64,000 nucleotides of DNA from Alysiella filiformis (lineage in GTDB: Bacteria; Pseudomonadota; Gammaproteobacteria; Burkholderiales; Neisseriaceae), in the NCBI RefSeq assembly GCF_014054525.1, contig NZ_CP059564.1, positions 134,357-198,356 of the forward strand, given 5' to 3'. Below the pieces are notes generated by a model that saw nothing but the letters and a program-made list of their open reading frames with translations, did no database searches and was not told the origin of the DNA. Below, piece by piece: positions 1 to 64,000 of the stretch (the stretch's first letter is position 1; each line of letters begins with the position of its first letter). The position numbers and the translations under genes were made by a program.

Positions 1-490
1 AGGCGGTTTTTGTCCAGTTGATGAAATGGAAACGGTCTTCGTTGCGGCGGTCTTCAATTTCGCGGTTTTTGGCGAAGGCGTTGGGGTCATCGCCACCGCA
101 TTCCACCGCAAGCGAATGGTCCACAATCAACTGGGTTTGCACAACTGGATTGACTTTGCTGGGGTCGCCGCCTTTTTCGGCAATGGCATCGCGCAAACCT
201 GCCAAATCCACCAGCGCGGTTTGCCCCAAAATATCGTGGCAAACCACGCGCGCGGGATACCATGGAAAATCCAATTCTTGCTTATTTTCAATTAATTGGC
301 GCAACCAAGATTGCAAAGTGGGCAAATCCACATTGTCGGCACGATTGACCAAATTTTCCGCCAAAATGCGACTGGTGTAGGGCAATTTGTCGTATGCGCC
401 TGCCTGAATGTCTTCAATCGCTTGTTTTGCATCAAAATAATGCAAATCACTGTTGGGTAAGGGTTTTTTGTAGATTTGATTTGGATTCAT
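1..490 (-). CDS. acnD: Fe/S-dependent 2-methylcitrate dehydratase AcnD (N-terminal part)
   Basis: The reading frame runs from an ATG at 490 off the left edge, giving the first ~163 residues. It reads like the N terminus of the aconitase family in its AcnD branch: a short leader, LPYTSRILAENLVNR, ELDFPWYPARVVCHDILGQ, then QLIVDHSLAVECGG and NEDRFHFINW. AcnD, assisted by PrpF, dehydrates 2-methylcitrate to 2-methyl-cis-aconitate in the cytoplasm. The prpC, prpB and prpF genes lie upstream on the same strand, which favours AcnD over the TCA aconitase AcnA. The Fe-S cysteines and the C terminus are outside the window. Confidence 0.85.
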   Translation of the reverse strand, partial: MNPNQIYKKPLPNSDLHYFDAKQAIEDIQAGAYDKLPYTSRILAENLVNRADNVDLPTLQSWLRQLIENKQELDFPWYPARVVCHDILGQTALVDLAGLRDAIAEKGGDPSKVNPVVQTQLIVDHSLAVECGGDDPNAFAKNREIEDRRNEDRFHFINWTKTA

Positions 491-552
491 GGTTTATTTC
501 CTTTGTGTTTTTCTTGTGGGTAAAACGAGGGGGGTACTGCAAAATTGGGAGC

Positions 553-629
553 GTAGGTTGGGTTGTAAACCCTACATTTTTGCCGTGATTTCGTGATTTT
601 ATGATGTTGGGTTTGCAACCCAACCTACA
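553..629. repeat. Inverted repeat between acnD and its upstream neighbour
   Basis: GTAGGTTGGGTTG at 553-565 is the exact reverse complement of CAACCCAACCTAC at 617-629, so the segment can fold into a long hairpin. It resembles the GTAGGGTGC hairpins elsewhere in the window. A DUS follows at 640-654. The rest of the 491-730 gap shows no gene. Confidence 0.7.
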
Positions 630-730
630 TTTTTTGATTTTCAGGCAGCCTGAAAAGATATTTTACTATTTCTTTTAATTTTTCAATAATTTGGTGTATG
701 ATGTGAACTCGGTATTTCAATCCATTACCA

Positions 731-1120
731 TTAAAGTTTATTGGCAATATGTCGCGTTATCGTGCCTGAATACAATAATTTCTTTAATGAATACAGGAAA
801 AATTGACAAGCGTCCTTTTCATCTAAAAATGAAACAACATCGTATCTGTTGCCCCGTTCAGAATAAAAAACATAAAAAATGGTTTTTTCTTGATAATCTT
901 CACAACTGATACAAATCGCATCATTTGCTTGTCCAATATCGTCCATAATCGCAAAAGTATTATTGGGAATATTCAACCGATACAAATATTCTTTTAACTC
1001 AATAATCTTATTGATATTCTTACTTAATTGGGATAAGCCCATTATGTCTTTATTGTATCCAAAATGTACCAAATTTCTTTTATTTTCAAAAAATTGCGTT
1101 ATTTTAGCCCAAATAATCAT
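731..1120 (-). CDS. Small immunity-protein-like hypothetical
   Basis: This 129-residue cytoplasmic protein starts at an ATG 8 nt downstream of an AAGGA ribosome binding site. Its centre reads IFYVFYSERGNRYDVVSF followed by DEKDACQFFLYSL. A YSERG motif followed by an acidic stretch and an aromatic helix is a pattern I associate with small polymorphic-toxin immunity families (Imm59-like). That link is from memory of the motif, not a search. There is no signal peptide or membrane segment, and no toxin gene is adjacent. It is AT-rich relative to neighbouring core genes, which fits acquired DNA. Confidence 0.45.
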   Translation of the reverse strand: MIIWAKITQFFENKRNLVHFGYNKDIMGLSQLSKNINKIIELKEYLYRLNIPNNTFAIMDDIGQANDAICISCEDYQEKTIFYVFYSERGNRYDVVSFLDEKDACQFFLYSLKKLLYSGTITRHIANKL

Positions 1121-1238
1121 TTAAATTATCCTTGTAATCTGATTTTCAGGCTGCCTGAAACATTTTTTCATCGCTTGACAGCCATTGCCTCAAAACCGAT
1201 AATCCCATTTTAGGTTTATTTTTATAGGAAAAATCAAA

Positions 1239-1454
1239 ATGTTAATTGAAATTAGCACATTACCGCCAGCGATTCAAGAGCAAATTTTATCGGTTAAACA
1301 AGGTGAAATCGTACAATTCATTCATCATGGCAAATTAATTGGCAGTTTCAAACGCCCCAGCGAAGATTCCTTAATGGCTGCCGCAGGTTTATTAAAAGAT
1401 TACGGCATTGACGGCTTGGAATACGAACGCCAAATTCGCAGCGAATGGGATTAA
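1239..1454 (+). CDS. Antitoxin of a VapBC-type toxin-antitoxin pair
   Basis: This 71-residue protein has a short N-terminal strand (MLIEISTLP), the phrase GEIVQFIHHGKLIGSF and an acidic C-terminal tail ending GLEYERQIRSEWD. The layout matches small Phd/VapB-like antitoxins, in which the first half binds DNA and the tail blocks the toxin. The PIN-domain toxin starts 2 nt after its stop codon, so the two are surely co-transcribed. The role as antitoxin is inferred from this pairing, and DNA binding has not been shown. TATAGGAAAAATC before the ATG gives an AGGA ribosome binding site. Confidence 0.7.
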   Translation: MLIEISTLPPAIQEQILSVKQGEIVQFIHHGKLIGSFKRPSEDSLMAAAGLLKDYGIDGLEYERQIRSEWD

Positions 1455-1456
1455 AA

Positions 1457-1825
1457 ATGTATCTCATTGACACCAATATCATTATTTATCATTTGGCAAA
1501 TATGCCCCAAGCCGTGTATTTTTTGGACAATCATCGCAATCAACTTGCCATTTCCACCATTACCGTTGCCGAAGTTTTGTCCTTTCCCATGAATGATGAG
1601 ACTTTGGCAACCATGCACCGCTTTTTGGAAGACAATTTCACTTGGCTGGACGTAAGCCGCGACATCGTTTTAAAAACCGCCGAAATTCGCCGCCAAAAGA
1701 AAACCAAAACACCCGATGCACTGATTGCCGCCACCGCTTTGCAACACGGTTTGATTTTGGTCAGCCGCAACGAAAAAGATTTTAAACATTTGCCATTAAA
1801 ACTGATTAATCCAATGGGAAATTAA
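1457..1825 (+). CDS. vapC: VapC-family PIN-domain ribonuclease toxin
   Basis: This 122-residue protein starts MYLIDTN, the canonical PIN-domain opening. The expected metal-binding acids are all visible: Asp5 in LIDTN, Glu39 in TVAEV, Asp87 in KTPDALIAATA and an acidic residue near Asp108. PIN toxins of this kind cleave RNA, often initiator tRNA or rRNA, when freed from their antitoxin. I chose the ATG at 1457 because it puts MYLIDTN first; an upstream ATG at 1445 would overlap the antitoxin by 10 nt. Translation is probably coupled to the antitoxin. A DUS lies just after the stop, at the boundary with the next minus-strand gene. Confidence 0.88.
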   Translation: MYLIDTNIIIYHLANMPQAVYFLDNHRNQLAISTITVAEVLSFPMNDETLATMHRFLEDNFTWLDVSRDIVLKTAEIRRQKKTKTPDALIAATALQHGLILVSRNEKDFKHLPLKLINPMGN

Positions 1826-1869
1826 CGGTTTTTTTAGGTTTTCAGGCTGCCTGAAACATTTTTCCCATT

Positions 1870-2205
1870 TTATTTTGCGGTTTCAATCATCAATTCAAAA
1901 TGATATTCTTGTGAATATTTTGCCAAAATAAGGTGTAATTGTTTAATTATTTCATCAATATAATCAAATACTTTTTCTTTTCCGCATAATGTATTCATCG
2001 CGTCCAATTCGTCTAATGTTTGCAAAATATCGCATAATTCTGGAACGCAATGCGATTCAAGCTCTTGAATAATTTTGGGTCGGGCAAATGTCCAAATCCC
2101 TGCTTCAAAAGGGATTATTTCCGCTTTTATCGCTTGCAACAAACCCAAAGCCCAAATCGCCACATAACAAGACGGATTTTGGACGTCAATTTGTAATCTT
2201 TTCAT
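1870..2205 (-). CDS. Hypothetical protein, 111 residues
   Basis: I do not recognise this family. The protein begins MKRLQIDVQNPSCYVAIWALGLLQAIK and continues with a mostly helical, acidic second half. It has no signal peptide and no obvious membrane segment beyond a mildly hydrophobic helix at residues 14-26. The size, lack of partners and setting beside a toxin-antitoxin pair and an immunity-like gene are compatible with an orphan immunity or accessory protein, but that is a guess. The ribosome binding site before the ATG is weak. Confidence 0.5.
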   Translation of the reverse strand: MKRLQIDVQNPSCYVAIWALGLLQAIKAEIIPFEAGIWTFARPKIIQELESHCVPELCDILQTLDELDAMNTLCGKEKVFDYIDEIIKQLHLILAKYSQEYHFELMIETAK

Positions 2206-2300
2206 TTTGTTAAATTTGTTTATTCAAATTCAAATTTTCAGGCTGCCTGAAAAATACTTTCTTCATATAATTGAAATATTATGCCAATTCGGTACGACAT

Positions 2301-3173
2301 TTACTTCCGCCCAAACCATTTCCCCCCAAACACATGGCACACCAATCCCCCCATTACCAAAGCCATACCACCCCAATTCCACAGCCCAAGTCTTTCATTT
2401 AAAAGCAGATAACCCACCAACAACGCCACCACAGGCACCAACAACGCAAACGGTGTAACCTTGCCAGCAGGATAACGCGACAACAACGCCCCCCAAGCCG
2501 TATAGCCCACCATACTGGACACATACGCCAAAAATAGCACGCCAATCAATCCCTTAACGCTGATACCGCGCACCGCATTCGCCACACCGTCCGCGCCATA
2601 CATCGCCACCGCCGTCAGTGCAAACGCCACCAACGCCGCCCAACTGCCCCACACCACCAATGCCAACGGTTGTACCGCGCCAATTTTCTTCACAATAATG
2701 TTGCCACACGCCCACGAAACCGCCGCCCCCAGCACAGGCAACATCGCCACTATCGGCAAACTGCCCTGATAATGCCCCACGCCAATCAACACCAAACCCA
2801 TCGCCGCCGTTCCCATGCCCCACAAATGGTGTGCCAACACGGGTTCGCGCAACATCACGCCTGCAATCAGCACGGTAAAAAACACCTGCGCCTGTATCAT
2901 CAATGCCGCCAAACCAGTCGGAAAACCCCAACTCAATGCGGTAAACATCAAGGCAAATTGCCCAAAATTAATCGTTAATCCGTATAAAATCAGCCATTTC
3001 CATGCAACAGGCGGTTTTTTAATCACAAAAACCGCAGGAAACAACACGCACACAAAACGCCATGCCCCCAATACCATAGGCGGTAATTCGTCCAGCGCAA
3101 TCCGCATAAAAAAGAAATTCACGCCCCACACGCCCACCACAGCAGCAATCAGCAATCGGTCTTTTAAAGTCAT
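2301..3173 (-). CDS. EamA-family inner-membrane transporter
   Basis: This 290-residue, strongly hydrophobic protein has about ten membrane segments arranged as two halves, as expected for the drug/metabolite transporter EamA fold. Family hallmarks include an N-terminal VVGVWGVNFFFMR segment, GFPTGLAALMIQAQVFFT in helix 3-4, and a second-half PFALLVPVVALLVGYLLLNE motif. Members export metabolites such as O-acetylserine, cysteine or other amino acids; the substrate cannot be read from sequence. It is probably monocistronic. A DUS sits 30-45 nt upstream of the start, between it and the periplasmic protein gene. Confidence 0.82.
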   Translation of the reverse strand: MTLKDRLLIAAVVGVWGVNFFFMRIALDELPPMVLGAWRFVCVLFPAVFVIKKPPVAWKWLILYGLTINFGQFALMFTALSWGFPTGLAALMIQAQVFFTVLIAGVMLREPVLAHHLWGMGTAAMGLVLIGVGHYQGSLPIVAMLPVLGAAVSWACGNIIVKKIGAVQPLALVVWGSWAALVAFALTAVAMYGADGVANAVRGISVKGLIGVLFLAYVSSMVGYTAWGALLSRYPAGKVTPFALLVPVVALLVGYLLLNERLGLWNWGGMALVMGGLVCHVFGGKWFGRK

Positions 3174-3222
3174 TTTTCAATATTTTTCAAATGGTTCATG
3201 GTTTTCAGGCTGCCTGAAAACC

Positions 3223-3741
3223 CTATCTGCGCTCTGGCACGGGCAAATTGCCAACTTTAATTGCCAAATCACGATGATTCAATTTATCCGCAATTTGACG
3301 CGCCGTGTCGCGGTCGGCATGGTTGCCAACGTCCAATAAAAATTTTTGCAATTCAATATCGTAGCGCAAAACAAATTCTTTCACGCCTGCTTGTCGCAAA
3401 GTTTCAGACAATTCATCTTGTTCACGCAAAAACTGTTGGCGCGACTTTTTCGCTTGGCGAATCACCACATGACGGCGCATTTTTGGGCTTAATGATTTCA
3501 GCCACGCTTGGCGATTTTGATTATCCGCAAACAAAACAACAATTTGAAACTTGGGTTTGCGCTGAATGTACATGTCGCCATAATTGGGGTCGTTTTCGCG
3601 CTCCAAACGCTCGGATAGGGCAACAATATTGTCTATCCCATTATTTTGTTTAAATTTTTTATTTTTGGCAAAACTGGGTTGCGTTGCCAACATCATCACG
3701 CCAAGCCATACAATCTTTTTGATGATTTTGGACATTTTCAT
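3223..3741 (-). CDS. Secreted hypothetical protein
   Basis: I chose the ATG at 3741 because it gives MKMSKIIKKIVWLGVMMLA followed by TQPSFA, a good Sec signal peptide. The ORF itself is open further upstream, into the CHMI gene. The mature part (about 150 residues) is basic and contains KFQIVVLFADNQNRQAWL and VKEFVLRYDIELQKFLLDVG. I do not recognise the domain. The start codon lies 2 nt beyond the stop of the CHMI-type gene, so the two are likely translationally coupled. The protein is predicted to be periplasmic; its function is unknown. Confidence 0.6.
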   Translation of the reverse strand: MKMSKIIKKIVWLGVMMLATQPSFAKNKKFKQNNGIDNIVALSERLERENDPNYGDMYIQRKPKFQIVVLFADNQNRQAWLKSLSPKMRRHVVIRQAKKSRQQFLREQDELSETLRQAGVKEFVLRYDIELQKFLLDVGNHADRDTARQIADKLNHRDLAIKVGNLPVPERR

Positions 3742-3745
3742 CTGT

Positions 3746-4096
3746 TTACAAAATGATTTTGTGGTAACTTTCTCGTTCAATATCTTGCATTTGCACGGTA
3801 ATTTGTGTGCCTGTGGGCGTGTATTCAGGCAGCTTGGCGGCAATGGTTTGGGCAAGATTTTGGCTTAATTCGGCTTTGATTTCTGCCTTGCGCCCCGCCA
3901 TCAAATGCAAAGTCAAATGCACAAAACCGCTTGCTTTTGTGCCGCCCACGCGGTAATCGGCATGGGATTGGGCGCGGATTTTGATGTCTTGTGGGTCAAA
4001 TTGTCCGCTCTGAACAAGGGTTTCGTGCAAGGCGTTGAGCGTTTCGTCAAGGGGCAAAGCGATGTTGTTGGCGTATTCTACAAGCAAATGAGGCAT
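3746..4096 (-). CDS. 5-carboxymethyl-2-hydroxymuconate isomerase-like tautomerase
   Basis: This 116-residue protein starts MPHLLVEYANNI, placing a proline at position 2. In the tautomerase superfamily that proline becomes the N-terminal catalytic base after Met removal. Length and the ending HLTLHLMAGRKAEIK...ITVQMQDIERESYHK match the CHMI (HpaF) family. In enteric bacteria HpaF isomerises 5-carboxymethyl-2-hydroxymuconate during homoprotocatechuate breakdown. No other hpa genes are visible here, so the true substrate may differ. It is followed directly by the secreted-protein gene at 3223-3741. Confidence 0.75.
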   Translation of the reverse strand: MPHLLVEYANNIALPLDETLNALHETLVQSGQFDPQDIKIRAQSHADYRVGGTKASGFVHLTLHLMAGRKAEIKAELSQNLAQTIAAKLPEYTPTGTQITVQMQDIERESYHKIIL

Positions 4097-4126
4097 GTTT
4101 TTTTCTCTTTAAAATCAAGTTAAAAT

Positions 4127-4258
4127 AACGCGAGTTCGGGATAAAGGTAATTGATAAATTTAAGTAACTTTGCTCCCTCTCCCTGTGGGAGAGGGCTAGG
4201 GTTGCTGCTCAACAATCCCTCTCTCCAACGCTTTCCCAAAGGGAGAGAGGGAACAGAT
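4127..4258 (+). repeat. Truncated copy of the ~175-bp inverted-repeat element
   Basis: AACGCGAGTTCGGGATAA at 4127-4144 is the left terminal repeat of the element family. It is followed by the shared ATTGATAAATTTAAGT segment and then two CCCTCTCCC...GGGAGAGGG hairpins. The right terminal repeat is missing; the copy breaks off into a DUS just before the acetyltransferase gene. Confidence 0.7.
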
Positions 4259-4276
4259 TGCAGGCTGCCTGAAACA

Positions 4277-4729
4277 TCATTTCACGTTCCATTCATAATT
4301 GAGCCAATCGCGGTTTTCATGTGCGCCCAAGCGTTGATAAAAGCGCAAACCGCCTTCATTCCACGGCGCAACCGTCCATTTGATTTGCGAACAGCCATGT
4401 TGTTGCGCGACTTCGTGCAAGGCGTACATCAATTTTTCGCCCACGCCTTGTCCACGATAAGTTTCTGATACATAAAGTTCTTTCATATAAATATTGGGGC
4501 GATTTTGCGCGGTGTAGGGCAAAAAATAATACACCAGCATACCAGCAATCGTGCCGTTGTCGTCTGCCACCAAGCTGTGAAAATCGGGCGGATTTTTGCG
4601 AAAACCGCTTTGCAACACGATTTCTGGCGTAATGGCAAAGCTGTCAATATAATGTTCAAAAATCGCCAATTCTTTCATCAATTCAAATAGTTGGGGAACG
4701 TCTTGTTCTGTTGCAAAGCGAATGTGCAT
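4277..4729 (-). CDS. GNAT-family N-acetyltransferase
   Basis: This 150-residue protein has the acetyl-CoA binding motif A as LYVSETYRGQGVGEKLM, with RGQGVG at residues 92-97, followed by motif B ending WNEGGLRFYQRLGAH. The N terminus (MHIRFATEQDVPQLFELMKELAIFE) and overall layout resemble the diamine/spermidine acetyltransferase-like subgroup, but polyamine specificity is only a possibility. It is cytoplasmic. It lies between a truncated repeat element and the LysE-type exporter gene on the same strand. Confidence 0.85.
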   Translation of the reverse strand: MHIRFATEQDVPQLFELMKELAIFEHYIDSFAITPEIVLQSGFRKNPPDFHSLVADDNGTIAGMLVYYFLPYTAQNRPNIYMKELYVSETYRGQGVGEKLMYALHEVAQQHGCSQIKWTVAPWNEGGLRFYQRLGAHENRDWLNYEWNVK

Positions 4730-4779
4730 TTTTGTGTTTCCTCAAAATGTGTTCAGGCTGCCTGAAAAATGGTTTTTCA

Positions 4780-5412
4780 TTATAACGCATTCAAAACAAA
4801 GCGAATTAAACCATACGCCAACCACCACATCATCAGCGCAATCGCCATTTCCAAAATCTGCCAAGCGCGTGGTTTGGCGAAAATCGGTTTGAGCAAACGC
4901 GCCCCATACGCCAATCCAAAAAACCAAATAAATGAAATGCTTACCGCACCCAACAGAAAATACGGTTTTTCCTGCGCCGCCAAACTGCCCGACACGCTGC
5001 CAATCAACACCACCGTATCCAAATAAACATGCGGATTGAGCAAGGTAATGGCGAGCGTGGCAAGCGCGGTTTGTTTCAGGCTGCCTGAAACTTCTGCATT
5101 TTCAGATATTTGCAAAGCGTCATGTTGTTGCGCCAACGCGCTGCGACACGACCGAAAACCATACCACAACAAAAACATCGCCCCCAAAATCGCCAGCACA
5201 ACCGAAGCCGTTTGGCTACGCGCAATCGCGCCACCCAACCCCAACACGCCCACGCTAATCAAAGCAAAATCGCAAAGAAAACAAATCATTGCTACCGCCA
5301 AAACGTGTTGTTTCAACAGTCCTTGTCGCAACACAAAAGCGTTTTGCGCCCCAATCGCCATAATCAATCCGCCAGAAATCATCGCGCCTTTTAAAATCAT
5401 TTGCCACATCAT
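4780..5412 (-). CDS. LysE/ArgO-family amino-acid exporter
   Basis: This 210-residue inner-membrane protein has about six hydrophobic helices. The LysE family signature is clear: GGLIMAIGAQNAFVLRQG near residues 15-31, then TLLNPHVYLDTVVLIG in the middle. Relatives export lysine or arginine to relieve intracellular excess. A DUS lies inside the gene and is read as SGSLK between helices 3 and 4, where extra residues are tolerated. No LysG/ArgP-type regulator is adjacent. Confidence 0.85.
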   Translation of the reverse strand: MMWQMILKGAMISGGLIMAIGAQNAFVLRQGLLKQHVLAVAMICFLCDFALISVGVLGLGGAIARSQTASVVLAILGAMFLLWYGFRSCRSALAQQHDALQISENAEVSGSLKQTALATLAITLLNPHVYLDTVVLIGSVSGSLAAQEKPYFLLGAVSISFIWFFGLAYGARLLKPIFAKPRAWQILEMAIALMMWWLAYGLIRFVLNAL

Positions 5413-5582
5413 TTTGTCTTTTTTCCGTTTGATTTAATCATTTTGTAATCATACTACAAAATGGGTTTAGGGCGACTCGGGTTTTTGAATCAAGATGATG
5501 AGTGGAAGAAAATGGCACAACTGAATCGTGTTGGCGGAAAAATGATGTTTATCGGTTGTGAAAGAACAAAATGATTTTCAAA

Positions 5583-5716
5583 TGTAGGGTGGCGTACCAC
5601 ACACCCTTCCCCCAAATTTTCAAGGTTTTGGTGCGTAATATGCACCCTACATTTTTTCGCATAAAATACCAAATTCATGATATTTCAATGATTTGGTGCG
5701 TGGTATGCACCCTACA
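5583..5716. repeat. GTAGGGTG-type hairpin repeats between exporter and prpC
   Basis: TGTAGGGTGGCGTACCAC at 5583-5600 pairs with the GGTGCGTAATATGCACCCTACA stretch ending at 5651. A second half-copy, GGTGCGTGGTATGCACCCTACA, ends at 5716, four bases short of the prpC stop region. These belong to the GTAGGGTGC hairpin family seen at 51.7, 53.1, 60.7 and 61.7 kb. The remainder of the 5413-5719 gap holds no gene that I can support. Confidence 0.7.
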
Positions 5717-5719
5717 AAA

Positions 5720-6874
5720 TCAACGCTCGCCCATCGGCACAAATGGCGTGTCATCGGGTCCTGTGTAATTCGCGCTGGGGCGAATGATTTTGCCGTCTGC
5801 GCGTTGTTCCAAAACGTGTGCGCTCCAACCTGTTGTGCGCGAAATCACAAACAATGGTGTAAACATCGCGGTTGGCACGCCCAATTTTTGATACGACACC
5901 GCGCTGAACCAATCCAAATTGGGGAACATTTTTTTCTCGTCCCACATCAGCGTTTCCAAGCGTTCGGCAATGTCAAACAAGCGCATATCGCCTGTTTCTT
6001 TGCTCAAATCGCGTGCCACTTCTTTAATCACCACATTGCGTGGGTCGGAAATGGTGTAAACGGGGTGTCCGAATCCGATGATGATTTCTTTACGCGCAAT
6101 GCGTTCGCGAATGTCGGCTTCGGCTTCGTCTGCGCTGCGATAGCGTTTTTGAATGTCGTAAGCCACTTCGTTTGCACCACCGTGTTTGGGCCCTTTGAGT
6201 GCGCCAATCGCACCTGTGATGGCAGAGTAAATGTCTGAACCTGTGCCTGCAATCACGCGGCTGGTGAACGTGGAGGCGTTAAACTCATGTTCTGCATACA
6301 AAATCAGGCTAACGTGCATGGCTTTGATGTGGCTTGCGCTGGGGCGTTTGCCGTGCAACATGTGCAAGAAATGTCCGCCAATGCTGTCTTCTTCGCTTTC
6401 CACTTCAATGCGTTTGCCGTTGTGCGAATATTGATACCAATACAACAACATACTGCCCAAACAGGCAATCAATTTATCGGCAATATCACGTGCTTCGCTG
6501 GCGGGTTGGCTTTCGCGTTCGGGGTGCACACAGCCGAGCATGGACACGCCTGTACGCAACACGTCCATGGGGTGCGTGTGGGCAGGCAGGCTTTCCAATA
6601 CCTGAATCACGCGAATGGGCAAACCGCGCAATGATTTCAATTTTTGCTTGTAAGCCGCCAATTCAAATTGATTGGGCAAATGTCCGTGAATGAGCAAATG
6701 GGCGACTTCTTCAAATTCGCAATGTTTTGCCAAATCCAAAATGTCGTAGCCGCGATAGCTCAAATCGTTGCCTGAGCGACCTACGGTGCAAAGCGCGGTG
6801 TTGCCCGCTGCCACGCCCGACAGGGCTACGGATTTTTTGGGTTTGAAAGCAGGGGTTTGGGTTTCGGTACTCAT
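5720..6874 (-). CDS. prpC: 2-methylcitrate synthase
   Basis: This 384-residue citrate-synthase-family protein condenses propionyl-CoA with oxaloacetate to 2-methylcitrate. The active-site histidines are visible in GPKHGGANE and in [14 protein letters not shown], and the C terminus ends with the typical [13 protein letters not shown]. Start at ATG 6874 gives [21 protein letters not shown], a usual PrpC N terminus. In the pathway it precedes acnD (left edge), prpF and prpB, all on the same strand. Here it is separated from prpB by an inserted protease-lipoprotein pair, so it may need its own promoter. Confidence 0.95.
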
Positions 6875-6965
6875 GGTTGTGTTCCTTTAAACAAAAGTGA
6901 AAAAGAAAGTGGAAAGATGAGTTTTTACTGCTTGGGGGAACATTTCAGGCTGCCTGAAAATTTAA

Positions 6966-7418
6966 TCAGTGTTTTTTATTTAAGTGCATATTAGGAGCAG
7001 CTAAATATTTTTTTCCATGACAATGACTCGGAATATTAATATTGCTAGGTCTTTCTTCCGATGGAATATCCCCTCCTGTTATGACAAAATCACCATCATG
7101 AAAAACTTTATCTTTACTATTAAAAAATTGAATTGATTTTCCTTGATTAATTATTTTTGTTCCTTGTGGAAAAATAAGCAAAATATCAAAAATTTTGTCC
7201 CTATCAGAATAGTTTAATCCTACACAACCATTAACCATTTTTAACTGCCCACTTGTTCCCAGACTTAGCATCAATACGCCTTCTAGTAAAGGTGGATAAG
7301 TGGGCAATTCCATTTCTTTCTTAATATGATTAATGTTTGTATTAGATTTATTTTCTAATGTATTTGGTTGTGTACAGGCTGTAAATACAATTAGTAACAA
7401 ATAAATCCAATTTTTCAT
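6966..7418 (-). CDS. Small lipoprotein downstream of the protease
   Basis: The 150-residue product begins MKNWIYLLLIVFTACTQP, a lipoprotein signal with lipobox FTAC and the lipidated Cys at residue 15. The mature part is short and AT-rich in sequence; I do not recognise its domain. It starts 2 nt after the protease stop codon, so both are translated from one message. A membrane-anchored inhibitor, chaperone or partner of the protease would fit, but nothing in the sequence proves this. It is probably exposed in the periplasm or on the outer membrane. Confidence 0.7.
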   Translation of the reverse strand: MKNWIYLLLIVFTACTQPNTLENKSNTNINHIKKEMELPTYPPLLEGVLMLSLGTSGQLKMVNGCVGLNYSDRDKIFDILLIFPQGTKIINQGKSIQFFNSKDKVFHDGDFVITGGDIPSEERPSNINIPSHCHGKKYLAAPNMHLNKKH

Positions 7419-7420
7419 AG

Positions 7421-8922
7421 TTATTTACCATAATATAGGGTTAAATCTAAATCATTGATACGAATAATAGGAGTATAAACTGCGTGTGAACAGTATCCGT
7501 TCTCATCAATTGGAACTCCGCCTTTATAGATACCGTAAGCATTACCATATGCAAACCATGGACCTCCACTGTCCCCAGCTGCACATTTTAAACCTGCTTG
7601 ACCTGATTTTTCTTTAGGTTGAATAAGGACAAAGTTTTTACCACAAGCAATAAATGGCTGTCCTGCTTTACCACAACCAACTTCTTGCCCGTTGGCATTA
7701 AACGTTCTAGGAGCAAAATTTTTATCAACAACTTCCCCACAACTTTGTACACCAGTAGTTTGTCCATACATACATAAAAAACTACCTGTCGTTAAAAACC
7801 CTTTTTCATTAGTTGCGGAAACAGATTTCCAACCAACCAAATTACGTGGTTTATTACCACTATCAGGATAAAATGATGGACTAGCTTTCGTTGTTGTTAC
7901 AGGTACATAAAAAGCCATATCACTTTTTTCACTTTCTTCCGACCGAACCAATTTCATTTGTACGATTGTCCCATCTCTATCTGTGTAAGTAAAAGTAGAA
8001 TGTTTTGAACAATGCCCAGCTGTTACAATACCAATTTGCCCTGTGGTGCGGTCTTTTACGACAAATCCTGATGTACAAATTCCTAAATTTCCTTGTAAAC
8101 TTGTACCCCCCTTGATAGATTGATTAGTAAAGTATGCTGGTACATTTTCAACTTTAACAGGCTCATTTAAAATTGTGGTTGCAATTTGATTTACTTTTTC
8201 TGCTGTTAAGCCAAATTTAGCATTGTCTTTTTCATTAATTTGAATAACGAATTTCTCATCTCGTACATCAAAATAAGTACCCACTAAATTACCAATTTGT
8301 TTATTCAATTTATCTAAATTTTTACCTAATTTTTCAACCTGCTTTTCACGTTTATCTTTTGCTTTTGCACGAAATTTCACTTTAGCTTCGGTAGGTTGTT
8401 CAATCATAGAAATGGCTTTATTGACATCAACTTCCGTAATGCCCCACTTTGCATAATGTTTCTGCATTTTTTGGTCAGCTTTTTGCTGTTTTTTCTCATC
8501 TTTGGCTTGTTGTTTAGCCGCCTTTTTTTCTTCTTTCGCAGCTTGTTTTTCGGCTTTACGTTCAGCTTTTTGTGCTTTACGAATTAGTTTGCGTTCTTGT
8601 GGCGTTTCATCACCAGTCAAAACAAAGTTCAAGCCAAAATTTGCGCCATTATCAAAATACACACCAGCCAAACGGTCTTGGTACGTTTTTTCTAATGCTT
8701 CAATTTCTTCTGTTGAACCGTGCATAATCAGTAAACGGCGCATGGCTTCAGTTTCATCTACACCATAAGCAGCCGCATAATGTTTGGCATCAATTGCCAA
8801 TGCTTCAGCTTGGGTCATCGTTTCAGATTCTGTTTCATTTGCCAATGAAACAGGACTCACAAACAATGCTGAAATAATCGCAGCACAAGGAAACAATTTT
8901 TTAAATTTAAAATTTTCATCAT
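7421..8922 (-). CDS. Secreted trypsin-fold serine protease with a frame-breaking A-tract in its signal peptide
   Basis: The C-terminal ~200 residues are an S1 (chymotrypsin/alpha-lytic-like) protease: TAGHC carries the catalytic His, SDMAFY a probable Asp, and CAAGDSGGPW the nucleophile Ser. Before it lie a signal peptide, an ~60-residue Lys/Glu/Ala-rich coiled coil (QKAERKAEKQAAKEEKK...) and a pro-domain-like region. The best start, ATG at 8922 with AAGGA 5 nt upstream, reads MMKILNLKN and is one base out of frame with LFPCAAIISALFVSPVSLA. Adding one A to the A6 tract at 8897-8902 would give a perfect signal peptide, about 500 residues in total. AT-rich and unlike its prp neighbours, it looks acquired. 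Confidence 0.75.
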
Positions 8923-9020
8923 AAATATCCTTAAAATGATAAGTGAATAAAAACAGCTTTCTTACTAACTGAAAAAAGTTTACAAAAAGCCAACAGCGCA
9001 TTTTCAAAAAATGTCTGTTT

Positions 9021-9066
9021 TCCCTCTCCCTAGCCCCCTCCCAATGGGAGAGGGGATTTGGGGGCA
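9021..9066. repeat. Remnant of the CCCTCTCCC hairpin element
   Basis: CCCTCTCCC and GGGAGAGGGG stretches matching the core of the ~175-bp element lie directly at the 3' end of prpB. Neither terminal repeat is present. It could serve as a terminator for prpB. Confidence 0.5.
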
Positions 9067-9071
9067 ATGAA

Positions 9072-9953
9072 TTATTTGTTTTGGCTAAACAATTCGTCCA
9101 GCTTATTTTCAAAATCGTGGTAATTTAAAAATTCGTAGAGTTCCGCGCGGGTTTGCATGGTGTCCACCACATTGGCTTGCGTGCCATCGCGCATAATCGC
9201 TTGATACACACCCAAAGCCGCTTTGCTTGCCGCTCGGAACGAAGACAGGGGATACAGCACCAATTTCACGCCATTTTCAGCCAGCTCTGCTTGGGTGTAG
9301 AGCGGCGTTGCGCCAAATTCGGTGATGTTCGCCAAAACAGGCACTTGCACCGCTTTGGCAAATTGTTGATACATGGACAATTCGGTCATCGCTTCGGGGA
9401 AAATCATGTCCGCACCTGCTTCCACACAGGCTTGGGCGCGTTCAATCGCCGCATTCAAACCTTCCACCGCCAACGCATCGGTTCGCGCCATAATCACGAA
9501 ATTGTCGTCCACACGCGCATCTACGGCAGCCTTAATGCGGTCTACCATTTCTGCTTGTGAAACAATGGCTTTGTTGGGACGATGACCACAGCGTTTTTGC
9601 GCCACTTGGTCTTCAATATGCACCGCCGCCACACCAGCGCGTTCAAAATTGCGAATGGTACGCGCAATATTGAATGCCCCACCCCAACCCACATCAATGT
9701 CCACCAAAAGTGGCGTGTCCACATTGTCGGTAATGCGTTTTGCGTCAATCAACACATCTTCCATCGTGGTGATGCCCAAATCGGGAATGCCGCACGAACA
9801 AGCCGCCACGCCGCCGCCCGACAAATAAATTGCTTTGAAACCGCTCGCGGTTGCCAAACGCGCAAAATACGCATTCACGCAGCCCACCACGGCTAATGGA
9901 TTGGATTCTTGAACGGCTTGACGGAAACGCAAGCCAGCAGATTGATAAGCCAT
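9072..9953 (-). CDS. prpB: 2-methylisocitrate lyase
   Basis: This 293-residue enzyme of the isocitrate lyase/PEP mutase family cleaves 2-methylisocitrate into pyruvate and succinate. The loop cysteine signature is KRCGHRP, preceded by the Mg-binding region [12 protein letters not shown] and HIEDQV. The length is normal. The start at ATG 9953 ([14 protein letters not shown]) has upstream AGGAGCAAAATCT, a clear ribosome binding site. It lies downstream of prpF on the same strand, with a 456-bp gap between them. Confidence 0.95.
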
Positions 9954-10247
9954 AGATTTTGCTCCTAAAAATGTTTTTCTTATGTTGCGTTTTGAATGTG
10001 TTGTTTCACCACATCGCCAACGTGTAGTGCAATGTAATTCAAAAAAACCGCTTTCGTAAAATTGTATTTCACAATAACAAATAAAATCTTAATAAATCTT
10101 TACAATAAACACATTCAGGCAGCCTGAAAATTGCGTTTTCGTCAATCAAACAACCATTTTCATTCACAAAATCAAATCAAAAATAACCATAAATTGCGTG
10201 TGGTTTTTTCTTAACAAAAACACACAATCGCGTGATTTTCACAAACT

Positions 10248-10297
10248 GAAACCTTTGCAAAACTGCGGTAACGTGGCGTTGCGCCGCCACACCCACG
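10248..10297 (+). repeat. Solo terminal repeat and shared hairpin in the prpB-prpF gap
   Basis: GAAACCTTTGCAAAAC at 10248-10263 is one terminal repeat of the 152-bp element without the rest of it. It adjoins a 28-bp segment (AACGTGGCGTTGCGCCGCCA and on to CACCCACGC) that recurs upstream of tRNA-Leu near 39174. The segment contains the hairpin GTGGCG..CGCCAC. The 9954-10409 interval otherwise holds a DUS near 10115 and no gene. Confidence 0.55.
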
Positions 10298-10349
10298 CTT
10301 TGCGCTGGCAAGCCCAACCATTTCAGGCAAAACCCAATTACACAAAAAA

Positions 10350-10370
10350 AGGGCAGATACCAATCTGCCC
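10350..10370 (-). terminator. Probable terminator after prpF
   Basis: GGGCAGAT ACCA ATCTGCCC forms an eight-base-pair hairpin. On the minus strand it is followed by a run of T (the AAAAAAA at 10343-10350), as expected for an intrinsic terminator of prpF. Confidence 0.7.
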
Positions 10371-10409
10371 CCATATCACAATCAAGCTGCCTGAAAACCA
10401 TTTTTTTAT

Positions 10410-11582
10410 TTAAAAACAATCATCAGGCACACGCACCCAACCTTCCATAATCACACGCGCCGAACGGCTCATCACGGCTTTGGTTGCCGTCCATTCGCCA
10501 TTGGGCTGTTGCGCCACAGCCGCGCCCACGCGCAAAGTGCCAGATGGGTGTCCAAAACGCACCGCCTCGCGCTCGCCACCGCCAGCCGCCAAATTGACCA
10601 AAGTATTCGGCACGGCTGCCGCAGTCGCAATCGCTACGGACGCGGTTCCCATCATCGCGTGGTGCAATTTGCCCATAGAGAATGCGCGTACCAGCAAATC
10701 AATTTCTTGTTTTTCCACCATTTTTCCGCTTGATGCGGTGTAGCTTTGCGCTGGCGCAACAAAGGCGACTTTGGGCGTGTGTTGGCGCGTTTGTGCCTCG
10801 TCCAGATTGGCAATCAAGCCCATTTTCAATGCGCCATACGCGCGGATTTTTTCAAAAAACGCCAATTTTTCAGGGTCGCCATTGATGTCGGCTTGCAATT
10901 CTGTGCCTGTGTAGCCGATGTCTGCCGCGTTCACAAACACGGTGGGAATGCCCGAATTGATGAGCGTGGCGGGGATTTGTCCGATGTCGGGAATGTCCAA
11001 TAAATCAACAACATTGCCTGTGGGGAACATGGCACCTTCGCCATCGGCAGGGTCTAAAAATTCAATCACGACTTCGGCGGCTGGAAAAGTTACGCCGTCC
11101 AATTCAAAATCGCCTGTTTCCAACACTTCGCCATTTTGAATGGGAACGTGGGCGATGATGGTTTTGCCGATGTTTTTTTGCCAAATGCGGACGGTGCAAA
11201 TGCCGTTTTCGGGGATTTTTTCTTTATCCACAATGCCTTGTGCAATGGCAAATGCGCCCACTGCTGCCGTCATGTTGCCGCAATTTCCGCTCCAATCCAC
11301 AAAGGGTTTGTCAATGGCAACTTGCCCGAATAAATAGTCCACATCGTGTTCAGGCTGCGTGGATTTGCTTAAAATCAAGGCTTTGCTGGTGGACGAGCTG
11401 GCATTGCCCAAGCCGTCAATTTGTTGTTTGTAGGGGTCGGGGCTGCCCAGTACGCGCAAAAGCAATTTGTCGCGTGCTTCGCCTGCGTTTTGGGCGCGTT
11501 CGGGCAAATCGCTTAATTTGAAAATCACGCCTTTGGACGTGCCACCGCGAACGTAAACGGCTGGAATTTTGATTTGTGGCAT
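10410..11582 (-). CDS. prpF: 2-methylaconitate cis-trans isomerase PrpF
   Basis: This ~390-residue protein of the PrpF family is cytoplasmic and has a diaminopimelate-epimerase-like fold. It isomerises the AcnD product so that 2-methylisocitrate can be formed. Diagnostic segments are IPAVYVRGGTSKGVIF at the N terminus, GNASSSTSKALIL, DWSGNCGNMTAAVGAFA with the putative active Cys, and ARVIMEGWVRVPDD at the end. I start at ATG 11582 (MPQIKIPAVYV), preceded by GGAGAGAAG; a longer start near 11609 is possible. It is the first prp gene of the minus-strand series, and the only other prp genes are downstream. Confidence 0.92.
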   Translation of the reverse strand: MPQIKIPAVYVRGGTSKGVIFKLSDLPERAQNAGEARDKLLLRVLGSPDPYKQQIDGLGNASSSTSKALILSKSTQPEHDVDYLFGQVAIDKPFVDWSGNCGNMTAAVGAFAIAQGIVDKEKIPENGICTVRIWQKNIGKTIIAHVPIQNGEVLETGDFELDGVTFPAAEVVIEFLDPADGEGAMFPTGNVVDLLDIPDIGQIPATLINSGIPTVFVNAADIGYTGTELQADINGDPEKLAFFEKIRAYGALKMGLIANLDEAQTRQHTPKVAFVAPAQSYTASSGKMVEKQEIDLLVRAFSMGKLHHAMMGTASVAIATAAAVPNTLVNLAAGGGEREAVRFGHPSGTLRVGAAVAQQPNGEWTATKAVMSRSARVIMEGWVRVPDDCF

Positions 11583-11752
11583 GGTTCTTCTCTCCATTTT
11601 GTTGAACAAAAAGTGTTTTTCTGATTTACAATATTTAAATCATTCTAACGCAAATTTAACAGTAATTGAATACCTTTGCTGCCTTACCGTACGCAACCAA
11701 AATAAAATAGGGGGATAGTTGGGATTTGCGCTCTGTTGCCCACCGCTAGGTG

Positions 11753-11786
11753 TACTTTTTTAAAAAGTCAGTCGCCGAAGGCAAAA
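11753..11786 (+). repeat. ACTTTTTTAAAAAGT/TCGCCGAAGGCAAAA repeat, copy 1
   Basis: An A/T palindrome followed by GTCGCCGAAGGCAAAA recurs almost unchanged at 22024-22060 beside dps. The 11583-11927 gap otherwise has a DUS near 11879-11893 just before azurin and no additional gene. Confidence 0.6.
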
Positions 11787-11927
11787 ACTTTCATTTTGTT
11801 GTGTACAACAGGGCTGTCTGAACCAACACAAAGCCTGCAAACAGGCGTAAAATGGCTTTATTTGCAATGAAATGCCTTTTCAGGCAGCCTGAAATGCACT
11901 TTTTCCACCCATTTTTGGAGTAAAACC

Positions 11928-12476
11928 ATGAAAATGTATTTGGCACTTATCGCCACCGCTTTCACGTTGAGCGCGTGTGGTGGCAATGAACCCGCTCAAA
12001 CTCAACCTGCCGCTCAACCTGCGCCTGTTGCCGCCAGCCCTGTTGCTGCTGCATCTGAATCCAACGCGCCCTCTGCCACCAACGTGCCAAGCGAATGCCA
12101 AATCGTCATCAACAGCGATGATGCCATGAAGTTTGACACGCAAGAAATTGCCATCAAATCAAGCTGCGCCCAAGCCAGCATCACACTCAACCACACAGGC
12201 AAAACCCCCAAAGCCGCCATGGGACACAATGTGGTCATCGCTGCCGCCGCCGACAAAGCCGCCATTGTGGCAGACGGTGCAAGTGCCAAATTGGAAAACG
12301 ATTACCTCAAACCCAACGACAACCGCGTGATTGCCGCCAGCAAAATGGTGGGCGGTGGCGAATCCAGCACCTTCACCTTCAAAACCGACAAATTGAAAAA
12401 TGGCGATTTTGAATTTTTCTGCACCTTCCCTGGACACGTTGCCATGATGACGGGCAAAGTGAAAATCGTGGATTAA
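11928..12476 (+). CDS. laz: Azurin-type outer-membrane copper lipoprotein
   Basis: The N terminus is a lipoprotein signal with lipobox LSAC (Cys17), followed by an Ala/Pro/Gln-rich linker of ~35 residues as in neisserial Laz. The remaining ~125 residues are azurin. Copper ligands are visible as His in AAMGHNVVI, Cys and His in FFCTFPGH and Met in VAMMTG; a structural disulfide Cys pair is also present. Laz shuttles electrons to nitrite reductase or cytochromes and helps resist peroxide and copper stress. TTTTGGAGTAAAACC before the ATG gives a GGAG ribosome binding site. A short inverted-repeat element is inserted immediately after its stop. Confidence 0.93.
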   Translation: MKMYLALIATAFTLSACGGNEPAQTQPAAQPAPVAASPVAAASESNAPSATNVPSECQIVINSDDAMKFDTQEIAIKSSCAQASITLNHTGKTPKAAMGHNVVIAAAADKAAIVADGASAKLENDYLKPNDNRVIAASKMVGGGESSTFTFKTDKLKNGDFEFFCTFPGHVAMMTGKVKIVD

Positions 12477-12479
12477 ATT

Positions 12480-12655
12480 AACGCAAACTTGGGATAAGTT
12501 CCTTTTAATGTACCAGCAAACTCGCTCTCTCTCCCCGTGGGAGAGAGTTGGAGAGAGGGTTGGTTGGACGAAAAACCCTCTCCCTACCCCTCTCCCACAG
12601 GAGAGGGAAGTGGGTTACTGAAATTTATCAATCACTTCTATCCCTAACGTGCGTT
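12480..12655 (-). mobile_element. ~175-bp inverted-repeat element abutting the azurin stop codon
   Basis: Ends read AACGCAAACTTGGGATAAG and, from the other side, AACGCACGTTAGGGATAG, an imperfect terminal inverted repeat. Internally there are CTCTCTCCCC..GGGAGAGAG and CCCTCTCCC..GGAGAGGG hairpins plus AAATTTATCAATCACTT, the reverse complement of the segment seen in other copies. GGATTAAATT (12470-12479) and GGATTAAGTT (12656-12665) flank it as a 9/10 direct repeat, which looks like a target-site duplication. No coding capacity. Confidence 0.72.
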
Positions 12656-12668
12656 GGATTAAGTTGCT

Positions 12669-12718
12669 TTCAGGCTGCCTGAAAATGCGTTTTGGTAACG
12701 TTTCAGGCAGCCTGAAAC
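12669..12718. terminator. Inverted pair of DUS upstream of potG
   Basis: Two DUS in opposite orientation, TTCAGGCTGCCTGAA and TTCAGGCAGCCTGAA, are separated by ~17 nt and can form a long hairpin. The rest of the gap up to 12903 shows no gene. Confidence 0.5.
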
Positions 12719-12903
12719 CCAATTTCACACAAATCACACAATATCGCTTGCCCCGTGTGATGTTGTTGAATAAAATCACGCGCTTTAAAATTGGTACGCT
12801 GCCTGAACGCCATTAAACAGACACAAAGATTTTCAAATAAATCAATGAGAAACTGTCCAAAGCAATCAAAACAGCCCTGTTTTTATTTCATTGGAGTATG
12901 CCC

Positions 12904-14016
12904 ATGAGCGACAACAAGCAACCTTATCTACAAATCAAAGGATTAGCCAAAAAATACGGCGACAATCTGGCGGTCAAACCGCTTGATTTGGACATTCATC
13001 AACACGAAATCTTTGCACTGCTGGGCAGTTCAGGCAGTGGCAAATCCACGCTGCTGCGTATGCTCGCGGGCATGGAAAAACCCACCGAAGGACAAATTTT
13101 GCTGGACGGTCAAGACATTACCCACCTCGCCCCCTACGACCGCCCCATCAACATGATGTTCCAAAGCTACGCGCTCTTTCCCCACATGACGGTGGAAGAA
13201 AACATCGCCTTTGGCTTGAAACAAGACAAATTGCCCAAAGACGAAATCGCCAGTCGCGTAGAAGAAATGTTGCGCCTCGTGCAAATGCCCCAATACGCCA
13301 AACGCAAACCGCACCAACTGTCGGGCGGACAACAACAACGCGTGGCATTGGCACGCAGCTTGGCAAAACGCCCCAAATTGTTGCTTTTAGATGAACCACT
13401 TGGCGCATTGGACAAAAAATTGCGCCAACAAACCCAATTTGAATTGGTCAATACTTTGGAAAAAGTGGGCGTAACCTGCATCATGGTAACGCACGACCAA
13501 GAAGAAGCCATGACCATGGCAAGCCGCGTGGCGATTATGTCGCATGGCGAATTGCAACAAGTTGGCACACCTGCTGATGTGTACGACTATCCCGAAAGCA
13601 AATTTGTGGCAGAATTCATTGGCGAAACCAATATTTTTGAAGGCAAACTCGTTCACAAAGACGATGCCCACGCGCTGATTGATTGCCCCGAATTGCCCAG
13701 CAAAGTGTACACCGACCAAAAATTTACCGCAGAAGACGGTCAAACCATTTGGATTTCAATCCGCCCCGAAGACATTGATTTGCACAAAGAAAAACCCGCC
13801 CACCGCGACACCCACAACTGGGCAAAAGGCAAAGTGAAAGAAATCGCCTATTTGGGCAGCTTTGCGATTTACCATGTGGAAATGGAAAACGGACGCATCA
13901 TCAAAAGCCAAGTGCCTGCCCCCTATTGGTATGTACGCAACATTGAACCGCCAACTTGGGGCGATGAAGTGTATTTGGATTGGCCCGAAAACCAACCCAC
14001 ACCTTTAACACGATAA
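12904..14016 (+). CDS. potG: Putrescine/spermidine ABC transporter ATP-binding protein
   Basis: This ~370-residue ABC ATPase has Walker A LLGSSGSGKST, signature LSGGQQQRVALARSL, Walker B LLLLDEPLGALD and switch HDQEEAMT. A C-terminal TOBE-like regulatory domain contains SIRPEDIDLHKEKP. Length and the linked permeases point to the PotG/PotA polyamine group. I start at ATG 12904 because GGAG at 12893-12896 is then correctly spaced; the ATG at 12898 is only 1 nt from it. The protein works on the cytoplasmic face with PotH and PotI, encoded directly downstream. Confidence 0.92.
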   Translation: MSDNKQPYLQIKGLAKKYGDNLAVKPLDLDIHQHEIFALLGSSGSGKSTLLRMLAGMEKPTEGQILLDGQDITHLAPYDRPINMMFQSYALFPHMTVEENIAFGLKQDKLPKDEIASRVEEMLRLVQMPQYAKRKPHQLSGGQQQRVALARSLAKRPKLLLLDEPLGALDKKLRQQTQFELVNTLEKVGVTCIMVTHDQEEAMTMASRVAIMSHGELQQVGTPADVYDYPESKFVAEFIGETNIFEGKLVHKDDAHALIDCPELPSKVYTDQKFTAEDGQTIWISIRPEDIDLHKEKPAHRDTHNWAKGKVKEIAYLGSFAIYHVEMENGRIIKSQVPAPYWYVRNIEPPTWGDEVYLDWPENQPTPLTR

Positions 14017-14031
14017 GAAAGGCTGCCTGAA

Positions 14032-14985
14032 ATGTCTCAACCTACTACCCGCAAAACATGGGGCGGCAAGTTGGTCATCGGCATACCGTATGTTTGGTTG
14101 CTGTTGCTGTTTCTTGTGCCGTTTTTCATTGTTTTTAAAATCAGTTTTGCCGAACAGGAATTGTCCATTCCCCCGTTTACGCCTTTGTTGCAAGAAGACG
14201 GCAGCCTGCACATTGTGTGGCAAAACTACAAAGATATTTTTGCCGATTTGGGTTCATCGCTGGCAGCCTTAATCAACCCCTTTGACGATGGCAAACAGGG
14301 CGACAACATTTATTTGCTGACCTATTGGCTGTCCATCAAAACGGCTTTGACCACCACTTTGATTTGTTTGTTGATAGGCTATCCGATGGCGTATGCCATT
14401 TCGCGCGCCCACCCGTCTATTCGCAACGGTTTGCTGCTGACGATTATGTTGCCATTTTGGACATCGTTTTTGCTGCGCGTGTATGCGTGGATGGGCTTGC
14501 TGGGACAAAACGGCATCATCAACAATTACTTAATCAAATGGGGCATCATTTCCGAACCCTTAAATTTGTTTTACAACACCTTTTCGCTGAATTTGGTGAT
14601 GGTGTATGCCTATTTGCCGTTTATGATTTTGCCGCTTTATACCCAGTTGGTGAAATTGGACAGCAGACTGCTTGAAGCCGCCGCCGATTTGGGCGCACAC
14701 CCCATTAAAGCGTTTTTCACGATTACCCTGCCTTTGTCCAAATCGGGGATTATTGCAGGCAGCATGTTGGTGTTCATTCCTGCCGTGGGCGAATATGTGA
14801 TTCCCGAGCTGGTGGGCGGGCCCGACAATCTGATGATAGGCAAAACCCTGTGGATGACTTTCTTTGACGCAAACAACTGGCCATTGGCTTCGGCGGTGGC
14901 GGTCATCATGGTGTTGTTGCTGGTTGTGCCTATGGCATTGTTCCAGCGTTTTGAAGAACGCCAAATGGAAGAAGGGAAGCATTAA
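14032..14985 (+). CDS. potH: Polyamine ABC transporter permease
   Basis: This 317-residue inner-membrane protein has six predicted helices. The binding-protein-dependent permease (EAA) motif appears as EAAADLGAHPIKAFFTITLPLSKSG. A large periplasmic loop lies after helix 1, as in PotH/PotB. The start is 15 nt after potG, behind AAGAAAGG; its sequence begins MSQPTTRKTWGGKLVIGIPYV. It forms the membrane channel with PotI. Confidence 0.92.
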   Translation: MSQPTTRKTWGGKLVIGIPYVWLLLLFLVPFFIVFKISFAEQELSIPPFTPLLQEDGSLHIVWQNYKDIFADLGSSLAALINPFDDGKQGDNIYLLTYWLSIKTALTTTLICLLIGYPMAYAISRAHPSIRNGLLLTIMLPFWTSFLLRVYAWMGLLGQNGIINNYLIKWGIISEPLNLFYNTFSLNLVMVYAYLPFMILPLYTQLVKLDSRLLEAAADLGAHPIKAFFTITLPLSKSGIIAGSMLVFIPAVGEYVIPELVGGPDNLMIGKTLWMTFFDANNWPLASAVAVIMVLLLVVPMALFQRFEERQMEEGKH

Positions 14986-15846
14986 ATGAATCAAGCAAAA
15001 ATGTCGTGGTTTTTGAAAATCATGCTCTTTTTGGGATTGGCTTTTTTATATATCCCATTGATTATTTTGGTTATTTATTCATTCAACGATTCCAAACTGG
15101 TTACGGTGTGGGGCGGTTTTTCAACCCGTTGGTATGGCGAACTTATCCAAAATGACGATATTTTGGGTGCGATGTGGTTGTCGTTGAAAATTGCGGCTGC
15201 CTCATCGTTGGCGGCGGTGATTTTGGGTACGATGGCGGGCTATGCTTTGGCGCGGATTAAGCGTTTTCGTGGCAAAACCTTGTTTGCGGGCATGGTGTCT
15301 GCGCCGATGGTCATGCCTGATGTGATTACGGGTTTGTCGATGTTGCTGCTGATTATTCAGGTGCAAACTTTGTTGCAAAGCCTGTTTGGTGGCAGCGTGG
15401 AATTTGACCGTGGTTTTTTCACGATTTTCTTGGGACACACCACGCTGTGTATGGCATACATTACGGTGGTGATTCGCGCGCGCCTGATGGAGCTTGACCA
15501 ATCGCTTGAAGAAGCCGCCATGGATTTGGGGGCGCGTCCGATGAAAATCTTTTTTGTGATTACGCTGCCTTTGATTGCGCCTGCGATTGCATCTGGCTTT
15601 TTGCTGGGGGTTACGCTGTCGTTGGACGATTTGGTGATTGCCTCATTTTTGGCAGGCCCAGGCGAAGTTACCCTGCCCCAACTGATTTTCGGTAAAGTGC
15701 GGCGCGGTCTTGACCCACAAATGAATGTGCTGGCAACCATCATGATTGCGGTGGTGGGCACTTTGGTCATCAGCATCAATTATTTGATGTTGCGCCAAGC
15801 CACCAAGCGCGAACGTGAAATGCAAGCCGCTTATAAAGCAGGGTAA
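14986..15846 (+). CDS. potI: Polyamine ABC transporter permease
   Basis: This 286-residue six-helix permease starts at the base following the potH stop codon (TAAATG), so translation is coupled. The EAA loop reads EEAAMDLGARPMKIFFVITLPLIAPA. N-terminal LGLAFLYIPLIILVIYSFND is typical of PotI/PotC. The periplasmic substrate-binding protein (PotF/PotD) is not in this window and must be encoded elsewhere, as is common in Neisseria. Confidence 0.92.
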   Translation: MNQAKMSWFLKIMLFLGLAFLYIPLIILVIYSFNDSKLVTVWGGFSTRWYGELIQNDDILGAMWLSLKIAAASSLAAVILGTMAGYALARIKRFRGKTLFAGMVSAPMVMPDVITGLSMLLLIIQVQTLLQSLFGGSVEFDRGFFTIFLGHTTLCMAYITVVIRARLMELDQSLEEAAMDLGARPMKIFFVITLPLIAPAIASGFLLGVTLSLDDLVIASFLAGPGEVTLPQLIFGKVRRGLDPQMNVLATIMIAVVGTLVISINYLMLRQATKREREMQAAYKAG

Positions 15847-15858
15847 ACGAAAAAGGCT

Positions 15859-16010
15859 GAAACCTTTGCAAAACCTACTTTTAAACTGACGTAGGGGCGG
15901 ATTTCATATCCGCCCTTTTTTCAATTTCTTGATAAGAATGAAAATTTCTGCGAACCTAAACGGGGCAGATATGAAATCTGCCCCTACAAACCGAGTTTTG
16001 CAAAGGTTTC
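15859..16010 (+). mobile_element. 152-bp inverted-repeat element, copy A (type copy)
   Basis: The segment has perfect 16-bp terminal inverted repeats: GAAACCTTTGCAAAAC at 15859-15874 and GTTTTGCAAAGGTTTC at 15995-16010. Inside are two hairpins, GGGGCGGATTTCATATCCGCCC and GGGGCAGATATGAAATCTGCCCC, separated by an A/T-rich spacer. There is no ORF. Its right end runs straight into a DUS, and an inverted DUS pair ending in T-runs follows (16009-16040), likely ending potGHI transcription. Confidence 0.82.
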
Positions 16011-16064
16011 AGGCTGCCTGAAAATTTTTCAGGCAGCTTTTTTTGATTGAAATGGCTTAACCGA

Positions 16065-16142
16065 TGTAGGGGCGGATTTCATATCCGCCCTTTTCCACAA
16101 TCATGATACGAAAACGGGGCGGATATGAAATCCGCCCCTACG
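16065..16142. repeat. Hairpin core of the 152-bp element without its ends
   Basis: GTAGGGGCGGATTTCATATC and its reverse complement bound a ~78-bp segment. It matches the internal arms of copy A but lacks the GAAACCTTTGC terminal repeats. It lies 37 bp from the fur stop codon. Confidence 0.7.
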
Positions 16143-16178
16143 AACCGCGTTGTGTCCCAATTTCAGGCAGCCTGAAAA

Positions 16179-16604
16179 TCAACGTTTCTCTTTTTTCTGG
16201 CAATCGGTGCAAATGCCATACATGTACAAAGCATGGTCCACAATGCGGTAGCCGTTTTCGCTGGCGATTTTTTCTTGTAGGCGTTCAATTTCTTCGTTGT
16301 GAAATTCGGCAACATCGCCACATTTCATGCACACGATGTGGTCGTGGTGTCCGCCTTGATTGAGTTCGTACACGGCTTTGCCGCTTTCAAAATGGTGGCG
16401 CAACAAAATGCCTGCTTGTTCAAATTGGGTCAAAACGCGATAAATGGTTGCCACGCCAATTTCAATGCCTTCGTCCAGCAAAATGCGGTAAACATCTTCT
16501 GCGCTCAAATGTTCTTCGCTGTGGGTTTCAAACAAATCCAAAATTTTCAGACGAGGTCCTGTTACTTTTAAGCCATTGTCTTTTAATTGGGTAATGTTGT
16601 TCAT
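16179..16604 (-). CDS. fur: Ferric uptake regulator Fur
   Basis: This 141-residue winged-helix metalloregulator has the DNA-binding region LKVTGPRLKILDLFE through GVATIYRVLTQFEQAGI. It is followed by the metal site GGHHDHIVCMKCGDVAEF and a second CxxC, GICTDCQKKEK. Iron-loaded Fur represses iron-uptake genes; in Neisseria it also activates some genes. It is transcribed away from bamE, an arrangement conserved in Neisseriaceae. Iron-related hemO and dps are encoded about 5 kb downstream. TTTTTCCTTTTT upstream corresponds to an AAAAGGAAAAA ribosome binding site on its strand. Confidence 0.95.
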   Translation of the reverse strand: MNNITQLKDNGLKVTGPRLKILDLFETHSEEHLSAEDVYRILLDEGIEIGVATIYRVLTQFEQAGILLRHHFESGKAVYELNQGGHHDHIVCMKCGDVAEFHNEEIERLQEKIASENGYRIVDHALYMYGICTDCQKKEKR

Positions 16605-16674
16605 CTTGTTTTTCCTTTTTACAAAAATGATTTTTCAGGCAGCCTGAAAAAAATCAAAAAAATCAAATTACCGC

Positions 16675-16680
16675 TATAAT
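16675..16680 (+). promoter_or_regulatory. -10 box for bamE
   Basis: A perfect TATAAT lies ~100 nt upstream of the bamE start in the fur-bamE divergent region. No good -35 consensus is seen at 17 bp; the upstream sequence is A-rich. Confidence 0.5.
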
Positions 16681-16780
16681 ACGCATTTTTTGGTGCCTTG
16701 CACACGGCTAAATGATAAAACTTTTCAATGCCACATCGCAAAAATCGCAAGGCAAACCCTCAACAAGAAAGGCAAAAAAC

Positions 16781-17979
<1,199 letters not shown>

Positions 17980-18060
17980 TTTTCAGGCAGCCTGAAAACG
18001 AAAAACCATGCGTGGGGGCAGATTGCGTATCCCCCCTTCAAATCAAATTGAGACAAAACC

Positions 18061-18702
18061 ATGTTGAATTTAAACAATCAAAACATTCTTTTTATTCAAG
18101 GATTAACAGGCAAACTGGAAACCCTGTATCTGCCCGCAATCGGTGCAGAACGCGGTGTGGCGGTCATACATCACCCCAATCCCACACAAGGCGGCACATT
18201 CACCAACAAAGTGATACAAACTGCCGCCAAATGCTTGACGCAAATGGGTTTTCATTGCTATTTGCCCAATTCACGCGGCACAGGCAACAGCGAAGGCAGC
18301 TACGACCACGGCAAAGGCGAAACCGATGATTTCGTTGCCCTGATTGACCACGCGCGCGCCCAACACCCTCATGCCAGTAAATTGGCGATTGTCGGTTTTT
18401 CGTTTGGCGGCTACGTTTCCACTTTTGCCGCACAGCAGCGTGAGCCTGATTTGTTGCTGCTCATTGGCGCGGCGGTGGGGCATTACACCAAACAGGCAGC
18501 CGCACCACACGTTCCCAACATCAACAAAACCTTGGTCATTCACGGTGCCGATGATGAAGTGGTGGAACTCGCCAAACCACTCCAATGGTGTGCCGAACAG
18601 AATTTGCCGATTGTGGTGCTGCCTGAAAGTTCGCATTTTTTTCACGGCAAACTGATTGTGTTGCGCGATACGATTAATCGTTTTGTTGCACCCATGCTTT
18701 GA
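18061..18702 (+). CDS. Alpha/beta hydrolase
   Basis: This 213-residue protein has the nucleophile elbow GFSFGGYVS, an early HHPNPTQGGTF oxyanion-like loop, an acid in VIHGADDEVVEL and a His in PESSHFFHGKL. This completes a Ser-Asp-His triad. It matches the short cytoplasmic alpha/beta hydrolases of the COG2945 type. The substrate is unknown. It begins 80 nt after dapB and may be co-transcribed with it. Confidence 0.82.
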   Translation: MLNLNNQNILFIQGLTGKLETLYLPAIGAERGVAVIHHPNPTQGGTFTNKVIQTAAKCLTQMGFHCYLPNSRGTGNSEGSYDHGKGETDDFVALIDHARAQHPHASKLAIVGFSFGGYVSTFAAQQREPDLLLLIGAAVGHYTKQAAAPHVPNINKTLVIHGADDEVVELAKPLQWCAEQNLPIVVLPESSHFFHGKLIVLRDTINRFVAPML

Positions 18703-18710
18703 TTTTCAGG

Positions 18711-18748
18711 CTGCCTGAAATGTGGGTTGATGTCCATTTCAGGCAGCC
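18711..18748 (+). terminator. Inverted DUS-pair hairpin after the hydrolase
   Basis: GGCTGCCTGAAATG and CATTTCAGGCAGCC form a 14-bp perfect stem around a 10-nt loop. Inverted DUS pairs of this kind act as transcription terminators in Neisseriaceae. It also insulates the Zur-box promoter that follows. Confidence 0.65.
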
Positions 18749-18765
18749 CAATCTTTACAAAAATC

Positions 18766-18782
18766 ATGTTATTGTATAACAT
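18766..18782. promoter_or_regulatory. Zur-type operator
   Basis: ATGTTATTGTATAACAT is a 7-bp perfect inverted repeat with a 3-nt centre. The inner TGTTATTGTATAACA agrees at every position with the meningococcal Zur consensus TGTTATDNHATAACA. It lies 41 bp before the DUF4198 start, where bound Zn-Zur would block transcription. Zur itself is not encoded in this window. Confidence 0.72.
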
Positions 18783-18822
18783 TCACATTTTGATTTTTGC
18801 AAACATTTCAGGAGATTTCATC

Positions 18823-19623
18823 ATGAAAAAAATCGCATTGGCAGCCATGATTTGCGCCATCAGTTTGTCTGCACACGCACACCGCGTTTGGGTGTCTGCC
18901 GACCACACGCACGGTGGCGAAATTTTGAAAGCCGAATTGGGCTACGGCGAATTTCCCGAGTTTGAAGAAATCGCCAAAGAACGCTTAAACATCTTCAAAC
19001 CCATGACGCTGATTACCGACAAAGGCAAAGAAGAATTGGTGCAAAAAGGCAAATACAACTACCAATACCAAAGCAAAAAACCCGTACAAGACGGCAGCTA
19101 TTTGGTGGTTGGCGAATACCAACCCACCTTTTGGAGCAAAAACGCCGCAGGCTGGAAACGCACCAATATGACCGAAATGACCGATGCCACCTATTGCGAA
19201 CAAACCCGCATGTATGGCAAACACATTGCCAATGTGGGACACGAAAGTGCCAGCAAAGACATCATCAGCAAACCATTGGGTCATTTGCTGGAAATTGTGC
19301 CGTTGGACAATCCTGCCAATGTGCACGTTGGCGACAAATTCAAAGTGAAAGTGCTGTACAAAGGCGAACCCTTGCCCAATGTAACGCTGACCGCCACCTT
19401 TGACGGCTTTGACACCAGCGACCGCAGCAAATCACACAAAGTGGAAGCCCAAGCCTTTTCCGATGTAACCAACGACCAAGGCGAAGTGAACATCATTCCA
19501 TTGCGTCAAGGTTTCTGGAAAGCCAATGTGGAATACAAAACCGACTTTGCCGACCAAAAAGTTTGCCAAAAAGAAGCCACTTACAGCACCCTTACTTTCC
19601 AAATTGGACACGCACATCATTAA
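18823..19623 (+). CDS. DUF4198 periplasmic protein, probably zinc-starvation induced
   Basis: I start at ATG 18823, with GGAG 8 nt upstream, giving a Sec signal MKKIALAAMICAISLSAHAH and a 266-residue precursor. The mature protein opens HRVWVSADHTHGGEILKAEL and ends GHAHH. Both ends are His-rich, as in many metal-handling periplasmic proteins. The C-terminal half is an Ig-like DUF4198 domain (VHVGDKFKVKVLYKGEPLPN). The family is often found with metal or TonB-dependent uptake genes; its activity is undefined. The Zur-like box at 18766-18782 points to a zinc role. Monocistronic, with a strong terminator downstream. Confidence 0.82.
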   Translation: MKKIALAAMICAISLSAHAHRVWVSADHTHGGEILKAELGYGEFPEFEEIAKERLNIFKPMTLITDKGKEELVQKGKYNYQYQSKKPVQDGSYLVVGEYQPTFWSKNAAGWKRTNMTEMTDATYCEQTRMYGKHIANVGHESASKDIISKPLGHLLEIVPLDNPANVHVGDKFKVKVLYKGEPLPNVTLTATFDGFDTSDRSKSHKVEAQAFSDVTNDQGEVNIIPLRQGFWKANVEYKTDFADQKVCQKEATYSTLTFQIGHAHH

Positions 19624-19640
19624 AATGTGGTTTTTTTGAT

Positions 19641-19690
19641 AAAAACCGCTTTTCAGGCTGCCTGAAAGGCGGTTTTGTTGTTTTTTTACA
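19641..19690 (+). terminator. Terminator containing a DUS
   Basis: AAAACCGCTTTTCAGGC...GCCTGAAAGGCGGTTTT folds into one long stem in which the DUS forms the upper part. It is followed by a T-rich stretch. Confidence 0.8.
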
Positions 19691-19820
19691 TTTTGCAACA
19701 TATCTTTGTGTAAGTATTCAACCTATAATGCGTGGCACACGGTAGCCATGCTGCCTGTATCGCCTCAACAAGGGCAACACCCACCAACAAAAATACCAAT
19801 CCAATTAAGGACACAAAACC

Positions 19821-21152
19821 ATGAAAAAAAATCACAAAAACGCAACACAAACAGCCGCTTCCGTATTGATGGGCACATTGGCAATCGGTCATGTTCAAGC
19901 AGACTTGATTGATACAATTAAAAACAAAGATGCCGCAAGCGTGGTTGCAGAAAAAGCACAATTAAACACACAAATTGCCAACAATAAAACCGATGCCAAA
20001 GCAGGCAACCAAGCCAGCGCAATGGCTATTGACTCTTATGTAGTCGGATACAAACGTGTCTTGACCGCACAAGGTTTGAGCCCACGCGATATTCAAACTT
20101 TTCAAAATATTGCCGATGGTTTCAAAATCATTGGGCAAAGCAATAGCGATAAAATTGCGGATATTGAAGCGGTTTTGGCAGAAACCATTATTGAAAACAA
20201 AACCAACCAGTTTAATCTGAATGAGGTTGATAGAAAAGCCTCTCAGGCTTTAACTGACGCACAAGCTGCCGATAACAAAGCCAGAGCAGCACAAACTGCC
20301 GCACAAGCTGCCGATAACAAAGCCACCGCTGCTCAAACTGCCGCACAAGCTGCCGATAACAAAGCCACCGCAGCACAAACTGCCGCGCAAGCTGCCGATA
20401 ACAAAGCCACCGCTGCTCAAACTGCCGCACAAGCTGCTGACACCAAAGCAACCGCAGCGCAAACTGCCGCACAAGCTGCCGACACCAAAGCCACCGCTGC
20501 TCAAACTGCCGCACAAGCTGCCGATACCAAAGCAACAGCCGCTCAAACTGCCGCACAAGCTGCCGATGACAAAGCCACCGCTGCTCAAACCACCGCGCAA
20601 GCTGCCGACACCAAAGCCACTGACGCTCAAACCACCGCCAATACCGCCCTGTCCAATACCCAAATTTTGGAAAACACCAAAGCCGACAAAACCGCATTGG
20701 CAAGCATCAGCAATACCGCCAACACCGCCTTGTCCAACACCCAAGTTTTGGAAAACACCAAAGCCGATAAAGCCGATTTGGATACCTTGGGCAACCGCGT
20801 TACCACAGTAGAAAACACCGTGGTGCAACACGGCACCGACATCGCCAATTTAAACACCCAAGTGGCAAGACAAAACAATCAACTTACCCAAATCAACCAA
20901 CGCATTGACGATTTGGAAGACAAAACCGAAAAAGGTTTAGCCGCGCAAGCAGCCTTAACGGGCTTGTTCCAACCATACAGCATTGGTAAATTCAACGTTT
21001 CCGCAGCCGTGGGTGGCTACAAATCCAAAGTTGCCATTGCCGTGGGCGGTGGCTACCGTTTTGATGAAAAAACCGCCATCAAAGCAGGCATTGCCACCAG
21101 CCCACGCAGTGGCGGCGCAGCTTACAATGTGGGTGTGAACTACGAATGGTAA
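19821..21152 (+). CDS. NadA-like trimeric autotransporter adhesin
   Basis: The 443-residue product has a long signal peptide ending near GHVQADL, a short head region of ~130 residues, and a long coiled-coil stalk. The stalk contains nine 14-residue repeats ([14 protein letters not shown] and variants), then two LSNTQ(I/V)LENTKADK repeats. A C-terminal YadA-type anchor runs from ~residue 370 ([22 protein letters not shown] to NVGVNYEW). Such proteins trimerise, form a 12-strand barrel and present an adhesive head. Size and layout resemble meningococcal NadA, but the head sequence is different. No tetranucleotide tract is seen upstream. Confidence 0.87.
20265..20642 (+). repeat. Nine 42-bp in-frame tandem repeats in the adhesin stalk
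   Basis: Each unit encodes AAD(N/T/D)[10 protein letters not shown], exactly two coiled-coil heptads, so copy-number change would lengthen or shorten the stalk without breaking the frame. Units differ mainly in one codon (AAC/ACC/GAC) and in GCA/GCT choice. Confidence 0.9.
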
Positions 21153-21217
21153 GTTATTGATTATCAATAATTTGAATTGATTTATTTCAGGCAGCCCGAA
21201 ATCATTTCAGGCTGCCT

Positions 21218-21233
21218 GAAAATCATTATCATT
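21218..21233. promoter_or_regulatory. Fur-box-like site upstream of hemO
   Basis: GAAAATCATTATCATT closely matches the right part of the Fur consensus GATAATGATAATCATTATC. It overlaps the last bases of a DUS and lies ~110 bp before the heme oxygenase start. Iron-repressed expression would suit that gene. Confidence 0.6.
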
Positions 21234-21345
21234 GCCAAAAAACTTGCCACAAAAGCCCAAATCATTTACCATATTTAACCTTTATGATATTCATTGTTTT
21301 AATTAAAAACCCTCCATTCATGATTGTTTGATAAAGGAATTGAAT

Positions 21346-21960
21346 ATGTCTCATCATCACGACACCACCGATGTGCCCACCGAAAACACCTTTGCACTTT
21401 ATTTAAAAACCAACAGCCGTGCCACCCACGATAGCGTGGACAACTTGGTGATGTCGGTGCAACCCTTTGCCAATAATAATAATTATATCAAGTTCTTACA
21501 ATTACAATCGGTGTTCCACAAAATCGTGGACGACATTTACAAAGACCCCAAATTAAATCAACAAATCCCCAATTTGGCAGAATTGGCGCGTTACGAAACC
21601 GTGTTGCAAGATTTGCAAGATTTGGGCGCACAAGCCAAAACGTGGCAAACCGCATTGCCCAAACCCACAGGCGCAGAAGCCTTGGGCTGGCTGTATTGTG
21701 CCGAAGGCTCCAATTTGGGCGCAGCATTTTTGTACAAAGACGCACAAAATCACCTGAATATGAGTGCCGAACACGGCGCACGCCATCTCGCGCCACACGC
21801 CGATGGGCGCGGTAAACATTGGCGCGAATTTGTGGCGCATTTGAACAATTTGAACGTTTCCGAAGAAGACAAGGAAGATGCCTTAAAAGGTGCTTTGAAT
21901 GCGTTTGCGTTTTATAAAGTGCTGTTGCGCGAAATTTTTGAAGTGCCACAGGCAGCCTAA
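21346..21960 (+). CDS. hemO: Heme oxygenase HemO
   Basis: This 204-residue cytoplasmic enzyme opens heme to release iron. It closely follows the neisserial HemO pattern: RATHDSVDNLVMSVQPF with the proximal His, NNYIKFLQLQSVFHKIVD, then GWLYCAEGSNLGAAFL and EHGARHLAPHADGRGKHWR. I start at ATG 21346, 8 nt after AAGGA; an in-frame TTG at 21328 lies upstream. A Fur-box-like site precedes it, and dps and fur are near neighbours. A heme receptor is not in the window. Confidence 0.95.
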   Translation: MSHHHDTTDVPTENTFALYLKTNSRATHDSVDNLVMSVQPFANNNNYIKFLQLQSVFHKIVDDIYKDPKLNQQIPNLAELARYETVLQDLQDLGAQAKTWQTALPKPTGAEALGWLYCAEGSNLGAAFLYKDAQNHLNMSAEHGARHLAPHADGRGKHWREFVAHLNNLNVSEEDKEDALKGALNAFAFYKVLLREIFEVPQAA

Positions 21961-22023
21961 TCCCATTTCAGGCTGCCTGAAATGTTGGTTTAAAACGAAA
22001 CCGTTGAGCATTCATTGATTTGG

Positions 22024-22060
22024 CTTACTTTTTTAAAAAGTAAGTCGCCGAAGGCAAAAG
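22024..22060 (+). repeat. TTACTTTTTTAAAAAGTAA/TCGCCGAAGGCAAAA repeat, copy 2
   Basis: A 21-bp A/T palindrome is followed by TCGCCGAAGGCAAAA, matching 11753-11786. It lies in the hemO-dps gap. Confidence 0.6.
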
Positions 22061-22166
22061 CCATTTTTTGCAGGACAATAAAAGGCAGCCTGAAAGCCAA
22101 TCACTTGAAAAACATTGACAATTCAGCCCCATTTTTATATCATAAATTTTTTTTATGGAGATTGAA

Positions 22167-22652
22167 ATGAGCATTCCCACCAGCAAAATCAACATTGGTT
22201 TGAGCGATGAACAACGCCAAGCCATTGCACACGGTTTGTCCAAAGTGTTGGCAGACACCTACACTTTGTATTTGAAAACCCACAACTACCACTGGAACGT
22301 AAAAGGCAGAATGTTCCGCACTTTGCATTTGATGTTTGAAGAGCAATACAATGAATTGGCTTTGGCGGTGGATTTAATCGCCGAACGCATTCGCGCTTTG
22401 GACTATCTTGCCCCTGGTTCATACAGCGAATTTTCGGCTTTGGCAACCGTGAAAGAAGGCTCTGGCGACACCGATGCCACCCAAATGATTCGTCAGTTGG
22501 TGGAAGACCAAGAAACCGTAGCCCGCACTTGCCGCGAATTGTTCCCGATTGTGGACGAAGCCAACGACCAACCCACCGCCGATTTGCTGACCATTCGTTT
22601 GCAAACACATGAAAAAACCGCGTGGATGTTGCGTTCTTTGTTGGAAGAATAA
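22167..22652 (+). CDS. dps: Dps-family DNA-protecting ferritin
   Basis: This 161-residue protein carries the Dps ferroxidase pattern: LKTHNYHWNVKGRMF with two His, then DLIAERIRALDYLAPGS. Twelve-mers store iron oxidised with hydrogen peroxide and protect DNA. I start at ATG 22167, for which GGAG at 22157-22160 is well spaced. An ATG at 22155 overlaps that ribosome binding site. A strong terminator follows. Its position beside hemO suggests shared handling of iron released from heme. Confidence 0.93.
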   Translation: MSIPTSKINIGLSDEQRQAIAHGLSKVLADTYTLYLKTHNYHWNVKGRMFRTLHLMFEEQYNELALAVDLIAERIRALDYLAPGSYSEFSALATVKEGSGDTDATQMIRQLVEDQETVARTCRELFPIVDEANDQPTADLLTIRLQTHEKTAWMLRSLLEE

Positions 22653-22667
22653 TCTGCCGCATATCAT

Positions 22668-22705
22668 GAAAAAAGCACTTTGTTTTCAACAAGGTGCTTT
22701 TTCTT
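22668..22705 (+). terminator. Terminator after dps
   Basis: AAAAAGCACTTTGTT and AACAAGGTGCTTTTT form a stem with one G-T pair, followed by TCTTTT. Confidence 0.85.
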
Positions 22706-22738
22706 TTGAAAATTAAGATGATGAACACGGTTTCTTCA

Positions 22739-23446
22739 TCACGCGGCATACAGCACAAACAAGGCTGGGCGTTTTTTTAAATTGGGTAAGCTGTCCATTT
22801 TGCGCCATTGGGCGATGGTTTGGCTGATGATTTCTTGCGTGGGCAGGGTCAAATCGCACGCCACACACAGGCGCGTTTCAGGCTGCAACACCGCCAAGGC
22901 TTCTGCCAACAGCGCGTCATTGCGATAGGGGGTTTCTATGAACAGTTGTGTTTCGTTGGCTTGACGCGAACGGCTTTCCAAGGCTTTCAGGCTGCCTGAA
23001 CGCCCATCTTTGTCGGCAGGAATGTAGCCTTTGAAAGCGAAACTTTGTCCATTCGCCCCCGATGCCATCAACGCCAACACAATGCTGGACGCACCCACAA
23101 GCGGCTTGACGGCAAAACCTTCACGATGTGCCGCCGCCACCAAATCGGCACCTGGGTCGGCAATGGCGGGGCAGCCTGCTTCGCTCAATAAACCGATGTC
23201 GCGCCCTTCCCGCAAGGGTTGCAACAGGGCGGCAACTTGGTTGGGCGGTGTGTGTTCATTGAGCGTTTGCAAATTCAAATCACGGATTGGGGTGCTGACC
23301 GCAAAATGTTTCAAATGGGCGCGCGCGGTTTTTTCGGCTTCCACCACAAAATCGGTGATGTGGGCGATTTGCGCCTGTTCGTGTGGCAACAGGCAGGGCG
23401 AGTCGGGCGCACCCAAGGGGGTGGGAATCAAATACAAACTGGGCAT
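22739..23446 (-). CDS. RsmI-like SAM-dependent methyltransferase (paralogue)
   Basis: This 235-residue member of the tetrapyrrole-methylase fold begins MPSLYLIPTPLG. It contains GLLSEAGCPAIADPGADLVAAAHREG and PLVGASSIVLALMASG, the SAM-binding region shared with the 16S rRNA methyltransferase RsmI. True rsmI is at 55064-55933, so this is a second, shorter copy that lacks the C-terminal extension. Homologues occur in many proteobacteria as an uncharacterised SAM methyltransferase. A DUS lies inside the gene, read as SGSLK. Confidence 0.82.
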   Translation of the reverse strand: MPSLYLIPTPLGAPDSPCLLPHEQAQIAHITDFVVEAEKTARAHLKHFAVSTPIRDLNLQTLNEHTPPNQVAALLQPLREGRDIGLLSEAGCPAIADPGADLVAAAHREGFAVKPLVGASSIVLALMASGANGQSFAFKGYIPADKDGRSGSLKALESRSRQANETQLFIETPYRNDALLAEALAVLQPETRLCVACDLTLPTQEIISQTIAQWRKMDSLPNLKKRPALFVLYAA

Positions 23447-23508
23447 GGTTTTTCTTTCCTTTGTCCCCTGCTTGATGGGGAAAGATATTGGTTAATTCAT
23501 TTAAAAAC

Positions 23509-23675
23509 AACACGATTTCGGGATAAAAGTGATTGATAAATTTAAGTAAATTCCCCCTCTCCCAATGGGAGAGGGCTGGGGAGAGGGAGTACTACTCAAC
23601 AAACCCTCTCTCCAACGCTTTCCCACAGGAAGAGAGGGCTGATTTGCTGGCACATTGACAGTGACTTGTCTCATT
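23509..23675 (+). mobile_element. ~175-bp inverted-repeat element, decayed right end
   Basis: The left end AACACGATTTCGGGATAA is followed by AAGTGATTGATAAATTTAAGT and two CCCTCTCCC/GGGAGAGGG hairpins. The right end keeps ACATTGACAGTGACTTGTCTC, but the outer bases are degraded. It lies upstream of the rsmI paralogue. Confidence 0.7.
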
Positions 23676-23725
23676 TTGTATTTGATTGACCATCAATAAG
23701 GGCAAAGCTGCCTGAAAAGGCGTTT

Positions 23726-24781
23726 TCACACACCATAAACCGTTTCCACCGTTTCGCCGTTGTCAAACACCAGCGTTTTTTCGGGAAAACGCAATGCCGC
23801 CAAACGGTGTTCGGATTGGCTGGGCGCAATGGCTTTTTTGCGGTCGCGCCAACGTGCGCCCACCGAAAAATCGCAACAAAACACATTGCCACGCGCCCCA
23901 TGCCAATGATGTGATGGCACGGTAAACACATTTTCACGGTGTTTGGGTGGCGGACGCTGTGGCTGCCATTGTCGCCAATAATGCCCAATAATCACGGGAA
24001 TGGGGTCGTGGTAATCGTCCCACCACGAATGGCGAATGGAAAATCGCCACCGCCCACTCCCAAAAAACGGTACGGCAGACACCATTTCCACACCACAGGT
24101 TAAGGCGCGAATGGGATTGGCTTGGCTTTTGTACACATCGTGTTGCGCGGTGTGGGGCAACATGGTGGGCGTGATATTGGGGTTTTCCAAATCATGCGCG
24201 TGCAGGCGTTGTTCTTCCAAATAATCATCAAACCACGGTGCGTGTTTCACGCAACAATGGTATTGCTCTTCCCATTCTTGAATCAGGGCGAGCAAATCTT
24301 CGTGATTGCGTTGCGCCAACTGTTCAATGGCTTTGGGCAACCACGCGGCGTGTACAATCCGCAAATCGGCACGTTGCAACACCAATGGTTGTTGTTTTAA
24401 AAATTGGATAATGGTTTTTTTTTGGTTTTCAGGCAGCCTGTTCCATGGGGCGTAGTTTTCTGCATCGCGTTCGGCGCGGCTGTTGAAAAACCAGCCTGAA
24501 CCGTCTTTGGGTTCATTGCTTAAAAGATTGATTTCGTGGTTGCCCAACACCATGAATGCGTAGCCCAATTTTTGCGCGTGCATGAACCAGTTTAACACGG
24601 CAGGGGCATCGGGTCCTCGGTCAATCAAATCGCCTACCAAGATGATTTTTCTGCCTTGTGGGTGTTTGCCTTCTGGCGAATAGCCCAAATAATGCAACAG
24701 ATTTTGCAGGGCTTCATATTGTCCGTGTATGTCGCCAATGATGTCCAGTTTGCCACTGGGGAGCGTTTGAATTAGGGGCAT
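23726..24781 (-). CDS. Calcineurin-like metallophosphoesterase
   Basis: This 351-residue protein opens with the PPP-type motifs DIIGDIHGQYEAL, ILVGDLIDRGPDAP and VLGNHEINLL, the three blocks that build the dinuclear metal site. A fourth His motif, VIIGHYWRQW, is in the C-terminal half. It is larger than ApaH-type diadenosine tetraphosphatases and resembles bacterial serine/threonine-type phosphoesterases; the substrate is unknown. It lacks a signal peptide, so it is cytoplasmic. An inverted DUS-like hairpin separates it from the DUF4230 gene. Confidence 0.85.
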   Translation of the reverse strand: MPLIQTLPSGKLDIIGDIHGQYEALQNLLHYLGYSPEGKHPQGRKIILVGDLIDRGPDAPAVLNWFMHAQKLGYAFMVLGNHEINLLSNEPKDGSGWFFNSRAERDAENYAPWNRLPENQKKTIIQFLKQQPLVLQRADLRIVHAAWLPKAIEQLAQRNHEDLLALIQEWEEQYHCCVKHAPWFDDYLEEQRLHAHDLENPNITPTMLPHTAQHDVYKSQANPIRALTCGVEMVSAVPFFGSGRWRFSIRHSWWDDYHDPIPVIIGHYWRQWQPQRPPPKHRENVFTVPSHHWHGARGNVFCCDFSVGARWRDRKKAIAPSQSEHRLAALRFPEKTLVFDNGETVETVYGV

Positions 24782-24819
24782 GATGATTGGGGTAAAAATG
24801 GAAGTCGCACCATTATAAC

Positions 24820-24856
24820 AAAAGGCTGTCTGAAAAAGTTTTTCAGGCAGCCTTTT
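24820..24856. terminator. Bidirectional hairpin terminator
   Basis: AAAAGGCTGTCTGAAAAA and TTTTTCAGGCAGCCTTTT form an 18-bp stem with one mismatch, using one exact and one altered DUS. It lies between two minus-strand genes. Confidence 0.75.
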
Positions 24857-24862
24857 GCCACA

Positions 24863-25471
24863 TTACTTCACGGTGCAAGCCGCGATTTGTGGGCTGGCAT
24901 AAACCTCCACATTGGGGTTGCTTAAACGCAATAATTGGCGGATTTGTTCTGCGCTGCGCTGTTGGGCGTGTTGCAAAATGCCGTTTTGACAGGCTTGTTG
25001 CACGATTTGCTGTTTGGCTTGCGCTTGCACGGTTTGCAGCACCGACCAATCCGCCCGATACACATTAAACAAACCTGTTTTCAAATCAAACACTTCAATG
25101 TCTTCCAAATCTGCCGACAAAATGGCAACAGGTGGCAAATTCACCAGTACTTTGTCGGGCAAAATGTGTATGTCTTTTGCCGACAATTTGTCCAAATCCA
25201 AGCCTGCCTGAACGCGCCCTTTTGCCACAAACAGCCCTTTTTGGCTGTCTTGCCACAATGCGAACCAGTTGCCTTGTTTTTCGGTTTTGATGATGCTTTG
25301 CAGATGAAACGCCACGCTGTGCAGTTGATTCAATTCGCGAATTTGCGACAAAATGGTTTCTTGCTGCGAAATGGTGTGGCTGGGCGATGGGTTTTCAGGC
25401 TGCCTGAAATGCTGCTGTCCCAACCAAAATGCAACCGCACCCAAAACCAACAGTGAAATGATGTTTTTCAT
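24863..25471 (-). CDS. DUF4230-like membrane-anchored protein
   Basis: This 202-residue protein starts with one hydrophobic segment (MKNIISLLVLGAVAFWLGQQ) that is either an uncleaved anchor or a signal. The periplasmic part contains GLFVAKGRVQAGLDLDKLSAKDI followed by ILPDKVLVNLPPVAIL, which resembles DUF4230. The C-terminal third is helical and ends in NPNVEVYASPQIAACTVK. Family function is unknown. The N-terminal residues HFRQPENP are encoded by a DUS, showing uptake sequence tolerated in a linker. Confidence 0.65.
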   Translation of the reverse strand: MKNIISLLVLGAVAFWLGQQHFRQPENPSPSHTISQQETILSQIRELNQLHSVAFHLQSIIKTEKQGNWFALWQDSQKGLFVAKGRVQAGLDLDKLSAKDIHILPDKVLVNLPPVAILSADLEDIEVFDLKTGLFNVYRADWSVLQTVQAQAKQQIVQQACQNGILQHAQQRSAEQIRQLLRLSNPNVEVYASPQIAACTVK

Positions 25472-25560
25472 TGCCTTGTCCTGAAAAAAGCGCGAATTTT
25501 AAACAAATCAGGTGGATAGAGACGTTTTTGTTTGTAAAAAAGCGCAAAAAATGGCAGCCT

Positions 25561-25605
25561 GAGACCTTTGCAAAATTCTGTTTGTAGGGGCGGATTTCAT
25601 ATCTG
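25561..25605 (+). repeat. Partial 152-bp element adjoining copy B
   Basis: GAGACCTTTGCAAAATTCTG and GTAGGGGCGGATTTCATATC are the first ~45 bp of the element. They are cut off exactly where the intact copy B begins, so two copies have recombined or one was inserted into another. Confidence 0.7.
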
Positions 25606-25757
25606 GAAACCTTTGCAAAACTCGGTTTGTAGGGGCAGATTTCATATCTGCCCCGTTTAGGTTCGCAGAAATTTTCATTCTTATCAATAAATTGAAAAAA
25701 GGGCGGATATGAAATCCGCCCCTACGTCAGTTTAAAAGTAGGTTTTGCAAAGGTTTC
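25606..25757 (-). mobile_element. 152-bp inverted-repeat element, copy B
   Basis: GAAACCTTTGCAAAAC starts at 25606 and GTTTTGCAAAGGTTTC ends at 25757, a 152-bp span identical in length to copy A. The inner hairpins are in the opposite order, so the copy is inverted. There is no coding capacity. Confidence 0.82.
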
Positions 25758-25780
25758 ATCTGTTCTGTTTTTTTATCAAA

Positions 25781-25957
25781 AACGTGAACTCGGAATCAGT
25801 AACTGTCAATTTGCCAACAAACCCGCCCTCTCTCCCTGAGGGAAAGCGTTGGAGAGAGGGTTTGTTGAGCAGCATACCCTCTCCCCAGCCCTCTCCCATA
25901 GGGAGAGGGAGCAAAGTTATTGGTACATTGACAGTGACTGATTCCGAGTTCACATTA
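25781..25957 (+). mobile_element. ~177-bp inverted-repeat element with long terminal repeats, at the yhhQ stop
   Basis: The ends match as inverted repeats over ~37 bp. The left end starts AACGTGAACTCGGAATCAGT; the right end, reversed, starts AATGTGAACTCGGAATCAGT; both continue CACTGTCAAT-like to CCAA. Two CCCTCTCCC hairpins lie between. The outermost bases overlap the yhhQ stop codon at 25955-25957. The rest of the 25472-25954 interval is these elements; no gene is present. Confidence 0.8.
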
Positions 25958-26629
25958 AGCATGCAACACAGGCTGCGACCATGCCGTGAGTTTGCGCGTC
26001 AAAAATCGCAACAGCACGCCATAAGCTGGCACAAACAACACCGTACAAATCACCAGTTTAAACAAATAATCCACAAAAGCAATGTGTTGCCAATTTGCCG
26101 CCATAAATTCATCGCTGCTGCCGTGAAAGGCAATCGCGAAAAACAGCAAAGTATCCAAAGCATTGCCCACAAATGTGGACGCGGTGGGCGCAATCCACCA
26201 TGTTTTCAAGCTACGCAATTTGTTGAACACAACAATGTCCATCAATTGCCCAAAAGCATAGGCGGCAAAACTCGCCAGCGCAATGCGAAACACAAACAGA
26301 TTAAACGCCAACAAAGCCCCCCACCCCGACCAATGTCCTTGCACAAACAGCACCGACAGCGCGTAAGACAACAACAATGCAGGCAACATCACAAAGAAAA
26401 TAATCCGCCGTGCCAATTGTTTGCCAAAAATGCGTACCGTCAAATCGGTTGCCAAAAAAATAAAGGGAAACGACAATGCCCCCCAAGTGGAATGCACTTC
26501 AAAGCCATTGGGCAGCGTGATGGTAAAGGGAAATTGCACCAGATAATTGCTCACGGCAATCACGGCAATGTGAAACAAAATCAGCCAAAACAGGGCGTGT
26601 TTTTGCTGTTGAAAAGTGAATGTGTACAT
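25955..26629 (-). CDS. yhhQ: Queuosine-precursor transporter YhhQ
   Basis: This 224-residue inner-membrane protein has about six helices. YhhQ/VUT family marks include an early ISNYLVQFP-like helix (AVSNYLVQFPF), FIFLATDLTVRIFGKQLARR and SFAAYAFGQLMDIVVFNKLR. The family takes up 7-cyano- or 7-aminomethyl-7-deazaguanine for tRNA queuosine. I start at ATG 26629, 8 nt after AGGA. queF and queC lie 1.5-5 kb away, supporting this role. Its stop codon coincides with the end of a short inverted-repeat element, so the original C terminus may have been altered by that insertion. Confidence 0.87.
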   Translation of the reverse strand: MYTFTFQQQKHALFWLILFHIAVIAVSNYLVQFPFTITLPNGFEVHSTWGALSFPFIFLATDLTVRIFGKQLARRIIFFVMLPALLLSYALSVLFVQGHWSGWGALLAFNLFVFRIALASFAAYAFGQLMDIVVFNKLRSLKTWWIAPTASTFVGNALDTLLFFAIAFHGSSDEFMAANWQHIAFVDYLFKLVICTVLFVPAYGVLLRFLTRKLTAWSQPVLHA

Positions 26630-26776
26630 CAAAATTCCTAGTTTTGTTATCGCGGGAGGGTTACGAACCGCGTGGTTGAAGAAAAGATTTCAGGCTGCCT
26701 GAACACATCGGGCAGCCGTGAAAAAGGGAAACGGATTATAATGCAAATTTTGTTTTCAGGCAGCCTGAAAACAAAA

Positions 26777-27073
26777 TTAACCAGCCGATTTGGTGGACAA
26801 CATCGCTTGTCGCAAAATTTCATTCAAACGTGTTTGGTAGCCTTTGCCATCTTGTTTGAGCCACGCCAACACATCAGCGTCAATCCGCACGGTAACTTGT
26901 CGTTTTTGTGGGCGATACAGTTCGTTAAACCGTTTGGCATTTGCCCAAAATTCATCGGTTAAAGGGGGAATGTCGCTGTAATCAATGTCTTCATCACGAA
27001 TGGCTGCCATACGCGCCATATCTTCTGCTGTGGGTTCGGGGATTTCGTTGGCTTTGTATCTAATGATTGTCAT
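26777..27073 (-). CDS. brnA: BrnA-type antitoxin
   Basis: This 98-residue protein has an acidic N-terminal half (AEDMARMAAIRDEDIDYSDIPPLTDEFW) and a ribbon-helix-helix C-terminal half, KRQVTVRIDADVLAWLKQDGKGYQTRLNEIL, typical of BrnA (DUF4415). It neutralises BrnT and autorepresses the operon. Its ATG at 27073 overlaps the brnT 3' end by 14 nt, the usual toxin-first order. A DUS follows the upstream region of yhhQ near 26757. Confidence 0.88.
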   Translation of the reverse strand: MTIIRYKANEIPEPTAEDMARMAAIRDEDIDYSDIPPLTDEFWANAKRFNELYRPQKRQVTVRIDADVLAWLKQDGKGYQTRLNEILRQAMLSTKSAG

Positions 27074-27350
27074 AGTTTTTCCTTTCCTGCTTGGTTGCTT
27101 TACGCGCGGAAATAATGCGAACAACGGTATTTTCATCATCATCAAGATAAGTGTGCGCGACCAGCAATAATTGTTCTGAACCAACCATACCGATTGTTTG
27201 CCAACGGTATTCGCCATTTTCAAATCGGTCTTGTTGGGTAATGCAATTTGGGTCATCAAAAACTTTGGCAGCATTGGCGAAACTGATGCCATGTTTTCGG
27301 AAATTGCTTTCCGCCTTGTTCTCGTCCCATTCAAAAATCATGTTTTCCAT
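27060..27350 (-). CDS. brnT: BrnT-type ribonuclease toxin
   Basis: This 96-residue protein matches BrnT: FEWDENKAESNFRKHGISFANAAKVFDDP at the start, LLVAHTYLDDDENTVVRIISARKATKQERKNY at the end. The fold is RelE-like and cuts RNA when BrnA is depleted. I start at ATG 27350. A TATAAT on this strand lies only ~8 bp upstream, so the message may be nearly leaderless or transcription starts further up. Confidence 0.9.
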   Translation of the reverse strand: MENMIFEWDENKAESNFRKHGISFANAAKVFDDPNCITQQDRFENGEYRWQTIGMVGSEQLLLVAHTYLDDDENTVVRIISARKATKQERKNYDNH

Positions 27351-27435
27351 GCCAAAATTATAACGACAAAATCATCACAACTTCAAGCTGTATGGTTTTT
27401 CAGGCAGCCTGAAAATCAGGCTTTCGCACCATAAA

Positions 27436-27882
27436 TCATTTAGGCAAAAAAAGCAGAACACATGGCTTGGCAATCAGATAGGCAAACAAACCCGTTATGA
27501 TGTAAGCAATCAGCAAGCCGACCAAAACAATCAAGCCTTTTACAATGCCCACCATTTGCCAACCTTGTTCAACCAGCGCGTCCACCGATGTGAAACCAAT
27601 GTAAATGCCAATGATTAAGCCGATGGAAAGTTGTACCGCTTGTACGGCAATTCGTGTGGCAATATGGCGATGTTCTTCTGTGTCAATCAGTTGGAATTGG
27701 TGTGCGCGCCAGCCTGCATACACGGCAGGTATGGCAACCAAAATCATGCTCAATAAATGTGAAATCAAATCATGGGGCATGGCTGACACAGCGAATGTTT
27801 GTGCAATAAACAAACACAGCAGCAAAACACCATACCAACCTGCAAATAATGCCAATGTTAATGTAATATGATTTCTCATCAT
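27436..27882 (-). CDS. Four-helix inner-membrane hypothetical protein
   Basis: This 148-residue protein has four hydrophobic segments, at about residues 5-30, 40-62, 78-98 and 112-140. A short cytoplasmic loop between helices 2 and 3 contains RAHQFQLIDTEEHRHIATR. I do not recognise a characterised family, although its size and layout resemble the ABZJ_00895-type membrane proteins. A DUS at ~27893-27907 separates it from queF. Confidence 0.65.
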   Translation of the reverse strand: MMRNHITLTLALFAGWYGVLLLCLFIAQTFAVSAMPHDLISHLLSMILVAIPAVYAGWRAHQFQLIDTEEHRHIATRIAVQAVQLSIGLIIGIYIGFTSVDALVEQGWQMVGIVKGLIVLVGLLIAYIITGLFAYLIAKPCVLLFLPK

Positions 27883-27911
27883 TCAATATCCATTTCAGGC
27901 TGCCTGAAAAA

Positions 27912-28382
27912 TCACTGCATATCGTGGGCAAACAATCGTTCACGCGCCATTTGCTCAAACGGTGTGCCTGCGCGACCGTAATTGGCAAAGGGGTGTATGG
28001 CAATGCCGCCACGCGGTGTGAATTCGCCAAACACTTCAATGTATTTGGGGTTCATCAATTTAATCAAATCTTTCATGATGATGTTCACGCAATCTTCGTG
28101 GAAATCGCCGTGATTGCGGAAACTGAACAAATACAGTTTCAGCGATTTGCTTTCCACCATTTTCACATCGGGAATGTAGCGAATGACAATGGTGGCAAAA
28201 TCAGGTTGCCCCGTCATCGGGCAAAGGCTGGTGAATTCGGGGCAAACGAATTTGACAAAATAATCGTTGTCGGGGTGTTTGTTGTCAAAGGCTTCCAGCA
28301 CTTCGGGGGCGTAGTCGCTGCGGTATTCGGTTTTTTGGTTGCCCAGCAGGGTTAAGCCGTGTAACTCTTGTTCGTTTCGCAT
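27912..28382 (-). CDS. queF: NADPH-dependent 7-cyano-7-deazaguanine reductase
   Basis: This 156-residue single-domain QueF reduces preQ0 to preQ1. The catalytic Cys54 and Asp61 are in [12 protein letters not shown], the E/SxxSLK substrate motif appears as [22 protein letters not shown], and the C-terminal [12 protein letters not shown] is standard for the short type. Together with QueC and YhhQ, it shows that the cell both makes and imports queuosine precursors. The DUS at its 3' side is likely shared with transcription termination. Confidence 0.95.
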
Positions 28383-28398
28383 GATTTTCTCTTTTAAA

Positions 28399-28653
28399 TC
28401 AAATATTTTGTTGATTAGGTGGCAGGTGTTGCGACAGCCACATTTTAATTAAGGCTTGACGTGCAACCCCCAAATTTGCCGCTTCACGGTCTAAACTTTC
28501 CAGCATCCACAATGGAAAATCCACGTTTACGCGGCGTGTGGCGATTTTGTTTTGATGAACGCGTGTGGCTTGACTCAAATCCAAATATTCTAAAATATCT
28601 TCTTGATTGTCATCAAACTTTCGCTCAAAAACTTCGGTATCAATGGGTTTCAT
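28399..28653 (-). CDS. BrnA-like/CopG antitoxin
   Basis: This 84-residue protein has an acidic helical N terminus ([21 protein letters not shown]) and a ribbon-helix-helix domain [35 protein letters not shown] use ATG 28653 (MKPIDTEVF), which overlaps the preceding BrnT-like toxin by 14 nt, as in the module at 27 kb. The DNA-binding domain is CopG-like rather than the DUF4415 form. Confidence 0.82.
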
Positions 28654-28906
28654 ACAGCATTTTCTCCTTATCACGTGAACGGCGAACTGAAATTAAACGA
28701 ATTTTGCCATTGCGATGCGTGTAAATGGCTGACCAATGTTTTTCGCCAATGATGCCAATGGCAAGATGACGGATTTCAGGCTCTGTTTGAATGGGAATGC
28801 TCAATAATTGGGGGTCTTGCCACAAATATTGTGCGGTTTCAAAATCAATGCCGTGTTTGGTGTGATTGCTTTGGCTTTTGTTTGGGTCGTATTCAAATTC
28901 AAACAT
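28640..28906 (-). CDS. BrnT-like toxin, second copy
   Basis: This ~88-residue BrnT-family protein reads MFEFEYDPNKSQSNHTKHGIDFETAQYLWQD, then GEKHWSAIYTHRNGKIRLISVRRSRDKEK. It shares the toxin fold with the 27-kb copy but is divergent. An upstream ATG at 28939 is possible; I prefer 28906 because it matches the family N terminus. It forms a second toxin-antitoxin pair 1.3 kb from the first, with queF between. Confidence 0.87.
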   Translation of the reverse strand: MFEFEYDPNKSQSNHTKHGIDFETAQYLWQDPQLLSIPIQTEPEIRHLAIGIIGEKHWSAIYTHRNGKIRLISVRRSRDKEKMLYETH

Positions 28907-28992
28907 GTTAATTGCGCTTAAAATATACCTATTAAGCATATTTTAGCAATCATTTTGATGATGTCCAAATGTTTTTCAGGCTGCCTGAAAAT

Positions 28993-29595
28993 TCAAAATA
29001 ATTGATTTTGTTCAATATAATCTGCCACTTTTTCAGGCAGCCCATTTCGCCTGTTTTTGCCAGCCGCCCAATTTGCACGAATTTCGCTGGAACTGATGTC
29101 CCTGTTTTCCGCATTGAGCAAAATCAAATCGCCCGATTGCAACGCCGTGCCCAACCACGAATGCAATTCGCGCGGTGCTTGCGCCAAATTGCCGCCTGTT
29201 CGGTTGGCGACCACCATTTTCACTTGCCGAACAAGACTTTGCCAATTTTTCCAAGTGTGCAATTTCAGCAAACTGTCCATGCCCAGCAGCCAGTAAAATT
29301 GGGCATTGGGATAATATTGTTTGAAAATCTGAATGGTATCAATGGTATAAGTTGCCCCTTCGCGCACCACATCGCAATCGCTCACGGCAAATTGGGGGCT
29401 GCCTGAAATCGCCAATTCCACCATTTTCAAACGGTGTTCGGCGGGCAACAAATCGGTGTTTTTGTGATACGGCTCGCCAGCAGGCAGAAAAATCACGCAA
29501 TCCAAACCGCATTGTTGGGCAAATTTTTCGGCAATGTGCAAATGTCCATTGTGTATGGGGTTGAATGTACCGCCAAATAATCCTATTTTTTTCAT
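28993..29595 (-). CDS. nadD: Nicotinate-nucleotide adenylyltransferase
   Basis: This 200-residue nucleotidyltransferase makes deamido-NAD from nicotinate mononucleotide. The N-terminal GLFGGTFNPIHNGHLHIAE carries the HxGH motif, and DISSSEIRANWAAGK near the end is the ISSTxxR equivalent. I start at ATG 29595 (MKKIGLFGG), which leaves a 4-nt gap to dsbB upstream and suggests an operon. DUS at 28976-28990 and 29031-29042 flank its 3' end. Confidence 0.95.
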   Translation of the reverse strand: MKKIGLFGGTFNPIHNGHLHIAEKFAQQCGLDCVIFLPAGEPYHKNTDLLPAEHRLKMVELAISGSPQFAVSDCDVVREGATYTIDTIQIFKQYYPNAQFYWLLGMDSLLKLHTWKNWQSLVRQVKMVVANRTGGNLAQAPRELHSWLGTALQSGDLILLNAENRDISSSEIRANWAAGKNRRNGLPEKVADYIEQNQLF

Positions 29596-29599
29596 AAAC

Positions 29600-30127
29600 T
29601 TAATCATCAAAACGGGCAATGTATTTTTTCGGTTCAGGCAGGCTGCTTATCCACAAAGACGCAAGCAACAAAATCAACACCGCACTGAAAAATGCCGCAC
29701 TCCACCACGCCAAAGGCACGCCCAACACTTTGTACACTTCGCCACACGCGCCTGTGCCGCGAATAATCGGCTCGTACCACTCAAAAAATGGTGCGCCACG
29801 CAAGCGGAATGTCCACGGTGCGCCACAACTGGGCTGCTCCATAAGTGGCAGACTTTGCAGATGAATTTGTTTCGCAGCAATGTACAAACCGAAAACGGCT
29901 GGCGCGGCAATCGCCACAAAAGCGGCAATTTTGCGGTTAATCACTTCCAAATCCAACAACAACATCGCCCATGCCAGCACCGCCACGCCAATCAATGCCA
30001 CGCGCTGCTGAATGCACATCACGCAAGGGTTCATGCCAAACGCATATTGCGCGGTAAACGATGCCGCCACGCCCAAAGCCGATACCCATAAAACCGTCCA
30101 AACCGCCAAGCGGTATTCTTTTAACAT
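29600..30127 (-). CDS. dsbB: Disulfide bond formation protein DsbB
   Basis: This 175-residue inner-membrane protein with four helices reoxidises DsbA and passes electrons to quinone. Both redox pairs are present: Cys35-Val-Met-Cys38 and Cys101/Cys128 (QPSCGAPW, GTGACGEV). LQSLPLMEQPSCGAPWTF matches neisserial DsbB. The start at ATG 30127 (MLKEYRLAVW) fits the homologues; upstream ATGs at 30142 and 30160 are less likely. nadD follows almost directly. Confidence 0.92.
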   Translation of the reverse strand: MLKEYRLAVWTVLWVSALGVAASFTAQYAFGMNPCVMCIQQRVALIGVAVLAWAMLLLDLEVINRKIAAFVAIAAPAVFGLYIAAKQIHLQSLPLMEQPSCGAPWTFRLRGAPFFEWYEPIIRGTGACGEVYKVLGVPLAWWSAAFFSAVLILLLASLWISSLPEPKKYIARFDD

Positions 30128-30334
30128 TCTGATATTGTGCATATTTTTAAAAAACTCCATCAAGCAAACACGCATTATACGCTTTTTTGGTATGATTCGC
30201 GGTTTTGGCTGTTTTCAGGCTGCCTGTAATCTGTCTCCTCCCACACTTGCGGGGAGGGGGTAAATTGCTGGCAACGGCAAAAATCATGGTGTACCGTTAA
30301 AGCAGCCTGAAACCTTTTCCCCACAGAAACCAAC

Positions 30335-30553
30335 ATGATAAAAAATTTCAAACCCATATTTTTCATGGTTTTTTTAAGCCTGACTTTGCAAGGTTGCGTG
30401 GTTGCCAGCGCGGTGGATTTAGCCGCCAGCACCGTTTTAACCGCAGGCAAAATCGCCGTAAAAGGCACAGGCACATTGATTGAAGCCGTCATTCCCGATG
30501 GCGATGACGATGATGACAAGAAAAAAAAGAAAGCAAAACAATCCGATGAATAA
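30335..30553 (+). CDS. Small lipoprotein of the NF038104 type
   Basis: This 72-residue precursor begins [21 protein letters not shown], a lipoprotein signal with Cys at residue 21. It continues [25 protein letters not shown] and ends in an Asp-run and Lys-run tail ([10 protein letters not shown]). I recall the [21 protein letters not shown] core from a conserved small-lipoprotein family of unknown role. It overlaps the queC start by 8 nt. A short inverted-repeat-like segment (CTGTCTCCTCCC..GGGGAGGGGG) lies upstream at 30232-30260. Confidence 0.72.
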
Positions 30554-31211
30554 TCCCCATACCACACCAGCCGCTCTGGTGATTTTTTCGGGCGGACAAG
30601 ATTCCACCACTTGCCTGTTTCAAGCGATTGCCGAATTTGGCGCGGCAAACGTGCAAGCCATCACTTTCCACTACGGACAACGCCACGCCATTGAGCTGGA
30701 ACGCGCCGCATGGATGGCGCAAGATTTGGGCATCAAACAAACCGTGTTGGATTTGTCGCTCATTTCCAGCATCACAAACAATGCCTTAATGGACAGCAAT
30801 GCCCAAATTGACGTTTCAGGCAGCCTGCCCAACACCTTTGTGGACGGACGCAATGCCCTGTTTTTGCTCTATGCCGCCATTTATGCCAAATCACAAAACA
30901 TCAAAACGATTTTCGTGGGCGTATGCGAAACCGATTTTTCGGGCTACCCCGACTGTCGCGATGTGTTTGTCAAATCCATGAATGTGAGCCTGAATTTGGC
31001 GATGGCATACGATTTCAATATCCGCACACCCTTGATGTATTTAACCAAAAAAGAAACATGGGCTTTGGCAGACCAGTTGGGCGCGTTTGATTATGTTCGC
31101 CAACACACCCACACTTGCTATTTGGGTGTGCAAGGCGGTTGCCACGAATGCCCCAGTTGCCAGTTGCGCGAAAAAGGTTTGCGCGAATATTTGGCAGAAC
31201 GCGAATCGTGA
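30546..31211 (+). CDS. queC: 7-cyano-7-deazaguanine synthase
   Basis: This 221-residue ATP-dependent enzyme converts 7-carboxy-7-deazaguanine to preQ0. The PP-loop SGGQDSTTC is at residues 15-23, [10 protein letters not shown] is mid-protein, and the zinc site is the C-terminal cysteine cluster [19 protein letters not shown] start at ATG 30546, overlapping the lipoprotein stop. One DUS is embedded in frame as VSGSLP. Part of the queuosine set with queF, yhhQ and queA in this window. Confidence 0.95.
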
Positions 31212-31217
31212 TGTTGC

Positions 31218-31325
31218 CACGAACCTCCCCCTCCCTCTATGTAAGGGGGAGGGCTGGGGTGGGGGTTAGAGACTCAACGTGCCACCCCCACCCTAACCCT
31301 CCCCCGCCAGACGGGGGAGGGAACA
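31218..31325. repeat. Stem-loop repeat (CCCTCCC/GGGAGGG family) between queC and dnaE
   Basis: CCCCCTCCCTCTATGTAAGG and the matching GGGGGAGGG..CCCCCACCC segments form nested hairpins. Related blocks are at 37115-37145 and 37960-38060. They share the flanking phrase GATGTTGCCAC(A/G)AAC. It lies between convergent genes and may terminate both. Confidence 0.65.
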
Positions 31326-31346
31326 GATTTCAGGCAGCCTGAAAAC

Positions 31347-34300
31347 TCAATTTATCCACACATATTCTTCGCCCATTAAATCAGTCAGTTGATTGAGCAA
31401 ATCGCCATTCACATGAATGCGCCACAATGCAGCAGGCAGCATTTCGCCACGCACTTGCTCATCTTCATAATAAAAACGAATGGGAATGCGCTTTTGCGTT
31501 TCATCTTTGATTTCGGTGTGCGGTGCCAGCAATGTTGCCAGCTTGTCCACATCGTGTTGTGGCGACACCAAAATGTGCAAACAATTAACCCGCAAAATCC
31601 GCGCTTCATTGAGCGTCATCAGTTGCACCACCGACAAACGCAATTCGCCCTCTTTTCCAGCCAATTTGTCTTCACGAATGGCGCATTCGCACACCACAAC
31701 TTGGTCGGCTTGCAACAGTTCACGCGCATTTTGTTGCACATGTTCCAACAACTTGCCGCTAATCAACAATTCCTGTTTGCCTGTGGTGTCTTCTAATTGC
31801 ATGACCACAAATTTGCCTTTTTTGCCATTGATGGTACGCACCGATGTGACAAAGCCCCCAACCCAAGTCGTATTGCCAAATCGCGTGGGACGCAGCCTGC
31901 CCAATGGCGTTCGCGCAATTTGGCGCACTTCCGTTTCGTAGGGCGCAAAGGGGTGTCCGCTCAAATAAAAGCCGATTGCCAGCTTTTCCTCTTCCAATTT
32001 TTGGCTGGGCGACCATTCAGGCAGCTCAATCAATTTGACCGACTCCACCGCACCGTCTAAATCATCAAACAAACCGCCTTGATTGGCGTTGCTGGCGGTT
32101 TGGTCGGCGTGTTGCAATGCCAAATCAATGTTGCCCAACAACATGGCGCGATTGGGTTCAATATTGTCAAATGCACCGCCGCGAATCAAGGCTTCCAACA
32201 CACGGCGATTGGCATGCTGTTTGCCCACACGCGCACAAAAATCCAAGAAACTGGTGAATTTGCCACCGCGTTCGCGTTCCGCCACAATGGCATTGACTGC
32301 CGCCTCGCCTGTGCCTTTAATCGCGCCCAAGGCGTAGCGGATTTCCCTGTTGGCATTGGGAATGAATTGGTAAAACGATTCGTTGACATCAGGCGGTAAA
32401 AATTTGATTTTGTTGAGTTTGCTTTGTGCATCATCGTAAAACGCTTTAAGCTGGTCGGTGTTGTCCAACTCGCTGGACATGGTTGCCGCCATAAATTCGG
32501 CAGGATAATGCGCTTTAAGCCACGCAGTTTGAAACGACACATAAGCATAAGCCGCCGCATGCGATTTGTTGAAACCGTATTCGGCAAATTTTTCCATATA
32601 ATCAAAAATTTCATCGGCTTTTTCGCGTGAAATGCCTTTTTTGGCTGCACCTTCGGCAAAAATATCGCGCTGTTTGACCATTTCTGCGGCTTTTTTCTTG
32701 CCCATGGCGCGGCGCAACAAATCCGCCCCCCCCAAAGAGTAGCCCGCCAAAACTTGGGCTGCCTGCATTACCTGTTCCTGATAAACCATAATGCCATAGG
32801 TGGGCAACAACACCGATTCCAGCAAAGGGTGCAAATATTCAAATGCTTCGCCCTTCATGCGCGCCACAAAATCGGGAATGTTTGCCATGGGGCCGGGGCG
32901 ATACAGCGACACAAAAGCAATCAGCTCTTCAAATTGCGTGGTATGCGCTTCTTTGAGCATTTTTTTCATGCCTGTGGATTCAAACTGAAACACGGCGGTG
33001 GTGTTGGCATCGCGGAAAATTTGGTAGGCTTTTTGGTCATCAAGTGGGGCAACATTGACATCGTTTACATCAATGATTTTGCCTGTGGTTTGTTTGATGA
33101 AATTTTGCGCCATTTCAATGATGGTTAAATTGCGCAAACCCAAAAAGTCAAATTTGACCAAGCCGACTTCTTCCACATCGCCTTTGTCATACATGGACAC
33201 GGGCGATGAGGATTCATCGGCTTGATACACGCCACAAAAATCGGAAATTTTACCAGGGGCGATTAACACGCCACCTGCGTGCATACCCAAGTTGCGCGTC
33301 AAATTTTCCAATTTCAATGCCAAATTGAGCAGTTCTTCGGCTTCTTCTTCTGCAATAATGCGTTCAATTTCGGGTTCGGCTGCCAATGCTGCCTTTAAAG
33401 CCAAAGGTTTGTTTTGCACAACGGGCACCAGCTTGGAAAGGCGGTCGCACAAACTGAACGGCAACTGCAACACGCGCCCTACATCGCGTATCACGGCTTT
33501 GGACGATAAAGTACCAAAGGTTACAATTTGGCTAACGGCATCTTTGCCATATTTTTCACGCACATATTCAATCACGCGCCCTCGGTTGGCTTGGCAAAAG
33601 TCAATGTCAAAGTCGGGCATGGACACGCGCTCGGGGTTCAAAAAGCGTTCAAACAGCAATGCGTATTTGATGGGGTCTAAATCTGTGATTTTTAAGGCGT
33701 ATGCCACCAGTGAACCTGCGCCTGAACCGCGCCCCGGCCCTACGGGGCAACCGTTGTTTTTTGCCCAGTTGATGAAGTCTTGTACAATCAAAAAATAGCC
33801 TGAAAAGCCCATTTGTATGATGGTTTTTAATTCAAAATCAAGCCGTTCTTGGTATTCAGGCTGCCTGATGGCGCGTTCGGCTTCATTGGGAAACAGGGTT
33901 TTCAATCGCGCTTGCAAGCCTTCGTTTGATAATTGGACGATGTATTCGTCAATGGGCATATTATTGGGCGTGGGAAAATCGGGCAGGAAATTTTTGCCCA
34001 ACACCAATTCCACATTGCAACGCTTGGCTATTTGCACGCTGTTTGCCAAGGCTTCGGGAATGTCGGCAAAACGCTGCTGCATTTCTTCGGGCGAAATGAA
34101 ATATTGGCTGGCAAAAAATTCTTTGGGGCGTTTGGTGTCGGCAAGCGTCCAGCCGCCTGCAATGCACACGCGCGTGTCGTGTGCCATGAAATCATCGCGC
34201 GACAAAAATTGTGTGGGGTGCGTGGCAACCACAGGCAAATCCAACGCCGCCGCCAATTTCAGGCTGCCTGAAACGCATTTGTGGGTATCGGGTTTTTCAG

Positions 34301-34829
34301 GCAGCCTTTGCAATTCCAAATAAAAGGCGTTGGGAAACCATTTGGCGTATTTTTGGGCGGCGGCTTGGGCGGCGGCATCGTGTCCCAACAAAATTTGGCT
34401 GCCCACTTCGCCCCAATGCGCGCCCGACAAGCAGATTAAACCCGAATTGTCGCCCTGTTCCAGCCATGTTTCGCGTAATTGTGGCAGATGAAGGTGGCGG
34501 TCATCGGCTTCATAAGCCGCCGTGAGCAGCTCCGACAGGCGCACATAACCTTGCATATTGCGTACCAACAATAAGGCGCGATGGGCTTGCTCGGGGTGAG
34601 CCAAATTTTCCACACGCACATCGGCACCCAAAATGGGTTTGATGCCTGCACCTCGGCATTCTTTGTAAAATTTGACCAAACCAAAGGTGTTCATCAAATC
34701 GGTTAAAGCCAAGGCGGGATATTGATATTCAACGGCTTTTTCCGCCAATTCGTCTAGGCGCACCATGCCATCGGTAATGGAATATTCGGAATGTGTGCGC
34801 AGGGGAATGTAAATGGGTTCGCTCATCAT
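31347..34829 (-). CDS. dnaE: DNA polymerase III alpha subunit
   Basis: This ~1,160-residue replicative polymerase has an N-terminal PHP domain from YIPLRTHSEYSITDGMVRLDE. The catalytic aspartates are in VSMPDFDIDFCQ after GPGRGSGAGSLVAYAL. A tandem HhH and OB-fold C terminus contains TSVRTINGKKGKFVVMQLED. I place the start at the tandem ATGs 34829/34826; the open frame extends further to 34892. At least one complete DUS (near 34258-34272) is read in frame as VSGSLK within the PHP region. Confidence 0.96.
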   Translation of the reverse strand: MMSEPIYIPLRTHSEYSITDGMVRLDELAEKAVEYQYPALALTDLMNTFGLVKFYKECRGAGIKPILGADVRVENLAHPEQAHRALLLVRNMQGYVRLSELLTAAYEADDRHLHLPQLRETWLEQGDNSGLICLSGAHWGEVGSQILLGHDAAAQAAAQKYAKWFPNAFYLELQRLPEKPDTHKCVSGSLKLAAALDLPVVATHPTQFLSRDDFMAHDTRVCIAGGWTLADTKRPKEFFASQYFISPEEMQQRFADIPEALANSVQIAKRCNVELVLGKNFLPDFPTPNNMPIDEYIVQLSNEGLQARLKTLFPNEAERAIRQPEYQERLDFELKTIIQMGFSGYFLIVQDFINWAKNNGCPVGPGRGSGAGSLVAYALKITDLDPIKYALLFERFLNPERVSMPDFDIDFCQANRGRVIEYVREKYGKDAVSQIVTFGTLSSKAVIRDVGRVLQLPFSLCDRLSKLVPVVQNKPLALKAALAAEPEIERIIAEEEAEELLNLALKLENLTRNLGMHAGGVLIAPGKISDFCGVYQADESSSPVSMYDKGDVEEVGLVKFDFLGLRNLTIIEMAQNFIKQTTGKIIDVNDVNVAPLDDQKAYQIFRDANTTAVFQFESTGMKKMLKEAHTTQFEELIAFVSLYRPGPMANIPDFVARMKGEAFEYLHPLLESVLLPTYGIMVYQEQVMQAAQVLAGYSLGGADLLRRAMGKKKAAEMVKQRDIFAEGAAKKGISREKADEIFDYMEKFAEYGFNKSHAAAYAYVSFQTAWLKAHYPAEFMAATMSSELDNTDQLKAFYDDAQSKLNKIKFLPPDVNESFYQFIPNANREIRYALGAIKGTGEAAVNAIVAERERGGKFTSFLDFCARVGKQHANRRVLEALIRGGAFDNIEPNRAMLLGNIDLALQHADQTASNANQGGLFDDLDGAVESVKLIELPEWSPSQKLEEEKLAIGFYLSGHPFAPYETEVRQIARTPLGRLRPTRFGNTTWVGGFVTSVRTINGKKGKFVVMQLEDTTGKQELLISGKLLEHVQQNARELLQADQVVVCECAIREDKLAGKEGELRLSVVQLMTLNEARILRVNCLHILVSPQHDVDKLATLLAPHTEIKDETQKRIPIRFYYEDEQVRGEMLPAALWRIHVNGDLLNQLTDLMGEEYVWIN

Positions 34830-34908
34830 CGTGGCAATGGGGCTGGGTGGAAAATGCGTCCATTTTAACAGAAAACGTTTTTTCCACCCCAAAAAGCCCG
34901 TTCAGGCT

Positions 34909-35060
34909 GAAACTTTTGCAAAAATCGGTTCGTAGGGGCAGATTTCATATCTGCCCCGTTTGAGCTTGTGGCAATTTTCATTTTTATCAATAAATTGAAA
35001 AAAGGGCGGATATGAAATCCGCCCCTACGTCAGCTTGCAAGTGGGTTTTGCAAAGGTTTC
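34909..35060 (-). mobile_element. 152-bp inverted-repeat element, copy C
   Basis: GAAACTTTTGCAAAA (one mismatch to the consensus end) begins at 34909, just after TTCAGGCT. GTTTTGCAAAGGTTTC ends at 35060 and runs into a DUS. The span is again 152 bp and the internal hairpins match copy B. It separates the divergent dnaE and pssA genes. Confidence 0.82.
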
Positions 35061-35102
35061 AGGCTGCCTGAAAAGTCGCCAAAAGCACCGAGTCTTTTTT
35101 GT

Positions 35103-35108
35103 TATAAT
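35103..35108 (+). promoter_or_regulatory. -10 box for pssA
   Basis: TATAAT lies 33 bp before the pssA start. A -35 box is not convincing, since the upstream DUS region occupies that position. Confidence 0.45.
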
Positions 35109-35141
35109 GACTGCCAATTTCAACCCCAGCCGAGTTTCAAA

Positions 35142-35939
35142 ATGACCCACCCTCAACCCAAAACCATCAACAAAATCCGTCAAAACAGCATTTATTTATT
35201 GCCCAATTCCTTTACCCTAGCGGCACTGTTTTCAGCGTTTTACGCGATTACCGAATCCATGCACGACCGTTTTGGAACCGCCGCCATTGCCGTGTTTGTG
35301 TCCATGCTGCTTGATGGTATGGACGGGCGCGTGGCTCGCCTCACCAACAGCCAAAGCGCATTTGGCGAACAATTAGACAGCTTGGCAGACATGGTCAGCT
35401 TTGGCGTTGCCCCAGCCTTAATCGTGTACAACTGGCAACTTTACGAATTTGGCAAATTGGGTTATGGCGTGGCGTTTGTGTATTGCGCGTGTGCGGCTTT
35501 GCGTTTGGCGTTGTTCAACACCTTGATTGGCAAAGTGGACAAACGCTGGTTTATTGGCATACCCAGCCCCACGGCAGCAGCATTGGTGGCAGGCTTAATT
35601 TGGCTGGACGATGCTTATGGCGGATTTGGTGGCATTAAATGGGTGGCATTGCTCATTACCCTGTTTGCGGGTTTGTCTATGGTGGCGCAAATCCCATTTT
35701 GGAGTTTCAAAGAATTGCACGTCAAACGCAAAGTGCCATTTATGACCATGGTGATTTTGGTTTTGGTGCTGATGATTGCCGCCACCGAGCCATCGTTGGT
35801 GCTGTTTGCCTTTTTCTTGGGATACAGTTTATCGGGTTATGTGATGTATGCGTGGCGCAAATTCAATGGCACCACACTCAACGTGCAAACCGACAGGCAG
35901 CCTGAAAACCCACTTTGCAACGAGCACAACCATGAATAA
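35142..35939 (+). CDS. pssA: CDP-diacylglycerol-serine O-phosphatidyltransferase
   Basis: This 265-residue membrane enzyme makes phosphatidylserine, precursor of phosphatidylethanolamine. The CDP-alcohol phosphotransferase signature D(x2)DG(x2)AR(x8)G(x3)D(x3)D is perfect, starting DGMDGRVARL at about residue 65 and ending DSLAD. N-terminal NSIYLLPNSFTLAALFSAFYAI and PFMTMVILVLVLMIAATEPS helices are typical of the PssA type. The C-terminal 15 residues (TDRQPENP...) are encoded by a DUS and look non-essential. It overlaps nhaA by 8 nt. Confidence 0.95.
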   Translation: MTHPQPKTINKIRQNSIYLLPNSFTLAALFSAFYAITESMHDRFGTAAIAVFVSMLLDGMDGRVARLTNSQSAFGEQLDSLADMVSFGVAPALIVYNWQLYEFGKLGYGVAFVYCACAALRLALFNTLIGKVDKRWFIGIPSPTAAALVAGLIWLDDAYGGFGGIKWVALLITLFAGLSMVAQIPFWSFKELHVKRKVPFMTMVILVLVLMIAATEPSLVLFAFFLGYSLSGYVMYAWRKFNGTTLNVQTDRQPENPLCNEHNHE

Positions 35940-37065
35940 ATTAAACGATTTCATTCGCAGCGAATCTGCCGCAGGCATGGTGTTGATGTTGGCAGCCATA
36001 TTCGGTTTAATTGCCGCCAACACATCGTTCAGTGGCAGCTATTTTGCCGCCTTGCAAAGCAAATGGCTGGGATTGAGCCTGCTGCATTGGATTAACGATG
36101 GCTTAATGGCAATTTTCTTTTTGTATGTGGGCTTGGAAGTCAAACGCGAATGGCAGCAAGGCGAATTAAACAGCCCCAGCAAACGCATTTTGCCAGCCGC
36201 CGCCGCTTTGGGCGGTTTGCTGCTGCCTGCATTGATTTATTTGATGATAAACGGCACCCAACCGCCCCAATCCCAAGGTTGGGCTATTCCCACCGCCACC
36301 GACATTGCGTTTGTGTTGGGGGTATTGGCATTGTTGGGCAATCGCGTTCCCATTTCGCTGAAAATTTTTGTTACCGCCTTGGCGATTATGGACGATTTGG
36401 CAGCGATTGTGATTATTGCCGTGTTTTACACCGAAAAAATCGTGTGGTTTTATGCGATTTTGGCGATGTTGGTGCTGGCGTTCTTGTTTTATTTGAATGT
36501 GAAACGGGTTTACCGCAGCAAGCCCTATATCATAGGCGGCATCATTTTGTGGGTGCTGGTGTTGAACATGGGCATACACGCGACTTTGGCAGGGGTGTTG
36601 TTGGCATTGACGCTGCCCTTGCAACACCGCGACCATGCCTTTGATTCGCTGGCGTTAAAATGGGAACACGCCTTGCATTATTGGGTGGCTTTGGCGATTG
36701 TGCCGATTTTTGGTTTTGCCAATGCGGGGGTGTCGTTTGCCGAGTTTTCGTGGCAGATGTTGGTGTCGCCTGTGGTGTTGGGCATTGCTTTGGGTTTGTT
36801 GGTGGGCAAGCAGTTCGGCATTTTGGCGGCGGTGTTTTTGCTGCACAAATTGAAATGGGCAAGGCTGCCTGAAAACGCCACTTTCCCACAAATTTATGGC
36901 GTGGCATTGTTGTGCGGCATTGGTTTTACGATGAGTTTGTTTATCAGCTTGCTGGCTTTTGCTGGTGTGGATTGGCAAAATCAAGCCAAAGTGGGGGTGT
37001 TTTTGGGGTCGCTGCTGTCGGGTGTGGCAGGGTGTGTGGTGTTGCACAAAGCGGGGCAAAAATAG
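35932..37065 (+). CDS. nhaA: Na+/H+ antiporter NhaA
   Basis: This 377-residue, twelve-helix inner-membrane protein exchanges sodium for protons to control pH and salt. The ion-binding Asp154-Asp155 pair is in FVTALAIMDDLAAIVII, and TATDIAFVLGVLALLG and NAGVSF are the other conserved blocks. The ATG at 35932 lies inside the pssA 3' end, so translation may be coupled. RLPENATF in the last third is encoded by a DUS variant inserted between helices. Confidence 0.95.
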   Translation: MNKLNDFIRSESAAGMVLMLAAIFGLIAANTSFSGSYFAALQSKWLGLSLLHWINDGLMAIFFLYVGLEVKREWQQGELNSPSKRILPAAAALGGLLLPALIYLMINGTQPPQSQGWAIPTATDIAFVLGVLALLGNRVPISLKIFVTALAIMDDLAAIVIIAVFYTEKIVWFYAILAMLVLAFLFYLNVKRVYRSKPYIIGGIILWVLVLNMGIHATLAGVLLALTLPLQHRDHAFDSLALKWEHALHYWVALAIVPIFGFANAGVSFAEFSWQMLVSPVVLGIALGLLVGKQFGILAAVFLLHKLKWARLPENATFPQIYGVALLCGIGFTMSLFISLLAFAGVDWQNQAKVGVFLGSLLSGVAGCVVLHKAGQK

Positions 37066-37095
37066 GCTTTCAGGCAGCCTGAAACACGATTTTTT

Positions 37096-37200
37096 GATGT
37101 TGCCACAAACCGACTCCCCTCCCCCTATGCAAGGGGGAGGGGAGAGGTTACAGGCAAGCAAACAATTTTTGTCGTGTACTGAAAAGCAGCCTGAAACACG
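37096..37200. repeat. Stem-loop repeat between nhaA and the nuclease gene
   Basis: GATGTTGCCACAAACC, CCCCTCCCCCT..AGGGGGAGGGG, and TTTTGTCGTGTACTGAAA followed by a DUS-like GCAGCCTGAAA recur at 37924-38105. A DUS is at 37070-37084. No ORF. Confidence 0.65.
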
Positions 37201-37233
37201 ATTTTTAAAATGCAATAATCATTTAGGTATTTT

Positions 37234-37902
37234 ATGGCAAAAAAAAACATCGGCAATATGGTCATCAAACACATGGTAATCAAACACATGGTCATCAAAC
37301 ACATTGCCAATCCAAAAAACTGGACAAAAAAGAAATGGGCAGCATTGGGCGTGGCGGTTTTAACCGCTTGCGTGGTCAATCAATTTGACGGTGGCTCATC
37401 GCCCAAAGGCGCAGCCAAAAAGGGGCAAACCTATGCCGCCAAAGTCATCAAAGTGGCAGATGGCGACACCGCCACCGTATCCGACACACACGGTGCAACG
37501 CACAAAATCCGCTTTGCCTACATTGACGCGCCCGAAACCAAACAAGCCCACGGCATTGCCAGTCGCCAAGCCCTTGAAAACCTCATCAATGGCAAGCAAG
37601 TTCAGGTTTACGTTACCGATGTGGACAGATACCAACGCGAAGTTGCCGTCATCAGCATCAATGGCTTGGACGTGAATTATGAACAGGTCAAAAATGGCAA
37701 CGCATGGCATTATCAAAGCTATGCCAAAAAATCTCAAAAATCAAGCGAATACAATAAATACAACGCCGCTTTTGAACAAGCCCAAAAACAAAAAATCGGC
37801 TTGTGGCAAAACGGCAAAAAACCGCAAGCCCCTTGGGAATATCGCGCACAACAACGTGCCGCACAGGGCAACAGCCAAAATCATCAACAAGACGATGAGT
37901 GA
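37234..37902 (+). CDS. Staphylococcal-nuclease-like (thermonuclease) protein
   Basis: This 222-residue protein has an SNase domain from about residue 69: VIKVADGDTATVSD, IRFAYIDAPETKQAHG, VYVTDVDRYQREVAVISI and NGNAWHYQSYAKKS. It conserves the Ca-binding and catalytic Asp, Arg and Glu pattern. Before it lie three MVIKH pentapeptide repeats and a hydrophobic segment, KKWAALGVAVLTACVVNQF, that is either an anchor or a lipoprotein-like signal (LTAC). The start ATG at 37234 is followed by an A9 run. The likely location is periplasmic or surface, degrading DNA or RNA. No partner genes. Confidence 0.85.
   Translation: MAKKNIGNMVIKHMVIKHMVIKHIANPKNWTKKKWAALGVAVLTACVVNQFDGGSSPKGAAKKGQTYAAKVIKVADGDTATVSDTHGATHKIRFAYIDAPETKQAHGIASRQALENLINGKQVQVYVTDVDRYQREVAVISINGLDVNYEQVKNGNAWHYQSYAKKSQKSSEYNKYNAAFEQAQKQKIGLWQNGKKPQAPWEYRAQQRAAQGNSQNHQQDDE
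37258..37302 (+). repeat. Three 15-bp in-frame repeats in the nuclease N terminus
   Basis: ATGGT(C/A)ATCAAACAC is repeated three times without gaps, encoding MVIKH each time. Every unit also supplies an in-frame ATG, so alternative starts are available. Confidence 0.9.
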
Positions 37903-37923
37903 TGATTTTCAGACTGCCTTGCA

Positions 37924-38105
37924 TTACCCGACAAAAATCTTTCAGACTGTCTGCAACCTGTCCCCTCCCCTTCTGGCGGGGGAGGGTTAGGGTGGGGGTG
38001 GCTCTTTGCGTTTCTAACCCCCACCCCAGCCCTCCCCCTTACATAGGGGGAGGGGGCAGGTTTGTGGCAATATCAAAAAATGTCGTGTACTGAAAGGCTG
38101 CCTGA
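37924..38105. repeat. Stem-loop repeat between nuclease gene and queA
   Basis: The block contains CTGTCCCCTCCCC, GGCGGGGGAGGGTTAGGGTGG and CCCCTTACATAGGGGGAGGG hairpins. They are followed by GTTTGTGGCAATATCAAAAA, TGTCGTGTACTGAAAGG and a DUS. The GTCGTGTACTGAAA phrase is shared with 37170-37190. Confidence 0.65.
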
Positions 38106-38143
38106 AACCCAATCCCCCCCATAAAAACAACGAGAATCCCCCC

Positions 38144-39168
38144 ATGCACATTTCCGAATTTGATTTTGATTTACCCGAACAACTCATCGCGCAAAATCCC
38201 CCCCAAGTGCGCGGCAGCAGCCGATTGCTGGTCGCCACCCAAGCACAACAAATTGAAGACAAACAATTTGCCGATTTATTGGATTATGTGAATGCAGGCG
38301 ATGTGCTGGTGTTCAACAACACCAAAGTGATGAAAGCCCGCCTGTTTGGACAAAAAGCAAGCGGCGGCAAAATTGAAGCCCTCATTGAGCGCGTGTTGGA
38401 CGCGCAAACCGCATTGGCACACATACGTTCGTCCAAATCGCCCAAAGCAGGCGCAGAGCTGATTTTTGACGGCACAATCCACGCCACCATGGTGGAGCGC
38501 GTGGGCGAATTGTTCAAAATCCAATTTTCAGGCAGCCTGAACGTGTACGAGCTGCTCGAACAACACGGCGCATTGCCCCTGCCCCCTACATAGAACGCAC
38601 CGCCCAAGCCGATGACGATGAACGCTACCAAACCGTTTATGCCAAACACCAAGGCGCAGTTGCCGCCCCCACCGCAGGATTGCATTTTACCGAAGAGCTG
38701 CTTTGCGCCCTCAAAAACAAAGGCATCGTTTTTGCCGAAGTAACCCTACACGTTGGCGCAGGCACCTTTCAGCCCGTGCGCGTAGAAAACATTGCCGAAC
38801 ACCAAATGCACAGCGAATGGTTTGACGTGCCAGCCGAAACAGTTGCCCAAATTCAGGCAGCCAAAGCGCGGGGCAACAAAGTGTGGTCGGTAGGCACCAC
38901 ATCACTTCGCGCGATTGAATCGGCAGCACGTTCAGGCAGCCTGAAAGCAGGTCAAGGCGACACCAACATATTCATCACACCCGGTTTTGAATTTCAAGTG
39001 ATTGATTGTTTGATTACCAATTTTCACCTACCCAAATCCACCTTACTGATGTTGGTATCGGCATTTTCAGGCAGCGCGCGCATTCGCCAAATTTACCAGC
39101 ACGCGATTGAGCATCAATACCGCTTTTTCAGCTACGGCGATGCCATGATATTGGCGCGAGCAGATTAA
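38144..39168 (+). pseudogene. queA: queA with a -1 frameshift in a C tract
   Basis: QueA transfers the ribosyl part of SAM to preQ1-tRNA to form epoxyqueuosine. The first frame (38144-38593) reads normally from [20 protein letters not shown] to [10 protein letters not shown] and then hits TAG. The second frame continues [31 protein letters not shown] (given here in parts) through [20 protein letters not shown] and [25 protein letters not shown]-type motifs to 39168. One extra C in the C5 run at 38582-38586 would restore a ~342-residue protein of normal length. It may be a true mutation, a slippage-prone site or a sequencing error. Confidence 0.88.
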
Positions 39169-39243
39169 GGGCGAACGTGGCGTTGCGCCGCCACACCCAC
39201 GCCGAGCCGCGCCCACCGATGCAGGCAGCACACCAAAAGACCA

Positions 39244-39272
39244 TTGGCGCAAGCCCCAATTTGCAGTATAAT
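39244..39272 (+). promoter_or_regulatory. tRNA-Leu promoter
   Basis: TTGGCG (39244-39249) and TATAAT (39267-39272) are separated by 17 bp and lie 25 bp before the tRNA, a near-ideal sigma-70 promoter. Upstream at 39174 is the GTGGCG..CGCCAC hairpin shared with the prp region. Confidence 0.8.
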
Positions 39273-39297
39273 GTCCCAATCTCCTATAAAAGAGCGC

Positions 39298-39382
39298 GCG
39301 GACGTGGCGAAATTGGTAGACGCACTGGATTTAGGTTCCAGCGCCGCAAGGCGTGAGAGTTCGAGTCTCTCTGTCCGCACCA
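39298..39382 (+). tRNA. tRNA-Leu (anticodon TAG)
   Basis: The 85-nt sequence starts GCGGACG and ends TGTCCGCACCA, giving a closed acceptor stem with encoded CCA. The anticodon arm CTGGA-TTTAGGT-TCCAG has TAG in the loop, and the long variable arm (GCCGCAAGGCGTG) and TTCGAGT T-loop are typical of leucine tRNAs. Its 3' end is the probable integration site of the adjoining element. Confidence 0.95.
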
Positions 39383-39388
39383 AACTAC

Positions 39389-39420
39389 AAAAAAGCAACC
39401 TTTTAGGTTGCTTTTTTTTC
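39389..39420 (+). terminator. Terminator after tRNA-Leu
   Basis: AAAAGCAACC TTTTA GGTTGCTTTTTTTT is a strong intrinsic terminator. Confidence 0.9.
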
Positions 39421-39548
39421 GTTTCAATTCGTTTCATACAATCAACCAAATCATTTATTTCAAACACTTTTTTCAAAAATCACAACAAACAATCACTTAA
39501 AAATCGTCTCATATTGTGCTTTTTCGTTTCATTGTATCAACCATTTTG

Positions 39549-39569
39549 TGTTGGTAAAATTGTTGGTAA
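39549..39569 (+). repeat. Left copy of a 21-bp direct repeat flanking the element
   Basis: TGTTGGTAAAATTGTTGGTAA is repeated with one mismatch at 47542-47562. It is itself a tandem of GTTGGTAA. An inverted TTACCAACA follows at 39581-39589. This looks like an array of integrase arm-binding sites. Confidence 0.7.
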
Positions 39570-39599
39570 CGATTTCATTTTTACCAACAGAGCCGAAAA

Positions 39600-40784
39600 A
39601 TGCCACTCAACGACCGCCAAATCAAAAACGCCAAACCCAGCGACAAAATTCAAAAACTTTCAGACGGCGGCGGCTTGTGCCTTGTGGTACACCCAAACGG
39701 CGGCAAGTATTAGCAACTGAATTTCCGATTTGACGGCAAACAAAAAACGCTTTCTATTGGCACTTATCCCACCATTGCATTAACGCAAGCCCGCGCCGCC
39801 CGCGAAACCGCCAAGCAACAAATCGCACAAGGCATAGACCCCGCCGCCGCCAAACAGCAACAAAAAACCGAAAGAGCCGCCGCCCGCGCAAACACCTTTC
39901 ACGCCATCGCCGCGCAATGGCACGAAAAACAAACGCCCAAATGGAAACCCAATCATGCCGCCCGCGTATGGCATGGTTTGGAAATGGACGTTTTCCCGCA
40001 AATTGGCGGCTTGCCGATTGATAAAATTGGTGTGCAAGATGTGAAAGCGGTGTTAGACAAAATCGCAGAGCGCGGCGCATTGGTTACGGCAAAGAAAATC
40101 AGGGAATGGATAGGCGCGGTATTCAAATACGCCGCCATGTTGGAATTGACCGACCGCAACCCCGCCGCCGTGTTGTCAGGCTATTTGGCTCAAAATGAAA
40201 CGGTTAATATGCCCGCTTTGCCGCGTGAAAGGCTGCCTGAATTTTATCGCCGCCTATTGTCCACACCAGCCGAAAGGCAAAACATCATAGGTATTTTATT
40301 GATTATGCTGGTGTTTGTACGCAATCATGAATTGCGCGGCGGCTTGTGGTGTGAGATTGATTTTCAGGCTGCCACTTGGACAATCCCCGCCGAAAGAATG
40401 AAACGCCCGCGCCCGCATATCATTCCGCTTTCAGATTGGGCGGTTGAATTGTTGCGCGAATTGCACGGCATAACGGGGCATACGCCGTTTATGTTTCCCA
40501 GTTCAAGCAGCAAAAGCGGCTACATCAGCGAAAACACATTAGGCAAAATCATCAACACAATGGGCTACAAAGGCATTGCCACGCCGCACGGATTTAGGAG
40601 CTTGGCAAGCAGCATTTTGAATGAGCAGGGCTTTAATCCCGACAGCATAGAGCGACAATTAGCCCATATTGATGAAAACAAAGTACGCGCTGCCTACAAT
40701 CGCGCCGAATATTGGAATGAGCGCGTAGAATTTATGCAATGGTACAGCGATTATTTGAAAAGCCACTACCCGACCGAAAATTAA
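39600..40784 (+). pseudogene. Tyrosine integrase with an in-frame TAG
   Basis: The frame from ATG 39600 encodes a ~394-residue P4-type tyrosine recombinase. The N-terminal part is MPLNDRQIKNAKPSDK..LSDGGGLCLVVHPNGGKY, and the catalytic core includes NHELRGGLW (Arg), TPHGFRSLASS (Arg), RQLAHIDENKVRAAYNRAEY (His and nucleophile Tyr). Codon 38 at 39711-39713 is TAG where homologues have Trp (TGG), so one base change breaks it. The downstream frame from 39978 lacks the arm-binding domain. Excision is probably disabled unless TAG is suppressed or the base is miscalled. It faces away from tRNA-Leu, beside its likely att site. Confidence 0.88.
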
Positions 40785-40793
40785 ACCAACACC

Positions 40794-40822
40794 AGCCCGC
40801 CCATTCAATAGGTGGGCTTTTT
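40794..40822 (+). terminator. Terminator after integrase
   Basis: AGCCCGCC CATTCAATA GGTGGGCT TTTT forms an 8-bp stem with one G-T pair. The interval 40823-41529 that follows has one DUS and A/T-rich DNA; I see no gene or RNA in it that I can support. Confidence 0.8.
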
Positions 40823-41529
40823 CACGTTTTCAGGCAGCCTGAATGCCAAAAAATGCGCGTTTTTGATGATTTTTTAATCAAATCATCATCATAATTTGAC
40901 AGAAAAGTGATAGAAATTGCGCGAAAAAAATCAAAATGGCGCGGCGGCTGGTGTGGATTAACGTGTTTTTCCATGCACGGCAAAACACGGCAATACACCG
41001 CGCCCAATTCCCCGAAAAATGATTACCACCCCCACTCAAACAAAAAAACCACAAAAAACATCAAAAAAAATACTCAAATAATTTAATCATTTGAAAAACA
41101 GCATGACGATAAAAAAGACCAACTTTACTACTTTGAGCATTAAAGAACATGGAAAAATTGAGACATTTTTTCAGTATTTTTCGTTCAAAAATCTCATAAG
41201 TTGGGTACTTAAACGGTACATCTCAAATCATTTCCACAAGTAACCTAAAACCCCTGTTTACTTACTGTTTACATTCTTGTATCTGCCCGTTTTCAGGTTC
41301 AGGGAAACATCTTTTTCATTTTTTCTCTAAATTTAATCCATGCAGTTTTTGACCGACTTTTGACCAGCATAGAAAAGTGTCAAAAATCCCGCGAAAAAAT
41401 GACAAAACGAATGCAAAATTATCCTTTCCTTTCATGGCTTTACAATCGTGAAAAATTTTTGTAATTTTTAAAAAAGCAAGAACGCACACCAGCGTATTTT
41501 TTTATCAACCAAACCCAAAGGACAAGAAA

Positions 41530-41754
41530 ATGAAAGACACCATTTTACGCATTGATGACACCGCCAAGAAATGCGGCTTTTCACGCAGCATGATTTGGGC
41601 GAAATTGAACCCAAACGACCGCCGCCATGATGACACATTCCCGCGCCCCATTCGTTTATCGGCGCGGGCAATTGGTTGGCTGGAAAGCGAAATTGATTTG
41701 TGGATTGCCACACGCGCCGAAAACAACCGCTTAAACACGGAAAACCGCGCATGA
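41530..41754 (+). CDS. AlpA-family regulator / excisionase-like protein
   Basis: This 74-residue protein has the AlpA layout: ILRIDDTAKKCGFSRSMIWAKL (winged helix-turn-helix), then FPRPIRLSARAIGWLESEIDLWI. AlpA proteins in satellite prophages activate integrase and excision or control early genes. GGACAAGAAA before the ATG is a weak ribosome binding site. The last base triplet overlaps the next ORF (ATGA), so the two are coupled. Confidence 0.88.
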   Translation: MKDTILRIDDTAKKCGFSRSMIWAKLNPNDRRHDDTFPRPIRLSARAIGWLESEIDLWIATRAENNRLNTENRA

Positions 41755-41981
41755 ACCCTGTTTTTGATGATTTTCAGGCAGCTTGCGATTGGGTGGACGA
41801 CCACACCAACCCCGAAAATGCGGGCGTGTTTGTGATTGAACAGACCGCCCCGCAAAGGTGGCAAGTCGTGGCAATGGCAGACACGCATAACAACCCCAAA
41901 GGGTGCATAACAACCTTTCCCGCGCAATGCCAGCCCCTAAAAATGGCTTTCAGGCTGCCTGAAACCACGCAAAAATCGTGA
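41751..41981 (+). CDS. Small satellite protein with embedded iterons
   Basis: This 76-residue protein (MNPVFDDFQAACDWVDDHTNPE...) starts within the alpA stop as ATGA. It has a mixed alpha/beta look with VFVIEQTAPQRWQVVAM in the middle and ends with RLPETTQKS, which is encoded by a DUS. I do not recognise the family. The gene contains two copies of ATAACAACC, the inverse of the downstream iterons. Confidence 0.6.
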   Translation: MNPVFDDFQAACDWVDDHTNPENAGVFVIEQTAPQRWQVVAMADTHNNPKGCITTFPAQCQPLKMAFRLPETTQKS

Positions 41982-42290
41982 ATTTGATAAAAATCAATCG
42001 CTTAATTTTTTTGACAAAATGCAATCGCGTATTTTGTTAAAAATAGGTTGTTATGGTTGTTATGCGTAAAAAAATCCATTAAAAACATTAAATTAAGCAG
42101 CCCGATAGGTTGTTATGTTGGTTGATATGTGGTTGTTATGGTTGTTATATTTTTAAAATCAAATACTTACAAATATTCATAGCAACCAAAAACGGCTTAT
42201 AACAACCTATTTTCAGCAAGGTTGTTATGACTATTTCATTTTAAAACAATGAATTAAGTCGCTCATAACAACCTAACAACCATAACAACC
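41887..42290. other. Iteron array, candidate replication origin of the element
   Basis: The 9-mer GGTTGTTAT occurs at 42046, 42055, 42108, 42131, 42140 and 42220. Its reverse complement ATAACAACC occurs at 41887, 41907, 42199, 42265 and 42282, giving eleven exact copies, plus near copies at 42120 and 42274. Some are in direct tandem pairs, and the DNA between is A/T-rich. Such clustered short repeats upstream of a primase gene are the usual form of a satellite or plasmid origin. The initiator is not identified. Confidence 0.75.
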
Positions 42291-42589
42291 ACCTTTTGCA
42301 TATATATACACTTTTTTCAGGCACATTTTTCAGGCTGCCTGAAAACAGAAAAACGGCGGCGCAACACCCCAAATCGCAACCATGCCCCGCCATTGCACCC
42401 AAACGCGCCCAAAACGCCATTTATGCCCGCGCATGATGTGGCACACCACCCACACAGTAAATCGCCTACAAACGCCAATTTAAGCCATTGGCAGCGATTG
42501 CCCCAAAAAACACTTGACGAACCCAACAACAGGGCGCAAAATAACCGCATTGCTTTCAATCAAGCAATCAGGTTTAGCAGCCTGAAAAC

Positions 42590-42800
42590 GTGGCAAACCA
42601 GCCGCCCCAGCGTTCCCGCGTGTCTTGCACACCAGAGAACCACAAGCGGCATTTTCATGGTTTGCATTTCCCCTTGTCTTGCCTTTTTTATGGGAAACAG
42701 GGGGCGGGGAGCCTTATGGCTCGCTGGTACACGTTTCCAGTCTGCTAACCCGCCCTTTTGTTTCCCGCCTTGCGTTTAGCAGCGTAAGCGGGTTGAATAA
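42590..42800 (+). ncRNA. Possible C4-type regulatory RNA region
   Basis: The segment is G/C-rich and structured, with the phrases CGCGTGTCTTGCACACCAGA, GAGCCTTATGGCTCGCTGG and CTGCTAACCCGCC..GCGTAAGCGGGTT forming stems. Such leaders precede early operons of P4-like satellites and phages, where a C4/CI RNA causes premature termination. Identification rests on position and remembered resemblance. Two short ORFs here (42393-42779, 42625-42810) look like chance reading of this RNA. The flanking 41982-42589 is the iteron array and A/T-rich DNA. Confidence 0.35.
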
Positions 42801-42824
42801 CCTAACGTGAAAAGGCAAATTCTC

Positions 42825-43049
42825 ATGTCTCAATCCCCTATTTTTCCCCGCCCGCGCCAATGCGCCACACACCGCCGCGCCATTGGCACATTAACCGTGC
42901 AAACTGTACGCCGCTTTTCCTGCCTGAAAAAAGCCAGCGCATACACCGAATATTGCGCCCGCAATTACCAACATGACCGTTTTGTCATTCAAGGCGGCAT
43001 GTGTGGTGTTTGGCTGGTGTGCCGTGTGATTGGCGGGGGTGTGTCATGA
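42825..43049 (+). CDS. Small satellite protein
   Basis: This 74-residue basic protein (MSQSPIFPRPRQCATHRRAIG...) has AAGG 9 nt before the ATG. It contains TVQTVRRFSCLKKASAYTEYCARNY and ends in a Gly/Val-rich VWLVCRVIGGGVS. I do not recognise it, but similarly placed small cysteine-containing proteins are common after the leader RNA in satellites. Its stop overlaps the next start as ATGA. Confidence 0.6.
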   Translation: MSQSPIFPRPRQCATHRRAIGTLTVQTVRRFSCLKKASAYTEYCARNYQHDRFVIQGGMCGVWLVCRVIGGGVS

Positions 43050-43417
43050 CTGAACGCAATCCCCCATTCAAAAGCCATTCATGCGGATTAGGCACATTTT
43101 TGGATATTGCCAACCGCGCCATTTCCGAAAAATGCAGCAATGGCGAATACACCGCCGCCGATATTCAAGTATTGCAAGACAATGTTTTTATGAGCCTTTA
43201 CCATTTGGGCAACATCGCCGAAATGTTGGGCATGGAACGCATTGATTACATGGACGACCCCTACAACACCAGCCATACGGCGTTAATGGTTTTCGGGCGG
43301 GCGGTGCAAGAAATGGCGTACACGCTGGACACAATCACACCCCATATCCGTAAAGCCCATATTGCCGCCGCACCCATTGTGGCAGATGACACTTTCCCGC
43401 CGCCCAATGGCTGCTAA
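43046..43417 (+). CDS. Satellite hypothetical protein, helical
   Basis: This 123-residue protein starts at ATG 43046, overlapping the previous stop. It is predicted all-helical: TFLDIANRAISEKCSNGEYTAADIQVLQD, then MSLYHLGNIAEMLGMERIDYMD. There is no signal peptide or known motif. The operon position suggests a replication- or copy-control-associated product, but this is unproven. Confidence 0.6.
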   Translation: MTERNPPFKSHSCGLGTFLDIANRAISEKCSNGEYTAADIQVLQDNVFMSLYHLGNIAEMLGMERIDYMDDPYNTSHTALMVFGRAVQEMAYTLDTITPHIRKAHIAAAPIVADDTFPPPNGC

Positions 43418-43563
43418 TTCGTAATCCCCCCTTTCCACAATTTGAGTAAAGCCGCTTTGCTGCCACACCAGCAAGGCAGCTTTCTTGCAAGCTGAATATT
43501 TCACAAGTATTTGATTTTAAATGATTTGTAATTTTCAGACTGCCTGAAACAAGGATTGAAACC

Positions 43564-43860
43564 ATGACGTTACCCCACCAAAAACCCACCCACTACACCC
43601 CACCATTGAATGCGCCCGCCGCCGCTTTGGGCGTGAGCGTGAAAGAACTGAAAGCCGCCTTGCAATTTTTGGGCTGGATTGAACGCGGTATTTTCCCATT
43701 TCACGCCACGCCAGCCGCCGTGAATTTGGATTTGGCTTATCAGGAATGTGGCGGCAATGAATACGGCTGCCAAGTATCACGCATTCACATCACGCACAAA
43801 GGCATGGCACAACTGGCAGCTTATTTCAGGGGCGATTTATTGCCAGTCATTAAACAGTAA
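43564..43860 (+). CDS. Satellite hypothetical protein
   Basis: This 98-residue protein includes PAAALGVSVKELKAALQFLGWIERG, which looks like a winged-helix DNA-binding unit, and ends RIHITHKGMAQLAAYFRGDLLP. A phage-antirepressor KilAC-like C-terminal helix-turn-helix would look like this, so it may be a small DNA-binding regulator. CAAGGATTGAAACC before the ATG gives AAGGA. A DUS-like TTCAGACTGCCTGAA lies just upstream. Confidence 0.6.
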   Translation: MTLPHQKPTHYTPPLNAPAAALGVSVKELKAALQFLGWIERGIFPFHATPAAVNLDLAYQECGGNEYGCQVSRIHITHKGMAQLAAYFRGDLLPVIKQ

Positions 43861-44056
43861 ACAAAATAAAAGGAGCAGGGCGGCGGCGTGTTGCTTTGCC
43901 TGAAAATCCCCTTTCAGGCTGCCTAAACCGCCCTACCCTATCGCCTAACCCTATCCCCCCAAAGTGTTTTTGATTGAAAAGGGCTGTTTTGTCAGCAGGG
44001 CAGCAGTAATAAGTACTCTATTTTTAAGCAGCCATAAAACCACAGGAAAATTCAAA

Positions 44057-44320
44057 ATGTTCACAAATAAACGTTCTACCCCAATTCGCCGCAGCACTTC
44101 GCCATACGCACAAGGGCGGCGTGAACCCAGTCCGACCATGCTGGCAAAAATCGTGTCTTTGCTGCCACCTTTGCCGCGTGTTTGGCGACAAAGCAGCCGC
44201 GTTATGGTGCAAAACGATGTTCACACCAGCCAAGAGCCGACACGTTACGGTGTAAAAATCACGCACCGCCACACGCAAACCGTCATTCACGAAACCCATA
44301 CCGAAATCAACAAGGTATAA
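44057..44320 (+). CDS. Small basic satellite protein
   Basis: This 87-residue protein (MFTNKRSTPIRRSTSPYAQGRREPSP...) is Arg/Pro-rich at the N terminus and His/Thr-rich at the end (KITHRHTQTVIHETHTE). CAGGAAAATTC supplies the ribosome binding site. I recognise no domain. It is followed 5 nt later by the next ORF. Confidence 0.5.
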   Translation: MFTNKRSTPIRRSTSPYAQGRREPSPTMLAKIVSLLPPLPRVWRQSSRVMVQNDVHTSQEPTRYGVKITHRHTQTVIHETHTEINKV

Positions 44321-44325
44321 AAATC

Positions 44326-44655
44326 ATGGAAATCAACTCTTTGCATATTTTACTGGCATTTATCATTGGGCTGTTTTGGGGCGGCATTTGGCTTGGTTTG
44401 GCTTGTCGCCACGAATTGCAACAATGGCGCAAATACGCCGCCGAATGTGAAAACGAGATTGCCTATTTGGAAAGGCAGCTTGATGTGGAGCAACGCATTT
44501 ATGCCCGCCTTGAAACGCAATTAGCCGCCAAATTTTCACGCGCTGAAACATTCAGGCAGCCTGAAAACAATGATGATGAAAACACATCAGCCGAAACCGT
44601 TATCACACAAGACCAAGCCAACCCCGCCCGCTATATTTTTACCACACAGGATTAA
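44326..44655 (+). CDS. Small membrane protein with coiled coil
   Basis: This 109-residue protein has one N-terminal membrane helix (LHILLAFIIGLFWGGIWLGLA). A coiled coil (AAECENEIAYLERQLDVEQRI) follows, then a hydrophilic tail that includes FRQPENNDDE encoded by a DUS. The topology resembles phage Rz/spanin-like or septum-targeted small proteins; its function is unknown. It lies 4 nt before the primase. Confidence 0.6.
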   Translation: MEINSLHILLAFIIGLFWGGIWLGLACRHELQQWRKYAAECENEIAYLERQLDVEQRIYARLETQLAAKFSRAETFRQPENNDDENTSAETVITQDQANPARYIFTTQD

Positions 44656-44659
44656 GACC

Positions 44660-45712
44660 ATGTTTCAACACACTTTGCAGGATATTAAAGCCGCCGCGCA
44701 ATGCAATTGGCAAGCCATTCACGCCGCGCTTGGTATGCCCGCCCATTTGACCGATAAACGCAAACATCAACCCTGCCCCGCGTGTGGCGGCAAAGACCGT
44801 TACCGCTACACCGATTTTCAGGGCAATGGCGGCTTTATTTGCAGCCAATGCACACCGCAAGGCGGAAGTGGCTTTGATTTGCTTATGCTGGTGTTTGGCT
44901 TGAATTTCAATGAGAGCGTGAAAGAAGTTGCCGCCGTATTGGGCATGAATAACCATGCACCCATGCCACACCAGCCGCGCCAAACCGCCACATCATCGCC
45001 CAAACCCACCATTGACCGCTTATCCGAATTGCAGCAACGTTTTCAGGCTGCCCATGCGGTAACACGCAATGGCGCGATTATGGCGTATTTGGCGGGGCGT
45101 GGTTTGCCTGAATGGGCATTGCCCGCCGCCGCCATTCGGGAAACGGTAGCAGATTATTGGGCGCAAGATGTACGGACTAATCAGCCTTTGCACATGGGGC
45201 GGTTTGCTTGCATGGTGGCAGCAATCACATTGCCCAATGGCGAATTACAGGGCTTGCACCAAACCTATTTACAACAAGACGGCAACACATGGCGCAAACT
45301 CAATATCACGCACCCGCAAACCAATGAGCCATTGCCCGCCAAAAAGATGTTTTCCCGCTTTTCAGGCAGCCTGAAAGGGGCGGCGGTACACATGGAACGG
45401 GCAGACGATAAAGGGCGGCTGTTAATCGCAGAAGGTGTGGAAACCACATTAGCCGCCCGCGCCCTATTTGGTTTGCCCACCGTAGCCGCATTGAGTGCCA
45501 ATGGTATGCGTGGCTTTGAAATTCCTGCTGGTGTACAAGAAATCTACATTTGCGCCGACAACGACCACAACAGAGCAGGTTTTCGGGCGGCACATGATTT
45601 GGCAGTACGCGCCATTAAACAGGGCTTAACCGCCCACATTTGGCAGCCTGAAACGGCGGGATTAGACGCACTAGACGAATACCACCGCCGCCATTCACAG
45701 CCACAATCATAA
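44660..45712 (+). CDS. Satellite primase with zinc finger and TOPRIM domain
   Basis: This 350-residue protein has a CHC2-like zinc ribbon (Cys39, Cys42, Cys61, Cys64: CPACGGKDRYRY..FICSQC), a primase-helicase linker, and a TOPRIM domain with LLIAEGVETTLAARALFG and EIYICADNDHNRAG. This matches P4 alpha-type and prophage DNA primases that initiate replication of the element. It works with the downstream DUF927 ATPase, 16 nt away. A DUS is read in frame as FSGSLKG. Confidence 0.9.
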   Translation: MFQHTLQDIKAAAQCNWQAIHAALGMPAHLTDKRKHQPCPACGGKDRYRYTDFQGNGGFICSQCTPQGGSGFDLLMLVFGLNFNESVKEVAAVLGMNNHAPMPHQPRQTATSSPKPTIDRLSELQQRFQAAHAVTRNGAIMAYLAGRGLPEWALPAAAIRETVADYWAQDVRTNQPLHMGRFACMVAAITLPNGELQGLHQTYLQQDGNTWRKLNITHPQTNEPLPAKKMFSRFSGSLKGAAVHMERADDKGRLLIAEGVETTLAARALFGLPTVAALSANGMRGFEIPAGVQEIYICADNDHNRAGFRAAHDLAVRAIKQGLTAHIWQPETAGLDALDEYHRRHSQPQS

Positions 45713-45728
45713 ACAAAAAGGAAAAATC

Positions 45729-47474
45729 ATGGAAAAACAATCACAAAACAATCCATTGAACGAATTTGAACAAGCCAGCATTCAGCCCTATTATGATTGC
45801 ACCCGCAACGGTGTTTACCACATCAGCATTGCCACAGACAGCAACGGCAATGTAAGCGAAAAGCCGCCTGTTCGTTTATCCGACCCAATCCGCATTATTG
45901 GGCGCGGTACAGACACGGCGGGCAATCATTATCGCGTAATTGCATGGCAAGACAGCTTTTCACACCAAACCCAAACAGCCGCCCTGAGAATGGCGGATAT
46001 TGGCACCAATACAGGTTTTCAAAGTTTGCAACAACGCGGCATTACCGTTCACGCAGGGCGGCGCAAACGTGAATTGCTTGCCGATTATTTGCAAACACAA
46101 GGCGACACCAGCCCCTTTTATATTGTGGATAAAGCAGGTTGGCATGGTACAGATTACATTTTACCAAGCGGAAAAATCATTACAAAACAAAACAATAAAA
46201 ACAAAAACACCCCACAAACCCTATACAATGGCGACACCAGTCAAGCCGCCGCCTTTTGCGTTTCAGGCAGCCTGAAAGAATGGCAAGCGCAAGTTAGCCG
46301 ATATGCGGCGGGCAACAGCCGTTTGTGTTTGGCAATCGGTACAGCATTAGCCGCGCCCTTGTTGGCAATATTGGGTGAACAAAACGGCGGTTTCCACATT
46401 TACGGCAAAAGTTCAGACGGCAAAACCACCGCCGCCAAAGTGGGCTTATCGGTTTGGGGGCAGCCTGAAAAGATTAAAAACGCATGGAATGGTACAGCTT
46501 TGGGTTTTGCCAATGCCGCGCTTGCCCGCAACGACAATTTCATGGTGTTGGACGAAATCGCCGAATGTGAGCCGCATATCATTGCCAAAACCACCTATTC
46601 CGTTATCAACGGCAAATCCAAATTGCAAGGCGCAAAAGACGGCGGCAACCGCCAACAATCCGAATGGCGCATTTTGATTTTTTCAACAGGCGAATACGAT
46701 TTAAAAAATTACATTGAACGCGGCGGCATGAAGTGGGAGGCGGGGCAATCGGTACGTTTGCCCAGTTTGCCCGCAATGGTACGCTATGGGGTGTACGACC
46801 ATTTACACGGTTTTCACAATGGCGCGGCATTGTCCGACCACCTACTACACACCATAAATCAGCAACACGGCGCGGCGGGCGCGGCATGGATTGAAAAACT
46901 GCTTACTTTGGACGTGGAACGCATACAGGCTGCCCGCAATGCGTTTATGCAAATTTTGCCTGAATTGAATGGGCAAGCCTTGCGTGTGGCACGGCGTTTT
47001 GCGATTGTGGCGGCGGCTTTGGAATTGGCAAATGAGATTACAGGGCTTGCGGCTGGTGTGGGTATGGCGGGCATAAAGCAATGTTTTGATGACTGGTTTT
47101 CAATCAATGGCAATATGGATTATGAAACCCGCGCCATTTTAGACCAAACAGAAAACTTTATGCAGTTGTATGGCGAAAGCAGCCGTTTTGTAGAATGGAA
47201 TAATCCTTTTGTTAATCACGACCACGCGGGCTATTTCCGCGAAATAAACGAGAAAGCCAAGCGTAAAGAGTTTTGGATAGTGCCTAGCGTGTTTGAAGAT
47301 GAAGTTTTACGCCATACCGATACGCAACAAGGCTGCTTGGTTTTGCATAAAGTAGGCTGGTTGCAAAAGCCCAAAAGCGGCAAAGGCTGGAAACAACAAC
47401 GCTTTCAAAAAGGGCGGTATTATGTGTTATTGGGTATGGAGTTGCCAAATATTGAAAGCCTATTTGATGATTAA
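45729..47474 (+). CDS. DUF927-domain ATPase (putative replicative helicase)
   Basis: This 581-residue protein contains DUF927: an N-terminal DNA-binding-like part, then Walker A HIYGKSSDGKTTAAK near residues 220-235 and Walker B NFMVLDEIAEC. An arginine-rich sensor region follows (EWRILIFSTGEYDLKNYIERGG). Such proteins follow the primase in satellite elements and replace a hexameric helicase. The C-terminal ~130 residues resemble a winged domain. A DUS is read as VSGSLKE and a second as GQPEKI. It is the last gene of the element's operon. Confidence 0.88.
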   Translation: MEKQSQNNPLNEFEQASIQPYYDCTRNGVYHISIATDSNGNVSEKPPVRLSDPIRIIGRGTDTAGNHYRVIAWQDSFSHQTQTAALRMADIGTNTGFQSLQQRGITVHAGRRKRELLADYLQTQGDTSPFYIVDKAGWHGTDYILPSGKIITKQNNKNKNTPQTLYNGDTSQAAAFCVSGSLKEWQAQVSRYAAGNSRLCLAIGTALAAPLLAILGEQNGGFHIYGKSSDGKTTAAKVGLSVWGQPEKIKNAWNGTALGFANAALARNDNFMVLDEIAECEPHIIAKTTYSVINGKSKLQGAKDGGNRQQSEWRILIFSTGEYDLKNYIERGGMKWEAGQSVRLPSLPAMVRYGVYDHLHGFHNGAALSDHLLHTINQQHGAAGAAWIEKLLTLDVERIQAARNAFMQILPELNGQALRVARRFAIVAAALELANEITGLAAGVGMAGIKQCFDDWFSINGNMDYETRAILDQTENFMQLYGESSRFVEWNNPFVNHDHAGYFREINEKAKRKEFWIVPSVFEDEVLRHTDTQQGCLVLHKVGWLQKPKSGKGWKQQRFQKGRYYVLLGMELPNIESLFDD

Positions 47475-47541
47475 CAGCGTGGCTGGTGTATCGTATAATT
47501 CACGCAACACCAGCCAAAAAAATTGCATGACTTTTGCATAA

Positions 47542-47562
47542 TGTTGGTAAATTTGTTGGTAA
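47542..47562 (+). repeat. Right copy of the 21-bp direct repeat
   Basis: TGTTGGTAAATTTGTTGGTAA matches 39549-39569 with one mismatch. About 60 bp beyond it, GTGTCTCTCTGGCGCC (47621 on) shares GTCTCTCTG with the tRNA-Leu 3' end, a possible but weak right attachment core. Confidence 0.6.
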
Positions 47563-47783
47563 AAAGAAAAATTTTATTAAATTTTCTATTTAAAATAAAA
47601 TGTTTAGTTACTTAATTTGTGTCTCTCTGGCGCCTGAATAAGGCTGTTTTTTACGTCTATTTTTGTCTAATCGTGTCTAATTATTTTTATGCTTTCAATC
47701 ACTTAAATTCAAGTAAATGGTATTTTATCGCCTATCCCTGTCTAAAATCGCCTAATGCAACCTTATTGAATTAACCCAATGCA

Positions 47784-47848
47784 GGGGGTATATTTGGGGG
47801 TATCAGAAAACACCCCAAAAAATACCCCCACCATGCCACTCGAAAATG
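47784..47848 (+). other. Footprint of a second integrase (attachment region)
   Basis: GGGGGTATATTTGGGGGTAT, inverted ATACCCCC, then ATGCCACTCGAAAATGCGTAA repeats the layout at 39549-39608: tandem repeat, inverted copy, ATGCCACTC. The ATGCCACTC ORF stops after five codons. It is best explained as the 5' end left behind when another tRNA-targeting element was lost. Confidence 0.6.
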
Positions 47849-47851
47849 CGT

Positions 47852-47889
47852 AACCAGTCATCAAATGTGATTTGACGACTGGTTTTTTT
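47852..47889 (+). terminator. Terminator at the right edge of the element
   Basis: AACCAGTCATCAAAT and ATTTGACGACTGGTT form a 15-bp stem with one A-C mismatch, followed by TTTTTTT. Confidence 0.85.
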
Positions 47890-47950
47890 CGCTTGCACGG
47901 CACAAGCCCCTATTCTAAAATCAAATCAAGAACAACAAGGAAACAGCACC

Positions 47951-48184
47951 ATGACCACAATCACACTTCCCCCACAATTAAGCGAGCGTATCGCATTTTT
48001 GGCAGCCCAAACAGGCAAAACACAAGAACAAGTGATTGCTGCTGCCGTAGCACAATTTAACCCAACAGAGCGAGCCATTCCCGAATTATCCCCCGAAACA
48101 ATCGCATTGATGACCGAAATCAATACATCGCCCCAATTCAATGATGAAGCCATTTTGCAACGTTATGGCATGAAAGAGTTATGA
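47951..48184 (+). CDS. Antitoxin of a YafO-type pair
   Basis: This 77-residue protein opens with a ribbon-helix-helix-like MTTITLPPQLSERIAFLAAQTGKTQEQVIAAAV and ends in an acidic linker and NDEAILQRYGMKEL, a tail that could wrap the toxin. ACAAGGAAACAGCACC before the ATG gives AAGGA. The stop overlaps the toxin start (ATGA). Confidence 0.72.
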   Translation: MTTITLPPQLSERIAFLAAQTGKTQEQVIAAAVAQFNPTERAIPELSPETIALMTEINTSPQFNDEAILQRYGMKEL

Positions 48185-48624
48185 TGATATTGCGTGTGGA
48201 CATAACCGCAAATTTGCGTACATCATTGCGCCACGCCGATGTGTTTATCAGCGAATTTAGGCAATGGAAAAGCACAGGGGAAACAGGCGAAAATGATTTC
48301 TACCTGTTTGGCAAAGACGGCGCGTACACCACGCCACAAGTGAATGGCGAGCCGTATGTTTTGCGCCATGTGCATTTATTGCCGCTTACCGACACCACCC
48401 AATTAGCCAAATGGCAACGCAACTGGCAAACAGGTGCAAGGCGTACCAGCAACCGCGCATTGGTGTATGTGCAAGACGGCAACCGCTTTTTGTTGATTGA
48501 CATTTTAAACGAGCCATTCGCACATGAAATCGCCCAAATGAAAACCGAACAACACCGCTTAATCATGCGTAATTTTGCCAAAATTGCCGAGCAATACATT
48601 TATCATCACGAAATCATTGCCTAA
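48181..48624 (+). CDS. YafO-family toxin
   Basis: This 147-residue protein follows the YafO pattern: ADVFISEFRQWKSTGETG, FYLFGKDGAYTTPQV, VLRHVHLLPL, then NRALVYVQDGNRFLLIDILNEPFAHE and MRNFAKIAEQYIY. In E. coli YafO is a ribosome-dependent mRNA interferase. Tandem ATGs at 48181 and 48184 are both plausible. The pair sits just outside the right edge of the satellite, a usual place for a stabilisation module. A DUS follows the stop. Confidence 0.82.
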   Translation: MMILRVDITANLRTSLRHADVFISEFRQWKSTGETGENDFYLFGKDGAYTTPQVNGEPYVLRHVHLLPLTDTTQLAKWQRNWQTGARRTSNRALVYVQDGNRFLLIDILNEPFAHEIAQMKTEQHRLIMRNFAKIAEQYIYHHEIIA

Positions 48625-48831
48625 TTGAATTTTCAGGCAGCCTGAATCCTGAAGAAGGCTGTTTTTTGTGGTTCATCACATTGACCGCCTCCAAGCAACA
48701 ACTTCAAACCCTCTCCCCACTGTTTTCGCCTTGTGCTTGTTTCCTTTGCATAAAAAAGAAATTGCGTTAAAATACCTTTCCTTGTTTTCAGGCTGCCTGA
48801 AAATGAATGTTCAACTCAAAAGAAGAATAAA

Positions 48832-49407
48832 ATGCTTGTTTCTCAACTGATTATCACATTGCTTGTTATCGCATGCCTGTTGGTGGCGGCTTATTATTTC
48901 AAACACCACAGCCCCACTCCCACCCCTACCCTACCCGATTCCAAACCCAGCGTCAGCATTGCCCCCATGTCGGCGGCATTGAGCGAAATTCTCAAACGCA
49001 GCTTGGCTGAAATTCAAGGCTGCCAAGCCATCGCCTATGTGGACACCCAACACAATCGCTTAATCGGCATTGAAACCAGTACGCCCTTTCCATCAGAAAT
49101 TTTGACCTTGGTTGCCGCCACCGTTGCCGAATTGTTTACCGCACCCAATTTGTTGAAAATGTCTGCCGCATTCAAACAATTTAAAGCGCAAGATGTGGAC
49201 AAAAGCAATTTTAACGAAATGGTCATTCGCGGCGAAGGCAGCCTGTATGTGCTGTTGCGCGCCCACAGCAACGACCATCGCGTTTTCGTGTTTGCCTGCA
49301 CCGAAGCCGATGTGGCGTCAAATAATGTCGGCTTGATTTTGCACCAAGCGCGTTTGCTCATGCCGCAAATTGAAGTGGCTGCCGAAGCCGCCTTTTTGGT
49401 GGAATAA
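48832..49407 (+). CDS. Membrane-anchored hypothetical protein
   Basis: This 191-residue protein has one N-terminal helix (LIITLLVIACLLVAAYYF), a Pro/Thr linker (SPTPTPTLPDSKP) and a ~140-residue mixed domain. That domain includes EIQGCQAIAYVDTQHNRLIGIE and VIRGEGSLYVLLRAHSNDHRVFVFACT, reminiscent of roadblock/LC7 or profilin-like folds. I do not recognise a named family. It is followed by a strong terminator, so it is likely monocistronic. Confidence 0.65.
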   Translation: MLVSQLIITLLVIACLLVAAYYFKHHSPTPTPTLPDSKPSVSIAPMSAALSEILKRSLAEIQGCQAIAYVDTQHNRLIGIETSTPFPSEILTLVAATVAELFTAPNLLKMSAAFKQFKAQDVDKSNFNEMVIRGEGSLYVLLRAHSNDHRVFVFACTEADVASNNVGLILHQARLLMPQIEVAAEAAFLVE

Positions 49408-49422
49408 CCCCCATTTTGCTTG

Positions 49423-49454
49423 AAAACCGATGACCCCAAATCATCGGTTTTTTT
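49423..49454 (+). terminator. Terminator
   Basis: AAAACCGATGA CCCCAAA TCATCGGTTTTTTT. Confidence 0.9.
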
Positions 49455-49520
49455 GCTTGAACAGACAAAAACATGGGGCTACAATCCCAGCATTCTTGCC
49501 CTGTATTAAGGAATGTCATT

Positions 49521-51704
49521 ATGACCGATTATCCCACCTTGCAAAATTGGTTGATTGAATACAGCAACACGCTGCCTGAAAACGACAAACAATCCATTCA
49601 GGCAGCCTTCAAATTGGCACAACAGCATTATCCCGCAAACGCCGTCAGCACCGAAGCAGGCGAACCCTTGCTGCCACGCTTTTTGGGTGCAGCCCAAATG
49701 GTTGCCGAAATGGATTTGCTGCCCGAAAGCGTTGCCGCCACGCTGCTCACCGACATTTCCGCCCACCTACCCGATTGGGAAAACACCATCAGCGAACAAT
49801 GCGGCAAAAACATCGCCATGTTGGTCAAAGGCATAGACGAAGTGCAAAAGCTCACCCATTTTGCCAAAGTGGACAGCCTCGCCACCCCCGAAGAACGCGC
49901 CCAACAAGCCGAAACCATGCGCAAAATGCTGCTGGCAATGGTGTCAGACATTCGCGTGGTCATCATCAAATTGGCGTTGCGCACGCGCACCATGCAATAT
50001 TTGGGACAAATCCCCGACAGCCCCAACAAACGCGCCCTTGCCAAAGAAACGCTGGACATTTTCGCCCCACTCGCCAACCGACTGGGCGTGTGGCAACTCA
50101 AATGGCAGCTTGAAGATTTGGGATTCCGCCACTACAACCCCGATGAATACAAACGCATCGCCAAATTATTGGGCGAAAAACGCACCGAACGCCTAGAATA
50201 CATAGAAAACTTTTTAAGCAGCCTGAAAAATGCCGTCCATCAAGCAGGCATAGAATGCGATGTGGCAGGTCGCCCCAAACACATCTATTCCATTTACAAA
50301 AAAATGGTCAAGAAAAAATTGGATTTTGACGGCTTATACGACATTCGCGCCGTGCGCGTGTTGGTGAACACCATACCCGAATGTTATACGACTTTGGGGA
50401 TTGTGCATTCTTTGTGGCAACCCATTCCCGGTGAATTTGACGACTACATCGCCAATCCCAAAGGCAACGGCTACAAATCCCTGCACACCGTCATCGTGGG
50501 GCCCGAAGACAAAGGCATAGAAGTGCAAATCCGCACCAAAGAAATGCACGAATTCAACGAATTTGGCGTAGCCGCCCACTGGCGATACAAAGAAGGCGGA
50601 CAAGGCGATGCCGCCTACGAACAAAAAATCGCATGGTTGCGACAACTTTTGGATTGGCGCGAAAACATGGCAGAAAGCGGCAAAGAAGATTTGGCAGCCG
50701 CCTTCAAAACCGAATTGTTCAACGACACCATTTACGTTCTCACACCACACGGTAAAGTGTTTTCGCTGCCTGCGGGTTCCACACCGATTGATTTTGCCTA
50801 TGCTTTGCACAGCGATTTGGGCGACCGTTGTCGCGGCGCAAAAGTGGACGGCAAAATCGTGCCACTTTCCACCCCATTGGAAAACGGTCAGCGCGTGGAA
50901 ATCATTGCCGCCAAAGAAGGCGTGCCGTCTGTAAACTGGTTGCACGAAGGTTGGGTTAAATCCAGCAAAGCCATCAGCAAAATCCGCGCCTTTATCCGCC
51001 AGCAAAATGCCGAAGCCATACGCGAAGACGGTAAAAACCAATTTGATAAAGTCATCGCCAAAATCAATCCCAAACCCAATCAACAGCATTTGTGCGAAGA
51101 ATTGGGTTTCAGGCAGCTTGACGATTTGTACACCGCCATTGGGCAAGGCGAAGTGTCGCCACGCGCCATTCAAAAAGCAGCAGGTGCTTTGGACGTGCCG
51201 CCCCCCACGCCCATTAGCGAAAACACGATTGTGAAAAAATCCAAAATTCAGGCAGGCGGCAAAAATGGCGTGTTGGTCGATGGCGAAGGCGGCTTGCTGA
51301 CCAATCTTGCCAAATGTTGCAAACCCGCACCGCCCGATTTGATTGTGGGATTTGTAACGCGCGACAAAGGCGTGTCCATACACCGACAAGGTTGCAGCGA
51401 TTTTGAGCATTTGGCACGGCAATCGCCCGAAAAAGTGATGCCTGCCAGTTGGGCAAATTTGAATGCTGGGCAAATTTATGCCATAGACATTGAAGTCCGC
51501 GCCCAAGACCGCAACGGTTTGCTGCGCGATGTTTCAGACAGCTTGGCGCGACACAAGGTAAACGTAACCGCCGTTCACACCCAAACGCGCGATTTGGAAG
51601 CGAGCATGCGTTTCACATTGGAAGTGAAACAAGTGGCTGAATTACCACGAATTTTAGCCAGCCTAGCCGAAGTCAAAGGCGTAAACAGCGTGGTGCGTTT
51701 GTGA
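49521..51704 (+). CDS. relA: GTP pyrophosphokinase RelA
   Basis: This 727-residue stringent-response synthetase makes (p)ppGpp at ribosomes carrying uncharged tRNA. The synthetase block has KMVKKKLDFDGLYDIRAVRV and EFDDYIANPKGNGYKSLH; the EFDD form is the mark of monofunctional RelA, whereas SpoT-type enzymes have RxKD. The hydrolase HD residues are lost (TLLTDISAHLPD). TGS and ACT domains follow (IYVLTPHGKVFSLPAGSTPIDFAY; DIEVRAQDRNGLLRDVSD). ATG 49521 has AAGGA upstream; the frame is open further to 49473. A DUS near 51709 follows the stop. Confidence 0.96.
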   Translation: MTDYPTLQNWLIEYSNTLPENDKQSIQAAFKLAQQHYPANAVSTEAGEPLLPRFLGAAQMVAEMDLLPESVAATLLTDISAHLPDWENTISEQCGKNIAMLVKGIDEVQKLTHFAKVDSLATPEERAQQAETMRKMLLAMVSDIRVVIIKLALRTRTMQYLGQIPDSPNKRALAKETLDIFAPLANRLGVWQLKWQLEDLGFRHYNPDEYKRIAKLLGEKRTERLEYIENFLSSLKNAVHQAGIECDVAGRPKHIYSIYKKMVKKKLDFDGLYDIRAVRVLVNTIPECYTTLGIVHSLWQPIPGEFDDYIANPKGNGYKSLHTVIVGPEDKGIEVQIRTKEMHEFNEFGVAAHWRYKEGGQGDAAYEQKIAWLRQLLDWRENMAESGKEDLAAAFKTELFNDTIYVLTPHGKVFSLPAGSTPIDFAYALHSDLGDRCRGAKVDGKIVPLSTPLENGQRVEIIAAKEGVPSVNWLHEGWVKSSKAISKIRAFIRQQNAEAIREDGKNQFDKVIAKINPKPNQQHLCEELGFRQLDDLYTAIGQGEVSPRAIQKAAGALDVPPPTPISENTIVKKSKIQAGGKNGVLVDGEGGLLTNLAKCCKPAPPDLIVGFVTRDKGVSIHRQGCSDFEHLARQSPEKVMPASWANLNAGQIYAIDIEVRAQDRNGLLRDVSDSLARHKVNVTAVHTQTRDLEASMRFTLEVKQVAELPRILASLAEVKGVNSVVRL

Positions 51705-51752
51705 GCGTTCAGGCTGCCTGATAGGTAAATCAAATACAAAATGGGATACCAA

Positions 51753-51820
51753 GTAGGGTGCAACTTGTTGCACCAAATCCATGTTTTATCAGGAAAATGG
51801 TGCAATAAGTTGCCCCTACA
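51753..51820. repeat. GTAGGGTGC-type hairpin repeat
   Basis: GTAGGGTGCAACTTGTTGCACC and GGTGCAATAAGTTGCCCCTAC bound a 68-bp segment. It is almost the same as 53109-53178, including ATGTTTTATCAGGAAAATGG in the loop in the opposite orientation. Confidence 0.75.
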
Positions 51821-51887
51821 CTTATCTTATTTTTAAGGTGTTCGCACCCCATTTAGCCCCTAACCCATTTAACCCCCCCCATTTACC

Positions 51888-52310
51888 ATGCTGCACATAC
51901 GCCCCGCCACAGCCCACGACTTGCCCAGCTTGGCACACATAGACCAATACAACAACCCCCACCCTTGGCAAATCGCCCAATTTTCAGGCAGCCTGCAATC
52001 GCCCCACACCCACATTTGGCTAGGCGAAACACAAGGCGAAATCTGCACCTTCATCGTGTGGCAAACCCTGTTTAACGAAACCGAATTGCACCTGATTGCC
52101 ACCGCCCCAAACCATCGCCAACAAGGTTTCGCCAGCCAACTCATCAACACAATGCTGGCAGCCAACCCCAACAACCGCTTTTTTTTAGAAGTACGCCAAA
52201 GCAACCTTGCCGCACAAAAATTGTATGCCAAACACGGCTTTCACATCATCGCCCAACGCAACAACTACTACGGCAACGAACACGCCATCATCATGGAAAA
52301 ATCATGCTAA
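51888..52310 (+). CDS. rimI: Ribosomal protein S18 alanine N-acetyltransferase
   Basis: This 140-residue GNAT protein has LHIRPATAHDLPSLAHIDQ at the N terminus and the acetyl-CoA loop LIATAPNHRQQGFASQLI (RQQGFA). LEVRQSNLAAQKLYAKHGF follows and the end is RNNYYGNEHAIIMEK, all RimI features. It acetylates the N terminus of S18. A DUS is read as FSGSLQ. It overlaps the next gene by 7 nt. Confidence 0.9.
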   Translation: MLHIRPATAHDLPSLAHIDQYNNPHPWQIAQFSGSLQSPHTHIWLGETQGEICTFIVWQTLFNETELHLIATAPNHRQQGFASQLINTMLAANPNNRFFLEVRQSNLAAQKLYAKHGFHIIAQRNNYYGNEHAIIMEKSC

Positions 52311-52990
52311 ATTCCCGATACATTCATCTGCACGAAGCACTCGGCTTGGGCGCAATGTGGCTGAAAAACAGCGCAAAAATCATCGCCCAACCCACCCCCA
52401 ACACATTCAGGCAGCCTGAAAAAAAACACAAAACCCCCAATCCACAAGCCCGACAACAACTCATCGCCTTTTTACAAAAAACCGAATCCACCCCCACTCC
52501 AATCGCCAAACCCATTCAAGCCACCCAACCCACAACCCATTTTCAGATTAGCCTGCACCCCGCCCGCCTGTTCGTATTGAGCGCGTGTCCCACATGGCAA
52601 GACATCAGCGCTAATCGCCTGTTTAGCGGCGAAGACGGCGCATTATTGCAAAAAATGTTTGCCGCCATTCAATTACCCATCGCGCAAGTGCAATACAGTT
52701 GCTGGATAAAAAATCTGCCACCACAACACATCAGCCCCACACCCGAAATGTTTGCCGCCGCCCTCAATGAAATTCAGCACGAAAAAAACACCGTCCAAGC
52801 CCAAGCCATTTTGCTGCTGGGCGATGATTTCCAACGCCCCAATATGCAAGCCCTCATCACACAAATGGCAGGCGACACCCCCGTGTTCATCATTTCCCAC
52901 CCCCTACGCATACAGCGCGACAGCACCCTACGCCGCCCCGCATGGGAAACCCTACAACGCCTCCAAGCCCATTTAGCCCACAACGCATAA
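52304..52990 (+). CDS. UDG-fold-like protein, possible HolD (psi) equivalent
   Basis: This 228-residue protein has a low-complexity N-terminal third (FRQPEKKHKTPNPQARQQ, partly encoded by a DUS). The C-terminal domain contains FVLSACPTWQDISANRLFSGEDGALLQKMFAAIQLP and AQAILLLGDDFQRPNMQALI. The GEDGALLQKMF phrase resembles the GxxGxLLdxmL of family-4 uracil-DNA glycosylases, but the catalytic GExPG motif is absent. In E. coli holD is the neighbour of rimI, so a psi-type clamp-loader subunit is an alternative. Translation is coupled to rimI. Confidence 0.6.
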   Translation: MLNSRYIHLHEALGLGAMWLKNSAKIIAQPTPNTFRQPEKKHKTPNPQARQQLIAFLQKTESTPTPIAKPIQATQPTTHFQISLHPARLFVLSACPTWQDISANRLFSGEDGALLQKMFAAIQLPIAQVQYSCWIKNLPPQHISPTPEMFAAALNEIQHEKNTVQAQAILLLGDDFQRPNMQALITQMAGDTPVFIISHPLRIQRDSTLRRPAWETLQRLQAHLAHNA

Positions 52991-53022
52991 AAAGCCTTTG
53001 CCCCACCCCATTCAGGCAGCCT

Positions 53023-53264
53023 GAAACCTTTGCAAAACCTACCTTTAAACTGATGTAGAGGCGGATTTCATATCCGCCTCTTTTCAATTTATGTAAAAAC
53101 AGGACAAGTGTAGGGTGCAACTTGTTGCACCATTTTCCTGATAAAACATGGACTTGGTGCAACAATTTGCACCCTACATGGTGTCCCAAAAATAAAAATT
53201 TCTGCAAATCTAAACAGGGCAAATATGAAATCTGCCCTTGCGAACCGAGTTTTGCAAAAGTTTC
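53023..53264 (+). mobile_element. 152-bp element, copy D, interrupted by another repeat
   Basis: GAAACCTTTGCAAAAC begins at 53023 directly after a DUS, and TTTTGCAAAAGTTTC ends at 53264. The left and right arms match copy A, but a 70-bp GTAGGGTGC hairpin sits in the middle (53109-53178), making the span 242 bp. Confidence 0.78.
53109..53178. repeat. GTAGGGTGC-type hairpin nested in copy D
   Basis: TGTAGGGTGCAACTTGTTGC and GCAACAATTTGCACCCTACA are the inverted ends. The loop is shared with 51753-51820. Confidence 0.75.
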
Positions 53265-53425
53265 AGCCTGCAAGCCTTTTTTGTAAAAAAACAACATTGC
53301 CCCAAAAAAAGAAAAAACCACCGCCCCAAAAATAAAAACACAACAAAATCAAACAAATTAACCCAAAAAATGTTAAAAAAAAACCACAGACCCACACAAA
53401 CAACCGTAAAAAAAGCAGAATAAGT

Positions 53426-53454
53426 TTGTTTTTTTTGCCCAAAGGCATTATATT
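53426..53454 (+). promoter_or_regulatory. Porin promoter with a T8 tract
   Basis: TTGTTT (53426-53431), 17 bp, TATATT (53449-53454). A run of eight T (53429-53436) overlaps the -35 and spacer. The start codon is 111 bp further on, after a second A/T-rich stretch. Confidence 0.5.
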
Positions 53455-53565
53455 TAGGCATTCGCAAAAGGTTGAAGGGCGCAACATGACCCCTTGACCA
53501 TTGAGTAAAAAGCTTAACGGCACAAGCCGTTTATTCATTCTTAAACAGTTTTAAGGAATACAGAA

Positions 53566-54624
53566 ATGAAAAAAACCCTGATTGCTTTGACTTTGGCTGC
53601 ATTGCCTGTTGCTGCTTCTGCTGACGTGATTTTGTACGGTCAAGTAAAAGGCGGTATTGAAGTTGATTTCTACGACAAAATGGGTGGCGAGAAATCAAAA
53701 GACACCACTACTGCTATTGTGGATTACGGTTCACGCATTGGTTTTAAAGGTCATGAACACCTGAATGGCGACTTGAAAGCCATTTGGCAAGTAGAACAAC
53801 GTGTAGACATCGCTGGTGGTCGTAATGAAGATGGCAGCATCGCTCGTGGTTTTGGTACACGCAATTCTTTCATCGGTTTGCAAAGCGACACCATCGGTAC
53901 AGTTAAAGCAGGTTACTTCTCTACACCCGTAGATGACGCAGTAGGTCGTTTGGACGAGTGGGAATACAGCAGCGACTACTTGGGTTTGGGTAACTACACA
54001 CGCGGTACTGACGCATCTAAACGTGCTGTGGCAGTAAGCTACACCACCCCAAATATGGCTGGTTTCTCTGCAACTGCTTACGTTTCTCCTAGCGACAACA
54101 ACTCTGGCAAAACTGAAGGTCGTGATTCCACCATTTACGGTTTGGGTGCAACCTACGAAAACAGCGGTTTCTTCGCTGACGTAGCAGGTGGCTATGTGAA
54201 AAACGGTAAAAACAATGGTACATTGGACGCAGCCAACCCCAACATCAAAGAAAAAGCAGGCTACCAAGCTGTTGCTAACGTAGGCTACGAAAACGAACAA
54301 GTTTTGGCTGGTATTGGCTACAACCGCGCTGTAAACGTTGATTCAAAATATGATGTATCTAACGAAGTGGCTGCAACCGTTGCCTACAAAGTAACGCCCA
54401 GCTTGCGCTTGAAAGGTTCTGCTGCTCACGGCTTCAAAATCAGCGACCACCGTGGCAATCCTTACGCTGGCGATGGCAAATACTACCAAGGTATCGTAGG
54501 TGCTGATTACGCCTTGTCTAAACGCACGACTGTAAATGGTCAAGTTGGCTTCTACCAAGAAGGCAAAGGCGATGACAAAACCCAACGTAGCTTGGCTGGT
54601 GTTGGTTTGAAACACAAATTCTAA
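53566..54624 (+). CDS. Neisserial-type outer-membrane porin
   Basis: This 352-residue precursor has the signal MKKTLIALTLAALPVAASA. The mature sequence begins DVILYGQVKGGIEV, continues SRIGFKGHEHLNGDLKAIWQVEQRV and ends GVGLKHKF with a terminal Phe, all marks of the gram-negative porin_4 family (PorA/PorB relatives). It forms a 16-strand trimeric channel. Codon choice is biased toward GCT, GGT and ACT-type codons unlike its neighbours, as expected for a very abundant protein. AAGGAATACAGAA gives the ribosome binding site. A strong terminator follows. Confidence 0.95.
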   Translation: MKKTLIALTLAALPVAASADVILYGQVKGGIEVDFYDKMGGEKSKDTTTAIVDYGSRIGFKGHEHLNGDLKAIWQVEQRVDIAGGRNEDGSIARGFGTRNSFIGLQSDTIGTVKAGYFSTPVDDAVGRLDEWEYSSDYLGLGNYTRGTDASKRAVAVSYTTPNMAGFSATAYVSPSDNNSGKTEGRDSTIYGLGATYENSGFFADVAGGYVKNGKNNGTLDAANPNIKEKAGYQAVANVGYENEQVLAGIGYNRAVNVDSKYDVSNEVAATVAYKVTPSLRLKGSAAHGFKISDHRGNPYAGDGKYYQGIVGADYALSKRTTVNGQVGFYQEGKGDDKTQRSLAGVGLKHKF

Positions 54625-54654
54625 TTTAAACCCATTGGTTTAATGTGAATCAAA

Positions 54655-54695
54655 AAATGGCTTGTGGTGGCAACATCACAAGCCATTTGCTTTAT
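54655..54695 (+). terminator. Porin terminator
   Basis: AAATGGCTTGTG and CACAAGCCATTT form a perfect 12-bp stem around a 10-nt loop, followed by GCTTTAT. Confidence 0.88.
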
Positions 54696-54724
54696 AATTT
54701 AAGTGATGAGCAAAAAGCCATTTT

Positions 54725-55050
54725 GCAACTTTTGCAAAACTCAGTTCATAGGGGCAAATTTCACATCTGCTTTTTTTAATTTATTGATAACGCGATTTCG
54801 GGATAAAAGTGATTGATAAATTTAAGTCACTTTGCTCCCTCTCCCTGTGGGAGAGGGCTGGGGAGAGGGTATGCTGCTCAACAAGCCCTCTCTCCAACTC
54901 TCTCCCATAGGGAGAGAGGGCAGGTTTGTTGGCAAATTGACAGTTACTTATCCCGAGTTCACGTTATTGATACAAATAAAAATTTCTGCAAGTCTAAACA
55001 GAACAGATGTGAAATTTGCCCCTATGAACTGAGTTTTGCAAAGGTTTCAG
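54725..55050 (-). mobile_element. 152-bp-family element, copy E, interrupted by the ~175-bp element
   Basis: The left end GCAACTTTTGCAAAAC is degraded; the right end GTTTTGCAAAGGTTTC is perfect and runs into a DUS. The insertion at 54790-54963 splits the A/T-rich spacer. Removing it and one direct-repeat copy leaves ~143 bp. Confidence 0.75.
54790..54963 (+). mobile_element. ~175-bp inverted-repeat element nested in copy E with target duplication
   Basis: The left end (A)ACGCGATTTCGGGATAA pairs with the right end TTATCCCGAGTTCACG(T). TTATTGATA is present on both sides (54781-54789 and 54964-54972). Copy A of the outer element has a single corresponding CTTGATA at this point, so the duplication was made by the insertion. 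Two CCCTCTCCC/GGGAGAGGG hairpins lie inside; no ORF. Confidence 0.8.
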
Positions 55051-55063
55051 GCTGCCTGAATAT

Positions 55064-55933
55064 TCAATTTTTCCAAGAAATCGCCAAATCATACAGTGCT
55101 TTTTTGCTTTCGCCTGTGATTTTGGCGGCTAAATCGGCGGCTTGTTTGGTGGGCAATTCGGCTGCCAAAATTTTCATCACATTTTGTGCGTGTTCAGGCA
55201 GCGTTTCATGCTGCACTTTTTCGCTGGCGTGCAACACCAATACCATTTCGCCGCGCGTTTGATTGTTGTCGGCTGCCAATTTTTCGCACAATGTTTCGGC
55301 ATTGCCTTGCAAAAATGTTTCAAATGTTTTGGTCATTTCACGCGCCAACATCAGTTTGCGCTGCGGCAAAATGGCTGCCACATCGCGCAAGGTATCGGCA
55401 ATCCGATGTGGTGTTTCAAATGCCACCACTGGATAATCGGCATTTTCCCAACTTTGCAATAATTTCACGCGCTCGCCCGATTTGGCGGGCAAAAATCCAT
55501 GAAAATAAAAATGCGGCTCTGCCACCCCTGCCACGCTCAACGCTGCCATCACCGCGCTCGCCCCCACCACTGGCACAATCGCAAAACCTGCTTCACGCAC
55601 CCTTGCCACCAACTTGGCACCAGGGTCGCAAATGGCTGGGGTGCCTGCGTCTGAAATCTGTGCCACACGCTGCCCTGCCGACAATGCGGCAATGATTTTG
55701 TCTGCCATTTGCTGTTCGTTGTGTTCGCGCACGGAAATGAGCTTAGCTTGAATGCCGTAAGCCGACAATAATTGGGCGGAAACGCGCGTGTCTTCGGCAC
55801 AAACCAAATCGGCTTGCTGCAAAATGGCTAGGGCGCGTAGGGTAATGTCCGCCAAATTGCCAATGGGCGTGGCAACAATGTAAAGCGTGCTGGGCGCAAG
55901 GCTGTTTAGGGCTTTTTGGAAATGTTTTTGCAT
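55064..55933 (-). CDS. rsmI: 16S rRNA (cytidine1402-2'-O)-methyltransferase
   Basis: This 289-residue tetrapyrrole-methylase-fold enzyme has TLYIVATPIGNLADITLRALAILQ, ADLVCAEDTR and QISDAGTPAICDPGAKLV, then PVVGASAVMAALSVAG. The C-terminal extension ends KQAADLAAKITGESKKALYDLAI. This is standard RsmI, modifying the decoding centre. Start at ATG 55933. The 22.7-kb gene is a shorter paralogue. Confidence 0.95.
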   Translation of the reverse strand: MQKHFQKALNSLAPSTLYIVATPIGNLADITLRALAILQQADLVCAEDTRVSAQLLSAYGIQAKLISVREHNEQQMADKIIAALSAGQRVAQISDAGTPAICDPGAKLVARVREAGFAIVPVVGASAVMAALSVAGVAEPHFYFHGFLPAKSGERVKLLQSWENADYPVVAFETPHRIADTLRDVAAILPQRKLMLAREMTKTFETFLQGNAETLCEKLAADNNQTRGEMVLVLHASEKVQHETLPEHAQNVMKILAAELPTKQAADLAAKITGESKKALYDLAISWKN

Positions 55934-56172
55934 GATTCAGGCTGCCTGAAAAAAGAAAACCGAATTTTAACGTCAAAATGAACATTTTTGACTGCGGCAA
56001 CCGACTTTTTAAAAAAGTAAACCACATCATGCTTTCAGGCAGCCTGACAATTTGATACATGGTTCTGATATTTTATCGCGTACCGCCAAACCCCATTTGG
56101 GTGGGTTCAACTTGTCATCATGGCATCAATCCTTTACCATATTGAATTAAATCAACTTTTTTCATTTTCAAT

Positions 56173-56709
56173 TTGAACAACGATAAAACACATCATTTTG
56201 AGCAAATCGGTTTGACTTCGCCACACGTTCAGGCTGCCAAACGCATTTATTATCAAGCATTTGGGCATAGTAAACCTTTGCCCTTTTGGGTTTTGCAACT
56301 CAATGCCTTGCGTCCGACTGTGCAATTTTGGGCTTTGCTGGAAAACGATGAATTGCGCGGCTGGCTATATCTGCTGGTTGGGAAAGACATTGTTTTTATT
56401 TACTATTGTGCCATAGCGCAACCATATCGCTCACGCGGTTATGGCGGATTGATGATGGATTGGCTCAAACAGCGTTTCCCCAAACACCGATTGGCATTGA
56501 ATTTGCCCCTGCCCGATGGGCATGAAACGCAACGTGAGCGGTTTTACGCGCGACACGGTTTTCGCCATGCGGATTTTGTTTATACTGAACGCGGTTTGCG
56601 GTCTGATGTGCTGGTGTGTCAGGGCGATTTGACGGCGGCGGAATATGTGGCTTTGCTGCGACCGTTTGCGTTTTACTGCTACCCCATTCGCACTTTGCCG
56701 CGCGTGTAA
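56173..56709 (+). CDS. GNAT acetyltransferase, TTG start
   Basis: This 178-residue protein has the acetyl-CoA motif CAIAQPYRSRGYGGLMMDWL (RSRGYG) followed by RERFYARHGFRHADFVY. The first half matches a ~180-residue GNAT group. No ATG is available before the domain, so TTG 56173 is the likely start; no clear ribosome binding site is seen. The fold is certain but the substrate is unknown. An inverted DUS pair follows at 56716-56757, between it and gyrB. Confidence 0.72.
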   Translation: MNNDKTHHFEQIGLTSPHVQAAKRIYYQAFGHSKPLPFWVLQLNALRPTVQFWALLENDELRGWLYLLVGKDIVFIYYCAIAQPYRSRGYGGLMMDWLKQRFPKHRLALNLPLPDGHETQRERFYARHGFRHADFVYTERGLRSDVLVCQGDLTAAEYVALLRPFAFYCYPIRTLPRV

Positions 56710-56715
56710 AAAACA

Positions 56716-56757
56716 TTTCAGGCAGCCTGAAAATTAAATGCAGGCTGCCTGAAACCT
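56716..56757. terminator. DUS pair between convergent genes
   Basis: TTTCAGGCAGCCTGAAA and GCAGGCTGCCTGAAA are near-palindromic DUS, 11 nt apart, that can form a shared terminator for the acetyltransferase and gyrB. Confidence 0.55.
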
Positions 56758-56765
56758 TTTTCCCA

Positions 56766-59180
<2,415 letters not shown>

Positions 59181-59240
59181 TTACTTTGTTGATTAAATTG
59201 AAAATTCGTTTGCTTATTTTGGTATTCAGGCAGCCTGCAA

Positions 59241-59672
59241 TTATTTGCAACGATAAAATGTTTTAGCTTGCGGAGAACTATCTAATTTTTTGACAATTAA
59301 TGTATTTCTGTCTTTCAAAATGAATTCAAATGGCTCGCGCAACTGATAATTTCCCACCACCATTGTACCAGCGATTTTAAGAGGCGTTCGCAGCGTAAAT
59401 TTTGGGCGACTGTGTTCGCTTGCGCCTTCAATATATTGTTGATGTACTGATTGTTTTTCCACCGTTAAATAGATTTCATCATCGGCAAAAACTGCAACGC
59501 CCGATTGACAATATTGGCGTATTAAAGCAGACGTTATCGCTTGCTCACGCCCTTTTTCCCATTGCTAATAAAGCCATTCGCCTTGAAATGTACGCGGAAT
59601 ATCTTGTGCGGCTGCTTGAAATGTTACGCTGCAAAGCATGGTAAATAGGGTAGTTTTTATTTTGTTATTCAT
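59241..59672 (-). pseudogene. Secreted hypothetical protein with an in-frame TAG
   Basis: From ATG 59672, with AAGGA upstream, the frame encodes a signal peptide (MNNKIKTTLFTMLCSVTFQA, then AA) and a short mature protein. It reads DIPRTFQGEWLY, then TAG (59565-59567 on this strand), then QWEKGREQAITSALIRQYC..., and ends TLIVKKLDSSPQAKTFYRCK at 59241. The frame is otherwise clean for 143 codons, so a single base change breaks it. I do not recognise the domain. The stop context TAT TAG CAA is the same as in the integrase. Confidence 0.75.
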
Positions 59673-59699
59673 TAGAATCCTTTTCAGGCTGCCTGAAAA

Positions 59700-59987
59700 C
59701 TAATTTCTTGGCAAAAACTGATACATGCCATTGATTAAAAGTGCAAAAATAATCATAGCAATCATGCAAGTCCATCGTTGTTTTTCTGATAATTTCAAAT
59801 TGGCAAACGCATAAACTGCAATCGTTAAAAATACGGCTGTATTGCCGACGGTTACCCAAGTTTTAAATGCGCTGCTGTACGACTTACTCCACAAGTTAAC
59901 AGTCAAAATCAACCAAACGGCTAAACTTGTCCAGCCCATGATTTTTTGTTCTTTGGGCGTGAGATTTCTCAATGGTTTGCGCGACAT
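59700..59987 (-). CDS. Three-helix small membrane protein, family member 1
   Basis: This 95-residue protein has a short basic N terminus (MSRKPLRNLTPKEQKIMGW), about three membrane helices, and the motif FANLKLSEKQR before the last helix, and it ends QFLPRN. The three upstream genes share the same pattern. I start at ATG 59987; the frame is open further upstream through a DUS. The family is unrecognised and the location is the inner membrane. A DUS lies in each gap between the paralogues. Confidence 0.7.
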   Translation of the reverse strand: MSRKPLRNLTPKEQKIMGWTSLAVWLILTVNLWSKSYSSAFKTWVTVGNTAVFLTIAVYAFANLKLSEKQRWTCMIAMIIFALLINGMYQFLPRN

Positions 59988-60045
59988 GATGTTTTCTTTC
60001 TGTTGTAGGTTGGTTTTTAAGCCAACATTTTCAGGCTGCCTGAAA

Positions 60046-60360
60046 CTAATTTTTCGGTATCCATACCAAAATAAATCCCAAAAGCGAGGCAATAAACAAA
60101 TTGGCATTGTGCCAACGCTGACGTTGTTTATCGGATAATTTGTGGTTGGTGGCTGCGTACATGGCGGTACTCACGCTAATACTGATGACCGCAAATACCC
60201 AAATGCTTTTGGCAAATATGCCCAAACCCGATGTCCAAACCGCCAGCGAAACAAACAAGCCCAGCGCGATTGCCGATATCAACAAGGATTTTTGTCGTTC
60301 GGGCGTGAGTGGTTCAACTTTATTTTGATTGATGATTTTGTTGCGTAATTTTTTTAACAT
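60046..60360 (-). CDS. Three-helix small membrane protein, family member 2
   Basis: This 104-residue paralogue has an N-terminal KKLRNKIINQNKVEPLTPERQKS and membrane helices around residues 28-46, 52-70 and 85-101. The shared motif is ATNHKLSDKQRQRW and the end is VWIPKN. The leader before LTPERQK is longer than in member 1. The reading frame is intact. No characterised homologue comes to mind. Confidence 0.7.
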   Translation of the reverse strand: MLKKLRNKIINQNKVEPLTPERQKSLLISAIALGLFVSLAVWTSGLGIFAKSIWVFAVISISVSTAMYAATNHKLSDKQRQRWHNANLFIASLLGFILVWIPKN

Positions 60361-60402
60361 GATTGTTTTGCCTTTCTTTCAGGCTGCCTGAAAATGACAA
60401 AT

Positions 60403-60717
60403 TTAATTTTTGGGGATAATTTGGATAAAAACATTGCCCAATATTGCCAAAATCACGCCGCCCATCAACATCAATCGGCGTTGTTTTTCGGATAATTTGT
60501 GATTGGCAAATGCAAAAATCGCCACATTGGCAAAAAATGCCACATTCAAAAATATCGCCGTCAGGGTAAATTGCCAACTGTATGTTTTACTTAATGTTAT
60601 CACACACATCAATACGCCCAATACCATACTCCCAAAGCCAAAACATTTTCTTTGTATCGGGCTTAACGCATGGGAGTTTTCAGGCTGGCTGAACAGTTTT
60701 TCTTTGATTTTTTTCAT
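60403..60717 (-). CDS. Three-helix small membrane protein, family member 3
   Basis: This 104-residue paralogue starts MKKIKEKLFSQPENSHALSP; the SQPEN residues come from a DUS variant. The second helix is followed by FANHKLSEKQRRLML and the end is QIIPKN. It is most like members 1 and 2 around the KLSEKQR loop, while its membrane helices are clearly diverged. Confidence 0.7.
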   Translation of the reverse strand: MKKIKEKLFSQPENSHALSPIQRKCFGFGSMVLGVLMCVITLSKTYSWQFTLTAIFLNVAFFANVAIFAFANHKLSEKQRRLMLMGGVILAILGNVFIQIIPKN

Positions 60718-60758
60718 ACCTTAAACCTTTCAGGCTGCCTGAAAATGGCAGCTCTTTT

Positions 60759-60825
60759 GTAGGGTGCGTATCACGCACCAAAAATTTCAAATCGTGGCAA
60801 ATTCGGTGCGTGGGACGCACCCTAC
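60759..60825. repeat. 67-bp GTAGGGTGC hairpin, copy 1
   Basis: GTAGGGTGCGTATCACGCACC and GGTGCGTGGGACGCACCCTAC bound the element, with AAAAATTTCAAATCGTGGCA between. It lies at the 3' end of member 4 and is nearly identical to 61705-61771. Confidence 0.85.
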
Positions 60826-60828
60826 GCA

Positions 60829-61110
60829 CTAATTTCGCGGTAAAAATATTTGCCCCAAAGTACCAAGTATCGATATCGCCAATATCAAGCCCAGCAAATA
60901 TTGCCATTGTTTTGCGGATAATCGGTTTTTATGCTCGGCAAAATACAACGCCAAACCCACGCTCAAATAAAATCCGCCATTCAAACCCGACATGATGACG
61001 GCAAAATACCAACGCTCATAACGATAAAACGGCGCAATCAGCAAAATCATCGCCAAAACAACATTGCCGTACATCAACCATTTTCTTTGTTTGTGGCTTA
61101 AATTGAGCAT
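60829..61110 (-). CDS. Three-helix small membrane protein, family member 4
   Basis: This 93-residue, most divergent paralogue reads MLNLSHKQRKWLMYGNVVLA, with a central pair of helices. The motif is EHKNRLSAKQWQYL and the end QIFLPRN. It lacks the longer N-terminal leader of members 2 and 3. GGAAAAAAATC before the ATG is an acceptable ribosome binding site. It is first in transcription order, and all four may share one message. Confidence 0.7.
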   Translation of the reverse strand: MLNLSHKQRKWLMYGNVVLAMILLIAPFYRYERWYFAVIMSGLNGGFYLSVGLALYFAEHKNRLSAKQWQYLLGLILAISILGTLGQIFLPRN

Positions 61111-61148
61111 GATTTTTTTCCTTTCAGGCTGCCTGAAAATACCGCATT

Positions 61149-61661
61149 TTATTTTTTGGGTGTTGTCCAGTCGTGGCGAAATTCATAGCCATATTTGGGC
61201 GAATATTCATCGCGGAATATGCCGAAACACACGGGATTTTTGCCTTTGTTTGCCTCTTCGCCATAATCATCGGTGGCAATAACGCTTTGATAAGCCATTG
61301 CGACACCCCACACACACATTTGCGGTTCATTGACGCTGAATTGGATTTTGGCTTTTTTACCGTTTTCGTGGTCTTCAATCGTGTGAAAAAGTGGATAAAC
61401 CACGCCATTTCGCGTGTCTATTGCGGCATAAGCACGCGGTTCAACCTCCAACAAAATATAATGCCGATTGAAATTGGGTTTTTGATTTGCCAATGCACGG
61501 CGATATTGGGCTTTGTTTGAGCGGCTGCAATAATCTGTGTCGTTGGTCATGTCAAATTGGCAAGTCGCTACGCCTGTTAATTTGACCGTTTTTGCCATGA
61601 TGTTTGGGCTGAACATCATCATGGCTATCATGATAAATGGGTTAATCCATGCTGTTTTCAT
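61149..61661 (-). CDS. Secreted hypothetical protein
   Basis: I start at ATG 61661, giving the signal MKTAWINPFIMIAMMMFSPN followed by IMA. The mature part has ~147 residues. It contains VATCQFDMTNDTDYCSRSNKAQYRRALA and four cysteines in all, suggesting two disulfides in the periplasm, plus HYILLEVEPRAYAAIDTRNG. I do not recognise the family. The upstream frame (to 61799) is DUS and repeat DNA and not coding. It may be grouped with the small membrane proteins downstream. Confidence 0.65.
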   Translation of the reverse strand: MKTAWINPFIMIAMMMFSPNIMAKTVKLTGVATCQFDMTNDTDYCSRSNKAQYRRALANQKPNFNRHYILLEVEPRAYAAIDTRNGVVYPLFHTIEDHENGKKAKIQFSVNEPQMCVWGVAMAYQSVIATDDYGEEANKGKNPVCFGIFRDEYSPKYGYEFRHDWTTPKK

Positions 61662-61704
61662 GCTTGTTTTCCTTTTCAGGCTGCCTGAAAATCGTGGCTC
61701 TTTT

Positions 61705-61771
61705 GTAGGGTGCGTATCACGCACCAAAAATTTCAAATCGTGGCAAATTCGGTGCGTGGTACGCACCCTAC
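61705..61771. repeat. 67-bp GTAGGGTGC hairpin, copy 2
   Basis: It matches 60759-60825 except for one base in the right arm (GGTACGC for GGGACGC). Both copies are preceded by the same GTGGCTCTTTT/GGCAGCTCTTTT-like phrase and a DUS. Confidence 0.85.
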
Positions 61772-61795
61772 GCGGTTTCAGGCTGCCTGAAAACA

Positions 61796-62080
61796 TCAAT
61801 TTGTTTTTTGCAAAAAATAAGCATCCAACACTTCAACCGCCAGCGTCAAATCCAGACCCCATTGTTGGCGAATGGCTTTAATATCCGCAATGCGTTCGCC
61901 CGTTAAGTTTTGTTCCAACCACATTTTGACTTCGGGATTACCGACCAATAACGCCCCAACAGGCGAAAGCGGTTGCGCGCCATTTCGGGTTTTGAAATAC
62001 ACGGTTAAAAGATGCCAAAAAGCGTAAATCGGGATAAGGCACACCAATACGGTTTTGAAGGTTTCCCAAAATTCATTCAT
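61796..62080 (-). CDS. Small membrane-anchored hypothetical protein
   Basis: This 94-residue protein has one N-terminal membrane helix (FKTVLVCLIPIYAFWHLLTV) and a soluble part, NPEVKMWLEQNLTGERIADIKAIRQQWGL. I do not recognise it. AAGGAAAAAAC before the ATG is a good ribosome binding site. A DUS lies on each side. Confidence 0.62.
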   Translation of the reverse strand: MNEFWETFKTVLVCLIPIYAFWHLLTVYFKTRNGAQPLSPVGALLVGNPEVKMWLEQNLTGERIADIKAIRQQWGLDLTLAVEVLDAYFLQKTN

Positions 62081-62183
62081 GTTTTTTCCTTTTCAGGCTG
62101 CCTGAAAAACGCATTATTATACCGCGACTTAACCCAAAACACACCCTATTTGTTTCCGCCATTTTGCCCCATGACACACATCA

Positions 62184-62681
62184 TCAAATGGGTAAATAAC
62201 CTTGAAATTCAATCGCTTTTGCTTGACCATTTGGATTGGGGCGCAAATGGACAAACCAATCGTGAAATTGATTGAGCTGCAAAATATTGTCCACATCTTT
62301 CAAATTGTCTTTGTGCTGCTGATTGGCGTGCGGCAACAGCGTGGCAAGGGCTTGGCGTTTCGCGTCTTGCTCATCGCTTGCCACAAACAAATCAAAGGCG
62401 TGCAATTCCGCCAAATCGCCCTCTTGATACGCCCCCACATTCACAAAAAACAATTTTTCAGGCAATTCATGGGCTTGATTTTGCAAGACAATATCGTAGC
62501 CAGCCACCCAGTTGATTTCGCGCCAACCGTCTATGTGCAAACGCGCATCGGTGTGCGCCCAAATGCGTTTCAAATCGGCAAAAGCCGCTTGGGGCGTGGG
62601 CGCAACGGCAAATTGCACATCGTGCATTTCCAAATTGGCGTGTGGCATTTGTATGCCCAAATAAAATTGGTAGAGTTTCAT
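62184..62681 (-). CDS. DUF1543-like protein
   Basis: This 165-residue cytoplasmic protein starts MKLYQFYLGIQMPHANLEMHD. It contains EKLFFVNVGAYQEGDLAELHAFDLFVASDEQDAKRQA (in parts), which fits DUF1543, a family with a duplicated KLFFVxxGGY unit. Function is unknown. CAAAGGAAAATCAAC before the ATG gives AAAGGA. Confidence 0.75.
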   Translation of the reverse strand: MKLYQFYLGIQMPHANLEMHDVQFAVAPTPQAAFADLKRIWAHTDARLHIDGWREINWVAGYDIVLQNQAHELPEKLFFVNVGAYQEGDLAELHAFDLFVASDEQDAKRQALATLLPHANQQHKDNLKDVDNILQLNQFHDWFVHLRPNPNGQAKAIEFQGYLPI

Positions 62682-62728
62682 GTTGATTTTCCTTTGTTTT
62701 TTTGGATTTCAGGCTGCCTGAAACTTCA

Positions 62729-64000
62729 TTAACGCACACGTTTCACAATGGGCAAGCCTGTTTTTTGGTGGATTTGGTTGATGATTTTTTCTGCCGAATC
62801 GCTTTTGCCCAAAAACACATCGTGGCTGCCTGCAACACCAATCAACCAAATTTCATTGTTCACCTCCCACGATATGCCGATAAATTCATCAATCGCTTGC
62901 GTTTTTTCAGGCAGCCAACGCAGAAAAGGGTTCATTTTGTGGTAGGTCAAACGGTTGGTGGACGCGTCAAACGTCAATTTGCGCGACAAAAACGCATTGC
63001 GCCAAATGTCCACCAAAGCAGAAACAATCAGCAACACCAACAGCATGCCCGAAAAAACCGACTCGCCAGACGACCCAAACACATTTAGCAATAAAATCAA
63101 TGCACCAATCAACACCAGCAAAACGGTGTTCATCAACAACTTTTTGCGTGAAAACAACGCAAATTCAGCCGATTGCCGCACCAAATGGCGATGAATTTGT
63201 GGCACATCTTTTTGGGGAAAAGTTTTATCTAATTGATTATATTGATACATTTTCCAAGTCGCATAGCCCCCCGACCAAGCATAAGCCGTAAAAGCCCAGC
63301 CCAATATTGCCCAAAGCAACACCAAAAACCCATTTTCAGCCAGCCCAAAAGCCGCATAAAACAAACCACCGCCCATCGCCGCCCACACCGTTGCCCAAAT
63401 GCCACGCAAAATCAATATGCCATTACTGGGGCGTTGGGCGTGGGCTGCCAGCGCGGTTTGTGCTGCGGCTGCCCGAAAATGCGTGGGGTAAGCAGCGCGT
63501 TCGCCTTGTGCCGCGTGGTCAATGTGGCTCAAACCCAACATCGGCAACTGCATGATTTTGGAGATTTTTTGATATTCAGATTGGAGATTCAGGCTGCCCC
63601 CTTGATTGGGGAAAATGCGGTTAATTTCCGTTTCGCTCACGCCATCTTGGTGCAACAAAATCATGCGCCCATATTGTGCGGTGTGCGCCGAATAAACAGC
63701 CTCTGCTTTAATGCCAACAAATTGATTGATATGATGAATTTCCAAATCATGCCATGTGTTGATGTGCCATTGCCCCAAAATTAATTGACGCGAATTGGGG
63801 TCGTAACGCCACAATTTAATTTGACACAATTTGCGTACCACCCACCACAAAGCCACGCTCCAAATGGCAAACCACAAACCGTCCCACAACCATGTTGTGG
63901 CATGACTTGGCACATCAAAAACCTGTAAATACAACAACAAAGCCATATCCCATGCCTTGCCCAACCAGAAAAAACCCAACAAACAAAGCAGAAACACACA
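62729..64000 (-). CDS. Multi-spanning membrane protein (cut by the window edge)
   Basis: At least 422 residues are encoded. The frame remains open to the right edge, so the N terminus is outside the window. There are about six membrane helices, grouped as 1-2 at the start, 2 near the middle (ILRGIWATVWAAMGGGLFY, VLLWAILGWAFTAYAW) and 2 near residue 300. Two similar soluble domains are present: RQLILGQWHINTWHDLEIHHI and RLTYHKMNPFLRWLPEKTQAI, which look like a duplicated PH-like unit. I do not recognise a family. Confidence 0.65.
   Translation of the reverse strand, partial: CVFLLCLLGFFWLGKAWDMALLLYLQVFDVPSHATTWLWDGLWFAIWSVALWWVVRKLCQIKLWRYDPNSRQLILGQWHINTWHDLEIHHINQFVGIKAEAVYSAHTAQYGRMILLHQDGVSETEINRIFPNQGGSLNLQSEYQKISKIMQLPMLGLSHIDHAAQGERAAYPTHFRAAAAQTALAAHAQRPSNGILILRGIWATVWAAMGGGLFYAAFGLAENGFLVLLWAILGWAFTAYAWSGGYATWKMYQYNQLDKTFPQKDVPQIHRHLVRQSAEFALFSRKKLLMNTVLLVLIGALILLLNVFGSSGESVFSGMLLVLLIVSALVDIWRNAFLSRKLTFDASTNRLTYHKMNPFLRWLPEKTQAIDEFIGISWEVNNEIWLIGVAGSHDVFLGKSDSAEKIINQIHQKTGLPIVKRVR

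What the first reader, a model, noticed from the sequence alone, without database searches (positions are those of the whole stretch)
59700..61110. Tandem array of four paralogous three-helix membrane proteins
Genes at 59700, 60046, 60403 and 60829 share the plan LTP/LSP..QRK, two helices, (N)HKLSxKQR, one helix, and a final (I/L)P(R/K)N, while the helices have diverged. Each is separated by a DUS, which could promote exchange by transformation. The neighbours are secreted or membrane-anchored proteins of unknown function, one broken by a stop. I know no system with this layout; diversifying immunity or surface-stress proteins are possible readings.
Basis: partly seen in the sequence, partly recalled or inferred. 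Interest (0 to 1): 0.7.

Follow-up and report, generated by a model that had tools for sequence, protein, structure and literature searches.

The report
Tandem membrane proteins beside orphan immunity gene
Four related small membrane proteins, found only in the mouth bacterium Alysiella, sit in a row next to a secreted protein whose relatives directly follow cell-wall-cutting toxins of type VI secretion in other bacteria, so the row may be a swappable set of shields against attack by neighbouring bacteria; the shield role of the secreted protein is well supported, that of the four membrane proteins is inferred.

Summary
In detail: four minus-strand genes upstream of gyrB encode true paralogues (95, 104, 104, 93 aa), predicted to have three membrane helices, with the stated motifs. 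The genome is Alysiella, probably A. filiformis. The family was found only in Alysiella (4 copies here, 2 in A. crassa) and matches no family in Pfam, NCBIfam, PADLOC, PHROGs or the PDB. The new evidence is the neighbour S (61149-61661). Its relatives in Burkholderia glumae and Acinetobacter stand directly behind VgrG-linked type VI effectors that share one endolysin-like C-terminal domain. A B. glumae plasmid in which that tip was replaced keeps the S gene plus the last 28 residues of the old tip. S is therefore most likely an immunity protein, and an orphan here: the core type VI gene tssB was not found in either Alysiella genome. Best reading: a small orphan-immunity island, with the four membrane proteins as candidate immunity proteins against membrane-active toxins (inference). 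The block is 95-99% identical between the species against about 77% background, so it was probably exchanged recently. Gene content differs exactly at DNA uptake sequences, but having a DUS in every gap is ordinary in this genome.

The parts
60829..61110 (-). gene D, three-helix membrane protein, 93 aa; orthologue in A. crassa
   Evidence: dN 0.009, dS 0.032 to A. crassa
60403..60717 (-). gene C, three-helix membrane protein, 104 aa; absent from A. crassa
60046..60360 (-). gene B, three-helix membrane protein, 104 aa; orthologue in A. crassa
   Evidence: dN 0.03, dS 0.14
59700..59987 (-). gene A, three-helix membrane protein, 95 aa (start at 59987, not 60107); absent from A. crassa
61149..61661 (-). 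gene S, secreted 170-aa protein, orphan member of a type VI immunity-like family
   Evidence: relatives directly behind VgrG-linked effectors; signal-peptide-like N-terminus read from sequence
59241..59672 (-). Z, gene of a secreted protein broken by an in-frame TAG (59565-59567); absent from A. crassa
59686..59697 (+). DUS (simDUS) between A and Z
60033..60044 (+). DUS between B and A; species breakpoint
60381..60392 (+). DUS between C and B; species breakpoint (loss or gain of C)
60732..60743 (+). DUS between D and C; species breakpoint (loss or gain of C)
61126..61137 (+). DUS between S and D
61780..61791 (+). DUS at the upstream end of the block shared with A. crassa; species breakpoint
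60757..60827 (.). dispersed palindromic repeat between D and C
61703..61773 (.). second copy of the palindromic repeat, upstream of S

Best explanation
The stretch from S to A upstream of gyrB is a small orphan-immunity island. S is a periplasmic immunity protein of a family that neutralises an endolysin-like (peptidoglycan-cutting) toxin tip carried by VgrG-linked type VI effectors; in Alysiella no toxin and no type VI apparatus was found, so it would protect against attack by other bacteria. The four three-helix proteins are inner-membrane immunity proteins against membrane-active toxins delivered by neighbours: a shared frame (cytoplasmic LSxKQR loop, C-terminal PK/RN) with divergent helices that would meet different toxin variants. 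Genes are gained and lost as single units by recombination at the DNA uptake sequences between them, in DNA taken up from other Alysiella. Shown: paralogy, predicted fold, restriction to the genus, 4 versus 2 copies, breakpoints at DUS, anomalously low divergence, S homologues directly behind type VI effectors, no tssB. Inferred: that S protects and is periplasmic, and everything about the function of the four membrane proteins.
For: S relatives: B. glumae VgrG-effector-S-PAAR; a version with a replaced tip keeps S and 28 residues of the old tip; Acinetobacter VgrG-LysM effector with a 45% identical tip, again followed by an S-family gene; Moraxella tip followed by a weakly S-like protein; the tip matches an endolysin family. 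TssB absent from both Alysiella genomes with a working control. Array: tandem divergent membrane paralogues directly behind S, same strand; 4 versus 2 copies; DUS breakpoints; dS 0.03-0.14 against about 0.7-1.9 in most genes outside such blocks. Works-like precedent: TsaI arrays (PMC9484751), Sip4 and Sip6 membrane immunity proteins (PMC12669606, PMC6889166), S. Typhi immunity islet (PMC7400221).
Against: No member of the three-helix family has been seen beside a toxin gene; no library, sequence or fold match to any immunity family. The most conserved residues are predicted to face the cytoplasm, not an incoming toxin. Selection on B and D between species is purifying. Only two genomes carry the family. 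S-family proteins also occur without such a neighbour in the stretch read. Absence of VgrG was checked in only 1.4 Mb of Alysiella sequence.
Confidence: 0.47

Rival explanations
1. The four proteins form a lineage-specific membrane complex with an envelope or cell-shape role (for example hetero-oligomers that dock a common cytoplasmic partner through LSxKQR), unrelated to S, which merely lies beside them.
For: Conservation sits in predicted cytoplasmic and C-terminal segments; purifying selection between species; genus-restricted, and Alysiella has an unusual longitudinal cell division (PMC9395523, abstract).
Against: Two of four copies are missing in A. crassa, so no fixed four-part complex; gene-by-gene gain or loss at DUS.
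Confidence: 0.25
2. The locus is only a slot in which unrelated small genes collect between DUS, like the minimal mobile elements of Neisseria; the four paralogues share ancestry but no common function with S, and may be of little consequence.
For: Breakpoints at DUS here and elsewhere; neighbours differ completely upstream of the block; one gene broken.
Against: Four related genes in a row is more than random collection gives; open frames and purifying selection argue for function.
Confidence: 0.18
3. Immunity against secreted bacteriocins or phage-encoded killing rather than contact-delivered type VI toxins.
For: Small multi-helix membrane proteins serve as bacteriocin immunity proteins (established knowledge); copies are divergent and variable in number.
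Against: No hit in PADLOC, PHROGs, phage or viral collections; the only functional clue nearby, S, points to type VI toxins.
Confidence: 0.1

Closest known systems
TsaI immunity arrays of Staphylococcus aureus (DUF443; PMC9484751)
   Same: tandem, divergent, copy-variable genes of multi-helix membrane proteins, a nearby toxin fragment or broken gene in some loci, little similarity among copies
   Different: TsaI has five helices and lies behind its toxin gene TspA; here three helices, no toxin gene, no sequence similarity, and DUS between the genes
T6SS/CDI orphan immunity islet of Salmonella Typhi (PMC7400221)
   Same: orphan immunity genes without their toxins, restricted to one lineage
   Different: there mixed known families; here one known-by-context member (S) plus an unrecognised membrane family
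Effector-immunity pairs of VgrG-linked peptidoglycan hydrolases in Burkholderia glumae plasmids and an Acinetobacter prophage (this work)
   Same: S is homologous to the small secreted protein directly behind the effector
   Different: in Alysiella S stands alone, with no effector, VgrG or PAAR at the locus
Sip4 and Sip6, membrane immunity proteins against type VI pore-forming effectors of Serratia (PMC12669606, PMC6889166)
   Same: small helical membrane proteins that guard against membrane-active toxins
   Different: four and two helices, single copies beside the effector, no sequence relation known
Minimal mobile elements of Neisseria
   Same: chromosomal slot in which different gene cassettes are found in related genomes, spread by transformation
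   Different: here a conserved gene (gyrB) bounds one side only, and breakpoints lie in DUS rather than in flanking conserved genes

Membership tests
type VI effector-immunity family (gene S) | homologous to a gene directly downstream of a VgrG-linked effector, with effector tip and gene linked across unrelated effector bodies | tested here: met
type VI effector-immunity family (gene S) | located where the toxin acts (periplasm for a cell-wall hydrolase) | tested here: inconclusive
   signal-peptide-like N-terminus ending ...NIMA|KT read from the sequence; no dedicated predictor run
type VI effector-immunity family (gene S) | binds and neutralises the cognate toxin | not testable with these tools
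   needs co-expression and binding assays
orphan immunity gene | host lacks the cognate toxin and secretion system | tested here: met
   no TssB/VipA in either Alysiella genome, control rings in E. coli; tip and VgrG absent from the 1.4 Mb in hand only
TsaI-like tandem membrane immunity array (works-like) | tandem divergent membrane paralogues with variable copy number | tested here: met
TsaI-like tandem membrane immunity array (works-like) | sequence membership of DUF443 or another known immunity family | tested here: not met
   no such match in Pfam, NCBIfam or PADLOC
TsaI-like tandem membrane immunity array (works-like) | toxin gene beside the array in at least some genomes | tested here: not met
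   no toxin gene at either Alysiella locus; only two genomes
minimal mobile element | alternative gene content between two conserved flanking genes in related genomes | tested here: inconclusive
   gyrB conserved on one side; the other side is wholly different in A. crassa; only two genomes

The most novel reading that the evidence does not exclude
The three-helix proteins are a new family of membrane immunity proteins, and Alysiella carries DUS-bounded, one-gene immunity cassettes that are reshuffled between species by natural transformation, a modular and swappable repertoire of shields against type VI or similar toxins of oral neighbours.
Probability: 0.35. Interest if true: 0.7.

Novelty: new variant of a known kind. 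Interest (0 to 1): 0.5.

Why it matters
It ties an unnamed array to bacterial antagonism through a neighbour with a traceable toxin partner, and it gives a named pair to test (S against the endolysin-like tip of the B. glumae and Acinetobacter effectors). If the membrane array is also protective, it would show that DNA uptake sequences let competent bacteria without a type VI system trade single immunity genes as cassettes. The S family itself matches no Pfam or NCBIfam model, so naming it would help annotate 'hypothetical' genes.

Tried and rejected
Library matches for the four proteins are weak and inconsistent (Borrelia Orf-X E 1e-4 for C only, below its cut-off; TrkH, EbrB and others): composition of membrane helices, rejected. 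Fold searches gave nothing below E 0.3 (PDB) or 0.48 (viral). The tblastn hit of B on a Rhizobium plasmid (E 8e-3) lies inside a 462-aa transporter, rejected. Three weak hits in a sample of the class lie in reading frames of 274-421 aa, rejected as chance. Weak hits at E 0.007-0.5 in 91 relatives are mostly fragments of large proteins or broken frames; the one 108-aa frame checked shows no such gene. Internal duplication (LSPxQRK helix / LSEKQR helix) is supported in C alone (0 of 1000 shuffles), not in A or B; the test failed to split D. Structure of S: two sequences only, pLDDT 38, not used. Z is unrelated to the GH108 immunity candidate of B. glumae. The idea that DUS spacing is special to the array was rejected: about 60% of comparable gaps hold a DUS. 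The palindromic repeats beside C and S are dispersed genome repeats. No promoter excess in the region.

Full report
What is there. On the minus strand upstream of gyrB the window holds, in order of transcription, S (61149-61661, secreted), D (60829-61110), C (60403-60717), B (60046-60360), A (59700-59987) and Z (59241-59672, a secreted-protein gene with an in-frame TAG at 59565-59567), then gyrB. A-D are true paralogues: scores exceed all whole-sequence shuffles for every pair, z 6 to 26; under a stricter block-wise shuffle the weakest pairs (A-D, B-D) still reach only 1 in 1000. Eleven columns are invariant, at the start of helix 1, in the loop between helices 2 and 3 (LSxKQ) and at the C-terminus (PxN). 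AlphaFold2 gives three helices with fair confidence from six sequences (pLDDT 78). By the positive-inside rule (inference) the N-terminus and the LSxKQR loop are cytoplasmic and the C-terminus is periplasmic.

Where it comes from. The only other genome found with the family is Alysiella crassa DSM 2578 (G066, NZ_JQKH01000026.1), placed by the tool in the same genus as the window. The window genome (2.43 Mb, one contig) is therefore Alysiella, probably A. filiformis (inference). The DUS is AGGCTGCCTGAA, the simDUS dialect described in Simonsiella, here mostly as a dyad with kingDUS (PMC3630211). No homologue was found in the other 81 Neisseriaceae genomes, in a sample of the class (369 genomes including this one), in the viral contigs, or in plasmid and phage records. 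No Pfam, NCBIfam, PADLOC, PHROGs or PDB match is convincing. The family is genus-restricted as far as can be seen, with the caveat that membrane proteins of about 100 residues are hard to detect at distance.

Variation between the two species. A. crassa has S, D and B followed directly by gyrB; C, A and Z are missing. The three junctions fall on DUS: upstream of S both genomes share TTTTCAGGCAGCCTGAAACCGCG and everything before it differs; the C gene is bounded by two copies of CATTTTCAGGCAGCCTGAAA, of which A. crassa keeps one; and B is followed by the same DUS in both, after which A starts in one and the gyrB leader in the other. The block is 95-98.5% identical between the species while most orthologues outside such blocks are near 70-85%. 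Synonymous divergence is 0.03 (S, D), 0.14 (B) and 0.07 (gyrB), against about 0.7-1.9 in most genes outside such blocks. Recent exchange between the species is the simplest reading. The paralogues themselves are old (dN 0.65-0.93, dS mostly above 1), so the array changes by gain or loss of ready-made divergent genes, not by fresh duplication (inference). Over 464 kb, ends of high-identity blocks outside this locus also fall near DUS more often than intergenic position predicts (8 of 17 within 10 bp, 12% expected, P about 4e-4); alignment ends can be drawn to shared DUS, so this is suggestive only. A DUS in each gap of the array is not remarkable, since about 60% of such gaps have one.

The neighbour S. 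Within Neisseriaceae, S was found only in Alysiella, but tblastn against plasmids finds relatives in Burkholderia glumae (E 2e-8, 85% coverage). There they lie in VgrG - effector - S-like - PAAR clusters. In a second plasmid version the effector has the same first 750 residues or so but a GH108 muramidase tip, followed by another hypothetical gene and a PAAR gene; the S-like gene sits behind them, preceded by 28 residues that are 93% identical to the end of the first version's tip. That looks like tip replacement that left the old immunity gene behind. In an Acinetobacter prophage a VgrG-linked LysM effector with an unrelated body has a C-terminal domain 45% identical to the first B. glumae tip, and the next gene is again an S-family protein (pairwise E 2e-9 to S, 3e-10 to the B. 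glumae protein). In a Moraxella plasmid the same tip (31%) is followed by a 177-aa protein with a weak match in the same motif region. The tip matches an endolysin family, PHROG 90 (E 1e-9). The S family thus tracks one toxin domain across unrelated effector bodies, good evidence by association that it is the immunity partner. Some S-like proteins occur without such a neighbour in the stretch read, for example the C-terminal part of a lipoprotein in another genome, so not every member need be an immunity protein.

Alysiella lacks the partner. TssB/VipA is absent from both genomes while the control (E. coli) is found; VgrG and the tip were not found in the 1.4 Mb of Alysiella sequence in hand. 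S is therefore an orphan. Oral Neisseria commensals carry type VI systems with several VgrG-effector-immunity clusters, including LysM effectors, with DUS among them (PMC10210955), so plausible attackers share the niche (inference).

The four membrane proteins. Their assignment is inference. In favour of immunity: they lie directly behind S in the same orientation, are small multi-helix membrane proteins of the general sort that neutralise membrane-active toxins (Sip4, four helices, PMC12669606; Sip6, two helices, PMC6889166; TsaI, five helices in tandem variable arrays, PMC9484751), vary in number between species, have divergent helices on a constant frame, and travel in a recently exchanged block. 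Against: no member has been seen beside a toxin, selection between species is purifying, and the conserved residues are predicted to face the cytoplasm. I put the immunity reading of the array near 0.45 and that of S alone near 0.8. The main rivals are a lineage-specific membrane complex and a functionally mixed, DUS-bounded cassette slot.

Comparison with the known. As a kind, orphan immunity islands and tandem membrane-immunity arrays are known (PMC7400221, PMC9484751). What differs here is a genus-specific three-helix family, single-gene units bounded by DUS, and a host in which no type VI system was found. By sequence it is not a member of the TsaI (DUF443) family. I therefore call it a new variant of a known kind, conditional on the function.

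Limits. Two genomes only; the metagenome collection could not be searched; class-wide searches sampled 369 genomes; the genome was not scanned whole for VgrG, PAAR, CDI or Maf toxins.

Noticed in passing
60757-60827, 61703-61773; 22 half-sites genome-wide: A dispersed palindromic repeat (GTAGGGTGCGT...ACGCACC, about 70 bp) occurs at many places in the genome; two copies, with their DUS, form 96% identical 100-bp direct repeats around S and D. A. crassa has one copy half deleted.
   Followed up: partly
25977-29602, 39298-47635, 56194-61794: Blocks of 87-98% identity to A. crassa stand out from a background near 77%, with dS 0.03-0.4 against about 0.7-1.9: apparent mosaic of recent inter-species exchange.
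   Followed up: partly
window, and stretches L077-L096: Ends of high-identity blocks between the two Alysiella species fall on DUS more often than expected even outside this locus (8 of 17 intergenic ends within 10 bp, 12% expected). DUS may act as recombination joints for gene-sized indels.
   Followed up: partly
L117 and L118 (Burkholderia glumae plasmids NC_012725.2, NZ_CP021160.1): Type VI effector with the same 750-residue body but two different toxin tips; the replaced version keeps the end of the old tip and its putative immunity gene.
   Followed up: yes
59241-59672; L032:5801-6262: The broken secreted protein Z has a remote relative between accC and prmA in another Neisseriaceae genome (E 6e-4), sharing the pattern AQDIPxxFxGxW.
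   Followed up: partly
61796-62080; L022:3192-3677: Just upstream of the shared block the two species have different small genes of unknown function with membrane helices, at the same DUS junction.
   Followed up: no
62184-62681: DUF1543 protein (Pfam E 4e-27) of unknown function near the array.
   Followed up: no
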